In this document: one piece after another, positions 1 to 43,780 of the stretch
Layout: every line of letters starts with the position of its first letter
Numbering within the stretch: position 1 is the first letter of the stretch
The notes under the pieces: generated by a model
What the model was told of the DNA's origin: nothing
The model's input: the letters and a program-made list of their open reading frames with translations, nothing else
Database searches by the model: none
Made by a program: the position numbers and the translations under genes
IMG/VR virus record: IMGVR_UViG_3300032265_000225
Location: 1 to 43,780 of that record
DNA from: a virus
Length of the DNA: 43,780 nucleotides
Strand: one strand, 5' to 3'

Positions 1-1081
1 CCAGCTCGCCAATAGTGTCAATTTCCTTGAGGATTTTTGCGAGATCTCGAGTGACCTTGTCATAATATTTCTTGGCCTCATCAAGGTGCCCTTGTGCTGT
101 AGCAGTCATGCTCTCATGCTTATGGTCATGTAGTTCTTGTTCACATGCGTGACAGGTCTTGTTAGCCAATAAGGCGAGCTCGCGCTCGTACTTCGTGACG
201 CTTCGCTCCGCTTGCGCTGTCGCGCTATCTAACGTAACACGTTCCTTATTTAGGCTTTTCAGCTTCGCTGACTTTTCGTCATAGGCTTTGAGCTCCGCAT
301 GCTTCGCAAGCTCAGCTTCAATATCTACGCTCTCCAACTCGATAATAGCCCTGCCCATTTTTTCAATTTCTTGTTCGTGCTGGGTATTCCAAGCACGTTG
401 TCTAGTAATTAAACTGTCAACACTCTGCTGGATTTTGTCATTACTACGTTTAGCCGCTTCGATATCTGCTGATTCTTGAGTAACAAGATCTTTAGTTTCT
501 TTAATTAATTCTTTAAGAGCATCTGCTTTTTCACTTAATAGTGTAATACCAAGTAGTTGCTCAATAATAGCACGTTGGTCGTTAGCCCGCATACTCAAGA
601 ACGGTTCTGTATAAGTGTTAAGTGCAACAATATGTTTGAACATATCGTGACTCATACCCAGCAAGTCATCTAAGTCCTTCTGGGTTTCACGCATGTCGCC
701 TTGTGCATCATCTGTTTCTGCTGTTTCTTGCTCTTGGTCGTCTACAAAAAATCGCATAAGCGAAGGTTTACGGCCACGTTCAATACGATAGTTAATACCA
801 TCTTTTTCAAAACTAAGTGTAACCAACATATTTTTATTATTAATCTTGTTAATAAGATTATCTTTTTTAATGTTAGTAAGTGCATTGCCAAATAATGCAA
901 AGCTCAAAGCATTAACAATAGTAGTTTTACCAGTGCCATTACGGCTACCGCTATCGTCCCCGCCTTGGTCTAAATTTTCACCTAGTACAAGTGTTAAATT
1001 TGTCTTACTAAAATCTACAGCCTGGGTTTGATTCCCCACACTCATAAAATTCTTAACTGTTAAATCTTTTATTTTTATCAT
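1..1081 (-). CDS. 46: gp46-like recombination endonuclease subunit (Rad50/SbcC family), C-terminus off the window
   Basis: ATPase subunit of the phage recombination nuclease, partner of gp47; in T4 the pair resects DNA ends for recombination-dependent replication. The minus strand is open from an ATG at 1081 to the window edge (about 360 codons), so the second coiled coil and the Walker B/signature half are missing here. An N-terminal MSVGN segment (residues 13-17) resembles the T4 protein. The P-loop reads SRNGTGKTT (residues 46-54), with Ser in place of the usual first Gly. A charged coiled-coil stretch follows, then a zinc-hook CxxC at C310/C313 (CHAC, against CPTC in T4 as I recall it). 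The start overlaps the gp47 stop by four bases (ATGA), implying translational coupling. Family assignment is secure. A short GC-rich stretch around 165-240 stands out within the coiled coil. Confidence 0.93.
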   Translation of the reverse strand, partial: MIKIKDLTVKNFMSVGNQTQAVDFSKTNLTLVLGENLDQGGDDSGSRNGTGKTTIVNALSFALFGNALTNIKKDNLINKINNKNMLVTLSFEKDGINYRIERGRKPSLMRFFVDDQEQETAETDDAQGDMRETQKDLDDLLGMSHDMFKHIVALNTYTEPFLSMRANDQRAIIEQLLGITLLSEKADALKELIKETKDLVTQESADIEAAKRSNDKIQQSVDSLITRQRAWNTQHEQEIEKMGRAIIELESVDIEAELAKHAELKAYDEKSAKLKSLNKERVTLDSATAQAERSVTKYERELALLANKTCHACEQELHDHKHESMTATAQGHLDEAKKYYDKVTRDLAKILKEIDTIGEL

Positions 1082-2091
1082 AAACTGTTATAAATGTTCA
1101 ACAACGTATTTTTGTCGTAAGTATCTGAATCAATGCTTATAATCTGATTACTAACAATTTGATCTATACTTTCAAATGATTGTATGTCAATGTTAGTATT
1201 AATTTCTACTTCTTTCTTTTCTGCTATTAATGTAAGTTCGCGGATATCATAGTCGCCGATAAACTTTTCTTTAATAAAACTTGCTTCTTCAAAACTAATA
1301 TCAATATCTAGCGTAACACGAAGATGCTGTTTAGGTAATATTACTTCGTCAGCACGGTCGATTAGTTCACTTAACTTGATAGTTCTAAAGGTAGGTTGAT
1401 ATGGCCAGCTATGATATTCAGGAGTTCCGCCCCATTCTAATATCATCATGCCGCGCTCATCGTCCCATGCATCTGCATAGTTGTGCGGGAAAGCGTTGCC
1501 AATATAAATCATATTCTTCTGTTGCTGGCGCTTGTGGAAGTGTCCACTAAACCCAAGCTCGTAGTTCTTAAAACTACTAAGTTGTATCTCACCGTGATCC
1601 GGCATTTGTATCATAGCGTTCATAAAGAAGCTAGGTAATTCAAAATGTCCAAAGATATACTTGCCACCTTTTTTACTTACAGACCGCCACTCATCTCCAA
1701 CTAGCCACGGACATAACGTGACGTCGCCAATAGTGGTAGGCTCATGTACCACAGTGACACCTGGTATATACTTGCCAAACTCTACAGAGTGTATGTCCCG
1801 TTTGTCTTTATAGTATAAATCATGATTGCCAGGAAAGAAATAGAAGTTATCAAACGCCTTACCCAACTTTTCCAAGGCCCTAAGGCTATAGTCCATCGTA
1901 GTGATATTAAGACTGTTACGATTGTGATGCCAATCGCCCATAAAAATTCCAGTATCACAACCTTCCTCCTTGGCTTTAGCAATGTACCAATCTACAAAAT
2001 CTTCACAATCTTGATTGTGTACCGAGCTGTTAGATTTCAATCCAAAATGTATGTCTGTAAAACAGGCAACCTTTTTAAACAGATTACTCAC
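1078..2091 (-). CDS. 47: gp47-like recombination nuclease (Mre11/SbcD family)
   Basis: Metallophosphoesterase nuclease that works with gp46 in DNA-end processing. The five metal-site motifs are visible in order: DIH near the N-terminus, GDWHHNR, GNHD, GHF and GHFH. The frame is open from a GTG at 2109, but I prefer the GTG at 2091. It has AGGAG at 2101-2105 nine bases upstream and overlaps the gp55 stop by only eight bases, whereas the 2109 codon has no visible ribosome site and would add six residues before the beta strand leading into DIH. This gives 337 residues, near the usual family size. It sits between gp55 and gp46 with overlaps on both sides, so the three are probably co-transcribed from the promoter at 2955-2983. 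Confidence 0.93.
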   Translation of the reverse strand: MSNLFKKVACFTDIHFGLKSNSSVHNQDCEDFVDWYIAKAKEEGCDTGIFMGDWHHNRNSLNITTMDYSLRALEKLGKAFDNFYFFPGNHDLYYKDKRDIHSVEFGKYIPGVTVVHEPTTIGDVTLCPWLVGDEWRSVSKKGGKYIFGHFELPSFFMNAMIQMPDHGEIQLSSFKNYELGFSGHFHKRQQQKNMIYIGNAFPHNYADAWDDERGMMILEWGGTPEYHSWPYQPTFRTIKLSELIDRADEVILPKQHLRVTLDIDISFEEASFIKEKFIGDYDIRELTLIAEKKEVEINTNIDIQSFESIDQIVSNQIISIDSDTYDKNTLLNIYNSL

Positions 2092-2932
2092 TAGTTTCTT
2101 CTCCTGCACGTTTCATTGCGGCCGCATGTTCGCCAGCACCAGTACGACTATAACTTGGATTCATACCGTTCATTTCTAAAATGTCATCGCGAATATTTTG
2201 GTTTCGTTTCTCGATATTAATAACACGAACAAAGCTATTAGTAACAGCCGCAGTAAAATACGCAAAAGGATTGTCTGATTTCGATTCATCGAATTGTAGT
2301 CCTATCTGTGTTAGTTGCAAAATAGCTTGCCCTTTCATTTCGTCGTTATATGTATAGCCACGGACGTTACCCCGTGTGGCGTATCTCTCACATAATTTTA
2401 ACATCATACGAGCTAAGGTGTTAGTTATTTGGCCAGCATCTTTATCAAATTTGCCTTTTTCTAAATCGCCCTTCCAATGACTTTTACCAACACAGATTAA
2501 TTTTTCTGGATCTTCGTCGTCAAATTTCCAATGTTGAAACGGAGGAAAGTTAACTTTATCTCTATGGTCAGCAAGGCTCTTAGGATTCTTTTTACGTACA
2601 TTGTTCAGGGGAATATGATCAAAAGTCATAATTCTGAACACTAAATCTGTCTTGGCTATTTTCTTATAATCTACTTCGCAGTCTGCTTGTTTGACTTTTT
2701 CACCTGCTTTTTTACGAGTAGCGTATGCTAAATCTCCTACTCTTTTGGCCTGATTACGTTTGGCTTCGGCTATGGTTCTGATATTGATCTTGTCTACACT
2801 TGGTAGTATTATATCATATTGGTGATATTCGGGTTTGGTAAAGCTACAGTAGCTTGATTTACTTTTGTGTATTTCTAACAACATGTCTTTGTTGTTGAGA
2901 TAATTTACTTTTACTGGTGTTGTTGGTATCAT
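2084..2932 (-). CDS. 55: gp55-like late-transcription sigma factor
   Basis: Phage-encoded sigma70-family factor; in T4, gp55 redirects host RNA polymerase to late promoters of sequence TATAAATA. The C-terminal half carries a segment around residues 195-245 with NPFAYFT followed by an aromatic/basic helix ending IEKR, the sigma region-2 signature of gp55 proteins. The protein has 282 residues, about 100 more than T4 gp55 (185 residues from memory). The N-terminal ~150 residues are lysine-rich and I do not recognise them. The start has GAGGA (2941-2945) eight bases upstream. It is first in the minus-strand operon 55-47-46 and lies directly behind a sigma70-like promoter, so it would be made before late genes. 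The late-type boxes elsewhere in the window fit its role. Confidence 0.85.
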   Translation of the reverse strand: MIPTTPVKVNYLNNKDMLLEIHKSKSSYCSFTKPEYHQYDIILPSVDKINIRTIAEAKRNQAKRVGDLAYATRKKAGEKVKQADCEVDYKKIAKTDLVFRIMTFDHIPLNNVRKKNPKSLADHRDKVNFPPFQHWKFDDEDPEKLICVGKSHWKGDLEKGKFDKDAGQITNTLARMMLKLCERYATRGNVRGYTYNDEMKGQAILQLTQIGLQFDESKSDNPFAYFTAAVTNSFVRVINIEKRNQNIRDDILEMNGMNPSYSRTGAGEHAAAMKRAGEETSE

Positions 2933-2954
2933 CCTTAGAGTCCTCTAATGTCTA

Positions 2955-2983
2955 ATTATAAACTACGTAGTTAATAAAGTCAA
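2955..2983 (-). promoter_or_regulatory. Sigma70-like promoter for the 55-47-46 operon
   Basis: Read on the minus strand, TTGACT (2983-2978) is followed by a 17-base spacer and a perfect TATAAT (2960-2955). The expected start of transcription near 2948 leaves a leader of only about 16 bases, beginning just before the GAGGA ribosome site of gp55. The spacer contains the 12-base palindrome at 2961-2972. Inferred to be an early promoter read by the host polymerase. Confidence 0.82.
2961..2972. promoter_or_regulatory. Palindrome AACTACGTAGTT between -35 and -10 (candidate operator)
   Basis: A perfect 12-base palindrome directly abuts the -10 box of the gp55 promoter. The same half-sites, AACTAC and GTAGT, recur in the spacer of the promoter at 38581-38610. 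The position would let a bound protein block or remodel polymerase. The binding protein is unknown. Confidence 0.55.
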
Positions 2984-2990
2984 ATAAATA
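2983..2990 (+). promoter_or_regulatory. Late promoter box AATAAATA upstream of the baseplate cluster
   Basis: One mismatch from the T4 late consensus TATAAATA, 24 bases before the 3015 start. It shares base 2983 with the -35 of the divergent gp55 promoter. It is one of five similar boxes in the gaps between plus-strand virion genes. Confidence 0.65.
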
Positions 2991-3014
2991 ATACACCAAA
3001 AGGGGAATATTATT

Positions 3015-3992
3015 ATGGCAGTTACCGGCGCAAGCGGATTAGTGAATATTGGTACAAGTGTTAACAAACTAGCTGGAGCCGCAGTTGGTGCAGTTGGTGC
3101 AGTTAGCCAATTAGGATCTGCTATCCGTACAGGCGGTTTTAGCCTTGCAGATTTGCCAAGAGCAGGCGAAATTGCGGGCGACTTATATGCGGCCGTAGCG
3201 GCATTTACTGACCTTGAAGGAGAAAACGAATGGCGTGTTCGTTTAAGTTTACCTACATGGCCAAGTTTTAGAACAAGTCCGGTTTTAAAACCGTTAAGTG
3301 ATGCAGGCGGTATGATTTTTCCTTATACTCCAGAAGTACAAACACAGTCTATAGCCAAGTATACAGCTCTTAATCTAGTCCATACAAATTATAACTTCCA
3401 GGCCTATCAACATAGTGAACCTGGACAGATAACTATTACAGCTCCTATGTATGTTGAAGATCAAACACAAGGACTTTACTGGATTGCGGCAATACATTAT
3501 TTAAGAGCACTAACCAAAATGTTTGTTGGAAATGATCCAAAAGCTGGTAATCCTCCTCCTGTAGTTTATCTTAATGGTTACGGAAATTATGTGTTTAATA
3601 ATATTCCAGTGGTTGTAACTAATTTTACAACAACACTAGCTAAAGATTGTGACTACATCAGTGTGCCAGTAGTTGGTAGTGCCGCAGGTGCAGTTCAAGG
3701 ACTGACAGACGCTATTGGTGGACTTGCTGATGCATTTGGTGGATACGGAGGAATAGCAGGAATTTCTCCTAGCGATGTTTCATCATTAGCCGGCGGAATA
3801 GGTCAGGTGGCTGCACTAGGATCGTTATTTGGCATAGGCGGAGCAACACCAGGCGGAGATAGTTATGTTCCTACTAAGAGTACGTTTAGTGTAACGCTAC
3901 AACCGATGTACAGTAGAAATTCTGCACAAAAATTCAGTCTTGATAGATTCGTAACAGGCGGATATTTAAACACCGGCCCAGGATATATTTAA
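3015..3992 (+). CDS. Baseplate tail-tube cap/initiator protein (gp48/gp54-like)
   Basis: Probable component of the baseplate-tail tube junction. I recognise the central part (about residues 70-220): WRVRLSLP, FPYTP, YTALNLVHTNYNF, a run of motifs ending in FVGNDP, then VVYLNGYGNY and NNIPVVVTNF. This pattern is typical of the gp48-type protein of marine T4-like phages. The N-terminal 60 residues and residues about 220-285 are Gly/Ala-rich and low in complexity. I cannot separate gp48 from gp54 by eye, so no symbol is given. AGGGGA at 3001-3006 lies eight bases before the ATG. It is the first gene of the plus-strand late cluster, one base upstream of gp53. Confidence 0.68.
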   Translation: MAVTGASGLVNIGTSVNKLAGAAVGAVGAVSQLGSAIRTGGFSLADLPRAGEIAGDLYAAVAAFTDLEGENEWRVRLSLPTWPSFRTSPVLKPLSDAGGMIFPYTPEVQTQSIAKYTALNLVHTNYNFQAYQHSEPGQITITAPMYVEDQTQGLYWIAAIHYLRALTKMFVGNDPKAGNPPPVVYLNGYGNYVFNNIPVVVTNFTTTLAKDCDYISVPVVGSAAGAVQGLTDAIGGLADAFGGYGGIAGISPSDVSSLAGGIGQVAALGSLFGIGGATPGGDSYVPTKSTFSVTLQPMYSRNSAQKFSLDRFVTGGYLNTGPGYI

Positions 3993-3993
3993 T

Positions 3994-4293
3994 ATGGCAA
4001 CATACAGCAAAACCAGTCCTTACCATACTACTCCGGTAGTTAATACATATCTTGATATTTTAAATATCAGATCAGTTAGCTCTAATACCGATGATTTTTT
4101 ATACACTATCCAGCCTCAGTATACCTATCGACCAGATTTGTTAGCACACGATCTTTACGGTGATTCAAATTTATGGTGGGTGTTTATTCAACGCAATCTT
4201 GATGTGTTACAAGATCCTATTTTAGATTTTGTACCAGGAACTAAAATTTATATTTGCAAACTTAGCGAATTGTCTCCAGCGTTAGGTATATAA
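3994..4293 (+). CDS. 53: Baseplate wedge protein gp53-like
   Basis: Small baseplate wedge subunit of 99 residues. The signature YRPDLLAHDLYGDSNLWWVF, followed by QRNLDVLQDP, DFVPGT and IYI, matches the core of gp53 proteins, where the end of the chain acts as a LysM-like surface. T4 gp53 is about twice as long, so this is a compact version like those in marine relatives. It starts one base after the stop of the preceding gene and is two bases from the next, so translation is probably coupled. No frameshift or truncation is apparent. Confidence 0.82.
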   Translation: MATYSKTSPYHTTPVVNTYLDILNIRSVSSNTDDFLYTIQPQYTYRPDLLAHDLYGDSNLWWVFIQRNLDVLQDPILDFVPGTKIYICKLSELSPALGI

Positions 4294-4295
4294 TA

Positions 4296-6401
4296 ATGGC
4301 AACAACTGCACAAACAGGACCAGCTGGCGGAGATGTCCTTAAGGGAATTAAAACTCTTGCCGGCGGATCATACACAGGTAAATTACCAATTCCCAATGTT
4401 TTAAGTAGATTTGCAAGTTATAATTATATTTTAGGATTGTCTTGTTTAACACCTAATGAACTTAATTTTCCAGACGAAAGTTATAAAACCGGTAAAACAC
4501 CAGAATTAGGATTCATTTGTAAAACTGCAAGTATTGATACTGCAAATAGATTTAATGCAGTTGGCGGTTATAAATTAGATTTCTTTATGACAGAACTGAC
4601 TATAAATGGTCAATACGGTTTTGAAAAATCATCAGGAAATACTAATAGCCTGACACTTGAATTTACAGTAGTAGAACCATTTAGTATGGGACAGTTTGTT
4701 ACAGTTATGCAAGTAGCCGCATATCAAGCAGGCTATACAAACTACAATGATGCATCCTATCTGATTACTGTAGATTTTCGAGGTAACACAGAAACCGGGC
4801 AACTAGTCAATATTCCAAATACAACTAAACACATTCCATTTAAGATTACTAACATTGATATGAAGGTGACTGCATCTGGTGCGACCTATCACGTTAAAGG
4901 TTATGTAACAAACGGTGAAGCATTAAATGACACGTATGCAACAATAAAATCTGATGTGTTTATAACAGGTGAAACAGTTCAAGAAATGTTACAGTCCGGC
5001 GAAAAAAGTCTGCAAAGTATTTTAAATCGTCAATTTAAAGAACTACAAAAAGATACCGGGATAGAACCTGATCAAATTTTTATTTTATTTCCAGATGCAA
5101 TAAGTTCGCAAACAAGTTTGGGTATAGCAAAAACAGCTACAATATCAACTCAATCGTCAATAAAAGAAAAATTAAAAGTATCAGAGTCGGGTAATAACGG
5201 AGTAATTAAACAGGACGGAGCAGTTAATCCTATTGGAAAAGCTCCTATGAATTTTGATATTGCTCGTAACAATAAAGAATTTCCTGAATATATAGCAACA
5301 TGGGATACAGATATTAACAAGCCAAGACGTGCAGATAACAAAATAGATCCTAAAAAAGGAGCATTTCAATTTAAGCAAGGCATTAGGATAGAACAAATTA
5401 TAAATGCTGTAATACAACAAAGCAGTTACCCTAAGGATGCAATGGCGCCAGGAGCAGATGATTCTGCTGGCATGCGAGCATGGTGGAGAATAGATACACA
5501 AGTATATCATACTCCTAGCAAAGCCAATAAAAGCGGAACAGGATTTACACCTAAGATAGTAGTATATAGAGTTATACCATACGGATATCACGATAGTAAA
5601 ATGTTAGCGGCAGGAGCAGGAGCTCCAGGTTTAAAAGAATTAGAAAAACGTGTTGCTAAAAGATACGAATACCTGTATACCGGATTGAATACAGAAGTTT
5701 TAACATTTGATCTTACTATACGAAACGGATTTATATCAGCATTTGCATTTGATAATTTTGCAAGAAATCAAGATGCGTTTAAGCAAAATAAAACAGGATC
5801 TGTAAGCGATGCTCCAGAAAAAGATAAACGGCCTGAAATAAAAGTAGTCAACAAAGGCGACCCAGTTTTACAAGGCGGATCGGTACAAGATAGTCAAAGT
5901 CGTTATACTGCAATAAAAACTAATACTGAAGGAATGACAGGATCTCCAACTGAAAATATGTTTGTTATAGCTGGCAAGTTAATGCACGAAGCATTAACTA
6001 CTCCGTACGATATGGTTAATTTAAATTTAAAAATTGTTGGGGACCCATACTATATCGCCAATAGTGGAATGGGAAATTATACTATTGCATCTACTGCCCA
6101 AAATATAACAGAAAAGGGAGATATTGATTTTCAATCTAGTGAATCGGATATAATGATTAATATCAAATCTCCAACAGACATTGCACAATCTACGGGATTG
6201 TATGATTTTAGAAAAACTCAAACGACAAATATGTTTAAAGGGTTTTATAAATTGACAAGAGTAGTTAGTACTTTTAAAGATGGTTCTTTTACACAACAGT
6301 TGTCTGGTTACAGAAGAGCAGGACAAGATGTTGGTTACAACGCAGACGGCACAAGACTCACGTCGGCTACTGAAGTTAAGAAAGACGGGAAAGCCGGATA
6401 A
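4296..6401 (+). CDS. Baseplate hub/tail structural protein
   Basis: A 701-residue protein of the central baseplate. The N-terminal 250 residues contain a pattern I know from marine T4-like baseplate proteins: YNYILGLSCLTPNELNFPDE, LEFTVVEPFSMG, an AAYQAGYTNY segment, then VTASGATYHVKGY and GETVQEMLQSGEKSLQSILN. The C-terminal part has KIVGDPYYIANSGMGNY and FKGFYKLTRVVSTFKDGSF, similar to hub proteins that grip the tube tip. No gp27 or gp29 gene is otherwise visible in the block, so it may fill a hub role, but that is inference from position. It overlaps the gp5 start by one base (TAATG). Confidence 0.58.
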   Translation: MATTAQTGPAGGDVLKGIKTLAGGSYTGKLPIPNVLSRFASYNYILGLSCLTPNELNFPDESYKTGKTPELGFICKTASIDTANRFNAVGGYKLDFFMTELTINGQYGFEKSSGNTNSLTLEFTVVEPFSMGQFVTVMQVAAYQAGYTNYNDASYLITVDFRGNTETGQLVNIPNTTKHIPFKITNIDMKVTASGATYHVKGYVTNGEALNDTYATIKSDVFITGETVQEMLQSGEKSLQSILNRQFKELQKDTGIEPDQIFILFPDAISSQTSLGIAKTATISTQSSIKEKLKVSESGNNGVIKQDGAVNPIGKAPMNFDIARNNKEFPEYIATWDTDINKPRRADNKIDPKKGAFQFKQGIRIEQIINAVIQQSSYPKDAMAPGADDSAGMRAWWRIDTQVYHTPSKANKSGTGFTPKIVVYRVIPYGYHDSKMLAAGAGAPGLKELEKRVAKRYEYLYTGLNTEVLTFDLTIRNGFISAFAFDNFARNQDAFKQNKTGSVSDAPEKDKRPEIKVVNKGDPVLQGGSVQDSQSRYTAIKTNTEGMTGSPTENMFVIAGKLMHEALTTPYDMVNLNLKIVGDPYYIANSGMGNYTIASTAQNITEKGDIDFQSSESDIMINIKSPTDIAQSTGLYDFRKTQTTNMFKGFYKLTRVVSTFKDGSFTQQLSGYRRAGQDVGYNADGTRLTSATEVKKDGKAG

Positions 6402-7966
6402 TGCCATTAGATTCAGCAACTAAACCTCGACAGCCTGCTCCTGAAACGCCCCGACTTGCAGAAGTGATTGGGCATACTGATCCTGATTACGGCGGTGGCC
6501 TAAAAGTACGAATTTTACGAGAAGTAGGTAACAGTAATTTTTCTGGCGAAGTATTTCAAGTTAAGGCCATGATGCCATTTGCCGGGCAAACTGGTAGTGA
6601 TTATGTAAACAAAAATAACAAATATGACGACACACAAAAAAGTTACGGTATGTGGTTTGTTCCACCCGATCCAGGAACACTAGTAATTGTAATTTTTATC
6701 AACGGCGACGCCGCAAGAGGTTATTGGATAGGATGTGTTCAAGATACAGGATCAAACTTCATGACACCTGGCCTAGCATCAACAGAATTTAATGTAGAAG
6801 GCGGAACGACTGACTTTGGACAAAAATTAAGAGCACCAGTAGCCGAAGTCAACAAAGTAGTAAACACAACTAATACAGATGCTCCTAAAAATTTTACACA
6901 ACTTACAAAGCCTACAAATTTATTTGCTGATGTTTTAAAATTACAAGGCTTATTAATAGATGATATTAGAGGAATTACTACCAGTAGTGCTAGACGAGAA
7001 ACTCCTAGCACTGTATTTGGTATCAGTACGCCAGGACCAGTAGATAGACGACCCAACGCTCCAACAGGTAAAATTGGAACAAATCCGCAACAGGTAGCTA
7101 ATATTAGTAGACTTGGCGGCACTACCTTTGTAATGGATGACGGCGACGATAACTTTAGAAGAAAAGTATCGGCAGATAAAGGCCCACCTAAGTATGCTAG
7201 TGTAGAAGGCAACGAAACAGATGGCGATCCTACAATACCGCATAATGAGTTAGTACGTATAAGAACACGCACTGGCCATCAGATACTTTTACATAATAGT
7301 GAAGATTTAATTTATATTGGTAATGCTAAAGGTACTACATGGATAGAATTAACCAGTAACGGTAAGATTGATATTTTTGCTAAAGATAGTGTTAGTGTAC
7401 ATACTAAAGCTGACATGAATTTTTATGCTGATCGTGATATAAACATGGAAGCTGGTAGAAATGTTAATATTAAATCTACAGGAAATACCAATATAGAATC
7501 AAACAATTTTAAAATTCTGGCAAAGCAATCGGGTTTTATTACTACTACAAAAGATTTTCATCATAATGTTTTAAATGATCATTATTATAATTTAGGTGGA
7601 AATACACATACAATTAAAGCACCAAGAAAAAAAGATTTTTCTACTCCTGCGGTTTTAAGAGTTCCTGAAATAAATGCGATCCCAGCAACACTAGTAACTC
7701 CTCTTAAAACATTCAGCAATATCTATTCAAGTCAAGCAGACAATGTGACTAGTATAATGAAACGTGTACCAAATGTTGAACCTTGGACTCAGCATGAAAA
7801 TTTAGATCCGTTAGCAATGACAACTGAAAAATCTGATAGAGAAGTTGCGACTCCGATAACTTTTACTAACGGAACAACAACGTACCCTGACTATTATTTG
7901 CATTATACTACGGCAACTGATACGTTTAAGTTTATTGAAAGAAAAAAACAAGAGCCAAAAGCATAA
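6401..7966 (+). CDS. 5: Baseplate central spike protein gp5-like, without a lysozyme domain
   Basis: Membrane-piercing spike at the tail tip. Residues about 18-125 form the OB-fold domain (GHTDPDYGGGLKVRIL, then MWFVPPDPGTLVIVIFINGD and YWIGCVQD). Residues about 280-370 (IRTRTGHQILLHNSE, then alternating strands such as GKIDIFAKDSVSVHTKAD and GRNVNIKSTGN) are the start of the triple-stranded beta-helix shared with VgrG. Between them T4 gp5 has a lysozyme. Here residues about 130-270 are Pro/Thr/Asn-rich with no lysozyme motif, so no wall hydrolase is evident in this protein. The C-terminal ~130 residues after the helix are unrecognised. TAATG coupling to the upstream gene. Confidence 0.85.
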   Translation: MPLDSATKPRQPAPETPRLAEVIGHTDPDYGGGLKVRILREVGNSNFSGEVFQVKAMMPFAGQTGSDYVNKNNKYDDTQKSYGMWFVPPDPGTLVIVIFINGDAARGYWIGCVQDTGSNFMTPGLASTEFNVEGGTTDFGQKLRAPVAEVNKVVNTTNTDAPKNFTQLTKPTNLFADVLKLQGLLIDDIRGITTSSARRETPSTVFGISTPGPVDRRPNAPTGKIGTNPQQVANISRLGGTTFVMDDGDDNFRRKVSADKGPPKYASVEGNETDGDPTIPHNELVRIRTRTGHQILLHNSEDLIYIGNAKGTTWIELTSNGKIDIFAKDSVSVHTKADMNFYADRDINMEAGRNVNIKSTGNTNIESNNFKILAKQSGFITTTKDFHHNVLNDHYYNLGGNTHTIKAPRKKDFSTPAVLRVPEINAIPATLVTPLKTFSNIYSSQADNVTSIMKRVPNVEPWTQHENLDPLAMTTEKSDREVATPITFTNGTTTYPDYYLHYTTATDTFKFIERKKQEPKA

Positions 7967-7975
7967 GGAATAATT

Positions 7976-8425
7976 ATGTCAACATCATTATATAACAAAA
8001 CAACAATAACTGGAGCGGGAACACCATTAGTACCAGTTACTAGAAAATACAGGGGGTTTAGTACTGTTAACAAGAATAGTAAAAATTTTGCCTTGTATGA
8101 TTTTGAATTAATCAAACAAGATTTATTAAACAGCTTTTATGTAAGACAAGGTGAAAAATTAATGGATCCAGAATACGGATGTGTCATCTGGGACCTGTTG
8201 TTTGAACCATTGACAGCACAGGTCAAGGACTTATTATTACAAAATATAAACGCTATAGTAAATGCAGATCCAAGAGTACAGGCGAGTAATGTTGTTATTA
8301 CACAATACGAAACTGGATTACAACTAGAAATGACTTTGACATACGTAGCTTATAATCTAAGCGAAAATCTAAGGATACATTTTGATCAAAAGGTAGGATT
8401 ACTTGCCTCATCTTTGAAGCAGTAA
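7976..8425 (+). CDS. 25: Baseplate wedge protein gp25 (GPW/gp25 family)
   Basis: Wedge subunit of 149 residues related to the type VI secretion protein TssE. Diagnostic strings are DFELIKQDLLNSFYVRQGEKLMDP cut by YGCVIWDLLFEPLT, then an acidic helix and the closing strand LEMTLTYV. Length matches the family. The ribosome site AAGGAA (7965-7970) overlaps the gp5 stop and lies five bases before the ATG. It precedes gp6, as in T4, where gp25 organises the wedge core with gp6. Confidence 0.92.
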   Translation: MSTSLYNKTTITGAGTPLVPVTRKYRGFSTVNKNSKNFALYDFELIKQDLLNSFYVRQGEKLMDPEYGCVIWDLLFEPLTAQVKDLLLQNINAIVNADPRVQASNVVITQYETGLQLEMTLTYVAYNLSENLRIHFDQKVGLLASSLKQ

Positions 8426-8449
8426 TTAACTACGCACTTAATTTTATTC

Positions 8450-8457
8450 AATAAATA
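8450..8457 (+). promoter_or_regulatory. Late promoter box AATAAATA upstream of gp6
   Basis: It lies in the 50-base gap between gp25 and gp6, 18 bases before the gp6 ATG. An AT-rich dyad (AATTAA at 8424-8429, TTAATT at 8438-8443) just upstream follows the gp25 stop, but it lacks a GC stem and U tract, so I do not call it a terminator. Confidence 0.62.
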
Positions 8458-8475
8458 CTGCTACTAGGAAAAATC

Positions 8476-11400
8476 ATGAGTTCAACCATAAGACAAAATA
8501 ATCTTTTATTATCAGAAGACTGGAAAAAAATCTATCAGACATTTACCAATGCTGATTTTACCAGCTATGATTTTGAAAATTTACGTCGAACCATGATAGA
8601 TTATATCCGTACTAATTTTCCTGAAGATTTTAATGATTACATAGAGTCCAGTGAGTATTTGGCGTTGATTGACCTAATAGCATTTGTTGGACAAAGTATT
8701 GCTTTCCGTGTAGATTTAAATGCTAGAGAAAATTTTATTGAAACAGCTGAACGTCGTAGCAGTTTATTAAATCTATCACAGCTAGTTAGTTATGTTCCTA
8801 GTAGAAGTACAAGTGCTAGCGGATTATTAAAATTTGGAACTGTTACGACAACAGAAAATGTTACAGACAGTAACGGCAGAAACTTATCTGGGCAAACTAT
8901 TGCATGGAATGATTCCAGTAATAGTAACTGGTATGATCAATTTATTAAAGTATTAAATGCGGCATTACCGCAAACACAACAGTTTGGCAATCCAAGCGAC
9001 TCTGCAACAATTTATAATATACCAACAGCTCAATATAGATTCAATGCTACAAATACAAATATACCAGTTTATAGTTTTTCAGCAAATGTCGCCGGTCGCG
9101 GAATGACTTTTGAAATAGTTAGTACTACTTTTACCGGACAAGATTACATATACGAAGAAACACCAAAAGCAGGCAACAGTATTGCATGTGTATATCAAGA
9201 TGATGGTTACGGTGCAGGTAGTCCTACCACTGGATTCTTTTTTAGATTTGTTCAAGGAACTTTAAATCAAGGAACTTTTACAATTACAAACCCTACCACT
9301 AATGAAGTTGTTAATATTGATACTCAAAATATTAACGATGCTGATGTATGGCTATGGCAATTAAATCAACAAAGTCTGGAAGATGTGTTATGGACAAAAG
9401 TTCCTGCCCTAACAGGCAATAATATTATCTATAATAATTTAAATCAAAATATAAACACTGTGTATAGTGTTACAACTCGAGTAAACGATGCGATTTCTTT
9501 AAACTTTGCAGACGGTATATTTGGTAAAATACCTTTAGGATCTTTTAAAACATTATATAGAGTTTCTAATAATTTGTCTTATGTTGTTAATCCTACAGAT
9601 ATCAATAACATTTCTATAACTATTCCTTATCTTAGTGCTACTGGTGGAAATGAAACACTAGTAATTACATTATCACTAGCCACTTCAGCAACTAACGCAA
9701 GCTCTTCGGAAACTAATGCAAGTATTAAACAAAATGCTCCTCAAACTTATTATACACAAAATCGTATGATAACAGGCGAGGATTACAATATTAGTCCGTT
9801 AAGTGCAAGTTTACAAGTAGCAAAAGTTAAAGCAATTAACAGAACATCAAGTGGTATTAGTAGATACTTTGACTTAACCGACCCAACAGGAAAATATTCT
9901 AGCACCAATCTATTTGCTGATGATGGTGTTATCTATCAGCAAGATTACACATCAGGTACAACTTTTACCTATTTGACAACAACTGATATTCAAGGTGTTA
10001 TTGACAATATTGTCACTCCTATTTTAGAAGATCCTAATCTTAGAAACTTCTTTTATAAAAATTTTATAAGCTATATTACAACTAGTTTAAATGTTGCATG
10101 GTACAATGTAACAACAGACAGCAATAGTAGTACTGGATACATAGGAGGCACTATTGGAGCAACACCATATCCAGTTGGTTCTTATACACTAACAGATTTA
10201 TTATATGTTACAACGGGTGCTTTGGTTAAATTTGTAGCACCTACAGGATATTATTTTAACACTATAAGAAACAATGAATTAACAGCATACACTGGAACTG
10301 TTCCTGTAAATGGTGCTTCTTATCTATGGGCAAGCATTGTATTGATTACCGGTGACGGCACTGCTTCTGGTACTGGTAAGTTGTCTACAGGGTTTGGACC
10401 GATAATTTTAAGCAAGTCTATTCCTAATCTTGTGACAAAAACAGGAGTGATTGCGCCAATAGTAACACAAATTGTTCCACAATTTTCAACAACGTTAACA
10501 TCTAGTGTAAAAGCGCAGATGATTGATTTAATATCTGCCAACAGCGCATTTGGATTAAGATACGATGCACCAACACAAAGCTGGCAAATAATTTATTCAA
10601 GCAATATTAATTCGTCTGGCACCTTTAGTTTAAACTATCAAGGAAATACTGCCAACACACAATTAGACTCTAGTTGGTTTTTATTGTTTACCACAAATAC
10701 ACAAACATATACTATTACACAGCGATCAACACGCTACATTTTTGAAAGCGATAAAGAAGTTATATTCTATTTTGATACTACTAATCGTATCTATGATAAA
10801 GTGTCTAGTAAAACCATCGTTGATTATATTAAAATCTTAAATGTTAATACACAGCCTGGGCTTACTAGTAATTTTACTACAGATTTACAATGGGAAATTG
10901 TATCAGAGTATGTTGGTAACGATGGATATATCGATCCTAAAAAAATTGTAATTACTTTTGCAGATCCTCAAAATACTGGTGTAGTAGAGAACCCACAATT
11001 ATTTTTAGATTTTGTAGCTCCTACAACAGCTCCTCTTGAAAACAAATTTATTGTACAGAAAAAATATACTATATCAGTAGGCCAAGAGGACTATCGTTAT
11101 GTTTACAATAATCCTGCAACTGGCCCAGTCATCATTTTAGCCACCGAAGGGTTATTATACCCTCTTACTAAATGGAATGACGGTCAGTATTTTTACTTTA
11201 TAGATACTCAAACTGTTGTTCAGTATTTTGCATCTACCGGATCCTATAGCCCGACTTTAGATTATAGAGTTTATTCAGGTAGGGACAAAATTAGATTCCA
11301 ATACACACATAGTGCTGATTATAATTCAAGAATTGATCCAGGTGCTAGTAACATTATAGATATCTATGTATTGACCAACAATTACGATACTGCATATCGT

Positions 11401-11973
11401 CAATGGGTAGTAGCTGGCGGCACAGGAACAGAGCCGTTACCTCCAAGTTCTGATGAATTGAATAATTTACTATCTGGTAAATTAGATCTTATAAAATCAA
11501 TAAGCGACGAAGTGATATATCATCCTGTAAATTATGTACTGTTGTTTGGTAAGCAAGCTGATCCTAGCTTACAAGCAACATTTGAAGTAATGATTAATCC
11601 TAGCTCTACAGTAAGCAATGCTAATGTACAAGCAAGAATACTAACTGCAATAAACCAATTTTTTGCTTTAGAAAATTGGAATTTTGGAGATACTTTTTAT
11701 TTTACTGAGTTATCAACTTATGTAATGCAACAATTATCACCCGATATAATTAGTTTAGTGATTGTTCCAAATCAAACAGGTCAGTATTTTGGTAGTTTAT
11801 TTGAAATCAAATGTCCAAGTAATGGAATATTCTTGAGTTGTGCTACTACTAACGACATAGTAGTTGTAGCAGGACTGACAAACACTAATTTAAAAACAGT
11901 CACAGGCACTGGACTAGCATCATTAGTTACTAGTCAGCAGATTACCAGCGCAAACTACGGAGCAAATAGTTAA
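8476..11973 (+). CDS. 6: Baseplate wedge protein gp6-like
   Basis: Largest conserved wedge protein, which dimerises to form the inner baseplate ring in T4. The N-terminus (FTSYDFENLRRTMIDYI, then YLALIDLIAFVGQSIAFRVDL and ARENFIETAERRSSLLNL) and the C-terminus (YHPVNYVLLFGKQADPS, FGDTFYFTELSTYVMQQLSP, VIVPNQTGQYFGSLFEI) are clear gp6 family regions. At 1165 residues it is far longer than T4 gp6 (about 660). The extra length is in the middle (about residues 130-900), rich in Ser/Thr/Asn and likely beta structure. AGGA at 8465-8468 precedes the ATG, and the stop overlaps the next start as TAATG. Confidence 0.88.
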   Translation: MSSTIRQNNLLLSEDWKKIYQTFTNADFTSYDFENLRRTMIDYIRTNFPEDFNDYIESSEYLALIDLIAFVGQSIAFRVDLNARENFIETAERRSSLLNLSQLVSYVPSRSTSASGLLKFGTVTTTENVTDSNGRNLSGQTIAWNDSSNSNWYDQFIKVLNAALPQTQQFGNPSDSATIYNIPTAQYRFNATNTNIPVYSFSANVAGRGMTFEIVSTTFTGQDYIYEETPKAGNSIACVYQDDGYGAGSPTTGFFFRFVQGTLNQGTFTITNPTTNEVVNIDTQNINDADVWLWQLNQQSLEDVLWTKVPALTGNNIIYNNLNQNINTVYSVTTRVNDAISLNFADGIFGKIPLGSFKTLYRVSNNLSYVVNPTDINNISITIPYLSATGGNETLVITLSLATSATNASSSETNASIKQNAPQTYYTQNRMITGEDYNISPLSASLQVAKVKAINRTSSGISRYFDLTDPTGKYSSTNLFADDGVIYQQDYTSGTTFTYLTTTDIQGVIDNIVTPILEDPNLRNFFYKNFISYITTSLNVAWYNVTTDSNSSTGYIGGTIGATPYPVGSYTLTDLLYVTTGALVKFVAPTGYYFNTIRNNELTAYTGTVPVNGASYLWASIVLITGDGTASGTGKLSTGFGPIILSKSIPNLVTKTGVIAPIVTQIVPQFSTTLTSSVKAQMIDLISANSAFGLRYDAPTQSWQIIYSSNINSSGTFSLNYQGNTANTQLDSSWFLLFTTNTQTYTITQRSTRYIFESDKEVIFYFDTTNRIYDKVSSKTIVDYIKILNVNTQPGLTSNFTTDLQWEIVSEYVGNDGYIDPKKIVITFADPQNTGVVENPQLFLDFVAPTTAPLENKFIVQKKYTISVGQEDYRYVYNNPATGPVIILATEGLLYPLTKWNDGQYFYFIDTQTVVQYFASTGSYSPTLDYRVYSGRDKIRFQYTHSADYNSRIDPGASNIIDIYVLTNNYDTAYRQWVVAGGTGTEPLPPSSDELNNLLSGKLDLIKSISDEVIYHPVNYVLLFGKQADPSLQATFEVMINPSSTVSNANVQARILTAINQFFALENWNFGDTFYFTELSTYVMQQLSPDIISLVIVPNQTGQYFGSLFEIKCPSNGIFLSCATTNDIVVVAGLTNTNLKTVTGTGLASLVTSQQITSANYGANS

Positions 11974-14900
11974 TGGCTAACGAAAATAATCCAACTGGTA
12001 AAGCCAGCCTTGGTATAAATTTCCTACCAGATTTTTATCAAACCCCTGCCAACAAAAAGTTTTTACAATCTACGATTGATCAACTGTATCAGCCTGGCAC
12101 ATTAACTAAAACTAGTGGTTTCATAGGAAGAAAAAATGCTAAAGCTGCCAAAGGTTCCGATGTGTATGTTAAATCTGCAAACACTACACGTCAAAACTAT
12201 CAATTAGAGCCTAGCCTTACAGTCAAAGACTCGTTAGGTAATACAACATTTTTTAAAGATTATCAAGATTATATTAACCAACTAGGTGTATTTGGTGCAA
12301 ATACAACAAGACACGACAGACTTAATAAACAAGAATTTTATTCTTGGGATCCGCACATTGACTGGGACAAGTTTGTTAATTTTCAAAACTATTATTGGTT
12401 ACCGTACGGTCCTGATCCTATAAACATCTACGGCCAACCTATTAATGTAGAAAGTACATATACTGTTAATGTAGAATCAACAGGAAACTCTAATCAATAT
12501 GTGTTTACCCCTGACGGGTTTGCACCTAACCCAATACTAAAACTTTACAGAGGTCAAACTTATACTTTTGAAATTTCTAGTGAAGGAAATCCTTTTAGTA
12601 TCAAGACTGCCCGTAGTATTGGAATTACTAATAGATATATAACGTCCGATATAAGCGAATATGCTATTGAATCAGGTGTGCTTGTGTTTACTGTTCCTGC
12701 AGATGCGCCTTCTATTTTATTTTATCAAAGTGAAACAGACATAAACTTAGGCGGTGCAATTGAAATTCACGATATTACAGATGCAAGTATATTAGATGTA
12801 GAAAAAGATTTATTAGGTAAAAAAAGTTATTCCTTATCTGACGGGACACTTCTTAGTAATGGAATGAAATTAAAATTCAACGGTAATGTATTTCCAACTA
12901 GTTATGCTAAAGGACTATATTATGTTGAGGGTGTTGGTGTGGCTATTAAATTAGTAGCAGAAAAAACTTTAGAAATAGTAAGTCCTTACACAACAAGTCA
13001 AAATATATTGTTTGATGATACTCCGTTTGACCAATATCCTTTTGACGATGCCGCCGGGTTTAGTTCTCTTAAAGATTATGTAGTAATTAATCGTGCTAGC
13101 CAAGATCATAATCCGTGGAGTAGATACAATCGTTGGTTCCATAAAGATGTTATTAATGCCAGTGCAATGTATAATGGTACAACAGCTAGTTTAGATCAAA
13201 CAGCACGAGCTAATAGACCAATAATTGAATTTGAAGCAGATTTAAAATTATATAACTTAGGTACAACAGCTATTGCTGATACAGACTTAATAGATGATTT
13301 TACAACCGATGTGTTTTCGTTAATAGAAGGCTCTCGAGGTTATAATGTTGATGGTGTTGCACTAGCACCGGGATACCGTGTATTATTTACAGCTGACCTA
13401 GACCCGTTAGTCAATGGAAAAGTATTTGAAGTGAGTTTTATTAATATCAGCGGGTACGGGCAAATACACTTGACTGAAGTTTCCAGCCCTGTATTAAATC
13501 AAAATACAATTATTTTAAAAGGATTACAGAACCAAAGTTCCACGTATTGGTATAACGGTACTAAGTGGGTAAAAGGTCAACAGAAAACAAATACTAATCA
13601 AGCACCTTTATTTGATATTGTTGATAGTAACGGTGTTAGCTATTCAGACACAACGGTATATGACGGGTCGACTTTTAAAGGAACAAGTGTGTTCTGTTAT
13701 AAAGTTTCATCTACCGGTTCTAAAGATACTGTATTAGGATTTCCTTTAAGTTATCAAAATGTAAACAATATTGGTGATATTGTTTTTAGTTTTAATCTAG
13801 CATCCGATACCTTTCAATATAAGATAAAAACTAATACTATTACAAAAAGTATATCATCAGGTTATCTGTTAGGAAAAGACTACGCAGGAAATGACCGTTA
13901 TCTTAATGGTTGGCAAATTTCTAAAGCAACGGCCGTACAAGCAGGTGTTAGAATTTACAAAGATTCTAACCAGACCAATAATTTCAATATTGATATATTT
14001 GACGATATCAATAATTTGTCAGATCTAGTTGTAAAAGTCTACATCAACGGTGTTTACATACAACCAGTGAACTACAATATTGTCAATAGCTCTGTATATA
14101 AATCTATTGTATTATTGAAAGATATATCTCTAACAGATATCTTAACAATCAAGGTATACTCAACACAGACAATTAACTCAAATGGTTATTATGAGATACC
14201 TTTAAATTTACAAAATAATCCACTAAATGATTCTATGCTAGATTTTACATTAGGTGAAGTTAGTGATCATGTGGAATCTATTATTGAAAATATTTCTACT
14301 TTTGTAGGAGTGTTTCCAGGTGCTAGTAATCTAAGAGATTTAGGAAATATTACACAGTACGGAACAAAGTTTGTACAGCATAGTGGACCGGCTAGCCTTA
14401 GCCAGTATCATATAACATCCGAATCTCATAATATTATTAAAGCTATTGAACATAGTAGAAATGACTACGGCAGTTTTAAACGTAATTTTATAGAAATAGC
14501 CGGATCATTAGGATTAAACACAGATACAATTACCCATGTTGATCTGGTTCTTCAAAAATTAAATGCAAACAAGCCTAAAACTGCACCGTACTATTTCAGC
14601 GATATGGTGCCATATGGCGCAAGTGTAGTAACAGATTTAACTGTAGTTGATTATAGAATTAAAAACTATCCGCTATCAGCAGTATTTTCCTTAGACTCGC
14701 TATCTAACAAAGCAGTAGGTATATACCATACAGTTACATCAACTAGTAAAAAGACTCAGTTAGTCTACGGCAGAGACTATACATTTAATAATCAAGGTTA
14801 CATTAATATACAATCTTCAGTTGTGTTGTCTACAGGAGATATTATTACAACTATAGAGTATGACAATACTGATGGCTGCTATGTTCCTGAAACACCAACA

Positions 14901-17900
14901 AAATTAGGCTTATGGCCAAAATTTGTTCCTCAGATTTATACAGATACTACGCTAATTACTCCTTTACAAATAATACAAGGGCATGACGGAAGCCATGTAT
15001 TAGCTTATGGCGATTATAGAGATGATTTGTTATTAGAATTAGAAACAAGAATCTATAATAATATTAAAGTTACATATGATGCTAGTATCTTTGATGTTAA
15101 TGATATCGTTCCGTCATATAATCGCCCTCAAGATTATACACTAGAAGAATTCAATCAAGTACTAGCTCCTTATTTCTATCAATGGGCCGGACTAGTTGGC
15201 GTGGATTTTTCACAACATATTTCTTTTGATAGAACAAATAGTTTTACCTATAATTATTCTAGTAATAAGTCACCAGCACAAACAACTATACCGGCATATT
15301 GGAGAGGAATTTATCGATATATTTTAGACACTGACCGTCCAAATATTTGTCCTTGGGAAATGCTAGGGTTTAGTATAGAGCCAAGTTGGTGGACTCAAGT
15401 ATACGGCCCTGCACCTTATACTAGTGACAATTTAATTTTATGGACCGATCTTGCAAATGGTCTAGTACGCAATCCAAATGTGCCGCCATACACTCTTGCA
15501 AAATATAAAAAGCCATTTTTATTAAAGCATATTCCTGTTGACAGCTCGGGCAATCTAATAAGCCCGTTGGTATCGGGACTAGCACAAGGCACAATTACAC
15601 AAAATATTGATAATAATTTTGTATTTGGTGATGTTGGTCCTGTTGAAGCCGCGTGGAGAAGAAGCAGTTATTATCCATTTAGCGTATTACTTGCAAGTAT
15701 GTTACTAACACCTGCAAAAACTTTTGGAGTTTTGTTAGATCGATCACGTATTGTGCGTAATAGCGCAGGGCAACTAGTTTATAAAGATACTAATTTAAGA
15801 ATTCGACCTGCCGATGTAGTAGTTCCTAATATCTATGCAACATCAACTCGTGTACAAACTGCAGGTATTATTAATTATGTAGTAAATTTAATTACAAATA
15901 TTATTTTTAGTAACAACCTAGATAGTTATAACGCCTATAAAACTGACTTACAAAATTTAACACCTCGTCTTAGCTATCGACTAAGTGCGTTCACAAACAA
16001 AAGCCAGTTTAATTTACTATTAGAATCTAAAACTCCTTTAGCAACAGGTAATGTGTTTATACCAACCGAGAGTTATAGTGTATTTTTAAATAGTTCAAGT
16101 CCGGTAACAAAATTAACTTATAGCGGAGTAGTACTTACTAAGTTGTCAACAGGATTTGAAATCAAAGGTTACAGCAATTCGCAACCTTATTTCAAATATT
16201 ATAGTTATTTTGGCACAGGAACAGCAGTAAATGTTGGCGGCATTAGCGATAGTTATGTAGACTGGACTCCTAATCAACAATATATTTCTGGACAAATTGT
16301 AAAATATGCAACTAATTTCTATATTGCAAAAATAGCTATTACAGCCGGCGCCTCATTCCAAGCTAACAACTTTACAAAACTTGATAGTTTACCAATAGTC
16401 GGGGGAGCAAATGCTTATTTTAGAACACATTGGGATAAAGATACAGAGTTAACAGCACCTTATGGCACTGTATTCACAACAATTCAAGAAGTTGTCGATT
16501 TCCTTTTAGGATACGAACAATGGCTAATTGATCAAGGATTTGTATTTGAAGAATTTAATAATAATTTAGCTGTAGTTGCTAATTGGCAAACTAGTGCTAA
16601 AGAATTTATGTTTTGGACCACACAAAACTGGTCTACAGGACAACAATACTGGAGCGACTGGTTGCCAAGCCAACCATACACATACGGAACTATAGTTCGT
16701 CACGACGGGTCTTATTACAGCGCCGCTTTTAATCTTCCTGTTAATCCTGTATTCGATGCAACACAATGGACATTATTAGCAGGCCTAACAAATATTGGCG
16801 GCAGTGTCATAAGTTTAAGCCCAGCGGCAAACGGTGTGTCTTTTAAAACTAATCTTACAGTTGTAGATGATATTACTAATATTTTTAACAACTACGAATT
16901 TTTTAAAGTCGATGGTTCTACAATTAAACCTACAGAACTAGATTCCTATAGAAATGGTAATATTGTTACTTACAGCCCACGGACCACCGACGGTATCTAT
17001 GGTGCTACATTTTATTTGATACAGAATGAACATGTAATCATTATAGATAATATTGATATATTCAATGATGTTATCTATAGCCCAACTAGCGGTTATCGTA
17101 GAGATCGTATTAAAGTTTCTGGTTATATTACTAATGATTGGTATGGCGGATTAGATATTCCAGGATTTATATTTGATTCTGCAAAAATAGCCAGCTGGCA
17201 ACCGTACACTGATTATAGTTTAGGAGATATTGTTTATTATCAAGGAAACTATTATAGTGCAACTGCTGGACTAGCTGGGTCTGTTTCTTTTGTACCTTCG
17301 TATTGGAATAAACTTACTAAAGCACCAACTTCTGAATTACTTCCAAACTGGACAAATTCTGCAACACAGTTTGTAGATTTTTATAGTTTAAATGTAGATA
17401 ATTTTAATCCTCAACATCAACAATTTGCACAGCATTTAATTGGGTATCAATCAAGACAATATTTACATAACATAATTCAAGACCCAGTAAGTGAATTTAA
17501 ATTCTATCAAGGAATGATTCGTGAAAAAGGAACAAAAAATGTTTTGAATCATTTATTTGGGGTATTGAATACAGACAAAGTAGATAGTCTTACATTCTAT
17601 GAAGAATGGGCGTTGCGTGTTGGGCGTTACGGCGCAAGCGATGCTTTTGAAGATATTGAAATTGTGCTAGATGAAACATTATTTAAAAATAATCCTCAAG
17701 GTTATGCGTTAGTAGAAAGAAAGAATAACAATATTAGTAGTTTTGTTATACAGCAAACACCAAACGACATCTATGTTAAACCACTAGGTTATAATTCATT
17801 ACCGTTTCCTACATCTACTAATTTAACTCCGTTATTAAGAAATTCTGGATACGTAAACCCAGCCGATGTTAAATTTAGTTTAAAATCTATTTCTGATATT

Positions 17901-20900
17901 GTCAATGTCGATATTGCAGAATTGTCAGAAGGTCAGTATGTATGGTGTTCGTTTGAAGGTGCTAGCTGGAATATTTACAGATTTACAGATTTGTTAATCC
18001 GAGCTAGCGGTGTTGCATACGATAACGGTGTATTAACAATTACTACACAAAGTATAGTACCGTTGACTGCCGGATCGTATATTGGGTTAAGTCTTGCTAG
18101 TGTTGGCTCTGCACCTTTAGACCCTATCAATGGATTTTATCAAATAGCATCAGTTACTTTAAATTCTTTTACAATTAAGACAACAAAAGCAATCACTTCC
18201 CCGTTTACAAAAACTAATCAGCTTGTTATATTTGCATTAGTATCTCGTAAGATTGATAATATTAATGTTTTAGATTCGTTACCTCTTGCTCATACATTGA
18301 CGGGCGATCTAGTATGGACCGATGACGACGGCTCTGGATCTTGGGCAGTTTGGAAATATGCACCGGTTTACAAGAAAAAAACATTAACAAACCTTAATCC
18401 TCAGAGCGGATTGGCAAACGGATCTTCGATTGCAATGAATGCTCAAGGTACTATACTAGCAGTTGGTAATAGTCAAGGTTATATAACTATATACGATAAA
18501 GTTGGATCTTCTGTAGGATTTACTCAACGAGCTACTCTTACTACACCGTTTCTTGCATTTAATGATACAGTAAACCCAGGTAGAAATGTAAAGCTATCTC
18601 AAGTAGGTACAGTTTTATCTTTAAGTCCAGATGCTACATGGTTAGTTGCCGCCAGCCCGTCAGTAGGATATATTTCTACAACGTTTAAAGGAACATATTC
18701 TAGTACAGTAGCATACCCTATTAACTCAATAGTGTCTGTAACAACTGGCAGTAACATAACTTATTGGCAAGCTGTATCAGCGGTGCCGGCTAATAACATA
18801 CCGTCTATTAATTCAATTTACTGGGAATCAATGCCTTATATTCCAGTAAGTCAAGCAACTGGTGCTAATTCTACATTAGCATCTCAGGGAGTTATAAGTT
18901 TATATAAAAAATCTTCAAATAATGATTATATTTTTATTGATTCAATAATAAGTCCAATACCTACCGCTAACGAACGATTTGGCACCAGTGTCGTGTTTGG
19001 CTCAAATGCGATGTATGTTGGAGCCCCAGGATTTAATAATGGCATTGGTCGAGTATATAAATTCAAATATACAACAGTATCATATGCTAGTACTGTATAC
19101 AATCCTAACGGAAGTTTTAAAAATGTTGTAGCAGTTGCATCGACATCTGGCATACGTGCTGGTATGACTATTAATGGTACAGGTTTTACTAGCGGACAAC
19201 TAGTTGATGCATTATTGATTAAGGTTAGACTGGCCGTAAACTCGGCAGGTAATACAGTTAGTATTAATAACCCAGCACTAAGTCCTACTAACTTGTCAGT
19301 AGGAATGACTGTAACTGGCCCAGGAATTTTATCAGCAGCCAATATATATTCGCTAGGAGCTGAGCAAGTAAATGTTAACGGAGTTTATAAATCTTATAAT
19401 TATGTTATTATATCTAGTCTGCAAGATGTAGATGCATCTATATTAACACAGCTAACATTCAACAGTGATAATAATTTAACATTCTCAGTTTTAGTTCTTA
19501 ACTTTACGCCATCAATAGTTAATTTAAATACATTGTTACTAAATGAACCACCCGATAGTACTCCTAGCGGCACATTAACTTTTACCGAAACTACGTGGGC
19601 TTATGATTTTACATTTAATTTCATAGGAACATCTACAAACACTATTGGTTATACTCTGGCAACCAGTACTGACGGAACTTTCCTAGCTGTTAGTTCTATT
19701 GGTAAAACTGTAAATGTATACAAGGATAATTTACTAGTACAGTCTTTAAATGCTCCACAGAGAGTATCAACTCAAAGCTCTGCAACATCTTGGGGACAAT
19801 CTGTATCGTTTAGCAATGACGGCACATACCTTGCAATAGCAGATCCAATCGCTCCGTTAGGCACATTATACGAAGGGTTAGTAAAATTATATCAGTATAG
19901 TGCTAGTAACAATACGTATTCTTATCTATCAACACTAACAAATCACAATCCTCAACAAAACGGACAATTTGGAAGTGTTATATCCTTCATGAACGACTAT
20001 AAGACTATAGTTGTTTATAGTAAGAACGGTGACACATCAACTATTAGAAATTTTGATAACGGAACAACTACATTTGATAAACAGTCTACAAACTTTACAG
20101 AAACAGAATCTCGTGCCGGCAGAGTAGATATCTATGACATTTATAATAGTATTTGGGTGTTTAGTGAGTCGTTGCCAACAACAAATTTACCTACAGACTT
20201 ATACGGAGTTGGAGTTACTGTAGGATCAAATAATGTAGTCGTTAGTGCGCCTGGAGCATTAGATGGTAATTTGTTGTCGGGACAGATTTATAGCTATAAC
20301 AAGCAACCAACTACGTATGCATGGTCAATATCTCGCCGTCAAAATACGTCCGCCGATGTTAGTAAAATTAAAAAAGCCTTTATATACGATAAAAAATTAG
20401 AAACTTTGACAACATATCTCGATGTCATTGATCCCTTGCAAGGAAAAATAGCAGGCCCAGCAGAAGAAGAGTTATCATTTAAAACTTATTATGACCCTGC
20501 TACATATAGTTATAGTGTTGCATCTGATGCTACAAGTGATGCTATCAGTTATTGGGATTCTCCGCAAGTAGGAAAATTATGGTGGGATTTAAGAACTTGT
20601 AAATTCCAAGAAAATCGTTTTGACGATTTTAACTATAGAAATAATACATGGAACACACTTGCAACCGGCGCTTCGGTAGATATTTACGAATGGGTCGAAA
20701 GCACATTAAAACCTAGTAGTTGGGATGCAATAGCAGATACACCAAACGGATTAACAAAAGGTATAAGCGGCAAGAGTTTATACGGCGATACTGCGTATAG
20801 TATATTAGAAAAATACGATACTACAAGTAAAATTTTCAATAACTTATACTACTTCTGGGTAAAGAATAAAAAAATAATACCAAACGTACAAGGTCGGTAT

Positions 20901-23900
20901 ATGGCGGCAAACGATGTAGCCATGCTCATTTCAAGCCCTCGCGAGCAGGGATATGCCTGTTTAGCAATTACAGGTGTTGATTCGTTTAGTCTTATAAATT
21001 GTGCCAAATATCTAAAAGATTTAGATCGAGTACTAGCTATAGAATACTGGACTACTGAAAAAACAGACCAACCAATCCATAGTCAATGGAGTTTAATTAG
21101 TAACGATGCGATTGTAGATCTTCCTCCTACGATTGAAGAAAAATGGATTGATAGTTTGTGCGGTGTTGATACAAATGGCAGAGCCGTACCGGACCCAGTA
21201 TTACCAACAAAACTTCGTTACGGAATTGAAAATCGTCCTCGTCAAAGTATGTTTATCAACAGAATAGAGGCATTAAAAGAATTTATAGAACGTGTAAATC
21301 GTGTTTTAATTACTCAACAGATAGTCGAATCTAGAAATATACACAATTTAGAGTTAAAAGATCCAACCCCAACAACTCTAAGCGGACTTTATGATAGATC
21401 CTATGATACCTATTTAGATTTTACAACTAATCAAGGTGCAGTATCATTCACATTACCAGTTCTTAAACCAGTAATTGTAAACGGTAGAATTAAATCTGTT
21501 ACTATAACTAGTGCAGGTAAGGGTTATATAATTGCTCCAACAATATCTGTAGTAGGATCGGGAGAAAATGCTATTGTATCTTGTAAAATTAATACAGCAG
21601 GACAAGTTACATCGGTTAGTATTCAAAACGAAGGTTATGGATATGATAGCACCACTCAGTTAGTTGTAAGAAACTTTTCTGTTCTTGTAAAAAGTGATTC
21701 TACTAATGATAATCTTTGGGGTATTTACGGATTTAATTCTATTGACAAAGTGTGGAGTAAGACACTTACACAATCTTATGATGTAAACAATTACTGGAGT
21801 AAAGTTGATTGGTACCAAACAGGATTTAGTCAATACAGTGCCGCCGATTTTGCAGTGCCTACACTTGCTGACCTTACAACAATAAAAGTTTCAGTAGGAC
21901 AACTTGTAAAAGTCTTAACTGCCAATTCAGGAGGCTGGCTATTATTAGAAAAATATGCAGATTCTAATTCAGTTGATTATATACAGTCTTATCGAACTGT
22001 TGGTATTCAGGAAGGTACAATACAGTTCTCGACAAAATTATATAGACTGCAAAATACAAATGTAGGATATGATTCTAATGTATTTGATAACGGCGATTTT
22101 GATGTTCAAGCAGTTACAGAACTTAGAATAATATTGAATACTATTAAAAATAATATTTTAATAGGTGACCTTAAACAGGAATATTTAAATTTATTCTTGG
22201 CCAGTGTTCACTATGTGCATTCAGAACAATTATATGTTGATTGGATTTTTAAAACTAGTTTTGTTCGTGCAACGCATAATGTTGGACAACTAGATCAACC
22301 TGTAAATTACCCTGTAGATAATTTAATTAATTTTGAAGACTATGTAGCAGAAGTTAAACCATATAGAACAAAGGTTAGACAATATATTAGTCAATATTCA
22401 AATTCATTACTACCTGACCTTAATGCCAGCGCCGTCACAGATTTTGATTTGCAGTCAAGTCCGTACGAGGTATTAACATCGTATCCATGGAAATTTTGGA
22501 ATGATAATCACGGGTATAAAATTCTTGATATCAAAGTAACTAGTGGCGGAAGTGGCTATGTGATTCCTCCGCAAGTAATAATAGATGCACCTACAGGACC
22601 GTCTTCTAAACAGGCAAAAGCTGTAGCATTTATACGAAATGGAAAAATTACCAGTATCAGTGTAACTGTACACGGAGCCGGATATGTAGTTACTCCTACA
22701 ATTATTCTTGACGGTGGACTTAACATTGGCGGTACACCTGGTACGGCTGTTGCTATTCTAGGCGACAGTGTTGTTAGATCTACTAAAACAGAATTGCGTT
22801 TTGATAGAGTTGATCAAAATTATTATATGATTGATTTGTCAGCTACTGATACATTTACCGGTACAGCAAGTCTAGTACAGTTTGTTTTAACATGGGCACC
22901 TGATATTAGAATTGGCAAAACTACAGTTTTAATCAATAATGTTCCTGTACTTCGAGAGTTGTACACACTAGCAATTACTACTGACAAATCTCTTGGCTAT
23001 ACAAAATATGCCGGAAAGATTACATTTAAAACAGCGCCACCTAAAAATGCATCTGTAGTTGTCAAATATTATAAAGACATAACAATTCTCAATGCCGCAG
23101 ACAGAATACAATATAGTTATAATCCTACAGTAGGACAGTTAGGCAAGGATCTTACACAACTAATGACTGGAATGGATTACGGCGGTGTAACAGTTAGCGG
23201 ATTAGGATTTGATGTTGGTAACGGATGGGGAGTTAACGGATACTGGACTGATAAGTGGGATTCAAGGGATCCAACATTTACAGATTACATAGTACAAGTA
23301 AATGCGAATACAACGGTATTTACATTACCATATATTCCTCCAACAGGAACAAAAATTAATGTTTACTGGAAAAAACTAGCAAATATTACGTATACATCCA
23401 ATGGCACTACTTTAAAATATCTTGTTGATAATTCTATAACAGATCAACAAGTATCTATAGTTACAACTGCTAATACTGTAGCTAGGACTGCTAATTATGT
23501 TGCTGCCGGTAGCGGAGGCTTTACAGTAAAAGTTAATAGCACTGCTAATTTGTTGGCAGGAATGTATATTTCTGGATTGGGATTCTTGTCTAGACAATAC
23601 ATTATCAGAGTTGTAGACAGTACTACACTAACAGTTAGTGCTATACCAGATACTACTAGTTTGCAACGTGCTTATGTTTCTAATGGAAGTTCTGGCACTA
23701 CTATTGTTGTTAACACTACAAGAAAGTTAGTAGTTGGTATGCTAGTGTCTGGTGTAGGAATAACACAAGGTCAGCGTATAGCTAATATTATAGATTCTAC
23801 GCAATTAGTTCTAACATCAATTCCAGATGGTGTACTAACAGATACAGAATTATTAACATTTAGTTCTTTACCAACTAACGGTTCGCCATTGACTTTTAGT

Positions 23901-26900
23901 AATATTGCCGGAACTAGTACTTTAAATCTCAATTCAGTTGCTGGTATTAAAAAAGGTAGTATTGTTACTAACTCTTTAATTTCTGCAACATCAATGGTTA
24001 TAGGGACAAAATATACAATACAATCGCTTGGAACAACAGATTTTACACTAGTTGGAGCAACTAGTAACTTGCTAGGTTTAACATTTATAGCAACTGGTGT
24101 CGGTACTGGTACAGGTAGTCTAGCTACTGCTAGTGTATTTGCATATAACACTGTAGTTACACATGTCGATACATTGACTAGCACAGTTACTTTAAATAAT
24201 ATTGTATTTGCTAATATTCTTGCCGGAACACAGTTAACATTTATACAGGCATTAACTGAGTTGATAGATGTAGCTTATAGTTCTGGATATATAACACTTC
24301 AGCAAGCATATACTGCCGGGTCTAAAATACAAATATCAGGATTCTATCCAAGTGTTAGACTAGATGCGTTAGACTTTGACGGATCTACATCGGCAACAAA
24401 CCCTACTGCTATTATACCAACTCCGATCGTTGGATCATCAATTTATACACCAACAGTAATTGAAGGCGGTGCAAATGGTGCAACTTCTATTGTTGTAACA
24501 GTTGTAGACGATGGCGGCGGTGCCGCAACGGCAAGTCGAGTAGTTATTGACGGTAATCAGATAGATACGAATATTATAAATGTTATTGAATTACCTCCTA
24601 CCTTTGTAGTAAGTACCGGCGACGAATTTATTTTACGTCAAAGTACAAGTGACGGTAGTATTGCTCCAGCAGATAACGATTATGATACATTAATATCTGG
24701 AGGCGATCTTGCCTATGCAACTGCAAAAGGTATCCTAGCAGACGATATTATTATAGACGGTGACGGCTTAGTGACACCAACATCGAGCCCAGCTCCAGAA
24801 GAAGTAGTTCCTGGACAGGTAGTAGATACCGTTGCTATTAAAGTATTTGATCAAGCGGCATCCGGATCTGCTAACATCAAGGTAGTGACCTACACAGGCG
24901 ACGGCAACACACGAACATTTGCTATTGGCCAAACTCCAAATAGTCAACGAGCTGTTATTGTTCGCTTTGGTTCTACAATACTAACTTATAATACTGATTA
25001 TCTAATTGATTATAGAAATAACAATATTATTTTTATTAAGAAAACAGATCCTATAACATTGGTGGTTACAGATAAAACTCCTAGTGCAGGACAGAATATT
25101 ATTATTTCTAGTATAGGATTCAATGGTAGTAATGTATTAGATATTGATTACTTTATTGGGGACGGTACTACTAAAGAATTTATAACTAGTGCAAAATTTA
25201 ATAACTCAGTAACAGCATTGATATATGTCGACGGTGTGGCTAACAATGCATTTATATTCCAAACTGATACAACATACTTGCAAAGTAACCAAATTGGTTT
25301 AAGATTTACAGACGCACCCGCAGTAGGCGCACTTATAAATTATGTTATAGTTTCAGGTAACCAACAAACATTTGCTGTTACAACAACTGAAAAAGTCAAT
25401 ATAGCTAAACTTGTGACGGCACAAGATGGATCTGCATCTTACAAATTAACTTATCCAATTGGTAATTCGTTACCAAACGAAGGTAATATGATTGTTCGTG
25501 TAGGATCTAGTATATTACAAGGGCCAATCAACAGTTATTTTACTATAGGTAAGAATAAATTAACCTATACAGTTGATCCAACAAAAGCCATACCAAATAG
25601 TGTACCTGCGGCTAATGTATTAGTGTATGCAAACGGATATAAACTAACCCCAGGAACGGACTATACTGTAGATGTAACGGGTATATCAGTTAAAATTACA
25701 CGTAGTGTGTATTCAACTTATGCAGGACAACAATTGACTATAAGTTTAACAAGCTCACAAACTTATAGCTATGATTCTTCATCTTCTACAATTACACTTG
25801 CCGCATCTGCAATTTCGTCAACTACTAACACAATTGATCGAACTGCTATCTCTCTTGATAATACCAGTGTGAAACTAGATAATATATCTGTTGGAGTTGG
25901 TACTGTGATAGAAGTGATAGCAAACTATGTACATGATATTTTAGATATACAGCGTACTACAGTTTCGTATTCTTCTTCGTACTCATTAACGCCAGGAACT
26001 AGCTTATTCTATACCTATACTAATATTTTAGGCGGGTATATTACACTTGATAGATCTGTACTTGATCCAAGTTATGTATGGGTAATTAAAAATAGTAACC
26101 TAATGACACCAAGCATTGATTATAAGTTGAATGATGATTTGCAAAGTATACAGATACAAAAACCCCTTGCAAAAACAGATAAAATTGAGATAATCACATT
26201 CCCAAGTGCAATTTTGCCACAGCAGAAACTTTCATATATGCAGTTTAAAGATATGTTGAATAGAGTAACATATATTCGATTGAACGCAAATAAAGTTACA
26301 ACGTTGGCAAAAGATCTATACTGGAACGACTTAACCATTGTAGTGGATGATGCAAGTAATTTTGATGTGCCAAACCCAGCAGGAAATAAACCAGGTGTTA
26401 TTGAAATTCGCGGCGAGCGTATAGAATACTTCACCAAGAGCGGAAATGTACTGGGGCAATTACGTAGAGGTACTCTAGGAACAGGTATTACAAATATAAA
26501 TCCAAAAGGCGAAACCGTACAATTTATTGGCGCCAGCGAAGTTATTCCGTATAAAGATACGCTGACAACTGCAACTGTAACATCTACAGGTTCTACAACA
26601 CTATCATTACCATTTGTTCCAAAACTTACAACTACAAGTACTTTAGCAACACAACATAATTACGATACTATTGAAGTGTTTGTAGGCGGCTGGAATATAC
26701 AAATGTGGGAGACTAACACACCATATGCAGTTGGAGATATAGTACAAGTAGGATCTTATACCTATAATTGTACAACATCACATACAAGTTCTGCAGATTT
26801 TGCAACGGACTTAGGTAACTGGGAGTTTTTTGTAGCTAATACACGTTTAAGAAAAAATTCTTACAATGTGTTTAACGTTAATAATGCTCCTTATAGCCCA

Positions 26901-27203
26901 GCCGGAGATGTTACATTCCCAGCAGATTTTTCAGTAACTGGCACAACAGCCGCTATTACATTTGCTACTGCACCCGCATTTGGTACACAGGTTAATGTTG
27001 TTCAACGTAATGGTATTGACTGGGACGGAAAACAAACTAGTAGTTTAATACTTGACACCGGAGCAGTGGCCAGCTTTGTAAAAGCAGTACCTGGAGTATG
27101 GTATACTGGCTATAAACAAATAAGTAATATATCAAACCCAACGTTTGACACCTCAAATGCAACAGTTGATGCAGGTAATATAACGTTTGACCAAGGAAAT
27201 TAA
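11973..27203 (+). CDS. Giant baseplate/tail structural protein at the gp7 position (5076 aa)
   Basis: A single uninterrupted frame of 5076 codons. The N-terminus (LPDFYQTPANKKFLQ, FFKDYQDYINQLGVFG, EFYSWDPHIDWDKFVNF) and a core at about residues 2870-3155 (LWWDLRTCKFQENRFDDFNY, YEWVESTLKP, RYGIENRPRQSMFINRI) match the very large baseplate protein found after gp6 in marine T4-like phages. T4 gp7 has about 1030 residues. Added modules seen: a cupredoxin-like domain (176-269); five carbohydrate-binding-like segments (near 1430, 1560, 1740, 2240, 4910); FG-GAP-like propeller blades (2150-2780); GxGY repeats (near 3170 and 3520); short VGMxVxGxG repeats; and a GTTDFT module (4008-4050). The C-terminal third carries VVPGQVVDT, GERIEY and LGQLRRGTLGTG, also common in phage tail proteins. 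Equivalence to gp7 is by position, not proven. Confidence 0.72.
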   Translation: MANENNPTGKASLGINFLPDFYQTPANKKFLQSTIDQLYQPGTLTKTSGFIGRKNAKAAKGSDVYVKSANTTRQNYQLEPSLTVKDSLGNTTFFKDYQDYINQLGVFGANTTRHDRLNKQEFYSWDPHIDWDKFVNFQNYYWLPYGPDPINIYGQPINVESTYTVNVESTGNSNQYVFTPDGFAPNPILKLYRGQTYTFEISSEGNPFSIKTARSIGITNRYITSDISEYAIESGVLVFTVPADAPSILFYQSETDINLGGAIEIHDITDASILDVEKDLLGKKSYSLSDGTLLSNGMKLKFNGNVFPTSYAKGLYYVEGVGVAIKLVAEKTLEIVSPYTTSQNILFDDTPFDQYPFDDAAGFSSLKDYVVINRASQDHNPWSRYNRWFHKDVINASAMYNGTTASLDQTARANRPIIEFEADLKLYNLGTTAIADTDLIDDFTTDVFSLIEGSRGYNVDGVALAPGYRVLFTADLDPLVNGKVFEVSFINISGYGQIHLTEVSSPVLNQNTIILKGLQNQSSTYWYNGTKWVKGQQKTNTNQAPLFDIVDSNGVSYSDTTVYDGSTFKGTSVFCYKVSSTGSKDTVLGFPLSYQNVNNIGDIVFSFNLASDTFQYKIKTNTITKSISSGYLLGKDYAGNDRYLNGWQISKATAVQAGVRIYKDSNQTNNFNIDIFDDINNLSDLVVKVYINGVYIQPVNYNIVNSSVYKSIVLLKDISLTDILTIKVYSTQTINSNGYYEIPLNLQNNPLNDSMLDFTLGEVSDHVESIIENISTFVGVFPGASNLRDLGNITQYGTKFVQHSGPASLSQYHITSESHNIIKAIEHSRNDYGSFKRNFIEIAGSLGLNTDTITHVDLVLQKLNANKPKTAPYYFSDMVPYGASVVTDLTVVDYRIKNYPLSAVFSLDSLSNKAVGIYHTVTSTSKKTQLVYGRDYTFNNQGYINIQSSVVLSTGDIITTIEYDNTDGCYVPETPTKLGLWPKFVPQIYTDTTLITPLQIIQGHDGSHVLAYGDYRDDLLLELETRIYNNIKVTYDASIFDVNDIVPSYNRPQDYTLEEFNQVLAPYFYQWAGLVGVDFSQHISFDRTNSFTYNYSSNKSPAQTTIPAYWRGIYRYILDTDRPNICPWEMLGFSIEPSWWTQVYGPAPYTSDNLILWTDLANGLVRNPNVPPYTLAKYKKPFLLKHIPVDSSGNLISPLVSGLAQGTITQNIDNNFVFGDVGPVEAAWRRSSYYPFSVLLASMLLTPAKTFGVLLDRSRIVRNSAGQLVYKDTNLRIRPADVVVPNIYATSTRVQTAGIINYVVNLITNIIFSNNLDSYNAYKTDLQNLTPRLSYRLSAFTNKSQFNLLLESKTPLATGNVFIPTESYSVFLNSSSPVTKLTYSGVVLTKLSTGFEIKGYSNSQPYFKYYSYFGTGTAVNVGGISDSYVDWTPNQQYISGQIVKYATNFYIAKIAITAGASFQANNFTKLDSLPIVGGANAYFRTHWDKDTELTAPYGTVFTTIQEVVDFLLGYEQWLIDQGFVFEEFNNNLAVVANWQTSAKEFMFWTTQNWSTGQQYWSDWLPSQPYTYGTIVRHDGSYYSAAFNLPVNPVFDATQWTLLAGLTNIGGSVISLSPAANGVSFKTNLTVVDDITNIFNNYEFFKVDGSTIKPTELDSYRNGNIVTYSPRTTDGIYGATFYLIQNEHVIIIDNIDIFNDVIYSPTSGYRRDRIKVSGYITNDWYGGLDIPGFIFDSAKIASWQPYTDYSLGDIVYYQGNYYSATAGLAGSVSFVPSYWNKLTKAPTSELLPNWTNSATQFVDFYSLNVDNFNPQHQQFAQHLIGYQSRQYLHNIIQDPVSEFKFYQGMIREKGTKNVLNHLFGVLNTDKVDSLTFYEEWALRVGRYGASDAFEDIEIVLDETLFKNNPQGYALVERKNNNISSFVIQQTPNDIYVKPLGYNSLPFPTSTNLTPLLRNSGYVNPADVKFSLKSISDIVNVDIAELSEGQYVWCSFEGASWNIYRFTDLLIRASGVAYDNGVLTITTQSIVPLTAGSYIGLSLASVGSAPLDPINGFYQIASVTLNSFTIKTTKAITSPFTKTNQLVIFALVSRKIDNINVLDSLPLAHTLTGDLVWTDDDGSGSWAVWKYAPVYKKKTLTNLNPQSGLANGSSIAMNAQGTILAVGNSQGYITIYDKVGSSVGFTQRATLTTPFLAFNDTVNPGRNVKLSQVGTVLSLSPDATWLVAASPSVGYISTTFKGTYSSTVAYPINSIVSVTTGSNITYWQAVSAVPANNIPSINSIYWESMPYIPVSQATGANSTLASQGVISLYKKSSNNDYIFIDSIISPIPTANERFGTSVVFGSNAMYVGAPGFNNGIGRVYKFKYTTVSYASTVYNPNGSFKNVVAVASTSGIRAGMTINGTGFTSGQLVDALLIKVRLAVNSAGNTVSINNPALSPTNLSVGMTVTGPGILSAANIYSLGAEQVNVNGVYKSYNYVIISSLQDVDASILTQLTFNSDNNLTFSVLVLNFTPSIVNLNTLLLNEPPDSTPSGTLTFTETTWAYDFTFNFIGTSTNTIGYTLATSTDGTFLAVSSIGKTVNVYKDNLLVQSLNAPQRVSTQSSATSWGQSVSFSNDGTYLAIADPIAPLGTLYEGLVKLYQYSASNNTYSYLSTLTNHNPQQNGQFGSVISFMNDYKTIVVYSKNGDTSTIRNFDNGTTTFDKQSTNFTETESRAGRVDIYDIYNSIWVFSESLPTTNLPTDLYGVGVTVGSNNVVVSAPGALDGNLLSGQIYSYNKQPTTYAWSISRRQNTSADVSKIKKAFIYDKKLETLTTYLDVIDPLQGKIAGPAEEELSFKTYYDPATYSYSVASDATSDAISYWDSPQVGKLWWDLRTCKFQENRFDDFNYRNNTWNTLATGASVDIYEWVESTLKPSSWDAIADTPNGLTKGISGKSLYGDTAYSILEKYDTTSKIFNNLYYFWVKNKKIIPNVQGRYMAANDVAMLISSPREQGYACLAITGVDSFSLINCAKYLKDLDRVLAIEYWTTEKTDQPIHSQWSLISNDAIVDLPPTIEEKWIDSLCGVDTNGRAVPDPVLPTKLRYGIENRPRQSMFINRIEALKEFIERVNRVLITQQIVESRNIHNLELKDPTPTTLSGLYDRSYDTYLDFTTNQGAVSFTLPVLKPVIVNGRIKSVTITSAGKGYIIAPTISVVGSGENAIVSCKINTAGQVTSVSIQNEGYGYDSTTQLVVRNFSVLVKSDSTNDNLWGIYGFNSIDKVWSKTLTQSYDVNNYWSKVDWYQTGFSQYSAADFAVPTLADLTTIKVSVGQLVKVLTANSGGWLLLEKYADSNSVDYIQSYRTVGIQEGTIQFSTKLYRLQNTNVGYDSNVFDNGDFDVQAVTELRIILNTIKNNILIGDLKQEYLNLFLASVHYVHSEQLYVDWIFKTSFVRATHNVGQLDQPVNYPVDNLINFEDYVAEVKPYRTKVRQYISQYSNSLLPDLNASAVTDFDLQSSPYEVLTSYPWKFWNDNHGYKILDIKVTSGGSGYVIPPQVIIDAPTGPSSKQAKAVAFIRNGKITSISVTVHGAGYVVTPTIILDGGLNIGGTPGTAVAILGDSVVRSTKTELRFDRVDQNYYMIDLSATDTFTGTASLVQFVLTWAPDIRIGKTTVLINNVPVLRELYTLAITTDKSLGYTKYAGKITFKTAPPKNASVVVKYYKDITILNAADRIQYSYNPTVGQLGKDLTQLMTGMDYGGVTVSGLGFDVGNGWGVNGYWTDKWDSRDPTFTDYIVQVNANTTVFTLPYIPPTGTKINVYWKKLANITYTSNGTTLKYLVDNSITDQQVSIVTTANTVARTANYVAAGSGGFTVKVNSTANLLAGMYISGLGFLSRQYIIRVVDSTTLTVSAIPDTTSLQRAYVSNGSSGTTIVVNTTRKLVVGMLVSGVGITQGQRIANIIDSTQLVLTSIPDGVLTDTELLTFSSLPTNGSPLTFSNIAGTSTLNLNSVAGIKKGSIVTNSLISATSMVIGTKYTIQSLGTTDFTLVGATSNLLGLTFIATGVGTGTGSLATASVFAYNTVVTHVDTLTSTVTLNNIVFANILAGTQLTFIQALTELIDVAYSSGYITLQQAYTAGSKIQISGFYPSVRLDALDFDGSTSATNPTAIIPTPIVGSSIYTPTVIEGGANGATSIVVTVVDDGGGAATASRVVIDGNQIDTNIINVIELPPTFVVSTGDEFILRQSTSDGSIAPADNDYDTLISGGDLAYATAKGILADDIIIDGDGLVTPTSSPAPEEVVPGQVVDTVAIKVFDQAASGSANIKVVTYTGDGNTRTFAIGQTPNSQRAVIVRFGSTILTYNTDYLIDYRNNNIIFIKKTDPITLVVTDKTPSAGQNIIISSIGFNGSNVLDIDYFIGDGTTKEFITSAKFNNSVTALIYVDGVANNAFIFQTDTTYLQSNQIGLRFTDAPAVGALINYVIVSGNQQTFAVTTTEKVNIAKLVTAQDGSASYKLTYPIGNSLPNEGNMIVRVGSSILQGPINSYFTIGKNKLTYTVDPTKAIPNSVPAANVLVYANGYKLTPGTDYTVDVTGISVKITRSVYSTYAGQQLTISLTSSQTYSYDSSSSTITLAASAISSTTNTIDRTAISLDNTSVKLDNISVGVGTVIEVIANYVHDILDIQRTTVSYSSSYSLTPGTSLFYTYTNILGGYITLDRSVLDPSYVWVIKNSNLMTPSIDYKLNDDLQSIQIQKPLAKTDKIEIITFPSAILPQQKLSYMQFKDMLNRVTYIRLNANKVTTLAKDLYWNDLTIVVDDASNFDVPNPAGNKPGVIEIRGERIEYFTKSGNVLGQLRRGTLGTGITNINPKGETVQFIGASEVIPYKDTLTTATVTSTGSTTLSLPFVPKLTTTSTLATQHNYDTIEVFVGGWNIQMWETNTPYAVGDIVQVGSYTYNCTTSHTSSADFATDLGNWEFFVANTRLRKNSYNVFNVNNAPYSPAGDVTFPADFSVTGTTAAITFATAPAFGTQVNVVQRNGIDWDGKQTSSLILDTGAVASFVKAVPGVWYTGYKQISNISNPTFDTSNATVDAGNITFDQGN
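12499..12780 (+). other. Cupredoxin-like domain with lost metal ligands inside the giant protein
   Basis: Residues about 176-269 follow the pattern of the cupredoxin-like domain common in large phage structural proteins: LKLYRGQTYTFEI, GNPFSIKT, FTVPADAP, LFYQS and GGAIEIHD. Where copper-binding versions have GHPF and a C...H pair near the end, this one has GNPF and Ser/Asp. It is therefore probably a structural beta-sandwich only. Moderate confidence, by motif only. Confidence 0.5.
18421..20310 (+). other. FG-GAP-like beta-propeller region inside the giant protein
   Basis: Residues about 2150-2780 contain six or seven blade-like repeats, for example RFGTSVVFGSNAMYVGAPGF ending GRVYKF, GQSVSFSNDGTYLAIADP ending GLVKLYQY, FGSVISF ending GRVDIYDI, and GVGVTVGSNNVVVSAPGA ending GQIYSY. 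These resemble FG-GAP repeats of integrin-type propellers. A carbohydrate-binding-like segment (about 18685-18834) and two VGMxVxGxG modules (about 19141-19380) interrupt blades. Confidence 0.55.
23995..24120 (+). other. GTTDFT protein module inside the giant protein
   Basis: Residues about 4008-4050 read MVIGTKYTIQSLGTTDFTLV, continuing GATSNLLGLTFIATGVGTGTG. This short module is one I know from many unrelated phage structural proteins (pattern YTIxSxGTTDFTxIGAxxNxxGxxFxATGxGTGTG). It lies beside VGMxVxGxG repeats and looks like an exchangeable unit. Function unknown. Confidence 0.6.
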
Positions 27204-27204
27204 C

Positions 27205-29784
27205 ATGACGCAACAGATTATTAACACGGGAACAACAGCCAATTCAGGAACAGGGGATACATTACGTACCGCCGGTACAAAAATTAATGCAAACTTTACT
27301 GAATTGTATACAACCCAGTACCAGTTGCCAAATCAAAATAATAATGCAGGTAAAGCACTTATAACAAACGGTGCGGTAGCTACATGGCAACCTATAACAG
27401 TAACTAATGGCGTATTAACAACTGGTAGTTATAGTGATCCTAGCTGGATTACAAGCCTTAGTTATAGCAAAATTTCAGGAGCACCAGGCGCCTATACATT
27501 GCCAATAGCAAGCACTAGTACATTAGGCGGTGTTAAAGTTGACGGAACCACAGTTGTAGTTAATGGAACAAATGGTGTAATTAGTAGTGTAGTCCCAACT
27601 GCTACTACATCTACTATTGGTGGCGTTAAAATTGACGGAACAAGTATTACAATTAATAACGGAGTTATATCGGCATCTTCTTATAATCTACCAACAGCAA
27701 GTACAAGTGTATTGGGCGGTGTTAAAGTTGATGGTACAAGTATTACAATTAGTAATACTGGAGTTGTTACTGCAACTCCATATTCTTTGCCGCTTGCTAC
27801 AAGTTCAACACCAGGCGGCGTCATTGTAGATGTAAGTACAATCAGTATTAACAATGGTGTTATTACTGCTGTTCCAGCTAACATTCGTAGTATTGCCGCC
27901 GCAATGCTAACAGGCGGCTCACAAACTGGAATAAGTTTTAGCTATAATTCAACAACCGGATTAATGACAACTGCGGTAACAGGCGGCGCAGGCGGCTCTG
28001 GCATATCGGGAGTAACAGTTCAACAAGCTGGTAGCACACAAGGCGGAGCAAATGCAATTACTACACTTAATTTCACCGGTGCTGGAGTTACTGCAACTGC
28101 TTCGGGTAGTGTAGCTACTTTAAATATTCCTAGTACATCTTACACATTGCCTACTGCTACTGTTGGAACTAGCGTATCGGGTACACTAGGTGGTGTTAAA
28201 GTTGATGGTAGTACAATTACTGTTACCTCGGGTGTAATTAGTAGTGTTATTCCTATAGCTAGCACTAGTACACTAGGTGGTGTTAAAGTTGATGGTAGTA
28301 CAATTACTATTAGTAACGGTATAATTAGTTCTGCACCATACACACTTCCTACAGCTAGTACTAGTACACTAGGTGGTGTTAAAGTTGATGGAACTACGGT
28401 TGTTATCAATTCAGGAACAGGCATTATTAGTAGCGTTGTCCCAGTAGCTACAACTTCTACAATTGGTGGGGTCAAAGTTGACGGATCTAGTATTACAATC
28501 AACAACGGAGTAATTAGTGCTCCTACTGGATATGTATTGCCTACATCTAGTCCAACAGTATTGGGCGGTGTAAAAGTTGATAACTCAACAATAACTATTA
28601 ATGGATTTGGAGTTATAAGTGCCGCTCAGTATACATTACCTATGGCTACTGATACAACACTTGGCGGTGTAACAATACCCGCGGTACAAACATCTGGTAT
28701 AGTAGAAAATTCTGGAGCAATCAGTATAGCAACAGCCAGTGCAACACAACTTGGTGGCGTAAGAATTCCAGCAGTTGGCACTAGCGGTATCACTAATGCT
28801 AGCGGATCACTTGGCCTTGCTACTGCAAGTACAACACAGCTTGGCGGTGTTAAAGTTGACGGTACTAGTATTACAATTAGCAATGGAGTTATTAGTGCGC
28901 CAACAGGTTACGTGTTACCAACAGCAAGTACAAGTGTATTAGGTGGTGTTAAAGTTGACGGTACAAGTGTAACAATAACTAATGGTGTAATTACTTCTAA
29001 TATTACATATAGTCTTCCAACAGCCAGTGTTACCACATTAGGGGGTGTTTACATTCCCGCAGTTGCAACAAGCGGTATTAATAACTCAACAGGTACAATT
29101 ACACTAGCAACTGCAAGTACAACACAAATTGGCGGCGTTAAAGTTGACGGTACCACAATTAATATTTCTAGCGGTGTTATCAGTGTGCCAACTGCTGGCA
29201 CAACTACTCTTGGAGTAGTAAAAGTTGATGGTACTAGTATTACAATTAATCCTGTCACCGGAGTTATTAGCGGTGCTAGCACATATACATTGCCAACAGC
29301 AAGTACAAGTGTATTGGGCGGTGTTAAAGTTGATGGTAGTACAATTACTATTAGTAACGGTGTAATAAGCTCGTCTGGGGGCGGTGGTGGAGGCACACTA
29401 AGTAGTAGGACAACTGTTCAAACTACTACTACAAGTTTAGCAGTTGGAGCCAGCGTAACGGCAACTGTGACAGCGGCTAAAGGATATGCACTATATAATA
29501 TATCTTGCACATCTGGCGCCTGGGTAACAGTTTATACAAGTAGCACAGCACAGTCTAATGATAGTAGTAGAAGTATTACAACTGATCCAGCACCAGGCAG
29601 TGGTATAGTTGCAGAATCAATAACAACTGGTAATACTGCCACGTCAACAGATTTTACTCCGGCCGTTATGGGATTCAACAACGATGGTACTCCAAGTACA
29701 AATATGTATTTGAAGATTTATAATAATGGTGGAGTAACTGGTACTATCACAGTTACAATTACATATCTTAAACTAGAAGCATAA
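27205..29784 (+). CDS. Repeat-rich tail fibre/adhesin protein
   Basis: Fibre-like virion protein of 859 residues. The N-terminus (INTGTTANSGTGDTLRTAG, then KINANFTELY) is a common phage fibre/attachment start. Then come 17 copies of a ~30-residue repeat with core STxLGGVKVDGTxITIxNGVIS, in places preceded by LPTA; four copies have IPAV or another core in place of VDG. They are interrupted by a Gly-rich insert after the fourth copy. A Gly run leads to a distinct C-terminal domain of ~130 residues (SRTTVQTTTTSLAVGASVTA ... TITYLKLEA), likely the tip. The frame opens at a TTG (27187), but the ATG at 27205 has AAGGA (27193-27197) seven bases upstream and clears the stop of the giant gene, so I use it. 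Ligand unknown. Confidence 0.75.
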   Translation: MTQQIINTGTTANSGTGDTLRTAGTKINANFTELYTTQYQLPNQNNNAGKALITNGAVATWQPITVTNGVLTTGSYSDPSWITSLSYSKISGAPGAYTLPIASTSTLGGVKVDGTTVVVNGTNGVISSVVPTATTSTIGGVKIDGTSITINNGVISASSYNLPTASTSVLGGVKVDGTSITISNTGVVTATPYSLPLATSSTPGGVIVDVSTISINNGVITAVPANIRSIAAAMLTGGSQTGISFSYNSTTGLMTTAVTGGAGGSGISGVTVQQAGSTQGGANAITTLNFTGAGVTATASGSVATLNIPSTSYTLPTATVGTSVSGTLGGVKVDGSTITVTSGVISSVIPIASTSTLGGVKVDGSTITISNGIISSAPYTLPTASTSTLGGVKVDGTTVVINSGTGIISSVVPVATTSTIGGVKVDGSSITINNGVISAPTGYVLPTSSPTVLGGVKVDNSTITINGFGVISAAQYTLPMATDTTLGGVTIPAVQTSGIVENSGAISIATASATQLGGVRIPAVGTSGITNASGSLGLATASTTQLGGVKVDGTSITISNGVISAPTGYVLPTASTSVLGGVKVDGTSVTITNGVITSNITYSLPTASVTTLGGVYIPAVATSGINNSTGTITLATASTTQIGGVKVDGTTINISSGVISVPTAGTTTLGVVKVDGTSITINPVTGVISGASTYTLPTASTSVLGGVKVDGSTITISNGVISSSGGGGGGTLSSRTTVQTTTTSLAVGASVTATVTAAKGYALYNISCTSGAWVTVYTSSTAQSNDSSRSITTDPAPGSGIVAESITTGNTATSTDFTPAVMGFNNDGTPSTNMYLKIYNNGGVTGTITVTITYLKLEA
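28279..28320 (+). repeat. Exact 42-bp direct repeat, copy 1
   Basis: Identical to 29320-29361 by direct comparison. The copies are 1041 bp apart, a multiple of three, and in the same frame. Confidence 0.9.
29320..29361 (+). repeat. Exact 42-bp direct repeat, copy 2
   Basis: Identical to 28279-28320. It encodes part of the GGVKVDGSTITISNG unit just before the Gly-rich linker and tip domain. Confidence 0.9.
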
Positions 29785-29785
29785 T

Positions 29786-31360
29786 ATGACTACAAGTACT
29801 CCAAAAAATCTTGATGATATTATATTGATTAGTGTCTATCTCAAAAGAGATTTGCATGAGAACGGCATGACTTTGCAAGAGTATGCTGATGGAGTAATAG
29901 CTGGTACACATGCAGTATTGGATCATGACGAATACATTTATCAATTTGGTTCTACCGAAGATGCAACTATAGAAGTGAATGATTTTTTCTATCATAATAA
30001 CTTTACTATCGTAGAAGCTAGTCGTGGTAAGGGTGTGGTACAGATTACAGGTACTATAGAAAATTTTAATAAAACATTTGGAATAACATTGTTAGATGTT
30101 ACTGATGACACTGGTCGAACTTACATGATGTACGAAGGTACTATAACAATTCCAAATGAAATTGATAGCCTGGTTGAATCTATTCAAGGTTTTGATCAAA
30201 GTTTTTTAGCAGTAAAAAATGCAGTTATATGCGATGCTGATACTGTTGATCCGTTAGTATCAGTTACTCCTGTACAAATGGCAACTGCATATGGTATGCC
30301 GCCTGGAAATGGATATGGCGGGTGTATTGGAATTTTTGAATTAACTTATAGCGGATATGTTACCGGTTATAATCAAACGGATGTTACAAATAGTTTTTCT
30401 CGTATTGGACTTACTGCTCCTACAATAGTTAATATAAATGTAGATGGGGCTACAGTTAGTTCAACTAGTGATGCCGAAAGTATGTTGGACATTTATTGTG
30501 CCGGCGCAATATCTCCAAGATCTCGAATAGCATACTATACTGCTCCTAATACCGGAACTCAAAGTATTAATGATAATATTCTTGCCGCCGCAAATGATAC
30601 AACAAATAACCCATCAGTACTTGATATTAGTTGGGGGATAGGTGACGGTACTCAGTATGACACTGCACTACAATCTTGTGTTGTAAAAGGTATAACAGTA
30701 TTTGTCAGCTCAGGAGATAGCGGTGCAGTTAATTTAAGTATGGCCGCAACCTGTTGTAGTCAATACATTGTTTCAGCAGGTGGCACCAGTGTGTATCTTA
30801 ACGGCAGTAATCAAATTACTAGCGAAGTAGCTTGGAGCGGCAGCGGCGGCGGAATCAGTGCGTATGTGTCATTGCCTAGTTGGCAAACTGGACTAACCAC
30901 GACAACTAAAACAGCAAGTTCAACAGGCACACCGACTGTATTACCAAGACGTGGAGTTCCAGACATAAGTGCTCCTGCCGATCCTAATACAGGGTTTGCA
31001 TATTTTATTAACGGTGTTCTTAATCAAGTTGGCGGAACAAGTGCTTCTGCACCATTGTTAGCAGGTATGTGGGCTCGATTCAACGCTCAGTTAGGATTTA
31101 GAATACCGTTTAATATGACTACTTGGTACTCAAACAGAGCATTGTTGTTTAACGATATCACTAGCGGCGACAACAGAGACGGGTATACTACAGGTTATAC
31201 TACAACTACAGGTTGGGATGCTGTTACAGGATTAGGTACTCCAAAAGCTGATCAGATATACAAATATTTCCATACAGGAAGTACTTTTCCAAAACAAAAT
31301 TACGGGTTTAGGCCAGCTTCAGGGCATGCTTATCCACGAAAAACAACAGGTGTTAGATAA
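29786..31360 (+). CDS. Sedolisin-family serine-carboxyl peptidase (S53, kumamolisin-like) with pro-domain
   Basis: Predicted endopeptidase of 524 residues. Residues about 35-150 look like the pro-kumamolisin activation domain (DEYIYQFGSTEDATIEVNDF, then GTIENFNKTFGI). The mature-like part starts near VTPVQMATAYGMPPGNGYGG. The catalytic pair E231/D235 lies in AESMLDIYCAGAISP, the oxyanion Asp is D311 in SSGDSGA, and the nucleophile S419 is in GGTSASAP. A conserved SWG is present. The C-terminal calcium loop is recognisable as DITSGDN ... GWDAVTGLGTP. All residues needed for activity in kumamolisin seem to be there. No signal peptide or membrane segment. It sits between two fibre/structural genes, one base after the preceding stop, so it may be a virion protein that cuts host surface protein or matures fibres; both roles are inference. 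Confidence 0.88.
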   Translation: MTTSTPKNLDDIILISVYLKRDLHENGMTLQEYADGVIAGTHAVLDHDEYIYQFGSTEDATIEVNDFFYHNNFTIVEASRGKGVVQITGTIENFNKTFGITLLDVTDDTGRTYMMYEGTITIPNEIDSLVESIQGFDQSFLAVKNAVICDADTVDPLVSVTPVQMATAYGMPPGNGYGGCIGIFELTYSGYVTGYNQTDVTNSFSRIGLTAPTIVNINVDGATVSSTSDAESMLDIYCAGAISPRSRIAYYTAPNTGTQSINDNILAAANDTTNNPSVLDISWGIGDGTQYDTALQSCVVKGITVFVSSGDSGAVNLSMAATCCSQYIVSAGGTSVYLNGSNQITSEVAWSGSGGGISAYVSLPSWQTGLTTTTKTASSTGTPTVLPRRGVPDISAPADPNTGFAYFINGVLNQVGGTSASAPLLAGMWARFNAQLGFRIPFNMTTWYSNRALLFNDITSGDNRDGYTTGYTTTTGWDAVTGLGTPKADQIYKYFHTGSTFPKQNYGFRPASGHAYPRKTTGVR

Positions 31361-31384
31361 TAAAACTAGCACATAATAAACACA

Positions 31385-31392
31385 GATAAATA
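31385..31392 (+). promoter_or_regulatory. Late promoter box GATAAATA upstream of the 31413 gene
   Basis: It sits in the 52-base gap after the sedolisin gene, 20 bases before the next ATG. The gap otherwise shows only AT-rich sequence and an AGAGAGA ribosome-site-like stretch. Confidence 0.62.
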
Positions 31393-31412
31393 ATAGATAA
31401 AGAGAGACCAGT

Positions 31413-32024
31413 ATGCAGAGCAAAGATCAAACAGGAATTCACGTAGAAGGGCATATCAAAATTTTTGATCCCGTTTCTAAGGAAGTTTATATCGATAAAC
31501 GCAATGCCATTCATTATGAAAATATGAGTTATGCTCTAGCACAAAGTTTAGCTAATAGTGTAAACGGTGGATTCATTTATCAAATGTCGTTTGGCAATGG
31601 CGGAACAAGTGTTGATCCTACTGGAATTATTACATATCTTACACCCAACACTAGCGGTACTAATGCAAGTTTATACAATCCTACATATAGTAAAGTTATA
31701 GATCCTAATGCCGCAACTAATACTGATCCTACACGAAATTTTACAGAAGTAAGACATACAACTGGCTATAATTATAGCGATATTTTCTGTACTTGTTTGT
31801 TAGATTACGGCGAGCCTAGCGGTCAGGCCGCTTACGATACCACTAATACTGGCGAACAAACTTTTATCTTTGATGAACTTGGTCTTGTAAACTATAGTGC
31901 ATCTGGTACAAATTTATTGTTAACCCATGTAATATTTCACCCTGTACAAAAAAGTCTTAATAGACTTATACAGATAGATTATACTGTACGTATCCAAAGC
32001 CTAACAGGCTTGGTAAGTGTATAA
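31413..32024 (+). CDS. Conserved T4-like virion structural protein
   Basis: A 203-residue protein of a family I recall from marine T4-like tail-fibre regions but cannot name. Conserved-looking segments are YALAQSLANSVNGGFIYQMS, the FGNGGTSVDPTGIITYL stretch, YNPTYSKVIDPNAATNTDP, LLDYGEPSGQ, FDELGLVNY and THVIFHPVQKSLNRLIQIDY. These suggest a compact beta-rich protein, perhaps a fibre connector or baseplate decoration. It follows its own late box, and AAGGAG at its 3' end serves the next gene. Function not known. Confidence 0.62.
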   Translation: MQSKDQTGIHVEGHIKIFDPVSKEVYIDKRNAIHYENMSYALAQSLANSVNGGFIYQMSFGNGGTSVDPTGIITYLTPNTSGTNASLYNPTYSKVIDPNAATNTDPTRNFTEVRHTTGYNYSDIFCTCLLDYGEPSGQAAYDTTNTGEQTFIFDELGLVNYSASGTNLLLTHVIFHPVQKSLNRLIQIDYTVRIQSLTGLVSV

Positions 32025-32034
32025 GGAGAATTAG

Positions 32035-34323
32035 ATGCCATATACCGTTCCGTATACAGACTCAACTAACCCTGCTAAACCAGCTATAACAGTAGCCGAT
32101 GGTGCGTTAAACAACCAAACTAGTTTAACTTTTGTTGGTAAAAATTATGCAGGCTATGCTCCAATACATGCCGCCGACTTTTTACACTTATTAGAAAATT
32201 TTGCGGCTCCGGTCGCACCTACTAATCCAGTTCAAGGCCAATTATGGTATGATACAGCACTAGGCAATAATATTCTTCGTGTCTATGACGGCGCTGGCAC
32301 ATGGAATGAGGCAGGATCTATCAAGAGAGCTGGTGTTGCTACATTAGGAGCTACTGGTGGTGTACCCGATGTTACTAATGCTACAACAGGCGACTTGTGG
32401 GTAGACACTGATAACAGCCAGTTGTATTTGTTTTCAGGAAGCAGTTGGTTATTAATTGGACCACAATTTAGTGCAGGTAAAGCAACGGGCCCGTTGGTCG
32501 AATCGATAGTTGATACTGGTAATGTAACACACAGCGTTGTTAGTCTATATGCCGCCAGAACTTCGGACACTTCGGCGTATCGTATTGCAATTATTAGTGC
32601 AGATTCATTTACTCCTAAAACTACCCTAACAGGTTTTGGTATAATTAATGCAGGATTAAATTTATCTTCAACAATTTCTACAGATTCATCTCAGACTCCT
32701 ACAAATATTTGGGGAAATGCTCAAGCCGCCAATGCTCTTAATGTAAATGGTGTTGCAGTTTCAGCCGCTAATTTTTTAAGAGGCGATGCCAGTGCAGGTA
32801 ATAGTCAAACGACCTCTAATGTTCCTATTAATATTAGAAACACCGGCGGACTTGGTATTGGCGGAGATTTAAGTTTCAATATTAGTCAATCTACATCAGG
32901 GTTTGTTTTTAATAGTACTAGTAGCACTAATAGTGTAGATTTTATTTTAAGTGGTACTAATCTAATCCACCTTTCTCCATCAGGAACTGTTGGTATTGGT
33001 AATGGAAATACATCACCGTCTTCTACACTTAGTGTGGCAGGTGTAATTACATCAGGTGCCGTTAATACTTCTGGAGGAATTATTGTAAAATCTTCTTCAG
33101 GCGGAATATTAACAACTGTTTTCAATCTAGATACTTCAGCAGGAATTACAACTAGTTTAGCAACTACTATTACAAATACAATTACTGCAAACGGAATTGT
33201 AATTAGTTCTGCGGCACCATCGGGAACTGTAATTAGTCCACCGCCATTGGCTAACAATGCTACAAGTAATTACGATATTGGTAGTCAAACAAACCCGTTT
33301 AGAAATGTTTATGCTCAATCATTTGTCGGCAGCTTCAACGGTAACTTTACAGGAAGTGTTACGGGAAGTGTAAGCGGTACCGCAGACAGTTTAAAAACAC
33401 CAATTGTATTTAAAGTAGCTGGTGATCTTATTACTAGTGATACTGGTACAGTGTTTACAGGACAAAGTCCTACCGGTGTTGCAACATTAAATGTGACAGC
33501 TAGTACTTCTCTTATTATTGGAACAATTGACGCTCCAAGAGCATCTGCTACTTCTACATCGTCCGGAGATAAATTCCTAGCTTACCAAACAACCGGCGGC
33601 GGCAAGTTGGTATCTATGGACAAGGCTACATATTTAAAACTGGATCCAACATTATTGCATAGCGGTTACGGAGTTCCGGTAGGAACAATCGTAGCTTGGG
33701 GCGGATCATCAATTAGTTTAAATGGAGTTCCTCCAGGTTGGTTATTATGCGATGGCGCCGAAGTAAAACAAACAGATTATCCTTCACTGTATAAGGTAAT
33801 TGCACTCAATTTTACTCCGCCAGGTGGCCTGCAAGGAAAAAATACATTTGCGTTACCAGATTTGCGTGGAAGATTCCCACTAGGTAGAGATAATATGAAT
33901 AATCTTACCGATGTAAATAATTTTGCCCAAGTTTTAAATGATGCGGGTAGTAAAATATTAACAGGCGGCCAGAAAGGCCCAGCCAATAGAGTTCAAGATT
34001 CTAGTTCAATTGTTGTAGGCGGCTACGGAGGCGGCCAGTATGTTACACTGACAACGGCTAATTTACCAGCTCATAGTCATACATTGACTAGTAGTACTGG
34101 TAATCAGTACTATGCTGTAAGTAGTATTACATCGGATGGCGATGCAAATACTGTAGCAGGCTACGGTATATCAGGTTTACCATCAGGAACTGCTAAAGGA
34201 CTTAAGAGTAGCGGCAATGTTAATTATACTGGTTCAGGTACTACAACAGGTTCAGCAGGTGTTAACATTATGAATCATTACCAAACAGTAAACTATATCA
34301 TCTTTTCTGGATCTAATCTATAA
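32035..34323 (+). CDS. Tail fibre protein with phage tail collar domain
   Basis: Fibre protein of 762 residues. The N-terminal ~190 residues (TSLTFVGKNYAGYAPIHAAD, LLENFA, GQLWYD, DLWVDTDNSQLYLF, SADSFTP) form a domain shared with the next two genes and probably attach to the virion. The middle is Ser/Thr/Asn-rich with a TLSVAG segment and a NPFRNVYAQSF motif typical of fibre shafts. The C-terminus has the tail collar domain (VGTIVAWGG, GVPPGWLLCDGAEV, DYPSLYKVI, FALPDLRGRFPLGRD) and a Gly/His-rich tip (LPAHSHTLTSS, then NIMNHYQTVNYIIFS). Such tips bind host surface molecules in many phages. AAGGAG at 32023-32028 precedes the ATG by six bases; the stop forms TAATG with the next start. Confidence 0.82.
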   Translation: MPYTVPYTDSTNPAKPAITVADGALNNQTSLTFVGKNYAGYAPIHAADFLHLLENFAAPVAPTNPVQGQLWYDTALGNNILRVYDGAGTWNEAGSIKRAGVATLGATGGVPDVTNATTGDLWVDTDNSQLYLFSGSSWLLIGPQFSAGKATGPLVESIVDTGNVTHSVVSLYAARTSDTSAYRIAIISADSFTPKTTLTGFGIINAGLNLSSTISTDSSQTPTNIWGNAQAANALNVNGVAVSAANFLRGDASAGNSQTTSNVPINIRNTGGLGIGGDLSFNISQSTSGFVFNSTSSTNSVDFILSGTNLIHLSPSGTVGIGNGNTSPSSTLSVAGVITSGAVNTSGGIIVKSSSGGILTTVFNLDTSAGITTSLATTITNTITANGIVISSAAPSGTVISPPPLANNATSNYDIGSQTNPFRNVYAQSFVGSFNGNFTGSVTGSVSGTADSLKTPIVFKVAGDLITSDTGTVFTGQSPTGVATLNVTASTSLIIGTIDAPRASATSTSSGDKFLAYQTTGGGKLVSMDKATYLKLDPTLLHSGYGVPVGTIVAWGGSSISLNGVPPGWLLCDGAEVKQTDYPSLYKVIALNFTPPGGLQGKNTFALPDLRGRFPLGRDNMNNLTDVNNFAQVLNDAGSKILTGGQKGPANRVQDSSSIVVGGYGGGQYVTLTTANLPAHSHTLTSSTGNQYYAVSSITSDGDANTVAGYGISGLPSGTAKGLKSSGNVNYTGSGTTTGSAGVNIMNHYQTVNYIIFSGSNL

Positions 34324-35615
34324 TGACATACGCTATTACTTTAACTAACGGATCTACTTTAATACCAGGCGGACTAACTGACGGTACTATTGATCAAACT
34401 TATACAGATTTAACATTAGTTGGAAAAAATTCTACCAATTATGGTTTGTATTTTAACGATAACTTTGTTCACTTACTAGAAAATTTTGCCAACACTAGTC
34501 AACCTAACCATCCATTAGCGGGTCAGTTATGGTTTGATACTAATTCAAATAGACTAATGGTATATGACGGAACAGCATTTAAGGTCAGCGGAGGTACACT
34601 AGTCTCTGAAACTGCGCCTAGTAGTTTAACTACAGGCGATATATGGATTAATAGCACAACGGGACAACTATATTTTAACGACGGAACAGCAAATATTCTA
34701 GCAGGCCCGCTTTATAGTAAAGTAGATGGGCCATCAGGATTTGTTGTAGAAAATATTCTAGATGTCACTGGACAAAGTCATACTATAGTAAAATTTCTTA
34801 TTGCTAATAATCTAATAGGAATTTTTGCCAAAGAAAGTTTTGTACCTGAGACAAGTATTAGCGGTTATACTAGTACATGTGTATTTACTGCTAACCAAAT
34901 TGGTACTAGCTTGGTTGTTACAAACATCACTTCGGGTACTATAGGGATTGGACAAAGTATTGTTGGAACAGGAATACCTCTCAATACAGTTATAACTGCG
35001 TTTGTTCTAGGGTCAGGAACTAATGGCGGAGTTGGAACTTATACAGTTAGTACATCTGCAACAGTAGCTACAAGTACAATGAGTGCTATTTCAGGTACTA
35101 TAAATGTAGGATTCAATGTAAGTACATACCCTAATGTAAAATTTAATGTACCAGTAACCCAATCGACTAATTTATTAGCCGCTGACGGATCTTTAAAGAG
35201 CGCAGAACAGTTTTTATCAACGGATAGCTATCAAAATACTACAAGCGGATCATTACAAATTACAAACGCCACACCTTTAACATTAGGTACAGGCGGTTAT
35301 TCAGCTGTGAATGTATCAGTTGGTACTTTTGAATTGACTAGTAAAGTTCCTAATCAGAACTTTCAAATATCTGTGAACAATGGATCTGGATATAATCAAG
35401 CATTGTTTATAAACGCCGCTACAAGCAAAGTGGGTATATTCCAAAGTACACCAACGACTACGTTAGATGTCAACGGAACGTTTAGGGTTAATACACTTAC
35501 TCCTGCTACATCATCAAGTGCGGGTGTTGCAGGACAAATTGCGTGGGATTCTAGCTATGTTTACGTATGTACAGCTACAAATACGTGGAAAAGAGCCGCT
35601 ATAAGTAGCTGGTAA
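34323..35615 (+). CDS. Tail fibre paralogue 2, with an inserted module
   Basis: A 430-residue fibre protein. Residues 1-182 align by eye with the shared N-terminal domain (DLTLVGKNSTNYG, LLENFANTSQP, GQLWFDT, GDIWINSTTGQLYF, KESFVPETSISGY). About 77 codons (34869-35099) then interrupt the homology, carrying GIGQSIVGTGIPLNTVI and GVGTYTVSTSATVATST. After that, INVGFNVST resumes it. The C-terminus (TTLDVNGTFRVNTLTPATSS, GVAGQIAWDSSYVYVC, TNTWKRAAISSW) is a common fibre ending that forms the shaft or a trimer end. It has no collar domain. TAATG coupling with the preceding gene. Confidence 0.78.
   Translation: MTYAITLTNGSTLIPGGLTDGTIDQTYTDLTLVGKNSTNYGLYFNDNFVHLLENFANTSQPNHPLAGQLWFDTNSNRLMVYDGTAFKVSGGTLVSETAPSSLTTGDIWINSTTGQLYFNDGTANILAGPLYSKVDGPSGFVVENILDVTGQSHTIVKFLIANNLIGIFAKESFVPETSISGYTSTCVFTANQIGTSLVVTNITSGTIGIGQSIVGTGIPLNTVITAFVLGSGTNGGVGTYTVSTSATVATSTMSAISGTINVGFNVSTYPNVKFNVPVTQSTNLLAADGSLKSAEQFLSTDSYQNTTSGSLQITNATPLTLGTGGYSAVNVSVGTFELTSKVPNQNFQISVNNGSGYNQALFINAATSKVGIFQSTPTTTLDVNGTFRVNTLTPATSSSAGVAGQIAWDSSYVYVCTATNTWKRAAISSW
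34869..35099 (+). other. Module inserted in the fibre paralogue
   Basis: Seventy-seven codons absent from both flanking paralogues at the matching point. The sequence type (IGxGTGI followed by GTYTVSxSxTV) occurs widely in phage and bacterial surface proteins. It is inserted exactly in frame. Confidence 0.65.
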
Positions 35616-35618
35616 CAT

Positions 35619-35626
35619 GATAAATA
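35619..35626 (+). promoter_or_regulatory. Late promoter box GATAAATA upstream of fibre paralogue 3
   Basis: It lies in the 37-base gap, 26 bases before the ATG at 35653. The ribosome site AAGGAAAG lies between box and start. Confidence 0.62.
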
Positions 35627-35652
35627 CACTGAAATAAGGAAAGAGCGACACC

Positions 35653-37110
35653 ATGTCATATACAATTAATCATTATAATGGAACGTTATTAGCTACAGTT
35701 GCAGATGGCACGGTAGATACCTCTACTGATCTTACACTAGTTGGTAAGAATTATGCTGGATACGGCCAAGCACAGAATGACAACTTCATTTGGTTATTAG
35801 AAAACTTTGCTAACACAACTCAACCCCCAAATCCATTATCTGGACAAATTTGGTATGACAGTGCTAATAAAAAGATTAAGTTCTGGGACGGTAATTACTG
35901 GAGAACTGGTAACGGATCTGAAACAGCAACAGTTGCACCAGCAGGTTTAACAGCCGGCGATTTCTGGTTTAACACATCAAGTAATCAACTTTATGTTTAT
36001 AACGGTAGTAGTTCTATCCTTATTGGGCCACAGGAAGTAACTAATTTCGGAACTACGCAGATGTTATCTACATCTTTGTTAGATTCTAGCAATAATCCTC
36101 ATGCAGTAATTCAAGGTATTGCGGCAGGTAATGTAATTTTTATTATTAGCAGTGACTCATTCACACTAAGCGGTACTAATGCTATTAATGGTTTTGATAA
36201 TATTGTACAAGGTTTAACTCTAGTTAATACTGTAGCAGCCAATAACGGTGTTACTAGTAACGGTTATAAGTTCCAAGGAACTGCAAGTAACGCTGATAAA
36301 TTAGGCGGACTATCGGCTAGTTCTTATGTAACAGCAGGTACAGCATCATTTAGTAGCGTAGTAAACTTCAGTGACGGTGGTTATACTGTTGGAAGCCCTA
36401 ACGTTAAACTAACAGTATCTAATGTAGCTGGAGTTCCAACACTTTCTAGTGCTGGAAATATTGTATTCAATACAACTACAGCACTTGGTTCTGTAAAAAA
36501 CCCAATGGTATTAAATGGATTAGATGTATTACCAGGCGCAAGTGGTGTAAGTAATCTAGGAAGTAGCGGATATCAATGGCAAAACATCTATGCAAGTTAT
36601 GTATGGGCAACTGCAAATAAAGCAGATCAGCTTAATGTAGGAGGTAGTTATGTACAAGCTAGTGTTGCTAGTAATCCTACAACAGTAGTAGCAAGAGATA
36701 GTAACTCAAATATTAATGCAAACTTATTTAATGGTACTGCTACTGCGGCACAATATGCTGACCTAGCAGAAAAATATCTTCCAGATGCTGAATATAGTGT
36801 TGGAACAGTTATGTCTGTTGGCGGAACCGCAGAAGTTAGAGAGTGTGGTGCTAATGATATGCCAATAGGTGTTATTAGTGCTAATCCAGCATTTATGATG
36901 AATAAAGATCTAGCTGGAGGTGTGTACGTAGCATTAAAAGGTCGTGTTCCAGTTAAGATTATTGGCGGATGTAGCAAAGGTGATCGTATTGTACCACACG
37001 GTGCAGGCTGGGGACAGACAGACACAGGCGATGGTTTCCCTGTTTTTGCAGTAGCATTAGAAGATTGTGCTGATACTGATGTCACCCTTGTAGAATGTGT
37101 AATTCTTTAA
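35653..37110 (+). CDS. Tail fibre paralogue 3 with a C-terminal cleavage/chaperone-like domain
   Basis: A 485-residue fibre protein. The N-terminal domain (DLTLVGKNYAGYGQ, WLLENFANTTQP, GQIWYDS, GDFWFNTSSNQLYVY, SSDSFTL) is shared with the two upstream genes. A shaft segment follows (VSNLGSSGYQWQNIYASYVW, then ADQLNVGGSYV). The last ~120 residues (YADLAEKYLPDAEYSVGTVM, GVISANPAFMMNKDL, VYVALKGRVPVKIIG, GDRIVPHGAGWG) form a domain common at phage fibre C-termini that resembles the autoproteolytic or intramolecular chaperone type (Peptidase_G2-like). I see no proven catalytic residues, so self-cleavage is only possible. It has its own late box upstream. Confidence 0.75.
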   Translation: MSYTINHYNGTLLATVADGTVDTSTDLTLVGKNYAGYGQAQNDNFIWLLENFANTTQPPNPLSGQIWYDSANKKIKFWDGNYWRTGNGSETATVAPAGLTAGDFWFNTSSNQLYVYNGSSSILIGPQEVTNFGTTQMLSTSLLDSSNNPHAVIQGIAAGNVIFIISSDSFTLSGTNAINGFDNIVQGLTLVNTVAANNGVTSNGYKFQGTASNADKLGGLSASSYVTAGTASFSSVVNFSDGGYTVGSPNVKLTVSNVAGVPTLSSAGNIVFNTTTALGSVKNPMVLNGLDVLPGASGVSNLGSSGYQWQNIYASYVWATANKADQLNVGGSYVQASVASNPTTVVARDSNSNINANLFNGTATAAQYADLAEKYLPDAEYSVGTVMSVGGTAEVRECGANDMPIGVISANPAFMMNKDLAGGVYVALKGRVPVKIIGGCSKGDRIVPHGAGWGQTDTGDGFPVFAVALEDCADTDVTLVECVIL

Positions 37111-37111
37111 A

Positions 37112-37119
37112 AATAAATA
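37112..37119 (+). promoter_or_regulatory. Late promoter box AATAAATA upstream of the 37142 gene
   Basis: It begins two bases after the preceding stop and 22 bases before the ATG at 37142. The ribosome site AAGGAA is at 37131-37136. Confidence 0.6.
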
Positions 37120-37141
37120 TCTCGCAAACAAAGGAAATTAA

Positions 37142-38566
37142 ATGGCTAGTGTAGGATCAAACATAACTGCGGCAGACTATAATGCGGTTCAAAATATTAT
37201 TGCCCCATTATTAGGAACTGCATCAACCGGCTACGGGCAAATTTTAACAAGCGGCCAAGTAACTATTGGAAATAAAGTTACACAAGGTGATTGGAATGCT
37301 TTACAAGCAGATATTACTAAAACATTTTATCACCAACTTGGAACTGCACCAAGTCCTGCTCTTACAACAGCAACAACACTTATAAAAATTCAGTATGCAG
37401 ATTTAAATGCCTACTCAACTATGTCCTCGGCATTGGCTAATACTAGTTCTAATACAACAAATGGCGTCACATACCCAGGTGCTTATAATCAAATTGCTAG
37501 CAATCAATATATTACACCAACATCTGGCGCTTCAATTCAAGGGTTTCCACATCAGACTATAAGAGACGGTAGTGCTAGACCTTGGGGCGGCACAACAACG
37601 CCTAACTCGGGACCTGGATATAATTTTGGTGTAACTGAAAGTGGTATTCCTATCGTTAGCGAATCAATGAGTGTTATTTGGAATGCAGGTACAGGATATA
37701 CTGGCGCCCAAGCCGCGCAATACTTTTTTAATTCTGGCGGACAATTACAGTTTACTGCTAGTCTTGGAGCCGCTGGAAGCACTACTTACTCTACTATTGT
37801 GCCGCTCGCCGGTACAAAAAATAATTCTTGGTACCAGCTATTAAATAATATGGGTACTATAACATTTGATTATAACGGTGTACGTTATAGCGGATCAGGC
37901 GGTACAACAACTTCTATCGGATGGAATTATCTACAAGGAATTAAAGGACAACCATTAGTTCCTATCTTCACTGCTAGTGTTGGCGCCGCAGGTAGTACAT
38001 TGTATGCACCTAATCAATATACAATTTGGGCAGGATTAAACACACAAGGCAACGCACTTACATTCCAAGTTATGTTTGAGGATTTATCTACAGGATTCCC
38101 AGTCGTAACAGGTAACGTATTGAGCGTATCCGGAACTAGTATAGTTAACTTGCAATCAGTAGCAAACATTGCCCAAGGTACTGTCATTGTATTCAAAGGT
38201 ACTGGTAACAATGGTATAAGTGCAGGCAGTCCAGGAACAGCATATTATGTTGCCAGTGTTAACGTACCAGCTAATGCTATAACTTTAGCTACTAGTTATA
38301 ATAATGCAACTGCAACAGTTCCTACTATAATTAATACACTAACTGCGGGAGCAATTAGCGGTATGACTTATCAAGCCGCTGGAACTGAAGACTTCTTCCG
38401 TATCAATACAAATCCTTACGATATTGACGAGGACGTAACAGGCTACCTAGTTAGCAATGTTAATATGAACTATTCAGGCGGCTCAAACGGTGTTCAAATG
38501 TCGTTTACCAATGGTGGAAATACTTATAACTATTTGCCAACCATTTCAAGTTTAACCACACTTTAA
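37142..38566 (+). CDS. Conserved phage virion structural protein, unknown role
   Basis: A 474-residue protein. The N-terminal part (ITAADYNAVQNIIAPLLGT, GYGQILTSGQVTIG, KVTQGDWNALQADITKTFYH) is a pattern I recall from structural proteins of marine T4-like phages. The middle and end (ESMSVIWNAG, GTITFDYNGVRYSGSGG, TFQVMFEDLSTG, GYLVSNVNMNYSGGSNGV) look beta-rich. A segment at about residues 320-405 (VSVSGTSIVNLQSV-like text, YYVASVNVPANAITLATSY) resembles exchangeable modules in other fibre proteins and appears to interrupt the conserved end. It closes the late gene block. Function not recognised. Confidence 0.6.
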   Translation: MASVGSNITAADYNAVQNIIAPLLGTASTGYGQILTSGQVTIGNKVTQGDWNALQADITKTFYHQLGTAPSPALTTATTLIKIQYADLNAYSTMSSALANTSSNTTNGVTYPGAYNQIASNQYITPTSGASIQGFPHQTIRDGSARPWGGTTTPNSGPGYNFGVTESGIPIVSESMSVIWNAGTGYTGAQAAQYFFNSGGQLQFTASLGAAGSTTYSTIVPLAGTKNNSWYQLLNNMGTITFDYNGVRYSGSGGTTTSIGWNYLQGIKGQPLVPIFTASVGAAGSTLYAPNQYTIWAGLNTQGNALTFQVMFEDLSTGFPVVTGNVLSVSGTSIVNLQSVANIAQGTVIVFKGTGNNGISAGSPGTAYYVASVNVPANAITLATSYNNATATVPTIINTLTAGAISGMTYQAAGTEDFFRINTNPYDIDEDVTGYLVSNVNMNYSGGSNGVQMSFTNGGNTYNYLPTISSLTTL

Positions 38567-38580
38567 TTTTACCTAAAGCA

Positions 38581-38610
38581 TTGACAAGATAACTACTGTA
38601 GTGTTAGTAT
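38581..38610 (+). promoter_or_regulatory. Sigma70-like promoter for the glycosyltransferase-like operon
   Basis: A perfect TTGACA (38581-38586) is followed, after 18 bases, by TAGTAT (38605-38610). Transcription would start near 38617, just before the AGGAG ribosome site (38618-38622), giving a very short leader. No late box lies in this gap, unlike the gaps between virion genes. Confidence 0.7.
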
Positions 38611-38619
38611 ATACTACAG
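38592..38619. promoter_or_regulatory. Operator-like cluster of ACTAC/GTAGT half-sites
   Basis: Three half-sites are present: ACTAC (38592-38596) and GTAGT (38598-38602) form an 11-base palindrome in the spacer. CTGTAGT (38596-38602) also pairs with ACTACAG (38613-38619) across ten bases. The 12-base palindrome TAGTATATACTA (38605-38616) covers the -10. The first palindrome matches the one in the gp55 promoter. Confidence 0.55.
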
Positions 38620-38628
38620 GAGTTTTCT

Positions 38629-38979
38629 ATGGATGAAAAGATTGAAAAAGCATTTGCTGTGGCAAATTTTACAGCTACATTATCGAATCAAAGACGCATA
38701 ATTTTAGAAGAATTTAACCAAAAATTATCCTACTATATCAACGGCGCAACATTTAAAATTACTCCAGAATTAATTAACTTTACTAAGACTGTAGTAGATC
38801 TTGGCTATACGGAAGATATAGCATTTATAGATAGTAATAACTATCCGGTTGTCATTAATAATGTTAACGAATTTTTAGATAATATTGTTTCTATCTATTT
38901 TGAATCATTAAACGAATATACTGTTAGATATGCTGAAATAAAAAATAAAAGAAAGATAGCAGATATCGTTGAGCTATGA
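38629..38979 (+). CDS. Conserved small phage protein, unknown function
   Basis: A 116-residue protein, first gene of the six-gene operon. The sequence (NFTATLSNQRRIILEEFNQK, SYYINGATFKITPELINFTK, then IAFIDSNNYPVVINN) is a family I recall in T4-like marine phages, always uncharacterised. It is charged, mostly helical at both ends, and lacks signal or membrane segments. AGGAG lies six bases before the ATG. The stop and next start overlap as ATGA, so it is co-translated with the glycosyltransferase-like genes and may be an accessory to them; that link rests on position only. Confidence 0.68.
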   Translation: MDEKIEKAFAVANFTATLSNQRRIILEEFNQKLSYYINGATFKITPELINFTKTVVDLGYTEDIAFIDSNNYPVVINNVNEFLDNIVSIYFESLNEYTVRYAEIKNKRKIADIVEL

Positions 38980-39824
38980 CCACTGGTGCAATTTTATTCG
39001 CGCAAAATAATCAGTCTATTGATTATACTAGGATGGCAATCTTTGCCGCTGATAGGATACAAGAATATTTAGAAATTCCTGTGTCATTAATTACTGACGA
39101 CAGAACTTACTTACTAGAAAAATTTCCTAATCATAAATTTGATAATATTATCGATATCCCGTTAACAGGTATAGCACAACATAGGAAGTTTTTTGACGGT
39201 AGCCTGACATCTAAAACAGCTACATGGAAAAATCTTTCAAGAAGTTCTGTATACGATCTAACCCCGTACGATACAACTATAGTCCTAGATAGCGATTATA
39301 TTATAAATTCTAAAGTACTAAAACCAGCTCTTGAACTCGAGCATGATTTTCAAATATACAAACACTCATTCGATCTTGCTGGATATAGATCCTCGTCAGC
39401 ATTTGTTAGAATTAATGACTATTCAATTCCATTCTACTGGGCAACAGTTTTTATCTTTAAAAAGAATGTTACAATGGAGTCCTTTTTTATTTTATTGGAT
39501 CATATAAAAGAAAATTGGATATATTTTAGAACTTTATATACAGTAGACAGTCCTACATTTAGAAATGATATTGCTTTTAGTATTGCTATACATATTATGA
39601 ATGGTAAAAGCAATGGAGAATTTGCGATTGAGCTTCCAGGAAAAATGACGTTTATTTCTGATAAAGACTATCTAATTACTACAGACGGTAGTACTATGAA
39701 GTTTTTAATTGAAAAAGAAAACTATTTTGGCGAATATACAGCAGTGAATACTAAAGGGATTGATGTGCATGTTATGAACAAGTATAGCCTAAGTCGGTAT
39801 ATTGACGGAGGTATGGGTGTCTAA
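38976..39824 (+). CDS. Glycosyltransferase-like protein (GT-A type), pair A member 1
   Basis: A 282-residue protein predicted to have a nucleotide-sugar binding fold. The DxD motif is D105-S-D107 in TTIVLDSDYIIN, with the hydrophobic strand before it as in GT-A enzymes that bind a metal and UDP- or GDP-sugar. The N-terminus (GAILFAQNNQSIDYTRMA) aligns with that of the next gene (GFLLFAQNTDAVNYVEQA), so the two are paralogues. Both also share a later aromatic stretch (FYWATVFIFKKN against FALHYFKKNRP). It starts inside the preceding gene (ATGA overlap). Sugar donor and acceptor are not evident. Because the operon directly follows fibre genes, fibre or host-surface glycosylation is possible. 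Confidence 0.62.
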   Translation: MTTGAILFAQNNQSIDYTRMAIFAADRIQEYLEIPVSLITDDRTYLLEKFPNHKFDNIIDIPLTGIAQHRKFFDGSLTSKTATWKNLSRSSVYDLTPYDTTIVLDSDYIINSKVLKPALELEHDFQIYKHSFDLAGYRSSSAFVRINDYSIPFYWATVFIFKKNVTMESFFILLDHIKENWIYFRTLYTVDSPTFRNDIAFSIAIHIMNGKSNGEFAIELPGKMTFISDKDYLITTDGSTMKFLIEKENYFGEYTAVNTKGIDVHVMNKYSLSRYIDGGMGV

Positions 39825-40668
39825 AGGATTTTTATTATTTGCACAAAATACTGATGCTGTTAATTATGTAGAGCAAGCGTATGCACTTGCTTTAAGTATC
39901 AAATATAGTCAGTCCGAAATTAAAAATGTTTCTTTAGTAACTAGTTCAAAGGTTCCTAAGAAATATCGCTCAGTATTTGATCAGATTATTCCCGTTCCGT
40001 GGTTTGACGAAAATAAGAACAGTGTGTTGAAAGGCGAGCATCGTTGGAAAATGTATGAAGCTACCCCATATGAAGAAACAATAGTTTTAGATGCAGATAT
40101 GTTGTTACTAGAAGATATCTCAATTTGGTGGAAGTATTGTAGTAGTTATGATATTAAATTTTGTTCAAAGATTTACAACTACAAGTTGGATTACATACAC
40201 TATGATAAATTCCATAGACGAACTTTTATAGAAAACCAATTACCTAATCCGTACTTTGCTTTACACTATTTTAAGAAGAATCGACCAGCATACGAATTTT
40301 ATAAAGTGCTAGAATTTGTTTGTAATAACTGGGAAGCCTGTTATGATATATACGCACCTTCTTATTATCAAAAATGGTTAAGTATGGATCTAGCTTCAGC
40401 TATTGCTTTAGAAATTACAGGTATGCATGACCAAGCTATTGATAAATGCGATCCTTTAAATTTTATACATATGAAGACACCACTTCAAGGTTGGCCAACC
40501 GGTGTTGATAGCTGGCAAGATATGGTTCCTTACATACTTAATAGTCGAGGCGATTTGATAGTAGGAAACATAAAACAAACAAAATTATTTCATTACGTAG
40601 AGAAAAATTTTGTTTCTAAATCACTAATAGCACGTTTAGAGGAGCTGGCCAATGCCGCGCAAGCCTAA
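39817..40668 (+). CDS. Glycosyltransferase-like protein (GT-A type), pair A member 2
   Basis: Paralogue of the preceding gene, 283 residues. The DxD is D92-A-D94 in ETIVLDADMLLLEDI. The frame opens at a TTG (39802), but I use the GTG at 39817. GGAGG (39807-39811) lies five bases before it, and the protein then starts two residues before GFLLFAQN, as in the paralogue. It overlaps the preceding stop by eight bases. A C-terminal HMKTPLQGW motif and an aromatic-rich region (NPYFALHYFKKNRPAYEFYK) suggest a sugar-binding half. The family resembles GT8-like hypothetical proteins of marine phages; the enzyme activity is untested. Confidence 0.64.
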   Translation: MSKGFLLFAQNTDAVNYVEQAYALALSIKYSQSEIKNVSLVTSSKVPKKYRSVFDQIIPVPWFDENKNSVLKGEHRWKMYEATPYEETIVLDADMLLLEDISIWWKYCSSYDIKFCSKIYNYKLDYIHYDKFHRRTFIENQLPNPYFALHYFKKNRPAYEFYKVLEFVCNNWEACYDIYAPSYYQKWLSMDLASAIALEITGMHDQAIDKCDPLNFIHMKTPLQGWPTGVDSWQDMVPYILNSRGDLIVGNIKQTKLFHYVEKNFVSKSLIARLEELANAAQA

Positions 40669-41248
40669 ATTTGTTATAGAGCCTCCAAAGTATTATCTTC
40701 ACTACGATAAGAAAACTGGAGTCATTGTTAGCATTAGTAATCAGCTTTGGATACTTGGTAATCCGCCTGCATTTGAAATTACAGAAGAAGACCACAGACA
40801 ATTTAGAGCAGGTGAAAAGAAAGCACACGAGTATATTATTGGCTATGCTAAAGGAATTAGCGGTAAAACAGAATTAAGTTTAATACCTGTGACTACACAG
40901 TTATACGGTTTTAGACATAACATATTTGAATGGATTAAAACTCCTCCTGATGAAAATACAGAATGTATTGTAACTTGGGATGCCACTCGACAATCTTGGA
41001 TTTTTTCGTTATCAAAAAAAGCTAAAGAGCGACTAGCTGAGGGTATTACCCAAAGTACTATATTTTTTGTTATGCTTCAAGATGATTTTGATTTCTTAAT
41101 TAGAAGCATAATTATTGATATAAAAGAACTAGTTAAAGAAGATGAAATACAAATACCGTTTGCTAGTAACATAGAATCAAAAATAGATAAAATTTCAATA
41201 TCAAGTAAGATATATTTTCAAAGTTATGGACTAATTATAAATGATTAA
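40652..41248 (+). CDS. Phage protein of unknown function in the glycosyltransferase-like operon
   Basis: I do not recognise this 198-residue protein. It begins with a basic MPRKPK stretch. It then has beta-rich text (YYLHYDKKTGVIVSISNQ, AFEITEEDHRQFRAGEKKAH), a middle with many Trp residues (EWIKTPPDE, TWDATRQSWIFSLSKKAKER), and an acidic/hydrophobic end. There are no membrane segments or catalytic motifs. GAGGAG (40639-40644) lies seven bases before the ATG; it overlaps the previous gene by 17 bases and the next by eight. Its position between two glycosyltransferase-like pairs suggests a partner or scaffolding role, which is a guess. Confidence 0.65.
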   Translation: MPRKPKFVIEPPKYYLHYDKKTGVIVSISNQLWILGNPPAFEITEEDHRQFRAGEKKAHEYIIGYAKGISGKTELSLIPVTTQLYGFRHNIFEWIKTPPDENTECIVTWDATRQSWIFSLSKKAKERLAEGITQSTIFFVMLQDDFDFLIRSIIIDIKELVKEDEIQIPFASNIESKIDKISISSKIYFQSYGLIIND

Positions 41249-42131
41249 AATTATAGAACAAGACATTATTTTCCTCAGCTACGACGAACCAAATGCTGAA
41301 AAGAACTATGCAGATTTGCTAACTAAAGCACCATGGGCTAAACGTGTACACGGAGTTAAAGGTAGTGATGCCGCACACAAGTCCTGTGCCAAGTTAAGCG
41401 AAACAGAGTACTTTGTTACTGTAGATGCAGATAACATAGTAGATCCTAAATTTTTAGAAGTTGAAATAGATTTAAATGCATTAGGCTTATCAGATAGCAA
41501 TGTGTTTTCGTGGTGTGGTAAAGTTCATGTTAACGGACTTATGTACGGTAACGGCGGACTTAAACTATGGACACGTAAGTTTGTTAATGAAATGCGTACA
41601 CATGAAAATTCAGACCCAAATGATATCAAAGGAAAAGTTGAGTTTTGCTTTGACGATAGATACTATCAATTTAATGAAAACTACTCAGAAAGTTTTACCA
41701 ATGCTACACCGTTCCAAGCATGGAGAGCAGGGTATCGTGAAGGTGTAAAAATGGCATTAGATCAAGGTGCAAAAACAAATGACCTTAAAAAATTGTGGTG
41801 GCAAAACTATCATAGATTATTAATTTGGTGTAGTGTTGGTGCCGATGTGGAAAACGGTATTTGGAGTGTGTTAGGTGCAAGAGAAGGTTGTTATAATACT
41901 ATGTGTACAGAATGGGACTACAGCCAAGTTAGAGATTTTGAGTACCTTACAACCTACTGGAATGAAAAACATGAAAATGCAGATTCAGAAACTACTACTG
42001 CTTATATAAATTTTTTAGCAAAAGAATTAAAAGATAAGTGTGGATTGGATATTGCTAATTTAGATCCAGCAGGTAGTAAGTTTTTTAAAACTGTATATCA
42101 AAATACGCCTCGAATTATTAGAAGAAGATAA
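41241..42131 (+). CDS. Glycosyltransferase-like protein, pair B member 1
   Basis: A 296-residue protein. It begins DIIFLSYDEPNAEKNYADL, followed by VHGVKGSDAAHKSCAKLS and TVDADNIV, with DxD at D62-A-D64. This is the layout of small GT-A proteins frequent in marine T4-like phages. The rest has YGNGGLKLWTRKFV, PFQAWRAGYREGVKM and a CSVGAD segment, each with a counterpart in the next gene. The start overlaps the previous gene by eight bases, and the stop shares a base with the next start (TAATG). Substrate unknown. It might modify virion or host surface glycans. Confidence 0.64.
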   Translation: MIKIIEQDIIFLSYDEPNAEKNYADLLTKAPWAKRVHGVKGSDAAHKSCAKLSETEYFVTVDADNIVDPKFLEVEIDLNALGLSDSNVFSWCGKVHVNGLMYGNGGLKLWTRKFVNEMRTHENSDPNDIKGKVEFCFDDRYYQFNENYSESFTNATPFQAWRAGYREGVKMALDQGAKTNDLKKLWWQNYHRLLIWCSVGADVENGIWSVLGAREGCYNTMCTEWDYSQVRDFEYLTTYWNEKHENADSETTTAYINFLAKELKDKCGLDIANLDPAGSKFFKTVYQNTPRIIRRR

Positions 42132-42811
42132 TGTACGATATAGTTTTTATCAGCTATAATGAACCAGACGCAGATGATAATTTTGCTAGTTTAAAAGAAC
42201 GCTTTCCTCTAGTAAAACGTATTAATGGTGTCAAAGGAATACATCAAGCACATATTGCCGCCGCAAAAAAAGCAATGACTAAGATGTTTTGGGTAGTAGA
42301 TGCAGATGCCGTTATACTAAATGATTTTAATTTTGACTACGAAGTTAGCGAGTGGGATTTAGACGTAGTTCACGTGTGGCGTAGTTTAAATCCAGTTGTT
42401 AATTTAAGTTACGGATATGGCGGAGTTAAATTACTACCAAAGCAATTAACCATAAAGATGAACACCAATACTACGGATATGACAATGAACATTAGCAGTA
42501 AATTTAAAGCTATGGATGCAGTTAGTAACATCACAGCATTTAATACAGATCCTTTTAGCACCTGGCGTAGTGCATTTAGAGAATGCTGTAAATTGACTGT
42601 TATTAATAATGAAGAGTCTTTAGCTAGATTATACTTATGGTGCCAATTAAACGAGCATGTTCCATACGGTGCCCACGCATACATGGGCGCACTTGCAGGC
42701 AAATCTTACGGAGAAAAAAATGCCTCCAACACGGAGGCACTTAATAAAATTAATGATTTTATTTGGCTAGAAGATCTGTGGCTAGCGGAAAAATCTCAGC
42801 TATCACTTTAG
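42131..42811 (+). CDS. Glycosyltransferase-like protein, pair B member 2
   Basis: Paralogue of the preceding gene (226 residues): DIVFISYNEPDADDNFASLK, INGVKGIHQAHIAAAKKA, VVDADAVI with DxD at D57-A-D59, YGYGGVKLLPKQ, PFSTWRSAFRECCKL and LWCQLNEHVPYGAHAYMG. It is about 70 residues shorter at the C-terminus than its partner. Its last 53 bases overlap the 3' end of thyX on the other strand, and the hairpin at 42721-42739 that ends the thyX transcript codes for NASNTEA here. It is the last gene of the plus-strand operon; I find no clear plus-strand terminator after it. Confidence 0.64.
   Translation: MYDIVFISYNEPDADDNFASLKERFPLVKRINGVKGIHQAHIAAAKKAMTKMFWVVDADAVILNDFNFDYEVSEWDLDVVHVWRSLNPVVNLSYGYGGVKLLPKQLTIKMNTNTTDMTMNISSKFKAMDAVSNITAFNTDPFSTWRSAFRECCKLTVINNEESLARLYLWCQLNEHVPYGAHAYMGALAGKSYGEKNASNTEALNKINDFIWLEDLWLAEKSQLSL
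42714..42739 (-). terminator. Intrinsic terminator of the thyX operon
   Basis: On the minus strand, the stem TGCCTCC/GGAGGCA (42739-42733 with 42727-42721, seven GC-rich pairs, five-base loop) is followed by seven T (42720-42714). It lies 20 bases past the thyX stop, inside the coding sequence of the opposing gene. Read on the plus strand it has no U tract and would be weak. Confidence 0.85.
42743..42763. repeat. AT-rich inverted repeat at the convergent gene ends
   Basis: AATAAAAT (42743-42750) and ATTTTATT (42756-42763) form a perfect eight-base dyad with a five-base loop spanning the thyX stop. It is too AT-rich to be a confident terminator. Confidence 0.5.
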
Positions 42812-43427
42812 CACAAGCAATGGCAACTTCTTGGTGCTCTTTCTGTGTACCATTAGCACTACGTAATTCAATAAAGTGAATCCAACTACGTAGTGTACCA
42901 TTCATATATAATCGACTTTCAATAAGTCCTTCTGGTAATACTGCACGGGCTTGTTCCTTTGCTATGCCATTAGCGATAGCCCACTCGTACTCTCTTTGTG
43001 CGGCGTATATAACTCTTTTTTGAGCACGTTCCCATTCGTTTTGTAGCAGTTGATCATCGACTGGGATGCTGTTCTGTCTATTTGTTGTGTCCTGGAGTCG
43101 TGCTTCTCGCAATACAAACGACAGGTCTTTAGTAGGGTCAGCATATCGCTGACTGAATTCTTGAAAGCTGAAGCTACGATGTCTGAGGATCTGTCGTGCA
43201 ATATCTCTTGTTGTAGTAATTTCAATACAGGCGGAGACCATTTCAAGTGGACTCCAGTGTTGGTGTTTGATAAGGTATCGGATGAGTTTTTCTGATGTGT
43301 CTGTGTTGAGTTGATTGCTTGGGTTGGACACACGGGCGCAATACGCAATGAGTTCCTGTGCATCTTCGATGCCAAGATCTGCAAATTCCGGTGTGGGTTG
43401 GGAGTAACTGAGTAGTCGAACATTCAT
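42759..43427 (-). CDS. thyX: Flavin-dependent thymidylate synthase ThyX
   Basis: Makes dTMP from dUMP with FAD and methylene-tetrahydrofolate, feeding phage DNA synthesis; unlike ThyA it leaves tetrahydrofolate. The ThyX motif is clear as RHRSFSFQEFSQRY (family RHRxxSxxxxSxRY). An N-terminal SPLEMVSACIEITTTRDIAR helix and a C-terminal LRSWIHFIELR with the downstream AQ/EI helices fit the fold. Length is 222 residues, usual for the family. Its ATG follows the stop of the upstream gene with no gap. Its 3' end overlaps the opposing gene by 53 bases. Expression probably early, though its promoter is outside the window. Confidence 0.94.
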   Translation of the reverse strand: MNVRLLSYSQPTPEFADLGIEDAQELIAYCARVSNPSNQLNTDTSEKLIRYLIKHQHWSPLEMVSACIEITTTRDIARQILRHRSFSFQEFSQRYADPTKDLSFVLREARLQDTTNRQNSIPVDDQLLQNEWERAQKRVIYAAQREYEWAIANGIAKEQARAVLPEGLIESRLYMNGTLRSWIHFIELRSANGTQKEHQEVAIACAKVIAEIFPLATDLLAK

Positions 43428-43748
43428 TTATAACTTCTTTTTCTTTAAGAATTTTTGAGTTGATTTTTCAATATCTTTTTTAACACGTTCTGTGTCTAAT
43501 TTAAAATCGACGTTATCCACAGAATCGTCGTATTGATTCACTAACTCAGACAAGTTCTTTTCAAAAGATTCCCATCCTTCTTTTCTTGTCTGAGCTGTAA
43601 TTTTTATTTCCCAGGTTTTACCGTCCTTGAAATTGACCAATACAGAGCTTAGATACCCTAAGGGTAACACATTTAAATGTACGTCTCCGAATACTTCTGG
43701 CCAATGCTGAACTACGTCCTTGGGAAGATTTCTTCCCGATTTCGTCAC
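43428..43748 (-). CDS. Conserved small phage protein, unknown function
   Basis: A 106-residue protein. Text such as GRNLPKDVVQHWPEVFGDV, LPLGYLSSVLVNFKDGKTWE and NVDFKLDTERVKKDIEKSTQ is a family I recall in T4-like marine phages, without known role. It ends in a basic KKKKL tail. It starts with GTG at 43748, which overlaps the upstream stop as GTGA; no ribosome site is visible, so it depends on coupling if this start is right. Its stop is directly followed by the thyX ATG, so both are in one transcript. Confidence 0.7.
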   Translation of the reverse strand: MTKSGRNLPKDVVQHWPEVFGDVHLNVLPLGYLSSVLVNFKDGKTWEIKITAQTRKEGWESFEKNLSELVNQYDDSVDNVDFKLDTERVKKDIEKSTQKFLKKKKL

Positions 43749-43780
43749 TTGGCTTTTTTGGTCGGAACCAACTCCTCGGC
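43745..43780 (-). CDS. C-terminal end of an upstream gene (partial)
   Basis: Only the last 11 residues (AEELVPTKKAK) and a TGA at 43747-43745 are inside the window. The frame is open to the edge, and the GTGA overlap with the next gene supports that it is coding. Too short to assign. Confidence 0.5.
   Translation of the reverse strand, partial: AEELVPTKKAK

Follow-up and report, generated by a model that had tools for sequence, protein, structure and literature searches.

A kumamolisin-type S53 peptidase gene paired with a tail fibre gene in a phage tail operon

The locus and its peptidase

The window, by which we mean the whole stretch of viral DNA that was analysed (43,780 nucleotides), carries a series of tail genes and, among them, a gene for a peptidase of family S53, the sedolisins. 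The features that matter for this gene are the following.

6401 to 11973, + strand: baseplate genes, namely hub/tail lysozyme, gp25-like wedge and gp6-like wedge (PHROGs)
11973 to 27203, + strand: giant virion-type protein of 5076 aa, upstream of the accessory pair, in the position of the Phosso virion structural gene (13.7 kb)
27205 to 29784, + strand: repeat tail fibre (the ORF as listed starts at TTG 27187)
29422 to 29781, + strand: FIBC domain, the final ~118 aa of the fibre and common to S53- and S8-paired fibres; predicted protease-docking domain
29786 to 31360, + strand: S53 (sedolisin/kumamolisin-type) peptidase gene, 524 aa (Pfam, phmmer, structure model)
29828 to 30196, + strand: pro-kumamolisin activation domain, residues 15-137 (PF09286, 5.4e-11)
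30260 to 31270, + strand: S53 catalytic domain, about residues 159-495 (alignment to 1gt9/1t1e, invariance)
30476, 30488, 30716 and 31040, + strand: codons of the catalytic residues E231, D235, D311 and S419
31154 and 31217, + strand: codons of the calcium-site residues D457 and D478
31286 to 31357, + strand: phage-specific C-terminal tail FPKQNYGFRPASGHAYPRKTTGVR, which tracks FIBC fibres; predicted docking peptide
31413 to 32024, + strand: conserved 203-aa gene, phrog_11259 (1e-69), forming the downstream boundary of the accessory pair
32035 to 34323, + strand: tail collar domain protein (PF07484, 1e-15)

The fibre gene stops at 29784 and the ATG of the S53 gene begins after a gap of 1 bp; downstream come the 203-aa gene and then the tail-collar protein. 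An earlier note on this DNA had placed the protease in a T4-like tail operon, between a repeat fibre and a structural gene, and the tail-operon setting is borne out by the baseplate hub and lysozyme, gp25- and gp6-like wedges, fibres and collar present in the window. For the fibre, the ATG at 27205, just past the stop of the giant gene, is the likelier start when compared with the TTG at 27187. Scans for promoters and terminators flanking the S53 gene gave results at or below chance. The giant ORF has weak matches to the carbohydrate-binding module CBM_5_12 and to beta-propellers.

The window also encodes a late sigma factor and several fibres, and the best matches of its wedge protein and its 203-aa gene are in Sinorhizobium phage Phosso, Agrobacterium phage Atu_ph07 and other jumbo phages. 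The published description of Atu_ph07 presents this phage as a relative of the Rak2-like phages (PMC6102473). The window comes from a giant freshwater phage, a jumbo myophage of the Rak2/Atu_ph07 type. In Phosso the 203-aa gene directly follows the giant structural gene, the fibre and S53 pair being absent, and in Atu_ph07 just two small ORFs separate the corresponding genes. Since these flanks adjoin or nearly adjoin, the fibre and S53 genes can be regarded as an accessory pair between conserved genes.

The ORF at 29786-31360 starts with ATG, has no internal stops and encodes a full-length sedolisin of the kumamolisin type. Pfam finds the activation domain PF09286 (Pro-kuma_activ) at 43.4 bits (cut-off 23.5), phmmer aligns residues 10-488 with pro-kumamolisin (PDB 1t1e) at 3.2e-59, and a profile built from 19 homologues reaches 4e-85. 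An AlphaFold2 model calculated from 66 diverse sequences has a pLDDT of 93 and supersedes an earlier, poor model from 19 close sequences (pLDDT 61); its top PDB fold match is again 1t1e (TM 0.81, E 1e-42). Thus, the reading of the earlier note, a complete S53 protease with its pro-domain, holds on two of the checks that it had proposed, the Pfam search and the comparison of a predicted fold with that of kumamolisin. PHROGs and NCBIfam searches gave no family for the protein. The subtilase family PF00082 also matches, more weakly (8e-7), because S8 and S53 peptidases have a common fold; an assignment to S8 was rejected, as the Asp-His-Ser triad is absent, a Glu-Asp-Ser set stands in its place and the kumamolisin match is far stronger. 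The viral folds closest to the model in BFVD are S53-like proteins of the giant eukaryotic viruses Homavirus, Barrevirus, Terrestrivirus and Sylvanvirus, among them A0A3G5A7D9 and A0A3G4ZQ87 (Homavirus, Barrevirus).

The likeness to kumamolisin (1t1e, 1gt9) extends over the full length of pro-domain and catalytic domain, at about 30% identity, and includes the E-D-S triad, the oxyanion Asp and the calcium-site Asp. The phage protein differs in lying in a tail operon, in its paired fibre gene, in its extra C-terminal RPxxGxxYPR tail and in having no signal peptide. Cellular sedolisins are mainly secreted enzymes, and a secretion signal is common in bacterial and fungal S53 members, though it does not define the fold or mechanism; the window protein has none, as the earlier note had stated, since homology to the pro-domain begins at residue 10-15 and leaves no space for one.

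Counted along the 1t1e/1gt9 alignment, kumamolisin E78, D82, W129, D164 and S278 correspond to E231, D235, W283, D311 and S419 in the window, and the calcium ligands D316, I317, G334, G336 and D338 to D457, I458, T474, G476 and D478, the change from G334 to T474 affecting a main-chain ligand. The triad, the oxyanion residue and the calcium loop that had been read from the sequence therefore match kumamolisin exactly at the residues named, and they are strongly conserved: E231, D235, D311, S419 and D457 are each invariant in 80/80 viral homologues, D478 is kept in 79/80 viral loci, and an alignment of 66 phage and cellular sequences (A2) has E231, D235, S282, D311, S419, D457 and D478 invariant. 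Across the 80 viral loci, no more than 29 of the 313 columns of the domain show no variation at all, and pairwise dN/dS among close S53 relatives is 0.05-0.21. Invariant catalytic residues together with low dN/dS indicate that the protein and its active site are both being preserved and that the gene is no relic, and we predict from this conservation that the enzyme is catalytically competent.

Distribution, fibre pairing and C-terminal tail of phage S53

A tblastn search with three types of phage S53 against 50,697 deposited phage records found no S53, in keeping with the earlier remark that a copy in such a tail operon would be unusual. The search for the same gene in related phages that had been proposed shows that it is no lone curiosity either: in IMG/VR, 30 loci were found by protein query and 106 candidates by alignment query, of which 80 were retained, so that S53 occurs on at least 80 environmental viral contigs (up to 345 kb in related viruses), mostly directly behind fibre genes. 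S53 domains, 34 of them from phages and 32 cellular, were placed in one tree; those of phages form one side of a branch with support 100/99, and a midpoint-rooted drawing places them among bacterial sequences. A single capture of S53 from bacteria would be the simplest reading of this tree, whose root was not inferred.

Phage S53 proteins come in three architectures: pro-domain plus S53, as in the window; a ~410-aa form without pro-domain; and a fused form with long C-terminal regions that contain cadherin-like and Ig-like domains. The ~410-aa clade (L051-L067, L071-L073, L076-L078) keeps all catalytic residues. Cellular kumamolisin requires its pro-domain, and we considered whether a neighbouring gene could supply it in this clade; this found no support at the six loci listed, where the upstream gene is the fibre, with no gene between, although a pro-domain might still be encoded elsewhere in the genome. 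One 860-aa S53 (L045:9989-12571) has an insert of more than 200 aa that splits the halves of the calcium site, followed by a cadherin-like domain. Three adjoining genes close to the fibre and S53 genes on a phage contig of 345 kb (L059:1075-5718) have N-termini that by eye resemble tryptophan-halogenase-type flavoproteins.

The S53 gene lies directly behind a FIBC-ending fibre in 68 of the 80 viral loci as well as in the window, nearly always with a 1-bp gap, and this pairing persists where the remaining neighbourhood differs. Nine loci (L045, L047, L048, L050, L069, L070, L074, L075, L079) have no FIBC fibre directly upstream, and in a further three (L025, L040, L081) the upstream gene is beyond the contig end or not judgeable for FIBC.

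S53 proteins behind FIBC fibres carry a tail of the form FPKxNYGxRPxxGxxYPR, either terminal or before a further extension; in the window, where the 1-bp gap behind a FIBC fibre is also found, the core of this tail reads RPASGHAYPR. The tail occurs in no cellular homologue of the set and is lacking in the nine phage S53 without FIBC fibre and in L081, and seven S53 behind FIBC fibres (the L022-type clade and L038) have it in degenerate form only. The core pattern matches 71 of 2,620 open frames, compared with 1.0 on average when the sequences are shuffled, and 67 of the 71 matches are directly behind a FIBC fibre, counts that are descriptive and do not constitute a test, because the pattern was written after viewing these sequences. 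In the S53 tree, the link between FIBC and tail amounts to 2-3 independent changes. From this co-occurrence we infer that FIBC docks the RPxxGxxYPR tail. The other four matches are the S53 of L040, at a contig end, and three small cyanophage genes (L164:5277-5519, L165:7905-8138, L167:7599-7832), whose products of 77-80 aa end in the tail. Each lies one position past the large client of its FIBC operon, and these three cyanophage operons are precisely the ones in which that client is tail-less; the small proteins may be adaptors that provide the tail in trans.

S8 subtilases in the same slot

The fibre of the window finds its matches among deposited phages mostly in cyanophage fibres, via the FIBC region, and the gene ~1 bp after a cyanophage FIBC fibre is often an S8 subtilase. 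Such FIBC-S8 pairs are found in S-CAM1, S-RSM4, S-CREM1, S-MbCM7, ACG-2014e, S-H38 and S-H9-1 (behind its second FIBC fibre), and the S8 proteins carry the tail, in variant form in S-RSM4. The stretches read of S8 proteins without FIBC (Atu_ph07, Phosso, S-SCSM1_228 and L182) contain no tail; L182 is a separate 523-aa S8 subtilase on the same phage contig as the pro-domain-less S53 of L059. The rule was then fixed beforehand and tried on 11 unseen S8 loci: the strict tail was present in five of the six with FIBC upstream, the sixth having a degenerate YPR, and in none of the five without, although several of the phages are closely related and the effective sample is smaller than the nominal one.

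The cyanophage enzymes (S-H38 gp095, S-CREM1_165, S-CAM1 SXBG_00005, S-WAM2 gp058) have in common with the window S53 the slot, the type of tail and a related subtilisin-like fold; they differ in that PF00082 is well over its cut-off and PF09286 is absent, and in that their hosts are marine picocyanobacteria. Non-protease proteins occupy the slot behind the FIBC fibre in some cyanophages. A second connection between the families involves the long scaffolds: over its last ~400 aa, the fused S53 L048 is homologous to the C-terminal region of the S8 proteins of Atu_ph07 and Phosso (E 2e-10). These S8 proteins (gp329 in Atu_ph07) belong to related jumbo phages and adjoin fibre-type genes, but unlike the window S53 they have a long fused scaffold, lie elsewhere in the genome and carry no tail. 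Both in the slot behind FIBC and on the long scaffold, S53 and S8 domains thus appear to have replaced each other, and the two families may well be interchangeable fibre-tip proteases.

These relatives also bear on whether the phage S53 is part of the virion. According to the published description of Atu_ph07, the virion proteins identified by mass spectrometry fall mostly in three clusters, one of which ends at CDS 329 (PMC6102473). CDS 329 is the S8 protease, and gp329 itself was probably among the proteins detected; the long Ig-like scaffolds of the fused S53 are common to this probable virion protease. For S-SCSM1, whose virion proteome was measured by mass spectrometry (PMC9602691), the record labels as virion proteins SSCSM1_228, which contains an S8 domain, the FIBC fibre SSCSM1_231 and its neighbour 232. 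An association of S53 with the virion is suggested only indirectly, by the fibre pairing, the tail motif, the fusions to Ig-like scaffolds and the S8 relatives labelled as virion proteins.

A possible role during adsorption

We consider it reasonably probable that the tail anchors the zymogen to FIBC at the end of the fibre and that the enzyme breaks down a protein of the host surface as the phage adsorbs. Infected cells would produce the sedolisin as a zymogen that lacks a secretion signal, its RPxxGxxYPR tail would dock on the FIBC domain that terminates the fibre whose gene lies 1 bp upstream, and the protease would in this way join the virion. Once mounted there, and perhaps active in acidic surroundings only, it would digest an S-layer protein, a glycoprotein or an outer-membrane protein during adsorption; in cyanophages, S8 subtilases would take its slot. 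The zymogen step would not be universal, given that one clade lacks the pro-domain.

Characterised sedolisins are acid-pH enzymes, and an acid-pH optimum could prevent S53 from acting in the cytoplasm. L043, one of the relatives, is from the hypolimnion of Trout Bog, a lake of pH 4.8 (PMC5636890), but this is the one IMG sample traced, which makes the idea of an acid habitat only suggestive. An enzyme on the adsorption apparatus has a parallel in the capsule depolymerase tailspikes of RaK2 type (PMC10253068), which would work alike in opening a path to the cell. The parallel is one of function, the depolymerases being polysaccharide-cutting beta-helix enzymes and not peptidases.

Three other readings fit less well than a fibre-docked protease. 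The first, which we regard as unlikely, is that S53 cuts the fibre, or some other protein of the tail, while the virion matures, without necessarily remaining in the particle. The position of the gene directly behind the fibre gene would suit such a function, and a role in virion maturation has been proposed for peptidases that are specific to groups of jumbo phages and encoded among their structural genes (PMC7824862). However, a tail that tracks FIBC, non-protease occupants of the same slot and the Ig-like scaffold fusions better fit a structural attachment, and Phosso and similar phages are without the fibre and S53 pair. The non-protease occupants in some cyanophages would rather agree with a second reading, in which the protease fold mainly binds a surface protein at the fibre tip and catalysis is not needed. 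The slot is indeed that of tip adhesins, T4-type gp38 being a tip adhesin encoded behind the fibre gene, but we hold this to be quite improbable in view of E231, D235, D311 and S419, which are unchanged at all 80 viral loci down to ~30% identity to the window protein, even though so few columns of the domain are fully conserved. That S53 instead acts outside the virion, either unattached within the cell or once lysis has occurred, with host proteins or surface debris as possible targets, is the least probable reading: it would resemble the secreted cellular sedolisins, and release at lysis is compatible with the data, but the absent signal peptide, the surrounding tail genes, the fibre pairing, the tail motif and the virion label of the S8 counterpart in S-SCSM1 all speak against it.

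The fibre-docked protease may, more generally, be one instance of a plug-in arrangement in the T4 superfamily, in which FIBC captures enzymes or adhesins with an RPxxGxxYPR tail and in which the S8 enzymes of marine cyanophages and the S53 enzymes of jumbo phages from fresh water (at least one such phage from an acidic lake) are exchanged to strip host surface protein. We put this forward tentatively, at somewhat less than an even chance.

Searches of the open-access literature for a phage sedolisin, kumamolisin or peptidase S53, and for a virion-associated protease, returned nothing relevant, and our analysis adds tailed phages to the range of peptidase family S53, with no earlier report in the literature and phage records searched. 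What is new here is the pairing with FIBC fibres together with a phage-only tail, and the fact that S8 and S53 share both FIBC and tail. This pairing of tail and FIBC offers a simple rule for finding such enzymes and is perhaps a modular means to hold enzymes on phage fibres. The known phage tail enzymes that clear a path to the cell are mostly polysaccharide or peptidoglycan cutters. A fibre-borne endopeptidase, if true, would give phages a different means of entry, and it could account for their passage through S-layers and other protein coats.
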